This document shows, piece by piece, positions 1 to 64,000 of a DNA stretch of 64,000 bases. A model generated the notes under the pieces. The model did no database searches and was not told the DNA's origin. It was given only the letters and a program-made list of their open reading frames with translations. The position numbers and the translations under genes were made by a program. The DNA is from Plumapathes pennacea (lineage: Eukaryota > Cnidaria > Anthozoa > Antipatharia > Myriopathidae), in assembly GCA_964036295.1 (NCBI GenBank), contig OZ038470.1, forward strand, positions 601,001 to 665,000. Reading direction: 5' to 3'. Each line of letters opens with the position of its first letter. Position 1 is the stretch's first letter.

Positions 1-529
1 TTACACATTTCGAGCTGTAAACAACAACAGTGAATTGACTTAGGTGGTCCCTTTGTTGTGTGAAACACACTTGGGTTTATAAACCCTTAGTACTTGATTA
101 CGAATCCTCATTATTCAATTCATCAAGTGGGTGTTATTGTTGGCAGGTTTCACAGGAAACATGGAAACAAAAAAGGTACTGTAGAATTGTTTTGAACATC
201 TAAGCCATAACTTAAGCGTTATTTTGGTTTGGTTACAGACCTGGCCAAACGAACTTGTATGTCGAACTACATCAGTTTGCGTTACGTTTGTCCATTCACT
301 TGGGGCGACTTGTGTTGACACTGGTTGGGCTTAAATTTACACGGTAATGGACGCACTCAACGCAAGTTGATCGTATTATCTTTAGTTATAAAAAAGTTTT
401 CTTGGGATTTGCGTGTATTTGCGAGTTGATGCGAGCCGCATTCGTTTGCCCACCCTTCGCACGTCCGTTTTCAAGTTCTTTTTAAACTTGTCTGTTTGTC
501 GTTTTGTTTGTTTGTTTTTTATCGTGCAG
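1..529. other. Probable intron or upstream sequence of the first gene
   Basis: I see no convincing exon here. The stretch ends in a T-rich tract and an AG acceptor at 528-529 that opens the first recognisable exon at 530. It is probably intron of the gene at 530-3282, whose 5' end lies outside the window. Confidence 0.4.
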
Positions 530-3282
530 AAGGAAACGAACAGCGGAGAAAAGCGAAACAGCGAAACAGAAAAGGATGACGACGAAAACACACGCTCCGC
601 TGACCAGCCGTGCCATGAAAACGAGGTACGTATTCCAAACTTTCTGTGGATCATACGTGTACGCATGCGCGGTGACATCACGCCAAAAGAAAGGGAGATC
701 ACGTGTAAAATCACGTGTGAACTACGTGGAAGAAATTCATCACGTTAATCTCTGGTTAAATAAACCAGCAGTCTGGCTTTCAGGGACCAGCATGCCATTA
801 TTTATTCTTTTGTCTAGCAGTTTTTCGGGCGTAAGGCAATGGAGTAAACGAAAAAAACAAAGAAATGTAAAGGGGAATATCTTTTGTTTTTTTTTTTTTT
901 TTTTTCGTTTGCTTTTTTTTTTTGTACATCCTTTCAGCCCTTTAAATTGAGTTTGACTATTCTTCTTTAGGGCGCCTTGTCAAGCAAGACCACATCAGAT
1001 GACGTAAAACTCGAGGAGAACAGCGGGAAGGAGCCAATTAGAAACGAGACAGACGTTGAAGGAGAGCACGAGACAGGACTGGGGACTAGACAGGATGAAA
1101 GCGAGGTTTGTGAACCGCGTTGTTTGATTAGGACAGTGGAACGGAAAGAGTGTGAGACAGAAACAACGCCAGAGACAGACAAATACAGAGACAGAGCGAC
1201 AAAAAAACAATACTTTATACCTGATAGACCAAGATATTATTGAAACAGCTTCTGTTGTCTCCCCTTTTAGCAGCAGACAACACAACGTTTGTTTCATTCT
1301 CTCTGCAGACAAATCCTCATCAGACTGGAAGCGAGGCTGGTGAGGATTCAACGCAAAGCAGAGCAAATAATCACACCGAAACCGAGAAGCGTGACGTCAC
1401 AAGCGGTGTGTCATCTCGAAAGGCTCGCCGTACAGTCTCAGTAGACTCAGTAGACTTCGTGCGCGACAGACCAAGCAGTTTCACAGAGGCTCAGACTCAC
1501 GGCAGACGCAGGCATTACACTGCGTTTGGCGGGGCCGACATTGCAAAGGAACTCGGAAGACTGGGTGTCGCGAGCATCCGGGAACGCACGGCGCTCAATC
1601 TTAAACGAACCTGGAGCCTGGACGCTAGAACGATGGAGAAGGCAAGTTCCACGAGCGACTTGTTTCATCTTAGGAACGATTTGCTGCCTGTCTTTTCGCG
1701 TCCTCTCGAAGGCATCACTGGAAACTCGACGATTAAAAAGACGGTGAAAAAAGTGAGCCGAGCTTTCAGTGAGACGGAAAAGGGTTCTCCACCAGATTGG
1801 ACGTTTTCCGTCCCGTCTCAGGAAAACGCTGACGCTGAAGCTGCCAAAGAGATCCCTAGTCCAGATAACGCGCTTGGTTCAAGTTCCAGTCCAGAGGAAG
1901 GATCTCACGGCAGTTTGGAAAATATTCTCGCGTCGGTTGAGCGTGATATTGATGAGACGAGGCGGACGATCAACAACGCGCAGCTTTTGGAGTCCGCTTT
2001 ACGTCTTAAGAACAACCCGAGCAAGACGGAGCCACCGAGTGAATTGAGCAAGCATTCAACAGAATTGATGAACATGAAACTTCGAGCAATGGAACGCATG
2101 AAGAAGCACAGAGAGCGGATGTTAGAAACGACCAGAAAAAGCGAATTTTTCCGCCCAAAAGAGTTCTTACTGGAGCCTGCCGAGAGCGCGGAGGTTTCAG
2201 ATTCGCGGGAAAACTCGCGAGAGGATCCGCGGGCTGCGAGAGAATACGACATGTTCCAGCAGATGTTGGAGACGGCAAACAAACGCTCGTCCGAATTGCA
2301 GCGCATTCACAACACTACTCTAGAGAAGATGAAAAAACGCAAGGAACAACTTGGAGAATGCACGAGGCAAGATCGCCACCAGAAGGCGAGATCAAGTTCG
2401 GAAAAGTTTAGTCACGTCAAACAAGGAAGGTCAACGAAGGTTATTGACTTTTCGCTCTCCTCTTTTGAGCGGAAGTCAGTCTCGGTTGCAGAGAATGAGA
2501 CAAGAAATCCACAGACGAATGATATTGTGACGGAGAATGACCATTTCTCGATAAGTAACGCAGAGTTGCTCTCGGAGCCGCTCAAATCTCGCAAACGCCT
2601 CATTGATATTTTTGTCGAAGAGAAAGACAGCAATGTGACCGATTATTTTTCGCCTCAAACCGCTGTCGAAGCAGCAATGGACGAGTGGACAGGTTCTTTG
2701 GCTCAAAACGCTGCCGAAGCACCAATTGACGATTGGACAGGTTCTTTGGCTCAAAACGCTGCCGTGGAAGAGCGATGGCCGATTACGCCTCAAAGATGGG
2801 AGCTTCCCAACGTACGCAACATAGCAAGACAGTTTTCAAAGATAATTCACGATCAGGAACAAGTTTCCGAGATTCGAAAGCATGCGCAAGAGGTGAAGTC
2901 TGCTGACAGCCTAAAAATCGACTCCAGTCCTACGGTGCACATTGAGCGCGTTACCAAGGTAACGCTCGAGAGCTGCCCAAGCGGTCCGAACGCGGAAACG
3001 AGGCTTGTGCGAAGACGTCGGAAACCGCGACGTCACAAATTCGGTGATACTCGGCGATCAAGCTGGTCATGTGACCAGGACGAGACCAAGACCAAGGGAA
3101 CGTCTGGGAAAGAAATGAGACCCAAAAGTGTGTTCGTGCGGCAGCCCCCGGCAGTAAAGGTCATTGAGCAGTCGGAAGATAACGAAAGTGCGGAATCCAA
3201 GAGAATCGACGAGAAGGAGAAAGAAGACGTCGTGATCGAGGGACTTGTGCAGCATTTGGTGAATATGTTTGAGCGTTCCTGA
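530..3282 (+). CDS. Unrecognised disordered/coiled-coil protein, 3' part (5' end outside window)
   Basis: I do not recognise this protein. Three exons join in phase 0: 530-625, 971-1105 and 1309-3282 (TGA at 3280-3282). GT and AG borders are visible at 626, 970, 1106 and 1308. No start codon with a good context lies upstream in the window, so earlier exons are probably missing. The visible 734 residues are rich in Ser, Glu, Lys and Arg and look mostly disordered. Short charged helical stretches, for example around 2047-2130 and 2230-2370, could form coiled coils. A 16-residue segment ending in WTGSLAQNA occurs twice (2662-2757). The C-terminus is a short amphipathic segment ending LVNMFERS. 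The gene lies 1.7 kb upstream of CENP-F on the same strand and has its own stop codon, so I treat it as separate. Splice phases make the exon chain fairly sure; function is unknown. Confidence 0.7.
2662..2757 (+). repeat. Coding tandem duplication, 48 bp x 2
   Basis: Two adjacent 48-bp units (2662-2709 and 2710-2757) encode two 16-residue copies that differ at a few positions in the first half and are identical over the last half (WTGSLAQN). It is a recent in-frame duplication inside the unrecognised gene. Confidence 0.85.
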
Positions 3283-4687
3283 GTAGGGTTAAAGGGTCTA
3301 TTCGCACTGAACCGGCAAAGCGTTACTATGACAACTGCGTGTCACAGCTAAGAACACACTACAACTCAAGTATCGGAACACACAAACAAACAAATCGTAC
3401 AAGTGTCACGTCGCGTTCGGTGTAAATAGCCCATCCCAAGGTGAACTTACTTCTGCAACAATGACATCGCGTGCAGTTACCACCTGACTTTTCACGTTCA
3501 GTGTGAAGAAGCCGTTAGCCTGATAGGATCGTTACATTGAGTTTATATATGTTGAAATCGTTTGGTATATTTTCTTTGCGATGTAAATATACAGTGTAGT
3601 TAGAGGTGTACAGGTGCAGTATATTTACCAGTAGGGGTATAGTATGTGGGTGTAAGGTTTTGTAAATGTTTATTCAAAGCTAAAGTTGTAGTTTTTTCTT
3701 TCTTCATAATCTAAAGATGCTTATATTGTTTTTGATACACAAGTATTTTTTTGAGAACGCTCGTTAGATTTTGTACTCTGTATATCTGTATATAATTAAT
3801 TTGAAGTTGATTTTCAAAGTCGCTCTGTCGCTTGCTGAAATGTATGTTTGCGAGAAAAGCGGTTGATGGATGACGGTCTTAGGATGAAAAGTCATCCTAA
3901 GACCGCTCGAGTGTCGCTTCTCTGCTTTACGTATGATGAATAGCTTGGAGATACCAAATAGAAGATATTTTAATGATTATATTCAAAGCAATCTATATAA
4001 AACAACCAAAATTTAGTGGTAGTTTGTTAGAAATCCAGATGTGGTCTGTTAACATATATTTGTACATTATATTTTGCTATAAACCTGTGAGCTAAACTAG
4101 GTGAACAAGTAAGTTTGCAGTAAGCACTAGAGAAAGATTTTGGAATTAACCGTGGATTAGCTTGATCGAATTTTGAACAACTGGGATCTAATTTTCAGAA
4201 CGTCAAAATAAGATTGACTACATTTTGGTAGTCACATCCGGCGCCATCAAATCTTTGCAGTTTTTTTTTTTTTTTTTTTTTTTTTTTTGTTGCAATGCCT
4301 TTTTTGTGAAAGAGACAATTGTTTTGGACAAAAACAGCTACTAATTAAATGGACATTAAACTTTGTTTTTAGAGGCCGTTTCCTTTCTCTTTCATGCATT
4401 TGTGACTGTCTCTGGTCTTGTCCTTTCTGGTCTTTTTTGACTATCTCTGGTCTTGCGGGGTTCATGAACTAAAAGCAATTGGGCTGTTCTGTCTGTTTCT
4501 ATTTTTAGTCTTTCTGTGTAGCAAAGAGAAAACAAATACTGAAGTTGTTGAAACAAGCAAGGAAACATGATTACTATGTTGCAAGTATGCTGTGGTTTTC
4601 AAATTGGATACAATTCGTGAAAATAATTTTCAAATTATATTTGCAAATAAACTTTTCACGGTCCCTTTAGTCGATCGTGTGCGAGTG
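3283..4687. other. 3' UTR and intergenic gap, no gene seen
   Basis: AT-rich sequence after the stop codon of the first gene. It contains a strong hairpin (3852-3922) and a run of about 28 T at 4261-4288. I see no coding exon. Confidence 0.6.
3852..3922. repeat. Hairpin with perfect 14-bp inner stem
   Basis: Positions 3874-3887 pair perfectly with 3892-3905 around a 4-nt loop. The flanks (3852-3861 and 3915-3922) pair again with a small bulge, giving an interrupted foldback of about 70 nt. It lies in or just after the 3' UTR of the preceding gene. It could be a pre-miRNA-like foldback or a short inverted-repeat element. Confidence 0.7.
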
Positions 4688-4973
4688 AAAAAATGAACGT
4701 TTCGATCTCGTTCCATTTCCACTCGTATCCAATCTCGGAGTCGTTAATAAAAAGGCTGGGTCGAGTATCCGCCATTTTGAACTCGACGCTTATTGTGCGA
4801 TTAACCAATCAGAGGCACGAACGCGCCATATTTAATTTTCAAAGGCACGAGACGCAAAGTGAGTGGAAGTTGTTGTCTTTACATTCTTGTTCTTCGTTTT
4901 TTGGGGGGGCGAATTTGTGTTAGTTTAGGGGATCAGATCGTTCCTTGCGATCTCTAAGTTCCTCACTGATACA
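4688..4973 (+). promoter_or_regulatory. CENP-F promoter and 5' UTR with CHR-like and CCAAT motifs
   Basis: The 290 bp upstream of the CENP-F start contain TTTGAA at 4776-4781, CCAAT at 4805-4809, a CGCGCC block at 4822-4827 and an inverted TTTGAA at 4838-4843. TTTGAA (CHR), CCAAT and E2F-like GC blocks are the usual parts of late cell-cycle promoters, including those of vertebrate centromere genes. The motifs are short, so function is inferred from grouping and from the identity of the gene. Confidence 0.45.
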
Positions 4974-21524
<16,551 letters not shown>

Positions 21525-22046
21525 ACCAACGGTGCGTCACTACGAAGTTCATACCAAACCTGCTGCTCATCGGGTCGCCACCAGAGGCTACTCAGCAAGC
21601 CACAAGAACTCGTTTTGAATTTATAGTTTGAGGATTCAATATTCAACAGGGCCCGCAAAACTTTAAATTGATGTTGTCATTGGTGTATACGCCGCGATGA
21701 GTCAAGCCGAATTGCTGTGAACAATAGTTTGTTTAAATAGATTTAATGTACATTTGATGACCAGATTTAATATACCATAAGCTCCCTTACACTCCTGTCC
21801 CCGAGGACTCTGAACTGCTACGATTTTGATGGAACTAACGGAGCGCCTGGCGAGACTACAAGCTGAAATTGACTTTCATCGGAGTTTGCGATGCTAGGAA
21901 GTGTTACAGCCGTGTGTTACGCGAACCAAGAGCTTTTGCCGTGTAAGAGAGCTTTAGAGAAGCACTGATTGTTCCGTTTTTATATTCCTGCGTGGAAACT
22001 TGTTTGTAAATATCTCGGAGGAAGCCAAGCAGCATTGTATTTAATT

Positions 22047-22052
22047 AATAAA
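22047..22052 (+). terminator. Polyadenylation signal of CENP-F
   Basis: AATAAA 523 bp after the CENP-F stop codon, followed by a GT-rich stretch. It is the first canonical signal I noticed downstream. Confidence 0.55.
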
Positions 22053-22511
22053 TGTGCGCGTCAAAGGTTGTGAGCGGCAAAGGAATTGAATTGCTCCTGG
22101 ATTGGTGCTGTTTTAACTTCCTGTTTACCCAAAAATGTTGAGGGTATCAAACCTGGAGACATTGTTTGCAAGGAAGCTTTATTAAACGTACGCTTTCCAG
22201 GAATTTCTTGGACTGAATTCTGACGTACATCATTTAAAACGTTACGACTACAAGATGCACAGAAACGTTAGTACAGTGTGTGGTAACTACCGGTTCTAGA
22301 TTCACTAGTTGATTTACATGTCTAAAAGCAGCTTGGTTTCAGCGTCTTCAAAACCCGTCTTTTGTCGAGGTGCCCTGCCGCAAAAAAGGACTGTTTTAGC
22401 AATATGATACTACCAACTTGAGTAGTTTTGAGTAGTTTTCACATTGTTGTTGACATATGACGGATAGTGGATAATTTCTAGTTTGAGTTAAATCGCGCAA
22501 GTCCAACCTCA

Positions 22512-22748
22512 TTAGTTCGCTGCCAGTCTCTTCTCGTGATTGCTCAGGATCGTCTCCAGTCTTTCAAGCAGTCGCTCTGCCCGGCTCACTCTGAGCGGCA
22601 GCTCAGCAACAGCCGGCGCGCCCGCGTCTTCCCGCGCATTTGCAAACTCCATTTCCCGCCGACCGAGACGGAAGTGGCCCTCGGTCACGTGGGCTAACAA
22701 TACCACAGACAAACAAAGGAGGAGGACGATAGATTTGTACTGTTGCAT
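22512..22748 (-). CDS. Small secreted precursor, candidate HFRL-amide neuropeptide
   Basis: This 78-aa protein is read from ATG at 22748-22746 to TAA at 22514-22512. A TTTTCTTACAG acceptor lies 11 bases before the ATG, so the 5' UTR is split by an intron. Residues 1-24 form a signal peptide (hydrophobic core IVLLLCLSVVLL, likely cleavage after TEG). Directly after it comes H25-F-R-L-G-R-R31: a short peptide, an amidation Gly and a dibasic cleavage site. The remaining 47 residues are charged, probably helical and contain no cysteine. Two other genes in this window (31416-31649 and 32681-32977) share only the signal peptide and H-[FL]-[RT]-[LV]-G-[RK]. I infer a one-copy neuropeptide or hormone precursor. 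No family name is recognised, and it may instead be another secreted protein. Confidence 0.7.
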   Translation of the reverse strand: MQQYKSIVLLLCLSVVLLAHVTEGHFRLGRREMEFANAREDAGAPAVAELPLRVSRAERLLERLETILSNHEKRLAAN

Positions 22749-25700
22749 ATTTAACGTACCTGTAAGAAAAGAAAGACAATGAAAGTGCATTCGAATTTCT
22801 TTCTGTACAAATGTTGGTTTTTATTTGCTGACAATGGCCAGCTGCCGAAAGCAGCCACTTTTTCACAACCGTCTGCCAAGTAGGCCGGCTAGTTCTATTT
22901 TTCTTTGTACTTAGGCTTATATCCGTGAAAACAGGTTTTGACCAGCGAACAAATGCGAAGTCTAGGTCAAACTCCGGCTAAAAGCCTTAGTGTTCTGACT
23001 CAAAGCAGAAATGAAGCAGTGTTTTCCCGCCCGCATCGTCGACGACCAAACTGCGAGATGTCGGTGAAAGAAACGTTTAAAGTTTCTTTTCTTTTAGATA
23101 TAATCCTGATTTAGCCTAAGGATGGTAAACATATCAAGGGAAAACAGGTTTATAGATTGAATTCGAATATCTCGAGTGTCGTCCTGATACGTTTTGAAGT
23201 CGTCTAACAGATCGAAAGTATGCGCAGAAAAGTAACCGAGTTCTTTTTTTTTTAACAGTTTCGTTTCTTCCTTCAGATGCGTGGGTGGGTTTCGTTTGAG
23301 CCGCTACCTTAAGGCGGGTTTGCCTTCACAATTTATCATTTGTTTAGGATAGGATATAGATAAAAATACACAGAGCAACAAGCTTCAATTTTTGCGATGA
23401 GCTGTCGGAAGTCCGATATTGGTTTGAGGCGGATAAGTTAGACTAGATGAACATAGATCACTAAAATGATACACGAAATTATCAAACCACTCTCTGCAAA
23501 AACGACAGATTTCCAAACAGGAGTCATGAGCTGTGACATGATATACTATCTGCGAGATATGGAACAACTGTTTGTGATCGAACTTCCTTAAGTGGGTAGA
23601 AGGCGAAATATTTGAAAAGTTCGTCGAAAAATAGCTTGGTAACGTGCGAGAAAGCAATGCAAAAGTTGGTATAATTAAAAAGTTATATTGACAACACTGA
23701 TATCCCAAACTTAACTTATACAGTCACATTTGAAGTGTTTACCAAGGCAAGTGCCATGTAGAGTTGTTCAGGGATAGTCTTTAGGAAGACTTAACACCAA
23801 GACCAGTATTAGGGCAAGGACAACGTTTTAGTTTGGAACACTTACGTTGAGAGTTGCTTTCCAAGTGTGAGGCGACTTAGTTTGAGGACAAAGTGTAACT
23901 GAGCGATAACAGAAGAGTACGCCTTTATCAATACAGATTCCGGAACAAACCTACGCGTGTTATCTCCGTAGCATTTTAGCCGCAAACAATAGTTGTGCGC
24001 TACTTCCTATTGTTCAGGCGAGGTTATATTATATTTAAGCCATAATTATAAAGCGCGCAGAATGGAGCAGGTGAAATCAGGGAAACGTGGCAGAGGTAAC
24101 TGCAAAATACGCCGTTTGTTTGCACTTCTAATTACGTTTCTTTTCTACAACATTTGTGTAAACAGTCCCGGAGTAGCTGCTTAATAATGAACTTGTCGGC
24201 TTCAGGCGGTTTAGAAAAGCGGTTATTGCATAAAATTTAGTCGCTGTTCTTTGTTTTTAAAGGATTTTTAGTCAATCTTTACATTATTGTCGTGGGTGCG
24301 AGTTCGTCACAAAGTTAATTCCTATTTCCAAGCCTTTTCAATGTTGCCATGTGTTTTCTATAAATGTTCCATGATAACACCCCACTCAAAAGTTGTTATT
24401 GAGTGCACTTTCTCGAAGCTCGTCAGACTACTTATCCAACTTCGTAAATATCCGCTGCCTGCGTTTATTGCTGAGTTGAGTTGATTTAATTGTGAAATAA
24501 GAGAGTACATGATCGATTAGTGGCATCGCTTCTTTGTTAAAGCACTACCAAGTAATAAAACCGACATTGAGTTACGTTTGAGCCTGTCAGGGAAAATATT
24601 AAAACACATCAAATGACGCACTATTCCTTGTGAAGAGAATAGCAAGTTGGGGACCTTATGAACTGAATCAGGCAAATTAAATCATTCTCATTACGAAAGA
24701 AAAACACGAGGAGAGAAAGTTTCCCCCCCAGTTGTAGTCAGGAAAAATAATTGGGGGAAAGTGCATGTCAAACCTCCAACTTCCAAGAAATTGTACTCGT
24801 TCTTGTTTATTGCTCGAAGTCTGATGATTCTGCCGGGATAGTTTACACATTCAGAAGTGATTATTATTTTTTTCAACAACACTCCCTCCCTTGTTTTTCT
24901 ATGAATGTCTTCTTCCTTCACAGTGGTCTTTTATTTGGTGCCGCGAAGGCACACTTTGGGGGGTGTTCAACCTAGAGCAAGTCTCGTTTAGGATTTCATC
25001 CATCTTTACAAACAAAATGATAAGTTTCTTTTTGTATTGCTTTGCATCCGTCGGTATCAAAGTGCTTCGTGTTCGCCGTGCATCGTTGTTTGTTCAGTTA
25101 GAAATGGAGCTACTTTATTGCAAATCTTGCGAAACTGTATACCTTGTCGGTGCCACCCGAAGAAATACTAATAAAGAAATAATATGAAAGGGATCTGCTT
25201 AAATACAGTGGATTATAAGCTTTATTTAAGATATATACTTTGGGCGCAAAAACTTTGCTTCTTTGATCATGTGTGGGTTTTTATTTTTTGTCGATTTACC
25301 TTCTGCGATGGAAACACGGAATATCAAAAACTAAACATCCCTGAAAAGACTAATCAAATTCTGTTTCCGTTTGAGTAAGAAAGCGGCAACCTACTGACGC
25401 GAAGCGTTTATGGGAATTACATGCAGCGGCTTATTTGACACGAATAAACTCAAACAACCAAATGTTTATTATTTTCTCCAACATCACCGGAAAACTCAAG
25501 GGCTTACTTTGTTGTTTTGACACTTTTAGAGTGTCTCACTTTACATAATTAAGTCAGAAAGACTACTAAACCCATAAGCTGTGGTAATTAGTTGACGAAA
25601 AAAGAACTTACTTTGCGAAACGAAACGCAGTCTGTTCATTCGAAATGTTTTCTTTTTTTGGAGCGAGTTTTCAAAGCGACATGGGATTTTTAAAGGCGAA

Positions 25701-26186
25701 GTCTGTAAGAAAGCATTGCATCGAAAACACCTGCTTAATCAGGAGTTGATCATATGAAATCAGCTTAACGGAATCGAGAACAAATTTAGGAAATGTTAAT
25801 AATACCAGTATTCGCCACATGTGGAGATAATAAAAAAACATCCGTGCGCAAATATTACTCTTTTCTTTTTACAGAAAAAAGGTGCGCTTATATGAAAGGC
25901 CCAGCCATATTGAGTTGTTGAAGTCTCGCGGACTAGGCTGACTTCTAGCCATTACATTTCTTGCAGATATCGAAAGGCTGATTCTGTATTTGTTATGATT
26001 TTTTATCTCAAGAGACTCGAAATCAGGATTGATCTGCTCTTACCTTGAAGTTGGTCGCGTGAATTAGTCGGTTAAATAGATAAGATTGCTAATGCAGATT
26101 TGTTCGCCTGTATATGAGCTAAGCACTAGACATATGAATTATTTAATCTTGATTAAGCTGTTTAGTTCGAGTTCATAGTGCAGATT

Positions 26187-26510
26187 CTCCCAACCATTCA
26201 AGAAGAAAATGTATGAGCGATGTAGTGAGAATTTGATAATTCAATCAGCTTTCACTGATCTGAGAAAGTTATAAAAAGCCATGCAAGTTATCCGAGCGTG
26301 CAACATAGCAAAATCAATAATTGTACAGAACAGAAAATACGTCCTGATGAAGAAGAAATTTCAACTGAATAACATTAAACTATCTGAAGTTGTGTTCTAT
26401 ATTCGGGTTGTGCTAGAAAATTGAACCTCTGCATCAGAAAAGATAATCTAATTTTCATGGCTTTGTTCATTTCCATACTATGGAAATTATCTCTGGCGTG
26501 AGTAATATCA
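26187..26510 (+). repeat. Interspersed repeat copy
   Basis: ATTCTCCCAACCATTC, AAAATGTATGAGCGATGTAG and a downstream ATTATCTCTGGCGTGAG are all found in the same order near 43,389-43,525, and in part at 14,516. No inverted ends were identified, so the class is unknown. Confidence 0.55.
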
Positions 26511-27957
26511 TGGAAATGTTGCCTAGAAACTCTCTGTAAATAAACCAGAATGGTTTTGAATTATTGTTTCCGGAGTTTTTCTGACAAAACTGTTGATTAA
26601 CAACGTGATTGAGTTTACACTTTTTTGTTTTATACGTGTAAAGAGGGCTACAAACATTAAAGATGGGTTCAGTTGATATACACTCAACAGGAAAAGTAGC
26701 GATCCTACCATGGCTTACTTCGAACTATGTACGAGGGTTGTGTTTAAATAACGTTTTCTGCTCCGAGAAATACGAACAGGGAGTCGATGTCGAATTATTG
26801 CTCATGAGTAAATTCTGACCGCATTTTTCACGTTCTTGAGCTCAGTTCACGTTTTGCTTTGTTTTGGGTGTGTATTTGCTTTTAAAGTTTGGTTTGGACA
26901 GAGAATATTAAACAGGGCTAACATTTCCTGCTTTGAGCTGACTTCAAAGCTAGCGGCTTCATTTAGTTGTCGTTTGGCGCTTTCATGATCGTATATATCC
27001 CTGAATTAATTCCAAACAATCATCACTTCTCCGCATTGAACAACAGTTCAGTTTGATGGGTTGGAAAAAGTTCTCTTCCTTTCTTGGGACATAGAACGTG
27101 TGTAAGCCCGGGTTTGCAAGAACAACAATCACTAAACAAAGCATCACTTCATTCGTTTTATTTAAAAGTTCAGATTAATATAATAACAAAACAAAGCCAA
27201 GTATTTGATCTTTTTGTTCCTCGTGATCTCTGGTTGGCCCGGCCTGAATTGCACCTTTTGCTGAGGAAGAATGTTTGTGCGCCTGATATCCCTATACGAG
27301 AGAGAAATAGAAAACTTGCATTGCCTCCACCCCAAAGTTTTTTGTTTGTGTATGTGAAAAAATTTGACCAAAGGTTCTATGACAAATACATTTGCTGAAA
27401 AGCTGGCATTCTAGCTCCTTTATAACATGGATAATTTGCTACATGTAAAGTTTGCTCGTGTACACGAAAACTTGTCAAAGTTTTTCGGAAAACTTTAGTT
27501 CCCAGGTCTATATTTGCAAGCGTGTTCGTGCGGTCAAGATGGCGGCGTCCGCAAGATCGACAACTAAAGTCTTTGAATTGGTCAGATAATGAATATTTTA
27601 ATTCAAATAATAAAAATCATAACTAGAAATATGATGTTCACATTCACAAAGTATTGGAGATAATCTATTTTGTATCCACGTTATTTAGCTTTGAAATTAA
27701 TTTGAGCTCGTCATTTCACAAACCGCTTCATTTGTGTGCGCGCGGAGTTTGAGAGGTTTTTCAGAAATATTTCTTGTGTCCGCAACAAATTTTTCACGCG
27801 TGGCAAAACCGGGCAACATTTTGGGGAAACATGCGCGCGCGTTTCGCCAGGCTTTGATGCTGCGGCGTGCGCGCGCACACAAATGAAGCGATAAGTGAAA
27901 TAAATTATTCATTTATTGCTTTTGATAAGACCTGGGGCCTATTTTTCGACAGTATAG

Positions 27958-28235
27958 CCTGGTTTCCATATGATCGCCTGGATCGCTTCTGTCGTCCGCA
28001 AAACTAGTGTGGCGATCGAATCGATTATATGGAAACCATAGTCACCGGCAATCGAAGCGATTGTCGTCGCAAGGATCGCCCCGGTTCTATCTCAAACGAT
28101 CGGGGCGATAGAAATGTTTGTAAAATGGAAACCACCTCGGACGATCGAGACCATTATGTAGAAACTCTGGGCGGTCGCAGCGATTCCGGCGATCGGGCCG
28201 ATTCGGGCGATTGAAGCGATCACTTGGAAACCAGG
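27958..28235. mobile_element. MITE-like element rich in GATCG/CGATC
   Basis: Inverted ends are CCTGGTTTCCATATGATCGC (27958-27977) and the reverse complement of CCTGGTTTCCAAGTGATCGC (28216-28235). The 278-bp interior consists of degenerate CGATCG-type units and several TGGAAACC blocks. No coding capacity. Target-site duplication is not clear. Confidence 0.75.
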
Positions 28236-28444
28236 TTCATGAGCCCGCGCTAAGACAATTTCGTTGCCAATCTCGGGCGACTCCATTATAATTTAGCGAT
28301 TTCAATGTGAACGGGCTCTTGATTACACCTTCAGGTGCTTAAACCAGCTCACTTTGCTTTCACCTAAAGCTTCTGGTTTTACATTTCATTAAAAGAGCTT
28401 GTCATCTCAAAGGAAGGGGACACTTACTGGTCACAACAGCCGAA

Positions 28445-28474
28445 CCGACAAGAAATTTCAATAGTTCTTGTCGG
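28445..28474. repeat. Perfect 10-bp inverted repeat
   Basis: CCGACAAGAA, a 10-nt loop, then TTCTTGTCGG. The left arm recurs near 28820 (AACCGACAAGAAC), so it may be part of a larger degenerate element. Confidence 0.6.
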
Positions 28475-29240
28475 CCACTTGAGAAAAACAGGAACTGCCA
28501 CATGATTGTTTCGCGTTTTAATAAAATTTAAACAACGACGATGGTTTTGTTCAATAACATAAAAGTTGTTTCGGACTTTAAACCAAGAATAACTTTACCT
28601 GGATTTAGATTTTGTCTAAGGAACTATAACCTTTTTTAAAGTGCGTTCGATGTTATAAACTGCATCGGAAAATGGCTTCATACGAGTCTTCCTCTCGCTG
28701 TTTCCAACATGGACTTCTTTGTTGCTTTGTGTTGGTATAGCTTCTGTTAGTTTTTTTTCTCTGTTTGATTATTTCAGCGATTATTTAACCGGAAAATTGC
28801 CCAATCCGCCGTTGTGAAACCGACAAGAACTTTTAACAAACATGAAACCGCTAGGGACGTGAGGTTTTCATTTCGCAGCCGGTAGCGTTTGTAGTTTTTC
28901 TCCCATTGTACTTAAAACACACGACGCGACTTTTGTATAGCTTTTGTTTTGTTCTGTTTGTGTTTCTCGTATAAAGCTTTAGGCTTAACTCAGTTAAAAG
29001 TAATAATTTGACTCAACTAAGAAGACTTCCAACTCCTGGACTGTCAGATGAAACCTGTCGGTTAGAAAATCACTTATCACTTGATTTACTACGCACGGAC
29101 AAAAGTGGAACTAGACAGCACAAAGCAAAAACTAAAACTGCGTCGTCAGGATTATAAAATTTACGAATCCGACAAAACGTATTTTTTGGTTCGTTCTTTT
29201 CGAAAGTGGGACAATTGAAAGCCGCTGGTTTCAAGTTTTG

Positions 29241-29497
29241 TAAAGACTGAGGGTCGATTTTTTAAACAAGGTTTAGACCGCGGTTAAGAAAGTCCTGGTC
29301 TAAAGAAGATTTAAACAACAGCCATGCTTAATGGACAACGGCCAAACGTTGTCTTTGTAAACTGACTCCGATCCATGTTCTAAAAATGCAATTTAACGTT
29401 TTACTAACCCTGTTTTACAGCGTCCGTTTAAACTTTAATTTAGCGATAAACCAGGTCTAAGTTAGACTTTGTTTAAAAAATCGGCCCTGAGTGATTA
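29241..29497. mobile_element. MITE-like element with TCGATTTTTTAAACAA ends
   Basis: Left end TAAAGACTGAGGGTCGATTTTTTAAACAA and the reverse complement of the right end agree over about 25 of 29 positions. The element is about 257 bp and may be bounded by TA. The interior is non-coding. Confidence 0.7.
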
Positions 29498-30910
29498 CAA
29501 GGCAGCTGTCCAATCAGAAACCAGCGCGTTTCACTGCGACGTATTGTACATTAAGTAAAAATCGGTTCAAGATCGGTTCATTCAAGACTCACTGGAGTTA
29601 GAGAATACATCGCTCATTTTTCTTGCGTGTATTGTGCAGGATGTCATTGAGAATTTTGAATAATTTACTTGTGTGTAACGTTTCTGTAGGTTCTTTTTAA
29701 TCTATATACTTCCAACGGATCGTTCAAGAAGAAGAAAAAAAACTTGTAAAAACTTAGGATTCGAATAAATATCTCACAAAAACCGTCTTTCACACACTCT
29801 TCGCCGTCCTTTTCTTTCTCTCAACTCTCTTTTACCTGTTTATTTGGCAGAAGGAACCTTGAACACTGCCTTGTTAAATTTATTTTTCACATGGCCGCGA
29901 CCAGAAAGTTGATAAAAGAAATGACATTTTCGAAAACTACGACTCGTTATTTCGGGGGATTGATTTGTTGAAGATCATAGCGTAAACATGTCAAGCAACA
30001 TTGAAAAGAAGTGCTCAGAAACTAAGTTCTTTTGCTCTCAAGAAACTTTTGCTCTTGATAAAAGATTTCAAGGCTTAATAATTAGTGTCCATGTATTGTC
30101 CCAAGGCGGCGTTCTTTCAGCCCAGTGTAACTCCTTTTCGTAGACAATGTCATATTGTGCGCTGTGGAACATGAATGAACAAAAATCAACATAGGGGCAG
30201 TGATGATCGCCTTCGTTCAATACAAGCGATGTTCTCGCTGCTTCGTTGATTTCCTTCCTCGCTGTGTATCAAGAAAACGGCCAAGAGCTTGTCAAAATCA
30301 AAGTTTGGTGACTTAAAAAGGAAACTTCCACGAACTCACTGATTATGGACATGGAATGTATAAAAGTAACAAAGACAAAAAATAGACATTTTGATACAGT
30401 AAGTTTATTAGAAAAGATATTACGGCCACATTGGATTAACAGTGGCGCCAATTTGTCAGGTAATTAGACCTCAAAAAAACTTCTATAAAATTACGTATTA
30501 CACTTCAATAGCAAATCAGCTTTCTCGTATCAGTTGCTTATGGCAAGTGTTTAGTTTGTTTTAGAAAAATGAAACAGGAAAATATTCTAAAGAAATAAAG
30601 ACGCTCAATGCACAATACAAACTTATTTCCCGGTCAGTTTTTTCGTGTTGGTTTCTGCTCTCCTTTTTGGAGAGCTTAATTTCCGTCTAAAGCTACAAAT
30701 TGGCCTCTGTGCACCCACTCATTCTAATTTAAGTGTTTGTCATCACACAGCCGACCAATATCCTGAATCTTTACAAATGTAAACAAATCCACGTCAAACA
30801 CCCGGTTATGTGTTAACAATGAACTCCGTTCAAAGTCAAGGAAATTGATTAAGTTGGCGAGTTTGTTATACGAGAATCTTTTTTTCTTCGCCTTTTGTTA
30901 AAATGAGGCT

Positions 30911-31027
30911 TATAAATACTCGAGAGAAACTTGGTCCTGGCATCATCCGAAGTCATCCGACAGAAGGAATCTGGTCCGGCACTACATCTCAGCTAAGGAA
31001 CCAAGCTACGTCTTGAGGTTCGTTTAG
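30911..31027 (+). promoter_or_regulatory. TATA box and non-coding first exon of the HLRV-peptide gene
   Basis: TATAAAT at 30911-30917 is followed by about 80 bp lacking an ATG start and then a consensus donor (TTTAG|GTAAGT, GT at 31028). The acceptor TTTTTCCAG at 31384-31392 would join this leader to the coding exon. This is the same leader-intron layout as its relatives. Confidence 0.5.
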
Positions 31028-31059
31028 GTAAGTTGGATTTGAGTAGACGCGAGAAAGAC

Positions 31060-31086
31060 AAAAAAAAAAAAAAAAAAAAAAAAAAA
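31060..31086 (+). repeat. Poly(A) tract
   Basis: About 27 A in the leader intron of the HLRV-peptide gene. Confidence 0.9.
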
Positions 31087-31415
31087 GTCGTATTGGCAGA
31101 AGTTGCTTTAATCACTGTGCTCAAGCTGGCAGTCGTAAAGCACTACTTGCTACAGTGACAACTCGGCCTATTTCGCTTTTCTTCGATTAGAGCTCTGTTC
31201 GATACTTGTGTGAATGTTCATTTTAAGATCTTAGTTTATTCAGCAATGCTATTAACAACTTCAAAAACCTGTCTTCTGACAATGCATTGTAACCGTGCAT
31301 CAACGCGGTGAGCCCTGCCTAAATTGTATGCCCAAGCATCGCGCGTACGGTGTGAATTTGATATGCTGTTTATTGTTTTTCTTTTTTTCCAGCAAGAACT
31401 CAGCCCTTGTGTATA

Positions 31416-31649
31416 ATGTACAGCTCTGGAGTATTACTACCTCTCCTGTTGGCACTCATGTTGTTTATCCACGACTCAAAAGGCCATTTGAGAGTCGGCA
31501 AAAATAAAATAGCTTGGCCAGAACTCCGTCAGCAACCAGACTATTGGAAAAGGGAAAATACGCAAACAAAACTCACAGACGAAACTTCGGAACCACAAGT
31601 TAACGATTCACGAGACAAACGCGAAAATAGTATTGCAGAAGAATGGTAG
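31416..31649 (+). CDS. Small secreted precursor, candidate HLRV-amide neuropeptide
   Basis: This 77-aa protein starts at ATG 31416-31418, 24 bases after the acceptor AG at 31391-31392, and stops at TAG 31647-31649. Residues 1-23 are a signal peptide (core VLLPLLLALMLFI, cleavage likely after SKG). It is followed at once by H24-L-R-V-G-K29, a tetrapeptide with amidation Gly and basic cleavage residue. The rest is hydrophilic, with KR pairs at 45-46 and 68-69 and no cysteine. An AATAAA lies at 31900-31905. It is convergent with the related gene at 32681-32977, about 1 kb away. The shared segment is limited to the residues after the signal peptide, which is how neuropeptide precursors usually diverge. 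The function is inferred, not known. Confidence 0.7.
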   Translation: MYSSGVLLPLLLALMLFIHDSKGHLRVGKNKIAWPELRQQPDYWKRENTQTKLTDETSEPQVNDSRDKRENSIAEEW

Positions 31650-31899
31650 ACGGCAGCATAGATAAGAAATGGACAAACTCAGCCGTATATATACTGACCA
31701 TCAGTATATCAAAATAGAAAGTGTGCGATGCAATTGACGCACTGTTTATACAGGGAAACGTTGTAATCAGTCGATATTCGTCTAAAATTTTCTGTACAGT
31801 TTGTGAATCGAGACTGTGTAGCCTCGACATTTACTCGTCTAAATACGCTGTCTTTAGGCTTACTTGCAACTGCCAATTGACAGCAGCCGCTGACCTCTC

Positions 31900-31905
31900 A
31901 ATAAA
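31900..31905 (+). terminator. Polyadenylation signal of the HLRV-peptide gene
   Basis: AATAAA 251 bp after the stop codon, followed by TG/GT-rich sequence. Confidence 0.6.
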
Positions 31906-32680
31906 TGTTTACTTGTTCATCTCCGTGTTTAATTCTTCCTGGGAGAAAATCTTATTCAGACGAACGCATAATGTGGGGTTCTTTGTCTGTCACTGTCTCT
32001 GTGACAATGCAAGGGCGGAAGAAACTCAGTGCTTATGGATCCGGCCCGATTTTCTTTTTTAAAATCTTGCAAAATGTTGACAAAAGATCAACTGAAAAGC
32101 TTACACTCTCACCGTTAATGCATTGCGCTCCCAGAAACAATCGGCGGCCATTTTCGTATCGTATCGTACGAAAGTGGCGGCTGTCGATTATTTTCGTTTC
32201 TAGTTCTTTTTCATAAACACTCCACTCTGAATACAAACGGATAATCAAACGTCTAAAGCACACTTTATTGCTTGATCGTGCCATAGTAACATTTTCAGAT
32301 AAAGAAAATGCGAAGCGGAAGGATGTTTCTGACAATTTAGGATAGCAAAGCAATGTTCTCGGGCTTGTATCTGACGCTTTGTAATGATAAAGGTAAATAT
32401 TCTCCTTTCAACCTCTAGCCACAGCTGTTAGATACAGTAAGGAGAAAACCGCATAAATCTCATTATACAACAACTTAAAATTGCTTTGAATAGATTGGGA
32501 GAATTTATAATCATTATACATCTAGAAGGTATTAAGTGAATACAACTGATATATTATAAGGGTTTGAGTTTTCATTTGAACGCTTAATCTTGTGACAGTT
32601 TGTTCAATTGGACTTCTCGTAACTGCATGTGAATCATATACATTGTTCTATTATCGAAATTAACTCTCATGTTAAAGGGT

Positions 32681-32977
32681 TTACCGACGACGCCATGCGG
32701 TCTTCATTTTCTTCTCGCTCGGCTCTTGAAGGTTTGCGTTTCTATCCGGCCCTTTGTGATTATCTTCTTGGAAGTTTGATTTGCCGCCATACAAAGAGTT
32801 TTCCCCTGTCCTTGCTTCTCTCTTTCCGGTCCAGAGTGCTGCAATGCCATTTGGTGGCTGTAGGCGCAACCTTTGCTTGGCTATGAAATTTCTCCCGACA
32901 GTTAAATGGCTCCTTGATTGATTGCAGAACAGTACCAGCACACAAAGTAGACACGTGACGGTTCTTGTATTGGCCAT
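32681..32977 (-). CDS. Small secreted precursor, candidate HLTV-amide neuropeptide
   Basis: This 98-aa protein is read from ATG at 32977-32975 to TAA at 32683-32681. A possible acceptor (TATGATTAG) lies just upstream of the ATG, but its pyrimidine tract is weak. Residues 1-23 look like a signal peptide (core CLLCVLVLFC, cleavage near QSRS). Next comes H24-L-T-V-G-R29, aligned with HLRVGK and HFRLGR of the other two precursors. The tail is basic and hydrophilic and ends WRRR. It shares the following N-x-I-A segment with the HLRV gene, so these two are the closer pair. The third position is Thr rather than Arg. Secreted peptide precursor is my inference; no family is recognised. Confidence 0.65.
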   Translation of the reverse strand: MANTRTVTCLLCVLVLFCNQSRSHLTVGRNFIAKQRLRLQPPNGIAALWTGKREARTGENSLYGGKSNFQEDNHKGPDRNANLQEPSEKKMKTAWRRR

Positions 32978-33340
32978 TGCTCAGCTAATCATAAAATACG
33001 AGCAGTGGATCAATAATTTTAAGCGTAAAATTCCGTCTTTGTGCCGCGTCTATTTGCTTTAGCGCCGCTCTTTTGTTTTCAGCTTTTCTAGTCCCATTAT
33101 TCTATTCCGGCCGCTCCCTTGCCTAAATCTATTATTGTAGCTCTTTCTAAGATCATTTTCTATTCGTTTTCGCTTTTTTTAAATAGCTCCCTGAAGTATC
33201 TTCCTGACTTCTTTTTGAAACCATCTACCCCTTTTTTTCTTTTTGTTTTATAGGTTTCTTTCTCCGGCTGTATCTGTTTCTTTGTTTGTATCAATCTGCA
33301 CTTCTCTCTTGGCTCTAAAACTTTTATCAACTCAACTCCC

Positions 33341-33360
33341 AATCTCTCTCTCTCTCTCTC

Positions 33361-33396
<36 letters not shown>

Positions 33397-33428
33397 CTCA
33401 CCGTGCGTATCTCTCTCTCTCTCTCTGT
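33341..33428 (+). repeat. CT and GT microsatellites
   Basis: (TC)n at 33342-33360, (TG)n at 33362-33392 and a second (TC)n at 33410-33426. Confidence 0.9.
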
Positions 33429-35194
33429 GCATTCATCCATATTTTTACCTTCACAAATGTAGATAACTTTATAGTACCCTATGTTCCACAGCTTTTCAGT
33501 TCACTCTGTATGGAAACAATGTATTCTAATTCGCCTTCTTTATCCCGTTATATAGGAAAAATCAACCAATAGACCTTTTGTTATCATCAGATATTAAACG
33601 ATCTTACCGCAAACAAAGCCAGACTTAAATTTCCTTATCCTGAAATCCTAATCCCTTTTTAGCCAGGTGTTGGCGAGACTTTACTAAAGCTTTGTTATTA
33701 ACTAAGCAAACATATCAAATCAAATTGTCGAGAGCTCCCGGAAAACGCTATCGTTATCCATTAAATGTTTGCCGATCGTCAAGCTCGGTGTCAGAATAAA
33801 TTGCGAGCATTTGAGCGTTGCCATTGTCATTTGGCAGAAAACGGTTATATTCACTATTGACGCTGATTTGATGATGTGCAAATCACTCGAACGTTAGGAA
33901 ATTAACTGCAAACAGTTTTTATGACCAGAAGGTATCGCCGACAGCATAGATATTAAATTGCGAAAACTAGAGTCAAAAGCTCCCTGCATGAGCGATTACC
34001 TCCCGTTTAAATCGCCCACCTGGTGGCTCAATCATCCCTGAAATATTTTTTTCTGCTTACTAAAAGTCGGTCCACATCGTATAGCGTGTCGTATGTGATT
34101 TAAAAATCAAAACCACCCAAAACATTTAGCAAAGAGAAAATTCACGTGTTTCTTCTACTACACAACAGAATCAAACCTACAACTGCTCATCATTGCGCGC
34201 CCAGGGTTCATTGCTGAAAGTCTGGGTTATTGAGGCTTCCCGCGAGAGGAAGCGCTGCACAGTGGAGTCCAACCAAGCCAAGTTATTAAACTCAGTATAG
34301 TGTGGGACAAAAGGAATAAAGAATATAGAAACGAATCGAAAATCCCGATAATAATAAGAGATTTTCATTGCGCGAATTATTACTTGCGGATGGCTGGAAA
34401 ACCGCGCCGAATTAGTTCCCGCAAACATTGCCAACCACGTTTAAACGCATATCGCAGTCATAAGCTAAGGCGGGAATAGTTTTGATAGACCACGAGCAGT
34501 CGGCCACTCCTAAAAGCGCCCAAGACGCGTGGGAATGAGGCGAACTTGCCCATGGCTCGCCCCATTTTCCGTGCGATCTTGGAGGGTGAAGGAGTGCTTG
34601 TTCGACGTCTGCGAAAATTATCCCTTTATTTAAGGTTAGTACTTCGTAATATGGAAACCAGTTTTACAGTTGAAAAATACGTTGTTTAATCACTTTTCTA
34701 CTGATGAAGCTGGTTTCAGTTCATCGATTTCGTCAAGCGTCGGTGAATGATTTGTTCACTCGCTCATCGACAGAAATACTCGTTTGAAAACTAAAGAATC
34801 TCTTGGTGGAAATCGGCAATGTCTTATTCGAGTGCAAAATCTTGTAATTCACTCGCCCAGTCAGCAAAAGGCTAGGAATCTGTAAACACAGACATCTAAA
34901 CTGTCACGTGACATGCACGAACTGGACCATTTTATAGATTGCCTGGCTTTGTGAATCACGCGAAAAATCACACTTTGTACAGATGAAAAAAAAAAAAAAA
35001 AAAAAAACGCTTCCGAGAAAATAGGGTTATTTTTCCTCATGTAATTAGTTTATTTACTTATAACTGTCTTAATACATCTTCTACAGAGTTCATTCAATAT
35101 TCAGAGAATATGATACATATATTAAAGACCAATGAGGATATCAGAAAGTACACAATGTTTTTTTTTTATGAAAATGTTCATTTGTCAATTTAGA
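33429..35194. other. Intergenic gap before SRP54, no gene seen
   Basis: AT-rich sequence with a poly(A) run at 34986-35006. TTTATT at 35049-35054 is a polyadenylation signal on the minus strand for SRP54. No exon is supported. Confidence 0.55.
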
Positions 35195-39829
<4,635 letters not shown>

Positions 39830-40972
39830 ATGGCGGACAAAGTTGAAAGATGCGCTGTTTGCGGTGTCCGAAACCCCAACCTGCAGAGATGCTCCAGGTG
39901 TAAAAGAACCTGTTACTGTGGAAGAGAATGTCAGAGATCAGACTGGAAGACTCACAAGCTGAAATGCCAAGCAAAGGAATCTTTGACAACGCCTGGTCTT
40001 TTTCCGTGGCAACATCGAATCTCAAAATCGGCCACAGACCTCCAAGGTCTTGCCAAGTTTATCTGCAGATCTCTCGTGCAGTATAACTTGTGTGTGATTG
40101 ATAAATTACTCGCTGAAGGGAAAGCAGCGGGTGTTTTAGAAGAGGTTAAAACGCTGCGAAGCACTGGGGTCTTCAGACAAGGCCAGTTGAGCGGTGGGCG
40201 AACTGCAAGTGACGGTTCGCAGAAATTTACAGAGCCGAAGATACGAGGAGACGTGATTACATGGCTGGAAGGCAACGAACCGCATCTGGGACAAATAGCA
40301 GAACTGATACGCTATCTGGATGAGCTGGTCACGTGTTGTAGCAGTGAGGGCTTAAGTGATTATCACATTGAAGGCCGTACAAAAGCTATGGTGGCTTTTT
40401 ATCCCGGGAAAGGAACCGGGTACGTTCGACACGTAGACAATCCTGACGGCGACGGGAGATGCTTAACTGTTCTGTACTATCTAAACCAGGGCTGGACCGA
40501 GAGCGATGGCGGAAAGCTAAGGATCTACCAGCAGGATGGTTTTGTTGATATAGAACCTCGCTTAAACAGATTATTGATGTTTTGGTCTGATGAAAGATGC
40601 CCACATGAAGTTTTGCCTTCAAATAGCGGTCGGTATGCCATAACAGTGTGGTATTTTGATTCCAAACAGCGGCGCCAAGCCAAGCTGTTACAACATCACA
40701 ACTTAAATGGTGACCTGGAGGCCGAGGTTCTTTTGAAAGAAGTTGAGACGAAGGCAATTGAGAGGAATTTGGCAAAGCTTAAGCTGGAGACGAAATCGGA
40801 GGAATTGGTGAGAACCATGTTGTCTGAAGCAGATCTTGATGCCTTGTCCACCCTTATTAAGCAGAGTGCAAGCCCATCAGCTGCACTAACAGCCGCTGGT
40901 ATTGCAACAAGTATCCAGGAGGCATTACTAAAAGTCCTTGCACAAAGGGACGTGCAGTCAGGAAGTTCTTAG
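39830..40972 (+). CDS. EGLN1: MYND-domain HIF prolyl 4-hydroxylase (EGLN/PHD type)
   Basis: EGLN enzymes use O2, 2-oxoglutarate and Fe(II) to hydroxylate prolines of HIF-alpha and so mark it for VHL-dependent degradation. This 380-aa protein is encoded by one exon without introns. Residues 8-46 form a MYND zinc finger (C8, C11, C21, C24, C30, C34, H42, C46), as in vertebrate EGLN1. The dioxygenase domain covers about residues 75-280: iron ligands H201-x-D203 (RHVDNPDGDGRC) and H259 (CPHEV), 2-oxoglutarate Arg R268 (GRYAITVWYFD), and the ADIEP-like VDIEPRLNRLL strand. A charged helical tail of about 100 residues follows, longer than in vertebrate EGLN1. The ATG at 39830 begins MADKVERC; an in-frame upstream extension exists but looks like 5' UTR. 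The last 14 codons fall in the first unit of a downstream tandem repeat. Confidence 0.95.
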   Translation: MADKVERCAVCGVRNPNLQRCSRCKRTCYCGRECQRSDWKTHKLKCQAKESLTTPGLFPWQHRISKSATDLQGLAKFICRSLVQYNLCVIDKLLAEGKAAGVLEEVKTLRSTGVFRQGQLSGGRTASDGSQKFTEPKIRGDVITWLEGNEPHLGQIAELIRYLDELVTCCSSEGLSDYHIEGRTKAMVAFYPGKGTGYVRHVDNPDGDGRCLTVLYYLNQGWTESDGGKLRIYQQDGFVDIEPRLNRLLMFWSDERCPHEVLPSNSGRYAITVWYFDSKQRRQAKLLQHHNLNGDLEAEVLLKEVETKAIERNLAKLKLETKSEELVRTMLSEADLDALSTLIKQSASPSAALTAAGIATSIQEALLKVLAQRDVQSGSS

Positions 40973-41385
40973 AAATAATTCCTGGAAACTACATTATTAC
41001 TGAAGCCACCCTTGTACACAAGGACATGCAGTCAGAAAATACTTAGAAATAATTCTTGGAAACTAGTACATACTGAAGGTTCTTGCACAAAGGAATGTGC
41101 AGTTAAAGTTCAAAGGAGTAATTCCTGAAAACTATTACCAAAGGGAGAAAGTTCTTAAGAAGTGATTTCTGGAAACTATTACTGAAGGTCCTTGCACAAA
41201 GAAATATACAGCCAGAAAGTTCCAAGAAGTGATTCCTGGAAACTACTATTGAAGGCCCTTACACAAAGAAACATACAGTCAGAAACTCCTTAGAAGTGAT
41301 TCCTGGAAGCTATTGCTGAAGGTCCTTACACAAAGAAACATGCAGACAGAAAGTTCTTGGAAGAAATTATTGGAAAACTAGGTTC
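40929..41385 (+). repeat. Degenerate tandem array of about 75-bp units copied from the EGLN 3' end
   Basis: About six diverged units contain TCCTTGCACAAAG, a CAG-TCAGAAAGTTCTTAGAA block and ATTCCTGGAAACTA. The first unit includes the last codons and stop codon of EGLN, so the array grew from the end of the gene into the 3' UTR. Confidence 0.8.
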
Positions 41386-41674
41386 ATATCTAAACAAGTA
41401 TCCAGGGGACGATGCACCATTTTGACACCCAGCAGAGTGGCAAATGACATATGCTGGCGAGGATTGTGTGAAAATTTAGGGCACGTTTGTCTGGGCTTAG
41501 TCCAGAATAAGAACTGGTGATGATCCGGGTAGTTTGGCAATGATGCACTGCTTTCGTTAACAAGTAACGTTTGGAGTACAACAACGAGACAGCTGAAAGG
41601 TAAAAATGAGAACGAAATGATGATAGATAACAACGACAAACAAGATAAGGTGAACTGTAGATATCCAGGCTCGC

Positions 41675-41812
41675 GTCCAGGAGCTGTGTACATAACCAGC
41701 CAATCCCACATTTTGTCCACATCCGGGAATGGTGTACGAAATTAGCCAATTCCATAGTTTGTTTAGGTCCGGGAACTCTGTGCAAAACCAGCCAATCCCG
41801 CAATTTGTGATT
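41675..41812 (+). repeat. 46-bp tandem repeat x 3
   Basis: Units start at 41675, 41721 and 41767. Each has TCCGGGAA/TCCAGGAG at the start and AGCCAATCCC or AGCCAATTCC in the middle. Each unit carries a CCAAT box. Confidence 0.8.
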
Positions 41813-43388
41813 ATAAAGAAACGTCTGAATACTGTAGTTGGCTCACCCATGGTGACTCGGCTGCCCCTGGTCCCCCGGACAACTGTTTTCTATATAAACA
41901 GGGCTTTAATTTGTCGGATGGAGAGGAATTGATTGTCACGCGCATACAGGATGTTTGGAGTCTACGGGATTACGTTTCTCTGCACAAACGGAGCCTGCGG
42001 GCATCTGTAACTCACACATGCGCAACTGTTTTGCACGTCCTTCCCATGATCCTCGCAGGGTTGAGCGGCGCTATGACGTGATAATGTTCCGCATTTTCAT
42101 TGGCGGGTTTGTCGTTTGCGCCTGTGACCATTTATGGGTGCAAGAGTTTCGAGATTTTGGCTGGCGATATGGAGAACACAATTAATTCTGGGGGAGAATT
42201 TCTCGTGGTCGGCAAAAAGCGTGAAAAGATCGAAGGAGTATTTTGAGACTGCAATATTTTCAAGTCTGTGCAAGGTGAGTCGGGGTACAAGTCACATCAA
42301 CTTCAGGAATGCGAAGATCTTATTAAGTTTGTTTCAATAGTACAATTCACGGTTCCGATTTTTATTTTTTGTAATATCCAAAGCGACGCTATAAATTTAC
42401 GATTCTGAATGTAACGGATTATCGCATTGCGCAAATATTAAGTTTTCTGTTGCGAGCTTTATTGGAGGTTCACGTTGAAGTAAGATCTGAAATAAGGGCC
42501 AATATTTTATGTTTCCAGATTTCCGGAATAAATTTTTAATCCCCAAAATGCGAGCGTCATTCGAAGTGTGAAACGCTGCTTTTATTTACATTGAACGACG
42601 GTAATTTCTACTGTTATTGGGTTCTTGAACCCCAGGTGGTTGTAAATGTGTTTTTCGAGGAGAAAGAGTATGCAAATTTAGCGGTGTGTACGGGCATTAA
42701 ACGCCGATCTTGTTAACCGATTATATTTAGGGGGATTTTTCTTTGGATGTAAACTATTTTGATCAGTGAACGTGAAGAAGAAAGGAATTCTGCGATCTTA
42801 ATCCTGAATGCAAGAAACTGAGCTAGCGAGAAGCTGGTAGTTTATTAACGAGCCGTACTGTTTTACCAAGCATGAATTAGTTTCTTGTTTAGAAACATCT
42901 AAAAATCGTGCCGAAAGTCAGCCGTTTCTGTTATCAGATTAGATATTAATTTTGGCCTTGTCAAGGCGGTGTGTGCTCAGTGACGAATCAGAAAAGGGAA
43001 AATGAATCTCGCGGCATCTGTCGTAAATCAAGAACAAACCACAAAGACGTCATTATTAGAGAATACCTCGAGGAAAAAGACTAACGCAACGAGGGTTAAG
43101 GTGTTGTTTCATTCGATCGAAACGAGGAACGCGAAGAAAGTGTTGGCATTTAAACAATAGTTCGTTTTAATAGGTATATACTTCAACTCTCTTTGCCTGG
43201 TCAATCTTTTACAAAGGCGCTTTAAATTATTCTCAAAAAGCATCGCGGAAATTATTCCTTTTTCAATAGTAATGAAGCGGGGGAAGTCCATTTCCTTGAA
43301 CGATTTTTAGACCACAAATTCAAGCACTTGAAATGCTAGGAAAAAATCGCCATTTTAGCGCACGAATTCACACTTGAGCCGTTCAGAA

Positions 43389-43525
43389 CACAAATTCTCC
43401 CAACCACTATTGAAGAAAACGAATGAGGGATGTAACGAGAAATGATAGTTCGATCACGGTCGTCTGAACAGCAAGGCATCAACAGTTCGCCATACTATTG
43501 ATATAATTATCTCTGGTGAGAACTA
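43389..43525 (+). repeat. Interspersed repeat copy
   Basis: CAAATTCTCCCAACCACT, GAAGAAAACGAATGAGGGATGTAACGAG and ATTATCTCTGGTGAG follow in the same order as at 26187-26510. Confidence 0.55.
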
Positions 43526-44214
43526 AAGGAGAAAATTAAAACTAACGAGCCGCGGGGGATTTAGCAGTTAAACCGCAGTCCCTCCTTTCTGGCCAGAGAT
43601 CGTACGCAAAAATGAACGCGCGCATACGATCTTTAACCAGAAAATCAGGGTCTGTTCATAATCTGGTAGCACAACGTGCGACAACTAAAAAGTGCTTATT
43701 GGAATTAGGGTCACAACTTTCACGTGTAAAAAGAATGGAAGCTAAGTAACCCGCAGTATGTAATGCAGTGTCCATACGGTGTTTTTGCTTTCGAATACTG
43801 CTGGGGTAAAAAAAACTCTGTTCAGCTGAGCGCTTAAAATATTCACAAGTAGTTTAAAGCTTATTCCCTTGTATTTTTGCCAACAAACTGCAGAGTTTGG
43901 GTCAAAGACTGACCATAAAATTCTTCTCAAAAATGAATCTGCTTTCAACAGCTGGTTAGTTGTGAACGTTTTTGTCGTCATTAAACAAAGTGTTTGCTCA
44001 CAAAAAAACTGTTTTGATATTATGTTTTGAGCAAGCTTTTTACTTGGCTTCAGGTCGAGAAATCTCTGTTCATACAATTCAAGCCATATTTCTCTTGTAT
44101 AGTTTGTTGTAGGAAAGTTTTGACGAGAACGTGAGGCGGAAATAAGAAGTCTTGCCTTATCAGTGGAGTGCCATCTGTTCAGCGGTTTTTATCAGGAGGG
44201 ACGTCAGTTTGGTC

Positions 44215-46217
44215 ATGTTGAGTCGCCGCAAAGACACGCCTGCACACACTTCCGCTCCGTCACTTTCTCTTGGTGAGTTATCACACACTTCCGCTCCGTC
44301 ACTTTCTCTTGGTGAGTTATCACACACTTCCGCTCCGTCACTTTCTCTTGGTGAGTTATCACACACTTCCGCTCCGTCACTTTCTCTTGGTGAGTTATTA
44401 CACACTTCCGTTCCGTCACTTTCTCTTGGTGAGTTATCACACACTTCCGCTCCGTCACTTTCTCTTGGTGAGTTATTACACACTTCCGCTCCGTCACTTT
44501 CTCTTGGTGAGTTATCACACACTTCCGCTCCGTCACTTTCTCTTGGTGAGTTATTACACACTTCCATTCCGTCACTTTCTCTTAGTGAGTTATCACACAC
44601 TTCCGTTCCGTCACTTTCTCTTGATGAGTTATCACACACTGGACGCGCCTTGACAATCACATGCGTTTTGACAACGAAAGGCGTAGCCCGAAAAAGAGAA
44701 AAGAGCTTTGTTGACTCACACTTGACACTCGCAAGCTTTAGTTATTTGTTAACACAAGAGGCAGCCCTTAAGAGTCCGATGGCACTGTTCAAGACTTGAT
44801 TCTGTTCATCCCAGGCCCTTTGCGGTGCGAAATGGCCAAGCTCACTATAGTGGCCTCGGACGAGAATGAGGAGGAAGCAGCGGTCGAGGGAGCGCAACAG
44901 CGGGTAATTTATTAACGAATACGTTACTCTAGATAACTTTCCTACAGTCCATTCACAGCTCACTACTCTGAAGAATCTTTTTTTTTTTTGCAATGTTTGA
45001 AATCGCGAAATGTTGATGTCTTCGTTGTTTCAGAAACAGCTGCAGGGACAACACAGTAAAACTCGAAGGGATACTCCAGCTGTGATAACCGACTACAAAA
45101 GACGACTCAAAGGTACGCAAGTTCAGAATACAACTTATGAGTGGATCATCCGAACGGCCCTATATGCAAGTTTTTCATCGTTTAGTCACCATAAAATAGT
45201 TGTTCACGCTGTCGCAAAGTGACTCGCCCATTTCAATATTTTGCATTTCTAAGGTGATTTCACTTATAAGGAAAATACCATCGTCGAACATGATCACGTG
45301 ACTGTCGCTCCGGGGAGGCCTGGTGCGAACGATGTCCGCAGGCTGCGACGAAAAGACACGCCAGCAGCTGGGCTTATTCCAGCGCGGTACAGAGTGACAG
45401 GTGACGAATTTGTTGTTGTTGTTTTTGGATTGTAATGGGAATTTAAAAGCTGTCTTTTTAGGTTTATCTTTGAAACGTTCCAATTTTCCAGATGTTTCCA
45501 ACTTTCGAAGAACGCCGGACCGTTCTTTTTTCTCATAGAATTACGAAGACGAAAATATGTTTCCTTTTTCGAGTCCATTCTTGTAAGCTCTGTCGTACTA
45601 AAAATGAAGTCCGTTCTTATCCAACATGGCCGACATGAAGCATGCAAAGATTTATGGAATTTTTTATCCTTGATTGTACTTTTTCGGTGCTGATTGGTCA
45701 GGCTTTCTTTATTTTTGTCTTTATACATATTTACACATGTGTACTATTGCTTTTTTAGAGGAGTCGAATTCTTTCAGTGGGAATTCCTTTCAAGAGGACG
45801 AAGAAGACGAAGAAGAGGACGAAGAGGAAAAAGAAGAAGAAGAGAGGGAGGAGATAAAGAAGGAACTCAGCAGGGAAGAAAATAAACACTACTGTCTGAA
45901 TTCCAACAAGGTAATGCAAATAGTGTTACAAAATACGTAAACCTAATTAGTTATTCACGCCATCACCATCACCACCAACATCATCACCGCTACCATCACC
46001 ATCATCATCACCATCGTCACCATAATCACCAACACCATCACCAACACCATTATCACCATCGTTATCATCACCATCATTATCACCATCTATTATTGTAAGG
46101 CTGGGCCAGCAAAGACAGGCAACTGAAATTGTCTGCCATTTGTCTCCGCACCATAGTCAGACTTATGTCAGCGAGTACGAAAACGCTCCGTTGGACCAAC
46201 TGACGCGCCGCCGCTCG
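44215..46217 (+). CDS. Unrecognised protein with RR(K)DTPA repeats, partial model
   Basis: I do not recognise this gene. Exons that join in phase: about 44215-44272 (possibly starting upstream, acceptor near 44196), 44815-44903, 45034-45112, 45254-45400, 45759-45910 and 46110-46217. The motif RRKDTPA occurs near the start, as TRRDTPA in exon 3 and as RRKDTPAAG in exon 4. Exon 5 is very acidic (Glu/Asp run, then EEREEIKKEL). Exon 6 contains YVSEYENAP and ends in RRRS. The donor of the first exon lies in the first unit of a 39-bp minisatellite whose every copy has a similar donor-like sequence. An alternative start is ATG 44832 inside exon 2. The donor after 46217 is good, but I could not find the next exon before the element at 47.2 kb, so the 3' end is unknown. 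A faint resemblance to MDM1-type repeats is not enough to name it. Confidence 0.5.
44243..44640 (+). repeat. 39-bp minisatellite, about 10 units, each with a splice-donor-like site
   Basis: Nearly identical units of CACACACTTCCGCTCCGTCA plus CTTTCTCTTGGTGAGTTAT. All three frames are open across it on both strands because 39 is a multiple of three. Most units contain TTG|GTGAGT, a good 5' splice site; the last two are mutated at that point. Confidence 0.9.
45959..46093 (+). repeat. CAC/CAT-rich microsatellite
   Basis: Degenerate (CAC)(CAT) triplets in the intron 45911-46109 of the unrecognised gene. Confidence 0.85.
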
Positions 46218-46850
46218 GTAAGTCATGCTTATTATCACATTATTGTCACTCCTGGCAGCAATAAAACCGCTTAGTGTAAGGTGAAACTAAATACTTCCTA
46301 CTTGAGTGTCAGTTGCGACTGCTTTGGTTGCTCTTTAGGAGATAATTTTGTCATAGTTTGATAAATTGCACGTTCTAGTACTGAACGGATATGCGGCATT
46401 TCAAACAGTGAGGCATTTGATAAAATGTTCGATTGAAAGCTCGTCAGAGCGGTTTTTGGATGACTGTCGAAAGTAATCGTGTGATTACTTTGTGGTTGTG
46501 TTTGCTTTGTGATTGGTCCAAACAAGTTTGGCGTGATCATTCTCGGCCAATGAGCGATCTGCTAAGTGGTGATGGCGTTTCTCACACTACTGATTGGTTA
46601 ACATGTCAAGCGAACTTAGCAAACCCTTGGTTGACGTCGTCAATCATATATTTTTACCTTGTAGACCAATTGGAGCACATTACCAACAAGAAAGGAACCG
46701 AAGCCACCCAAGGGGCAAATTGAGGTTGACTCAATTGCAAGATTGTTACAGACATGATAAGAATGCTTTTTGCACCGTAATGTTGACCTGGTGGAAAGGC
46801 ACTCTAAGCCACCGTCCTTTGCGCGCCGAAGCTTTGATTTTCAGGGCCCC

Positions 46851-46995
46851 AAGCCATTTCTGAGATGCCTGTTGCCTCTGTTTCAAAACGAGGCCTAGAT
46901 GCAAATCCTTTCTTATGAAAATTACTTTCCATCTTCATGCAAATCAAAAAGGTTTCGCACTAGGGCTCATCTTGAAACAGGGGCAGCATGCATTT
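46851..46995 (+). repeat. Interspersed repeat copy (GAGATGCCTGTTGCCTCTGT family)
   Basis: GCCATTTCTGAGATGCCTGTTGCCTCTGTTTCAAAACGAG is matched at 60521-60560 by a close copy. No coding content. Confidence 0.55.
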
Positions 46996-47248
46996 CGGAA
47001 ATGGCATATTGGTAATCCATTTCCATCCGATTTGTTTGAGAAGAAGGTTAGTCTCATTTGGTTTAAAAATGTTACTTGCTTTTTTGCATTTCATTTAATG
47101 GTTTTCTTTTCGTGTTGGAATCGATCTAAAACCAGCATTTTCAGCGTGAATGAAAGTATTGGATTGGCCAAGAGAGTCTGTTTGACCTTTTACCCTATCA
47201 ATATATGTTTTCTTTATTTTGAGGAGGTCCCGCTAATTGTTATTATTT

Positions 47249-47606
47249 TTATTATATAGAGGATATTACACGGCGGCTTGAAGATATGAATTTTATTTTT
47301 GAGTGGTAAAAACAATATTTTACGAACGAGCGCTTCGCGAGTGAGTAAAATATTGTTTTTAACACTCGAAAATAAAATCCATATCTTCAAGCCGCCGTGT
47401 AATTTTCTTTTTATTATATTAGACAGGAGTGGTTTACGAGAAATTGCACAAACAACCGTGCAAAAGCGGGAAATGATGCCAACGATATCCTCACTAGTGA
47501 GGATATGGAAAATACGCCACTCGGGTCCCGGATGTAGTTTCGTATGGATTTTACGCACGGTGTATTTTCCAGTAAAACACTCGTGTCTATATAATAAAAT
47601 AATGTA
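47249..47606. mobile_element. Composite inverted-repeat element with a long internal palindrome
   Basis: Outer ends TTTTATTATATAGA (47249 on) and its reverse complement (to about 47606) enclose a near-perfect palindrome (about 47267-47403). The palindrome has arms of about 60 bp and a short GC-richer loop with GCGCTTCGCGA. A second palindrome, ATATCCTCACTAGTGAGGATAT, lies at about 47486-47507. No protein is encoded. This is a MITE-type or foldback element. Confidence 0.75.
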
Positions 47607-47817
47607 GTATACCTATACCACCACCGATCAAAACGACCAAGACTCTGGCTTGTTTGTTTGTTTTGTTTTTGTCTTGGTTTTTGCATTCAGAAAGCGAGGT
47701 GGTGTCGCGATTAGTGTTCTTGCAGGCTCGGGGATTGTTCCTATTCTTATTATTGATATCTACAAACAAGTCCGCACGGGGGAATTTCCAAGGTGTAAAC
47801 GAAAAATGTCCTTGTGT

Positions 47818-48150
47818 TCACTGATCAAACTTCCAAGGAAGAGTCGAAGGATTCTTTTTCTTGTGCTTTTTCTTTGCTTTCTCCTTTGGTTTGGTATCTT
47901 TCTTCTTGATGCACTCTTTGATGCATTTCATCTCGAGTTTGCGACATTTGTCATTGCATTTGTCGTCATTATGTGAACACTTTTCCGTGCACGTATTGTA
48001 TTTATCTGTGCATACCCATATACACGGATCAGTTTCTCTTCGTCTTAATGCTCTCTCGGCGCTGGAATCATGACGGGGACTGGGCGCCACCGTCCATAGA
48101 CCTGAGGCGAGTATTAAAATCGCTACCAGGCTCCCGGTGGGAAATCTCAT
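47818..48150 (-). CDS. Secreted cysteine-rich precursor A, four CxxxC units
   Basis: This 110-aa protein starts at ATG 48150-48148, 13 bases after a TGTTTCTCAG acceptor, and ends at TGA 47820-47818. Residues 1-23 form a signal peptide (core LVAILILASGLW). A short pro-region ends AERAL followed by R36-R37-R38, a likely convertase site. The mature part has eight cysteines at 43, 47, 54, 58, 65, 69, 76 and 80, a strict C-x3-C-x6 pattern repeated four times. The spacing fits cysteines on a helix or helical hairpins. A very basic Lys-rich tail follows (about 83-100). The gene at 49317-49847 has the same plan and the same AERAL pro-site. Family not recognised. Cx3C helical-hairpin folds include secreted toxins and defence peptides, but this role is only a possibility. 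Confidence 0.75.
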   Translation of the reverse strand: MRFPTGSLVAILILASGLWTVAPSPRHDSSAERALRRRETDPCIWVCTDKYNTCTEKCSHNDDKCNDKCRKLEMKCIKECIKKKDTKPKEKAKKKHKKKNPSTLPWKFDQ

Positions 48151-49316
48151 GTCAATTATTAACCTGAGAAACAAGAAGGCAATGAAGCGATTTATATATA
48201 TATATTTTTTTTGAAGGACCATATTCGTTTCGAAATGTGTTTGTTTCCAACAGCAGTAAACCATTTTGCGTTGGTTTGTTTATCGATGTTCGAAAAATCC
48301 AAAAGAAAAATATATAGGAGGACTAATTGTTATTATTTCTCTTATTTTTCAATATTTTCACACACATTGTTGTACATTTTAAACTGGTAAAGTAAAAAAA
48401 ATTTCTTTTATTGACTTTTCTCAGACTTTACTCATACTACATGGAAACCAAAATAAGCCAAACAAGGAAACCCAAATAAGCCAAACAAGGAAACCAAAAT
48501 AAATCAATCATGTTGTGCTTCTTGTTCCGGTATGACATTTTTTTTAGTGCAATACTTGATTTTGCAGCGGACCTACTCTCTTTACGGCGATGATTATGAC
48601 TTAATCTTCAGGAATAAATTGCATTGCTGGACGCATTAGCGCAGTTCAAATAGTCCAACACGCTCTTCTCTATATATATAGTAAGCTTACATGACATTGA
48701 GTGACATGTGTACATACAGACCTTGGTAAACACGTGTGCGGAGTTCAGTTGTCTGTCGGATGCCTTGCCCTTTTCGCGGTTAACTGTTTCCACTGGTTTC
48801 GAGGATCAGATTACAAAATAGGTGGTGTCTGGCATTATGAAGTTGGTCACTAGTCAAAACCTGTAGAACGATTTATTAAGTTTAATAGCCATATATTCCC
48901 ACCCGTTTCGTGCATGGCCGCCGTCTTTGTGACGAAGTGGTGACACTGACAAGGAAGAGTTCAACTGCATAGGCACGCCAATCTTACGAGCCTCGTCTTC
49001 AAATGCGGAAGAAGTCTGTTTCATCTTTCTGGCTCTTCATGCTTTTTTAAGAAACAAATGTTAAATATGAAACAAGAGAAACGGAGACAAAATAAAACAA
49101 GGGGAGGGGTGAGGGGGGACAGAAAGTCACGGTGACTAACTTCATGTTATTTATTGTCACTGCTTGTGATGTAGTCAAAGCGTTTACAAATTTATGATTT
49201 GCTTTGTGAAACTATAGAAAGCTGTTATCATATTTGGTTACTTGCAATGGAAACATTACGAGTTAAAAGTCCATCGTCGTCGACTCTTCATTCTTTTCCT
49301 CGGCTTAGTCTCCGGC
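48151..49316. other. Gap between the two cysteine-rich genes
   Basis: Probably holds the leader exon and promoter of precursor A. A CTATATATATAG block at about 48671-48682 is a TATA candidate on the minus strand. A 20-bp direct repeat of ACCAAAATAAGCCAAACAAGG type lies near 48446-48500. No other coding exon seen. Confidence 0.4.
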
Positions 49317-49847
49317 TTAGTCAAGCTCGCCCGCCAAGCACCTGCGCCTGCACCATTTGCCGCTGTACATATTTACGCACACGGACCAGCATTCCTCGTC
49401 GCCAGCGGTACAACGCTCCTGGCAGGCGTGGAGTAGCTCCTTGCAGCGCCACATACACTGATCACCAGACCTCTTGACTTGGTCTCTTTTGTTCAGGGCT
49501 CTCTCAGCTTGAGGGACATTCATAGCGGATTCAAAAAAGCTTCGCGCTTTTTTGAAAGGAAATTCGGCTTGAGGGACATCGTGGGAGATGCTAATAGTGT
49601 TCCGCGCTTTCTCAGCCTGAGGGACCCTCCTCGCGGACATTCTAATAGGGAGATCGGCTTGAGGGGCATTGATGTACCGGGTTTTCTCGGCCTGAGGGAC
49701 ATTCCTGGCTGACCTGAGGGCGTCCCATGTATGGGTTTCCGCTTGGGGACCTGGAACGTCACGGATAGTTTCGTGGGAATCGACTTGAAGAGAGGCTGAG
49801 AAAACTAGAAGACCAAGGAGAACTAAACGTCGGCCGTGCGAAATCAT
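49317..49847 (-). CDS. Secreted cysteine-rich precursor B with PQAE pro-region repeats
   Basis: This 176-aa protein starts at ATG 49847-49845, three bases after a TTTTTTCACAG acceptor. A longer frame through the acceptor is rejected. Residues 1-24 look like a signal peptide (RRLVLLGLLVFSASLQ). Residues 30-118 carry six copies of [DNR]-[VA]-P-Q-A-[ED], including one with an inserted GP. The last copy runs into AERAL-NKR and DQVKR, probable cleavage sites. The C-terminal domain has eight cysteines at 131, 135, 142, 146, 153, 157, 166 and 170: C-x3-C-x6-C-x3-C-x6-C-x3-C-x8-C-x3-C. Pattern and the shared AERAL show it is a paralog of the gene at 47818-48150, with an expanded pro-region. The repeats could themselves be released as short peptides. 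Function is not known. Confidence 0.75.
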   Translation of the reverse strand: MISHGRRLVLLGLLVFSASLQVDSHETIRDVPGPQAETHTWDALRSARNVPQAEKTRYINAPQADLPIRMSARRVPQAEKARNTISISHDVPQAEFPFKKARSFFESAMNVPQAERALNKRDQVKRSGDQCMWRCKELLHACQERCTAGDEECWSVCVNMYSGKWCRRRCLAGELD

Positions 49848-49950
49848 ATTCTGTGAAAAAAGAGACAACAGGTCAATACAAATGAAAAAGAGCTTGACTA
49901 CAAAAGAAGACTGAGTGGTAATGAAAACATTGGAGGAGGAGGAGGAATTA

Positions 49951-50042
49951 GAAGAAGAAGAAGAAGAAGAAGAAGAAGAAGAAGAAGAAGAAGAAGAAGA
50001 AGAAGAAGAAGAAGAAGAAGAAGAAGAAGAAGAAGAAGAAGA
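49951..50042 (+). repeat. GAA microsatellite
   Basis: About 30 GAA units followed by GAT-rich sequence, upstream of precursor B. Confidence 0.95.
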
Positions 50043-52034
50043 TTATGATGATCATGATAATGATAATGATGACGATGGAGAAAATTGAGAACAAAAAGAA
50101 GAAGGACAAGGACAAGGAGGATAGGAAGAAGAAAAAAGCTTAGGGGAAGGAGCTAAGAAGAAGTTTTAAATATCAACCAAACAACGACGATTAGTTGTCA
50201 GTAAAGCACAGAAACAGTGAGAACAAAAATTACAACACGCCAAAAAAAGAAAAAAAAAAAAAAAAAAAAATACGGGGTAATAGAAGGTAAAGGATCAGAA
50301 AAAGACATCAGCGGGCTACAAAACGACAAGCCGAACAAGAAAAAGATTTACCTAAAGTGTGACTCGTTATTGAATTACTCGGACCTTATTCTTCTCGCTA
50401 AAAAAAACGTCGCAAGAATTAACTCACACCTCGAAAAGATTGCTTTCCTTCTGGCTTGAAATGCTTCCCGACCTATCTCGGCAACACTGCGACGCCTAAT
50501 TCGTCAACTGACTGTGGATCCTAAACTCTGCAACACTGCGTGGCTTCGATATTTAAACCATATCTTGACTTAAGTAATATGGGCGATAACAGACCATAAA
50601 GCAATATTTGCCGATCTTCTATTTTATATTCTGCCATTAATTTTGCTACTGCAAAAACACACGACATCTCGCTTTGTTTTGTAAAATTCCAAATGATAAT
50701 TCGGGACGCCGTTTCTAAATTAATTTACAGCGAGATAAGAAATAGCGAGAAACGTTGAATAAACGACTTCCGCCCCCTTAGATTATCTTGAGTTTTGTGT
50801 GTTTTGGCAGACAAAGGATTTTGCTCATATGAGCGCGTAAATTGGTCTTCTGCCGATTAGTTTATGTGAGCGATTTTTCTTTTGTTATTGATGGTACGTT
50901 TTAGCATTGTTCTGCACGTGGGTGAGTATTTGTTCAATGGCTGTTTGGATTGCAGAATGAATTGAATCTTCTTTTATCGACGCCGTGTGTGCGAGAGGAG
51001 GAAATGAAACGTCTGTAAGAGTTTTGTAAAGATTTATGGTTGTTTAGTTCTCTTAACAAATTTCACTGACACATTACCCTGCCCAAAATTCAAACTCGAA
51101 AAAGAAAAACTACACTCTATTTTTTGATTGCTATTTCGTTTTGAGGTTCCATTTGATCAGTCAGTAGCCAAACTTTGATAGTGACAAAGGGAAGAAATAT
51201 CGCAGAAAAGATTAGGGAAGACAGGAATAAAAATAATTGTTTCGGACAAAGTAAACCAGCTATAAACGGAAATTAAATTAATTGTCTGAGTCTTCCCGAG
51301 TAAAAAAAACGCCCACGAGATGATAAGTGTAAATATCGTTTAATTTGATTAATACAATCGCAGCACACTTGAGAGAAGAGGACAAGAAATGACGCCACCA
51401 TTGTTTAGAGCTCCAACCATTTCACGGCCTCAAATAGTATAGAAATCTTGAGTCCAGGTTATAGCTAAATTATGATCGGCTGTGCGGGGAGCTCAGCCTC
51501 AGGTGTAAAAAAAAAACACGAAGCTTTTTGGTACTTTAAAGGTCGGTAAGAACGGTTGGCCAGAGGAAAATTGTATTGGCATTTCTAACTCGCCCCTCGA
51601 TTGAGACGTTCGTAAAAGTCGCGTTCCTGAGCGAGTTACGTACGGTTTTCTAGGCGTTTTCCTGTTCAAATGCATAGAAAGGGGGCATTTTTTTTACCAG
51701 AGGTACATAAAAAGCCCGTCGTTTTGACACCAGAATGGTATCAAGGGTAAGGGGTTGAAAGCCTGGGCGGACTCCTCCCCGTATAAAAATTCTTCAAGTG
51801 TGTCTTTATCCCCTTTCCCCACTGGGGCGTATCTCTTGTGCTTGCCGCTTGCGTCATTTGTAAAAAGTTTGATTCGAATCGTCAGCAGCCCTTGTAAAGG
51901 AAGACAAACTGAAATTGATTTGTCGCCGAAGCTGGAGGGTGTTGCCAAGCGGTGAGCCCTGGGACGAGGTTGCAGGTGGGCCCCAGTCTCCTAACTTTCC
52001 TCAGTTGAAATCTTGCATAAATAGGAAGTCAAAA
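50043..52034. other. Intergenic gap and NT5C3 upstream region
   Basis: No gene is seen. A poly(A) run lies at 50250-50270. The last 200 bp before 52035 are more GC-rich and should hold the NT5C3 promoter and 5' UTR. Confidence 0.5.
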
Positions 52035-55000
52035 ATGGGAAAAAGTACATCATCCGGGATCATGTATGGCTTCCTTGCGGCTGGAGCTTCGGTCGCTGTT
52101 GGATATGGACTCTACAGATACGTTCAAGCAAGAAATGTTGCACAAAAAGCTAAACAAAGCTTGGAAGAGATGGTAAGATCTGCTTTATACAATTGTGTGT
52201 TGGGACCTGGCCTTTTTCAGTGCTGCCTGTGCAAGGAAATTATTCATATTTGCAATAGCTAGCTGGCTGGACACGTCAACATTGGCATGAATCGATCCTA
52301 ATTTATTTGACTGTCATTTAGTTTTGGCTTGTGTTCGATTTTGGCTTTCGTTTTCGTGTGGGCATGTTTGCACAGCAAGCGAGCTAAGAGCACATGGTTC
52401 CTAAACTTTATTTTAACTGAATGGATGATTTTTGCTTCTTGATACTTAGTAATTATTCATCTATTCAGTGTCTGTCGTCGCTTACAGTTAGAAAGGGTTT
52501 CAAAACACGCAGTTTTTCCATGCATGCATTCATGTATTTGCGACAGGATTATTTCCTGTCGTTTAGATTTAGTGTGGCGGCCTTGATCTTCAGATTTCAG
52601 TTGTGATGGGTTTTCCCTTGCATTCTAACGAAGACGTTTTGATGTCATAGTGATACCAGAGACCAAGTTCTACATATTAATAACGATTTTTAATGTGTAT
52701 TACAGGTGTATTACAGTATAAAAACAGGTTGACTGGATTTAATTACACCAAATTATGCGATTCAAAATTCGACGTTTGAACTTTACCCTGTTTAGATGGC
52801 ATAGATTGCAGAGCTTTATCCGTCTTTAAAATCCAGGGTACAATAGCTTCTAGAAAGGAAAAAGTTGAAAGAGGTTCTGTTCTTACTAATTGTGTGAACT
52901 TGACAATTTTATTTCCTGCCTAAAGGCCCTGTTACAATGTGCAATTTTCTCAGCAACCTGTCTCACAGTGCCATTGTGAGATAAGTTGCTGAAGAATTGC
53001 ACAGTGTAACAGGGCTTGTGTCACAAATTTTATTGTTGCATACAACACTGCACAAAGTAGAACTGAGTTCTACTTTTTGCAACACATTGCAGCAACTTGC
53101 AATGCCGTTGCACAGTGTAACACCCCTCCAGCAACTTATCTCACAGTTTTTGCCTTGGCATGATCAAGAATGCATGTGCACTTCTTTATAATTATTCAAA
53201 TTCTGTAGTGTTGACATCTGGAATTTACAGTGTACGACAATCACATTTTCTCCCCAACTTTCCTTGACATAAATCGTTACAGGTTGCTGAGATCACGTTG
53301 CACAGTGTAACACCCCACCTCCGCAACTGCAACACAATAATTTTTCAACCATTGCAAGACAAGTTGCTGAGAAAATAGCACAGTGTAACAGCGATAACCC
53401 TAATCTTTTGAGTTTGCTAAATTTGTTTGTTTGTTTGAACAGACAAAAAGTCTGGATAAACCAAATGTGTACATCAGGGACTCTGTCAGAGTAAGAGACA
53501 AACTGAGGAAATTGTATGCAGGAGGACCAGACAATCTACAGGTTTGTCAACATCCATACAATTTTAATGTTCTTCATTGTAACCAATACCTGCAGATTCA
53601 GAATACAAAGTCATTGCCTGGATCCACTTACAGTAGAAGTTAATGAGCAATCATCCACCATGACCTCAATTGCAACCCAAGAATATAGCTCCTATGTACT
53701 GTAGTGGGAGGTCACATGACTCAATTGTGACTAAAATTTCATTGTGTCAGGTTTTTGGAGTGCCAGAAATGGAAAGAGCATGAGAAAAATAACTATGTAG
53801 AAATGCAAAATTTCAGGCTCACAGCATATTTCATAGATGAAATTTGGCGGCATTTTGAAGTTCAGAAATATGAAGATTTGTATGGAAAAAGTTGCTGTAG
53901 AGCAGGATTCTGGCCAAGTTGTTAGGTACAGCTGACTATAGATTTCATTATTGATCTAGCCACATTCTAGATAGCTACGAGTAGCTATGGCCCCTCTACT
54001 CATCTAGGCTACACTCTGGACAGCTCTTTGAAAACTGATTTAAAGTGCTGCATGATAATTTAAACCATTTGATGATATTTTTGTTTCCAGGTTTTGTGTG
54101 ACTTTGACAAAACACTAACAAAATTTTTGTTGGAGAATGGACAAAAAGGGGACTCAACATTTGGTAAGATATACCATTAGAATTCCTCAGACTACAATAC
54201 TTTCACTTGTATTAACATGTTACTCAGTGAAAACCCAGGCACTGTTGTCACATTCTGATACCCTCAGCACCCGAGCACTGCAGCAAGATGTAGTTCCTAT
54301 TCGTAAAATCACAATCTGTTACACATTTTGTTATTTTTTCCTGTCCATATGTGTAGGTGTCCTTGAAAACTGTAAAAGATTCCCAGAATCCTACAGAGAA
54401 AAGGTTGGTGCTTTATTTCTCACGACATTCTTATTTGTTCTCAAATTCCCACCAGAATCCCTCTTACCATAAGTTATAACAAGTTCAACTTCTTTTTTTC
54501 TTTTACTTTAGACTCTGCTCTGCATAACACTATTTTATCTCTGCTAGAAAATTATTATATATTTTTTCTGCTCTATATTGAGAGGAGCATTATTACTGGT
54601 TATTTTTTTTGCAGGCCACTCAGCTGAGAGAACATTATTTACCACTTGAATTTTCAAGGTGAGAAAACAGCAGGATTCTTCCAGGGTTATATTGTGATAA
54701 ATGTGCATGATTTGTAACTAAAGCCTCTGCTGCCCGGGATTGATCTTGAGCTTAAATGAGGCATTTTCAGTTCTTAATCTAATCAAGCTACAATATTACA
54801 GACATAAAACTTGGTCAAAAAACATTTTTAAGATTCTTCCCCTCAACAAAGTGTGTCCCAGTCTGAAAAACTCTTCCGCCTGAAAAGTTGTTGAAGTTGG
54901 CCTGTGTGTTACTGATCAGGAATACAGTACCTGTTGTGTTCTAAGCTGCAATGTCTGAATGTATTTCAGTGATTTATCTGATGAACAGAAGGCACCACTG

Positions 55001-57793
55001 ATGAGAGAATGGTGAGTACACATTCTTTTTAATAATTAACCTGTAGACATACCAATTCTTCTGTATGCACAGTACATGTATCATCTCCTAGTCCCTCCAA
55101 ATTGTCTCATCATTGATCAATCTCCTGTCTTTATATGCATGCCTCGTATCACAGGACGTATCAATTTCCTGCATACTGACCAGCACATACCTTGTCTTGT
55201 GGTCTCCCGCATAGAAGCACGAGTTGCACGCTGTACATGAGCCTCATCTCTCATGAAATAAACTCCCAATTTCCCACTTTGAAGAACTATTTAGAACTTC
55301 TTCCTGTATTTATAATAATTCATATAACATAAAATAGATAGAAAAAGGTGTCATTTTAACTCAATTTTTCAGCAAAACATTTCTTCAGCTCCAAAATTTA
55401 AACTTGGGTACGACTGTACCAGTCTACCTCCACCCCCTACCAGGCCCCTGAGGTCTTTGTGCACTGAGTGGAGCCCAGATCCCTAGCCTGAATCTCCTGT
55501 CACAGGTTTGGTTTAAGGATGACATATCTATATATTCATGCTTACTTTTGTGATGTTTTGTTCAGGTGGAGCAAGGCATACAATCTGCTCACTGAGCTGG
55601 GCTTTGGGAAGGCTGACCTTCCGGAAATTGTAAAGAATGCCAACATTGCGCTGAGGTAAATTAACATAACATTAAGTCATGACAGCTTATGAGGATCTAT
55701 ATTCTCCCAACCACTCAAAAAAAAACTAGGGAGAGTTTACTGCTTAATCAGACAACCCCAAGAATGCAAATGGGACACTGATTCATAGCAAGGCTAATCT
55801 GGCATGAAATTCTGTAGGCAGCAAACAGGAAAGATACCTGTCACTCAAAAGCAACCAAGGTGTATATAGAGAAGTCATGTACATGTTTTCCTTGGGGAGT
55901 TACATGCACAACTCTCAAGGTAAACAATTCTAATTTCTGCCAGGAGAGACAAGGTGCCCATACCAGGGGACTCCACCCAGAAAGAGTCCCTTTCAACTAA
56001 GGTATATAAAATGTGTGCAGAAAAATTACCATGCTAGCTTTTTGGTGTTTTAGGGGTCATATGTTTGTATTTTTAAATAGTATAATTATTTATTTATACT
56101 GGGGTTCTAGGATTCCTACCTGTCATGGCAATTCAAATTTTGTGAGAATTACCTACAAGTAATTATTATTTTAATAGTTATTGATTGTTCCTTATCTTGG
56201 TAGGGATGGAGTGGAGTATTTTTTTGTTAAACTTCGTGAAAAGAAGGTGCCTGTGTTGATCCTTTCAGCTGGCATAGCAGGTGAGTCAACATAATAATTA
56301 TTTTATTTTTAATAACAATATAGTAATCTATCTTCAGCTGAGCAAAGTGAAAGAGATGATAAAAATTAATAGCTTCTTAAATTCCAGAGCAACAGATCAT
56401 TAGCATAGATTGTGTGAAGGTGATTGTAAAGGCATTTGTGTGATGGAATTTTGTAAGGAATGCTTGAATATAAGAAGCAGGCAGAGCAAAGAGCCATTGT
56501 GGTCTTCATTCTCAGAGCAGACTTACACTAGTTTTCTCTTTTGATTTTCAAGCCAAAGAGTAGTGGTATTGTATGTTAATAACAAAGTTCTATCTTTACA
56601 GCATTATTTAAATGTTGAATCATGAGCTTTTAACCTGAGCATAAAGTTGTTGTTGGACAGACACATGTATACTGTTTGTCATCATCTCTTGCTTCTTCTT
56701 CTTGTAGATGTCATACGTGAAGTGATTGATCAGCAAAGCACACTCTACGACAATGTTGAAATTGTATCAAATGAGTTTGAGTATGACTCGAAGGTAAGAA
56801 TTCATTCTTTGTCATTACAAATCAATAACTACTTGGGAAGACTTCCAACATCATTAAAATGGATTTGACTGTGGTGGGGAGGGAGAGGGTGGGATTGTTC
56901 AGATGGATTGTTGTGTGATGTCAACCTGGAGGGGGGGGGGGGGGGGGAGGGGCAGGAATGAGGAGGAAGGGGGAGGGGCTGAGTGGCTACCATTCATTAA
57001 TTTGTCTTGGAACCAAGGGATGGTTGTAAAAAGGTTTGGATTGGCACATTCAGTAACTATCACTTTGTTTGTTTGTTTGTTTTCTTTGCAGAATGTCATG
57101 ATCGGTTTTAAGGGCGACAGGGTGTTGATGAGTGGTAACAAGGAGGAGGTGACAAAGGATCTGGATTTTTATGTCCATACCAAGGTGAGAAATAATTCTC
57201 ACTGCTTTTGAGTCATGGGCATGCAAGGCATACAGTATCTGGGAGCCAATAGTGTCCAAAGTATGTCAATCACTATTAGTGTTAAGGCACAAAGTTTTAG
57301 GCACAGTTCCCAAGTCACAAACAACCAAAGATGGCAGTCCAACTTGGGAAATTTATAAAAAAAAACTTTATTTAACTTGTAATAGTATTCTGTCAGTGAT
57401 TTATATATTACTTACTATAATTGTAACCAATAGGATCTGTCTAATGTTATTGTGATGGGAGACCAGCCTGCTGATCTGCACATGGCAGGAAATGTGAAGA
57501 ACCCTGAGACAGTTTTGAGCATTGGGTTCCTGAATGAAAAGGTATGATTTACTTTATCTCTGATCTGTAAGTTAGTACTTATAAGCTCTCCTCCCCAAGC
57601 CCACTGTTGCTACTGAAGACATGTACAGTTAGTGTAAAATACTTTCTTCTGGCAGCTAGAGATTTTTTGTTATTTTGTCTTTTAGGTTGATGAGAGGATG
57701 GCTGCATATAAGGAAGCATTTGACATTGTCATTGTTAATGATCACAGTATAGAAGTTGTGGATTTATTGCTGATGCAGATCTTGCACTTGTGA
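52035..57793 (+). CDS. NT5C3A: Cytosolic 5'-nucleotidase 3 (pyrimidine 5'-nucleotidase), NT5C3 family
   Basis: This HAD-superfamily enzyme dephosphorylates pyrimidine (and m7G-type) nucleoside monophosphates. Twelve exons in phase: 52035-52172, 53443-53541, 54091-54163, 54357-54403, 54615-54658, 54970-55011, 55566-55655, 56204-56280, 56708-56793, 57092-57184, 57434-57541 and 57686-57793. They give 334 aa (human about 336). Residues 9-28 form an N-terminal hydrophobic anchor, as in the long human isoform. HAD motif I is DFDKTLT (nucleophile and acid/base Asp); motif II is in ILSAG; motif IV is GDQPADLHMA. Family landmarks such as WSKAYNLL, GFKGDR and IGFLNEKVDE match the human order. The 3' UTR has an inverted-repeat element and AATAAA at 58154-58159. 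Assignment to the 3A or 3B subtype is not resolved, as the duplication may be vertebrate-specific. Confidence 0.95.
52925..53395. mobile_element. MITE-like element in NT5C3 intron 1
   Basis: Outer inverted ends agree over about 33 bp: GGCCCTGTTACAATGTGCAA then TTTTCTCAGCAAC on the left, and its reverse complement (ending GCACAGTGTAACAGCGAT) on the right. Inside are several more copies of the CACAGTGTAACA and CAGCAACTT blocks in both orientations, as if several elements had nested. Confidence 0.75.
56928..56976 (+). repeat. Poly-G tract
   Basis: G-rich run with about 17 consecutive G in the intron before NT5C3 exon 10. Confidence 0.8.
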
Positions 57794-57830
57794 GCATCTG
57801 ACATGCTGTGCATGCATTGTGATGGGCTTG

Positions 57831-58095
57831 TAGCCTGTGAAAACAGATTGATTTTGCCCCTTTTGCACTTCGAGGCTAAAAATACTGTAAAACTGTGATG
57901 GCATAGGCTGCCTCAACAGTGACCAATAAGAAATCATGAAAGAATGGTCTTAACCTTTGTCTTCTTGTTTTTAAGAGCTGAATTCTGATTGGAAAAAGCC
58001 TGGATGTCGCAAGACATTTGTCAGCTTGGTTTTGCAGATGTATTTTTTGGCCTTGCAAAGCAACAGGGGGAATTTCTGTCTGTTTTCACGGGCTA
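57831..58095. mobile_element. MITE-like element in the NT5C3 3' UTR
   Basis: Ends TAGCCTGTGAAAACAGA (57831-57847) and the reverse complement of TAGCCCGTGAAAACAGA (58079-58095). The 265-bp interior shows further partial inverted similarity. It begins 37 bp after the stop codon and lies before the polyadenylation signal, so it is probably transcribed. Confidence 0.75.
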
Positions 58096-58153
58096 TAGGT
58101 TTGCATGCTATGGTATCCCCAGGCATGAAAGAAAATACCATAAGTGACAACTA

Positions 58154-58159
58154 AATAAA
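58154..58159 (+). terminator. Polyadenylation signal of NT5C3
   Basis: AATAAA 360 bp after the stop codon, just past the inverted-repeat element. Confidence 0.6.
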
Positions 58160-58636
58160 AAGTTTGCATGTACCAGGTACAGATAGTTCATGTTGGTATA
58201 CTGTACTTGTGCTGTGTCCCATTTTGTCCAAGTTTTGCAGCAAGTAACTAGACTGTAAATCCCCCAAATTACCCTGAACAAAATGTATAAGTTGTGTAGA
58301 AGAATACTAGTTTGACCAGTTTGAATTCAACCAAGAACTTGCATTCTATAAGTGGTATTGGAGCTGTGGTAGTTTCATTCATTTGGGGTAGTGTTTAAAT
58401 GTGTAGATCATGCTACTAGCTAAATTGATCCTTACGGTATGGGTTGTTAGGTATTTAAACTCCACTAAAGGAGGTTGCAGTGCTTTTGCATGCTGCATCA
58501 CATAGATTTGTCCAAGTTTGTTTCTAGGAATATGGTCTTTTCATAGTACCAGGTGTAGGAACTTTGCTGGTTCTGTCTGCATGAATCAGCAAAGTGAAAA
58601 CAGTGGAGTAAATAAAATATGACATCTGAAAGTTTG

Positions 58637-59897
58637 TTAGGTATCTTGTTGGTCATCCTCTGCAGGGATGATCTTTATTACTCTGTTGCTGGAGTTCACC
58701 TCAAGTTCAAGTTTGTCTAAAGTCCACCTATGAACAGAATGAACAGCTTTCAAGATCAGTCTATCAAAAATGTTGATGTGCATATATATATTTTTGGACT
58801 TAACACACATCTTGTTTTACCTATCCACAACTGTATTTCATGGGGGTCCTGCTAGTATACAATATTAATATTATCTGACCTGCTCGTACTTTACCAAGAG
58901 ATCACCTACCACTTTCTCCATACTAAACTATCATATTGAAAGGAGAAGTTTACCTCTGATCTTGTTGAAATGACCAATAGACTGAGCAAGTCTAATTTAT
59001 TACCCTTTGTTTTCTTGCTTGGTTGCAAATGAATGCAGATTTCCAGTGGATTTGCTCCCTCTCAGAGGAATAACAATCTGAAGTAGGACAATGCAAAGAT
59101 TAGAATATGTGCCTCACAAAAATCCATTAACCTTGAACTAGTGACTAAATGCAATTTTCGTGTTTATTCTTTCACCAAAGATATAATTTGCCACGTGATA
59201 GTTAGGCTCGATTACCAGCCGCTGCCTCGGGAAAGTGAGCCTGCACTAGTCCACTTGATAGTTAGCTCAGATGAAAGCTGATTTATCTATCAACTATTCT
59301 CACTACATAACATACGATCTTTACCCTGAATGATTGAGAGAAATTGTGTTCTGAGCTCAAAAGTGAAAGAGTTAGCAAACAGTGGAGGTTTAACTAATAC
59401 TGCACCTGTTGTAGTGATGATGTTTTAACAATAACGGTGATGGTAACTGATAATTATGATTACAACTGTGATGATAATGATCACTGATGTATATCAGACC
59501 CTCAAACATCATCCAGAGTCCCAGAAGGGCGCAAAGTGTCTTTTCTGAATTACCTTGGCCGATTCATTGTTAACTTTTACATCTTCACCACCCAGCCTCA
59601 TGTAGCGAAATCCAACGGGTTTCCCAACAGCGTTCACTGCCTCGTTATGCTTTCTAAACACTTCAACGGACTTCTTGTAATATTCCTGTGAGGCTAAATT
59701 GGCTGAAACAGAAAAGGTCACTGAATAACAAAACACAGTATAATAATTTAGGGGACAAAATACTTTCGGATAAGAGATAGCTTGGTGATAAAATTACCCT
59801 GTATCCTATGATAACAGAAAGATGCTCCAATCACAGATGCTACGCCTCCATAAACCGCTATCTTTTTTAATATTTCAGTCGATCTTTCCGCAGCCAT
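58637..59897 (-). CDS. COA1: Cytochrome c oxidase assembly factor 1 (COA1/TIM21 family)
   Basis: COA1 is a small inner-mitochondrial-membrane protein that helps early COX1 and complex I assembly. Four exons in transcript order: 59798-59897, 59554-59702, 59004-59077 and 58637-58727. They give 137 aa (human 146), with phases 1, 0 and 2 closing exactly. The first exon holds an N-terminal segment with a transmembrane helix (about residues 13-29). The second has YYKKSVEVFRKHNEAVNAVG, matching human YYKLAVEQLQSHPEAQEALG. The third has IPLRGSKSTG, matching human IPVSGSKSEG. The fourth begins WTLDKLELEV (human WHLDEVFLEL). The start codon is 170 bp from that of CCDC14 on the other strand. Confidence 0.92.
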
Positions 59898-60066
59898 ATT
59901 TTCTAGTCACTGTCCGCCATCTTTGTTTTTTGTCCGCTGACCACAAGACGTGGGGCTCTGTTAAGCTCACAGGTGGACTGGGCCGAAGTATTGCAAATCA
60001 AAGATGGCGGCCTCTTGCTTTCCCAGCGCGAAAACTTGAAATCAAACGGAGAAATGCCTTCATGAA
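59898..60066. promoter_or_regulatory. Divergent promoter between COA1 and CCDC14
   Basis: The 169 bp between the start codons hold a YY1-like motif in each direction: CCGCCATCTT at 59914-59923 (toward COA1) and AAGATGGCGGC at 60001-60011 (toward CCDC14). Confidence 0.6.
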
Positions 60067-63000
60067 ATGAAGGGGAAGACGCAAAGCAAGGTATTTTTCG
60101 GGCGCGTAATGTGTCAGACCGTCAGAGAAAAGTGTTCATTTCGTGGTCAATTGACTGGTGATTTCTGGAGTTTCTTTCAACGAATTAGCGTCTTATTGTT
60201 TACAGATTACTTTAGTGATCAAATATTTTCACACAACACACATGTGCAGTACCGTACAATATTCTGCTTGTAAGACCCGGGCTTATGCAACTCTTATGGT
60301 GTTCTTCGGGAACTTATAAACGTATATCAAAAGGCAAACAATTCCCATTCTCTTTTGGTTTTGAAGAAGCCAATCAGCAGTAGCTAGTACGAGGAATTAA
60401 CGCCATGTCACCATTTACGTATTTGCGCTAGAATATTGCTATCAGATTATCTTTTTGGCCCTGATTGGCCAAGTGTGCTTGTTTGGACCAATTTGAAAGC
60501 ATAGCAAGTTCAGCAATAGGTCATTTCCGAGATGCCTGTTGCCTCTGTTTTAAAAGAAAGGTTTACACTAAACCTTGTTTTAAAGGCATCTTGCAAGTTA
60601 CACTATTTCTTTCAGAATCATCTGAAAAGGGCTGTACATGTACAGTAGCTCCATCATACATTTTATGTTTCACTGTGTGGTTGGCCATGAATGAGTATAC
60701 AGTTGTGGTTCTTCTTATTTCAGCCATCAAAGGCATCACTGGTAGCCCTAGGTTTGTCCACAAACTCAAGAGTGAATAAAAAGTAAGATGATGCAGCCTT
60801 GTTTACACAGCATCAATATAATTTTACCTGCATGGCCGGCATTCCTTTTGTACAGTGCAAAAAGTTGAGTACTGCACCCACACCCCTCTACGTTTTGTGT
60901 AGTCATTGATTTTTCACACGGTCAAAAAGACCATATGCCTGCCACAGAGGCTAAATCAAGTATAGCAGCTAACCAATCACATTGTTCCCCATGAGAACTA
61001 TCTATCATGTATACCAGTTATAAGATACAATATTCTTTTCTGTAGGCCTCTTCATCCTCAAAGATTGCAGAAAACTGCCAGGGAAACAAATCCTGGGTAC
61101 TCCTTATATTCTACAGACTCTGAAGCTGACCAGGTATGGCAAGATGTAGTGTGAAACTTGTTTTTTAAGGGAAATTGTACCCCCCCCCCCCCCCCTCAGA
61201 AAAAAAGAAGAAAAAAGTTGCACTGAGGATGGTGTAAGTGAAACAACAATGTCAGTCAAAAGAATATATCTTGTGTCTCTTCCATGTAGCTTCATTTCAG
61301 AATAATCCCAAAATAATGCACCCATCCCATACCTTTTTAAGTGTAGCTCATTTGTTGTTTGATCACAGGCTGCTTCTGTCCACCATGGGCTGGATCGTTG
61401 TGCAGTGTTGCTGTCCAATATTCTCAACAATGAGAGTAAAGGTAGGGCTTTTGAATAATCGAAATTATGTTCTATAATTTTACCAAATAACCAGATGGAC
61501 CTCATAGGATTGTTAGCTATTTGTTAAAAAATAATTAGTGGCATATTGTTTGGTCTTGCTATTTTGTTCATAAAATTATTGAAGTTGATCTCTCTTACAG
61601 TAGGAGTGAAAAATAAAGTAAAAATAAAATTTAGAAAAGTTGTACTGTCACTCATACACATGTTTCATATTAACAGTGAGTGTCCCTTTTCAGTTAACAG
61701 GCAGAGGGCCACAGTAGTTACTGACAAACTCCACAAAGGGTCCAGCAAAAAGGCAGCAAAATCAAGCCACATGTCTGTAAAAAGAGCTGTGCATCGGAAA
61801 CCCAAATCTGCAAGGAATAGTCCTCTTGTTGTTCCAACAGCAGGAGCAGACAGCAAAGGTTGGTCAGTGTCAGTTTATTCTTCCTGAAGCTTAATGCAGC
61901 TCTCATTGTTTTTTATTTGTTTGTTTGTTTGTTTTTTGTTGTTTTGTTGTTTTGTTTTGTTTTGTTTTGTTTGTTTGTTTGTTTTTGTTTTTATCTCGTA
62001 GCTTCCCCACCACCTCAGAGACCCAGCCCCTCCCTGCTACCCATCCGCCCTATACACCCAGAGTCTGCGCCGCGCTACAATGAACGCCTGGTGTCATCAA
62101 CGCCAGTCCTGACTTCTGATCAAAGACACAAACAGCAGGAACTCAAACAAAGAGAGGTGGAACTGCATTACAAGATTGAACAGCTCAAAGAACATTATGA
62201 CTTGTTACAGGTAAAAAAAGTATGTTAATGGGCTTTTGCATGACTGTTGAGAGTAACTCCTCCTTTCAACTGGATCCCCCGTGACAGGGAATTTGTATGG
62301 CATGCGCATTTTTATCCGAACATCTGCGTATTAGTACGTATTTTTAACTTTAGGGTTCATTGGTCTGTATGCGGTCGGTAATAATAATTATTAATCAATT
62401 ATTGATCCCTATGTGGTCGGTATGTGGTCGGGTTAATAAATGTTTTTCCTCTTTTGTATTTCCAGCAGCAGAGAAGTCCAGAGCATCAAGAGCAACAGAA
62501 ACTCCAACTCCAACAATCCTTACTGCACGAACTTGATAATGACCAGACAAGAAGAAGGTCACCAGGCGAAGCAGACACGAAGACAAGAACTGGCAGCCAC
62601 AGCTACTCAAACGAGGCCCAAGCTGTCCTGGACACCGGACAACAGCTTTTGTATAGTGCCAGGAGACCGTCAGCACGACGAAGTCTCGACTACACGAATA
62701 TTGTTCCGGCAAAAGATCCCATAGAGAGTCCTTCAGCTCGTGGTACAAGTAGAGAGGCTCCTCCAGGGAACCCTACAGCGAGCTACCCGAGTACTGTCCC
62801 TAGAAAGGGATCCCTGGGGAGTCCCACAGCTCGCGTTACGAATAATGTCCCCGGAAAAGGTCCTCAAGCGATCCCTACAGCGAGCTACCCGAGTAATGTC
62901 CCCAGAAAAGGATCCCTGGGGAGTCCCACAGCTCGAGTTACGAATAATGTCCCCGGAAAAGGCCCTTCAGCGAGCTACCCGAGTAACGAGCCTCGAATGG

Positions 63001-63759
63001 ACGCGAGAACCGACTGCAGTGACAGAAAGCATGAACATGCCGTCGACGACGTCGTAGCGCCTTTTACAGAAGAATTAGTTAGTGTTTCTGCAGATGAGGA
63101 CAACATCCTCTCTGTGCGTGGCCTGCGGCGAGGTCGCACGCCGCCTTCAGCATCCGCGCCGAACACATTGCGTGCTGCTTCGCCTCGGGTTAGCGGTTCC
63201 TCGCCCACATCAGTAGAAAACCAGGCGCGAGTTGTGCAGTACCTTGTGGGTGAACTCAGCGCGTTGCTTGGAAATGTTGGTATGTTTTGTGTCGTGAGCT
63301 TTCCAGTAGCAGTGTGCAATAATGTGTGTAGAATGATAATGAATAGTTATGAAGGAAGCGTTTAAAGTAGTTGCAAGGATAGTCGGGAAAAAAAGGGTTT
63401 CAGAATTATGAATTATTGAAGTGCAGAATTATTGAAGAGTTTGAAACATTACTTGTCCTTTTTTTTCTGACAGCCTTGCGAGTTCCATTTCGGCGTTACA
63501 GACGACTCAAAGTCTTAGTAAAGAAATGGCGAAAAATCCACAATTTTAATCTTGGTGTAAGATTTGTTTCGTTTTAGTGCAATTGATCTCTTGTTTTCAC
63601 TGGCTGCTTCTGATCAGGTGACCTTGAGGTTGACCGACTGTTAATGGAGATTAACCAGGCATCCAGGCTCCTGCCGTACATTGTCGCCAGGGAGCAACCT
63701 GAAGTCGAGGCCATGGAAGACGCGCATGCGCTGGGAGGGGAGAACGTCGAGTTGCGCAG
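60067..63759 (+). CDS. CCDC14: Coiled-coil domain protein 14 (CCDC14), 5' part, cut by window end
   Basis: CCDC14 is a centriolar-satellite/centrosome protein linked to centriole duplication control. Eight exons are visible in phase: 60067-60090, 60724-60782, 61046-61133, 61369-61441, 61694-61858, 62002-62210, 62466-63279 and 63618-63759 (open phase at the end, so more exons follow outside). The landmark is NPGYSLYSTDSEADQ followed by HGLDRCAVLLSNIL, matching human DSGYSIHSDSESQAE and HGLDGCASLLRDIL. Further on, ARVVQYLVGELSALL and DLEVDRLLMEI match human VRIIKYLLGELKALV and DSEIQRLITEM, and ENVELRR matches ENAQLRR. Residues coded at 62100-62520 are a Gln-rich coiled coil. A 34-residue tandem repeat at 62781-62990 is specific to this sequence. 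The first exon codes only eight residues. Confidence 0.9.
60521..60560 (+). repeat. Interspersed repeat copy (GAGATGCCTGTTGCCTCTGT family)
   Basis: Close match to the segment at 46,851. It lies in CCDC14 intron 1. Confidence 0.55.
61180..61196 (+). repeat. Poly-C tract
   Basis: A run of about 17 C in CCDC14 intron 3. Confidence 0.85.
62781..62990 (+). repeat. Coding tandem repeat, about 102 bp (34 aa) in CCDC14
   Basis: Units begin AGCTACCCGAGTA at 62781, 62883 and 62973 and encode YPS(N/T)VPRKGSLGSPTARV followed by TNNVPGKGP. The first two are almost identical; the third is truncated. It sits in the disordered region between the coiled coil and the conserved C-terminal block. Confidence 0.85.
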
Positions 63760-63819
63760 GTGCGCCAATAAGAATATGGAACTGGAGTGTGCACGTGATG
63801 TTTGTGTGTACAATGAACT

Positions 63820-63966
63820 CTCTCCAAGGCGGACACCCTCGGGACCAGCATTGAGTGTCCGCCGTACAGAGAGAGTTCAGTTACAGAGAAACAAGTAAAA
63901 ATCGGCAAGGACCAAATCTGCATGGTGTCGGCCTTGGAGAAGTGTCCGCTTTAGAGAGAGTTACTT
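63820..63966. repeat. Inverted-repeat fragment with GTGTCCGC(C/T) blocks
   Basis: ACTCTCTCCAAGGCGGACAC (about 63817-63837) pairs with GTGTCCGCCGTACAGAGAGAGT (about 63856-63877). Further on GGCCTTGGAGAAGTGTCCGC and AGAGAGAGTTAC repeat the same words. It follows CCDC14 exon 8, so it is intronic. Confidence 0.6.
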
Positions 63967-64000
63967 TATTCGTGTGTAAATATGAATGGGGAATGGATGT

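Follow-up and report, generated by a model that had tools for sequence, protein, structure and literature searches.

In a 64,000-nucleotide stretch of the Plumapathes pennacea genome (the window), three intact small genes located within 10.5 kb are probably clustered single-copy neuropeptide preprohormone genes, gene 1 being of the HFRIamide type and genes 2 and 3 being old local relatives that have diverged to HLRV and HLTV. The encoded proteins begin like a signal peptide and continue with HFRLGRR, HLRVGK or HLTVGR, respectively (Table 1). The coordinates, strands, motifs and lengths (77–98 aa) given by an earlier sequence-only reading are all confirmed, and its proposal of a one-copy precursor architecture with an amidation site is supported.

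Table 1. Positions in the window of the three genes and their predicted features
Feature	Position	Strand	Remarks
Gene 1 CDS	22512..22748	-	78 aa, motif HFRLGRR; aligned P0001 and P0002 back the start codon
Gene 1 signal-peptide-like part, if the cut precedes His	22677..22748	-	weight matrix; the cut may instead follow residue 19
Gene 1 H-F-R-L-G-R-R, predicted HFRLamide + Gly + dibasic site	22656..22676	-	sequence
AG of probable 3' splice site, just upstream of gene 1 ATG	22760..22761	-	by eye
Gene 2 CDS	31416..31649	+	77 aa, motif HLRVGK; relative P0003
Gene 2 H-L-R-V-G-K, predicted HLRVamide	31485..31502	+	sequence and weight matrix
AG of probable 3' splice site, upstream of gene 2 ATG	31391..31392	+	by eye
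Gene 3 CDS	32681..32977	-	98 aa, motif HLTVGR; without relative elsewhere
Gene 3 H-L-T-V-G-R, predicted HLTVamide	32891..32908	-	sequence and weight matrix; weakest processing site of the three

Signal cleavage and the Gly-basic site

Cleavage sites were scored in six sequences (genes 1–3 and their relatives P0001–P0003) using a von Heijne weight matrix. By this matrix all three genes have signal-like starts, and a cut exactly before the His is the top site in four of the six sequences, namely gene 2, gene 3, P0001 and P0003. The best-scoring cut in gene 1 lies five residues earlier (LA/HVTEGHFRL), with the site before the His ranking third; P0002 likewise prefers a cut five residues before the His, and the site before the His ranks second. 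The earlier statement that the motif directly follows the signal peptide is supported, though less surely for gene 1, whose product may be HVTEGHFRLamide instead of HFRLamide. All six sequences have a Gly-basic site in the same position; it is dibasic in gene 1 and P0001 (both GRR), while a single basic residue follows the Gly in genes 2 and 3, P0003 and P0002, the last of which reads Gly-Arg-Glu after the tetrapeptide. Processing of gene 3 is uncertain, since it lacks both a dibasic and an Rxx-R site.

The signal-peptide filter retains 27 of 596 small reading frames across 144 kb, and exactly three of these 27 secreted-looking frames, genes 1–3, have x4-G-[KR] where cleavage is acceptable. 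The Markov control (20 sequences) yields a mean of 0.1 such frames, with only 8.55 secreted-looking frames on average. Since the filter thresholds were fixed after genes 1–3 had been scored, their passing the filter is not independent evidence. In the 290-Mb genome, the pattern G-H-[FL]-[RS]-[LV]-G-[RKQ] occurs 21 times and lies behind a signal peptide in genes 1 and 2 only, two sites 8.8 kb apart.

Searches of Pfam with genes 1–3 (E up to 1) and of Rfam with the whole window gave no match. None of the three genes encodes Cys outside its signal peptide, which rules out a Cys-rich toxin identity. The probable 3' splice site near the ATG was considered as a family mark and dropped because two Cys-rich secreted genes in the window also carry one.

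Conservation of the motif and proposed kinship of the three genes

P0001 and P0002 are relatives of gene 1 and retain HFRLGR, with five of six columns invariant in the gene 1 group. The LAHVTEG segment is invariant throughout (7/7 columns), whereas signal residues 1–17 (3/17) and the linker (1/13) are less conserved. The C-terminal helix of gene 1 is conserved as well (10/23 columns invariant) and amphipathic, with 94, 71 and 257 of 5000 shuffles scoring as high in the three sequences; as a pure spacer needs no such conservation, this helix is a point against the precursor reading. Scans of genome contigs and viral contigs with the gene 1 alignment recovered no relative. P0003 is a relative of gene 2 that retains HLRVGK; the two are identical at only 3 of the last 15 residues of gene 2. 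For gene 3, the search for relatives elsewhere found none, so that retention of the motif among relatives is seen for genes 1 and 2 only.

Within the genome, genes 2 and 3 are reciprocal best non-self matches (E 0.096 and 0.12). Their ungapped alignment spans Met1 to Pro41, 7 of the 12 residues right behind the motif are identical, and only 4 of 20000 shuffles do as well in the collinear test; free local alignment of all sequence past the motif is not significant (1757/5000 shuffles). Synonymous sites are changed at 22/29, which is saturated, versus 39/97 replacement sites (Fisher p 0.0012). The two genes share no long DNA repeat. The earlier view that everything outside the motif has diverged almost completely therefore applies to gene 1 against the other two, and is overstated for genes 2 and 3 against each other.

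Outside the motif, the match of gene 1 to the other two genes is equalled or exceeded by 4167 and 4516 of 5000 shuffles. Past the signal peptide, gene 1 matches gene 2 (121/5000 shuffles as good) no better than it matches L058, an LRWamide precursor (116/5000), and its match to gene 3 is not significant (4120/5000). Paralogy of gene 1 with genes 2 and 3 is thus inferred from motif and position. Whole-protein genome searches with the three genes return the cluster and one other weak match, C1:11859985 (E 0.885), next to a frame whose translation reads as transposase-like. A broader motif pattern has at least 136 genome matches versus 105 for the reverse-pattern control, and none of 20 examined among the matches listed (up to C7:13,943,179) lies behind a signal peptide.

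Comparison with known neuropeptide families

The sequence-only reading knew of no such cnidarian family, which is incorrect, as HFRIamide has been published. According to the available text of PMC12225738 (2025), the HFRIamide precursor of Clytia hemisphaerica consists of a signal peptide, HFRI, Gly and a dibasic site, is expressed in neural-type aboral larval cells, and is reported from Medusozoa and Anthozoa, being said to be conserved in the latter. Compared by that description, gene 1 shares the signal peptide, H-F-R-[I/L], Gly and dibasic site, differing in Leu for Ile. Genes 2 and 3 resemble it in part only, with HLRVG and HLTVG and one basic residue behind the Gly; a three-gene cluster such as this one is absent from the text available of that paper. 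A literature search did not find HLRVamide or HLTVamide in print.

Known cnidarian families were earlier said to carry usually many copies per precursor; in hexacorals, single-copy precursors are established. As far as the accessible part of PMC7523074 shows, each precursor of Antho-RNamide, -RIamide, -KAamide and RWamide has one peptide copy, placed right behind the signal sequence, and the N-terminal Phe of the Phe-type peptides is turned into phenyllactyl. The Phe-type peptides are described there from Actiniaria only, RNamide also from Ceriantharia, and the authors found none in Scleractinia, Corallimorpharia or Zoantharia. Genes 1–3 share with them one amidated tetrapeptide predicted right behind the signal sequence, although the cut is less certain in gene 1, and Nematostella FYRV is close to HLRV of gene 2 (PMC7523074, same part); however, the three genes and their three relatives all start with His and not Phe. 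Antho-RWamide, as described, also has its single copy right behind the signal peptide, and a probable 3' splice site is seen by eye just before the L058 ATG, yet it begins with Gln and ends in RWamide, in contrast to the RL, RV and TV C-termini here, and L058 has a probable splice donor in its tail. FHIRamide precursors, with 4–10 copies ending in HIRamide, differ from genes 1–3 in both copy number and peptide end.

Elsewhere in this genome, there is one QGLRWG precursor behind a signal peptide (L058) and one GLWamide array of 17 copies, both of kinds known from this animal group. The QS[IV]TRF pattern is absent from the genome, Q-x-TRF has only 8 scattered matches (control 17), and the GFP family search gives no match, with its control likewise silent. 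These markers indicate a hexacoral or ceriantharian. Among the FYR[IV]G matches, 51 of 56 were viewed and none lies behind a signal peptide; the other five have FYS or a Gln end by their letters. For FLRNG, 43 of 87 matches were viewed without a convincing gene, and by eye the other 44 are variants with Ser, Gln or FF. Two of the viewed matches are preceded by hydrophobic residues: in L146 these belong to a (TTG)n microsatellite, and in L101 the hydrophobic stretch lies roughly a dozen residues before the match. Both patterns occur at chance level, since the reverse-pattern controls are higher (76 vs 56 and 103 vs 87).

Discussion

Several other explanations were weighed. It is possible, though less likely, that amidated peptides come from gene 1 alone, or from genes 1 and 2, and that gene 3 is a duplicate in decay or put to another use, in keeping with its want of a relative, the Arg-to-Thr change in its motif, its lack of a dibasic or Rxx-R site, and a pyrimidine tract before the ATG that looks weak by eye; yet its 98-codon frame is intact, Gly-Arg is kept at the same place, and synonymous change exceeds replacement change against gene 2, albeit as a joint measure of both genes. 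We consider it unlikely that the three encode secreted proteins of another role, such as mucus, defence or matrix peptides, in which the start serves secretion and the activity resides in the tail, for instance in the helix of gene 1. The conserved amphipathic helix would suit such a role, but the constant Gly-basic site, the divergent tails of gene 2 and P0003, and the lack of Pfam matches and of Cys outside the signal peptides all speak against it, as does an architecture matching that of known one-copy precursors (PMC7523074, in the part available).

Descent from the anemone Phe-type precursors (Antho-RIamide, -RNamide and -KAamide) through a Phe-to-His change, with the HFRIamide likeness arising by convergence, appears more doubtful still. 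FYRV and HLRV differ little and occupy the same post-signal place, and the viewed FYR[IV] and FLRN matches furnish no such gene of its own in this genome; nevertheless, compared as peptides rather than precursors, HFRL resembles HFRI more closely than it does any of the Phe-type ones, and the reported occurrence of HFRIamide in both Medusozoa and Anthozoa implies that the His form would be old. That unrelated small secreted frames share the motif by chance is barely credible: the motif is indeed the one thing common to all three genes, but it is kept in relatives, genes 2 and 3 retrieve one another as top non-self match, and both the Markov control and the genome-wide motif count point the other way.

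Taken together, the neuropeptide reading of the three genes is reasonable. In the proposed mechanism, removal of the signal peptide on ER entry would expose the N-terminal His, a proprotein convertase would cut behind the basic residue(s) that follow the Gly, and the Gly would be converted into the C-terminal amide. The predicted H-[FL]-[RT]-[LV]-amide would then be released from neural or neurosecretory cells and act on peptide GPCRs. As a speculation that we hold with little confidence, HFRIamide and the Phe-type peptides (RIamide, RNamide and KAamide) could be branches of one old cnidarian family of post-signal tetrapeptide amides, with the His branch (HFRL, HLRV and HLTV) retained and duplicated in this animal and the Phe branch elaborated in anemones; the His might then be capped as imidazolelactyl by the Phe-capping enzyme, and orthologs of FLRNamide/FYRVamide receptors might be the targets.

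The cluster provides gene models and a three-gene arrangement for a family that otherwise rests, going by the available text of PMC12225738, on one Clytia larval precursor, and adds two predicted peptides, HLRVamide and HLTVamide, which would escape pipelines that look for repeated motifs or for an N-terminal Phe or Gln. It also offers a testable answer to the absence of the anemone one-copy tetrapeptides from several other hexacoral orders, as that absence is given in the accessible part of PMC7523074, and tetrapeptides of this kind would be easy to synthesize and to test on receptors, muscle and larvae.

Three putative one-copy precursor genes and their relatives

Re-reading the sequence confirmed the positions of the three small genes and their motifs, HFRLGRR (gene 1), HLRVGK (gene 2) and HLTVGR (gene 3), each following a signal-peptide-like start. 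The genes are real, and the sequence-only reading had rightly taken them for one-copy neuropeptide-like precursors. All three lack Cys residues outside the signal peptide, and a Pfam scan at E up to 1 gave no match for any of them.

Features of the window (C9:601001-665000; the assembly comprises 290 Mb in 24 contigs)
Feature	Position	Strand	Length
Gene 1	22512-22748	minus	78 residues
Gene 2	31416-31649	plus	77 residues
Gene 3	32681-32977	minus	98 residues
Run of long open frames	1633-20076	plus	
One frame of that run	8350-14511		2053 codons
(ATG)n-type microsatellite	15888-16175	plus	
MYND/oxygenase gene	39674-40972	plus	
Minisatellite	44160-44799		
Cys-rich gene	47818-48264	minus	
PQA[ED]-repeat gene	49317-49847	minus	176 aa

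Some 5.8 billion proteins were searched. They include two relatives of gene 1 at E up to 1, P0001 and P0002, both keeping HFRLGR, and one of gene 2, P0003, keeping HLRVGK; no relative of gene 3 was found among these proteins. Conservation covers the early part of the precursors and some of the gene 1 tail, but does not extend to the distal tail of gene 2. Identity between gene 2 and P0003 is 56 of 62 residues, followed by 3 of the last 15, a drop that resembles the effect of a frame change close to the C-terminus. Among gene 1 and its two relatives, one of 13 linker columns is invariant, as are 10 of 23 columns in the amphipathic C-terminal stretch, and this partial conservation is not explained by reading the tail as plain spacer.

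Predicted signal cleavage and processing

Scored with a von Heijne-type matrix, the best cut falls directly before His in gene 2, gene 3, P0001 and P0003. For gene 1, as for P0002, a cut five residues upstream of His outscores the one before it. LAHVTEG is invariant in the gene 1 group (7/7 columns), against 3/17 kept in residues 1-17. Because the earlier cut scores higher and LAHVTEG is invariant, the gene 1 product may be the longer HVTEGHFRLamide. Behind the tetrapeptide, gene 1 carries Gly-Arg-Arg, while gene 2 reads R-V-G-K, close to the monobasic Rxx-R type, which was detected by mass spectrometry in Nematostella according to the available text of PMC11087051; R-L-G-R-E of P0002 is of the same type. 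Processing is predicted for the precursors of gene 1, gene 2, gene 3 and P0002; gene 3 would be the weakest candidate, since neither a dibasic nor an Rxx-R-type site stands behind its motif.

Frequency of the motif

The window plus 40 kb on either side (144 kb) was scanned for reading frames that start with ATG and run for 35-250 residues, each stop codon counting once. Of 596 such frames, 27 passed the signal-peptide filter, four of these with G-[KR] shortly past an acceptable cleavage site and three, namely genes 1, 2 and 3, with x4-G-[KR] exactly at it, against means of 8.55, 0.3 and 0.1 in twenty Markov sequences; these figures describe the region rather than test it blindly, because the thresholds of the filter (the von Heijne-type matrix) were fixed after the three genes had been scored. 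Genome-wide, G-H-[FL]-[RS]-[LV]-G-[RKQ] has 21 matches (one for the reversed pattern), and a signal peptide precedes the motif only at genes 1 and 2, 8.8 kb apart. A GHFSLGQ repeat accounts for many of the extra places. Dispersed GHFSLGQ or GHLTVGK places without a signal peptide (pattern matches L007, L008, L010, L011, L013 and others, as well as C1:8705735, C2:7071771 and C3:3760552 of the same assembly) look repeat-borne, imitating the motif and raising pattern counts.

Probable kinship among the three genes

Genes 2 and 3 lie tail to tail, 1.0 kb apart, and are mutual best non-self matches genome-wide (E 0.096 and 0.12), aligning without gaps from Met1 to Pro41. Over 42 codons, synonymous change is saturated (22/29 sites) versus 39/97 for replacement (Fisher p 0.0012). 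Genes 1 and 2 share H-x-[ST]-[EK]-G-H-[FL]-R-[LV]-G-[RK]. Collinear tests of gene 1 against genes 2 and 3 gave 87/20000 and 108/20000 over the motif, 372/20000 and 1195/20000 over the six residues before it, and 344/20000 and 7832/20000 over the twelve after it, favourable around the motif, yet the genes were picked by that motif. When the sequences after the signal peptide were aligned locally without constraint, gene 1 came out as close to gene 2 (121/5000 shuffles) as to the LRWamide precursor L058 of the same genome (116/5000), and not close to gene 3 (4120/5000). Motif and position make it likely that gene 1 and the pair of genes 2 and 3 are paralogs.

Other features of the window

The PQA[ED]-repeat gene encodes a secreted-looking protein with six repeats, mostly VPQAE, ahead of a Cys-rich end that contains four CxxxC pairs; Pfam gives no hit up to E 1, and the protein could be a multi-peptide precursor. 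The Cys-rich gene, secreted-looking from an inner ATG at 48150, also has four CxxxC pairs, similarly spaced, and the two are probably related. A probable 3' splice site directly precedes the ATG of the former and the inner ATG of the latter. The run of long open frames reads as a single very large coiled-coil protein; Pfam matches for its last piece are only weak. The MYND/oxygenase gene combines a MYND zinc finger with a 2OG-Fe(II) oxygenase (Pfam), presumably an EGLN/PHD-type prolyl hydroxylase. The minisatellite unit leaves the frame open on both strands (EVCDNSPRESDGA minus, HTSAPSLSLGELS plus), and the long microsatellite gives a poly-Met frame and poly-Ile on the opposite strand.

Relation to known peptide families

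GLWamides were found in hexacorals and ceriantharians but not in octocorals, according to the accessible part of PMC7523074; in this genome their pattern matches 40 times, and 17 of these matches form an array with 39-base steps at C3:23359457-23360097. QG-x-RWG has four matches, one after a signal peptide (L058, a single-copy QGLRWG precursor). The genome pattern search found no QxTRF arrays, and no Phe-type tetrapeptide precursor occurred among the 51 of 56 FYR[IV]G and 43 of 87 FLRNG places viewed. By these patterns the animal is a hexacoral or a ceriantharian. The same part of PMC7523074 describes four families in which a single peptide immediately follows the signal peptide, and reports the phenyllactyl ones as not found in Scleractinia, Corallimorpharia and Zoantharia. 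Four receptors of Nematostella are activated by FLRNamide, and one of the four also answers FYRVamide at 1.1 uM (PMC11087051, available text).

HFRLamide, HLRVamide, HLTVamide, HFRL-NH2, HLRV-NH2 and imidazolelactyl were not found in the literature searched; RLamide appears in the accessible text of PMC8638164 only as PRLamides, Hydra RIamides are named without sequence in that of PMC12440616, and PMC13004499 contains no HFR or HLR string. The earlier view that no cnidarian family of this form was known is superseded: the available portion of PMC12225738 presents a putative precursor from Clytia larvae in which the signal peptide is followed by HFRI, Gly and then a dibasic site, stated to be conserved across Medusozoa and Anthozoa. 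Gene 1 fits this description. It is probably a gene of the HFRIamide type, and genes 2 and 3, its diverged relatives in the cluster, predict two new peptides.
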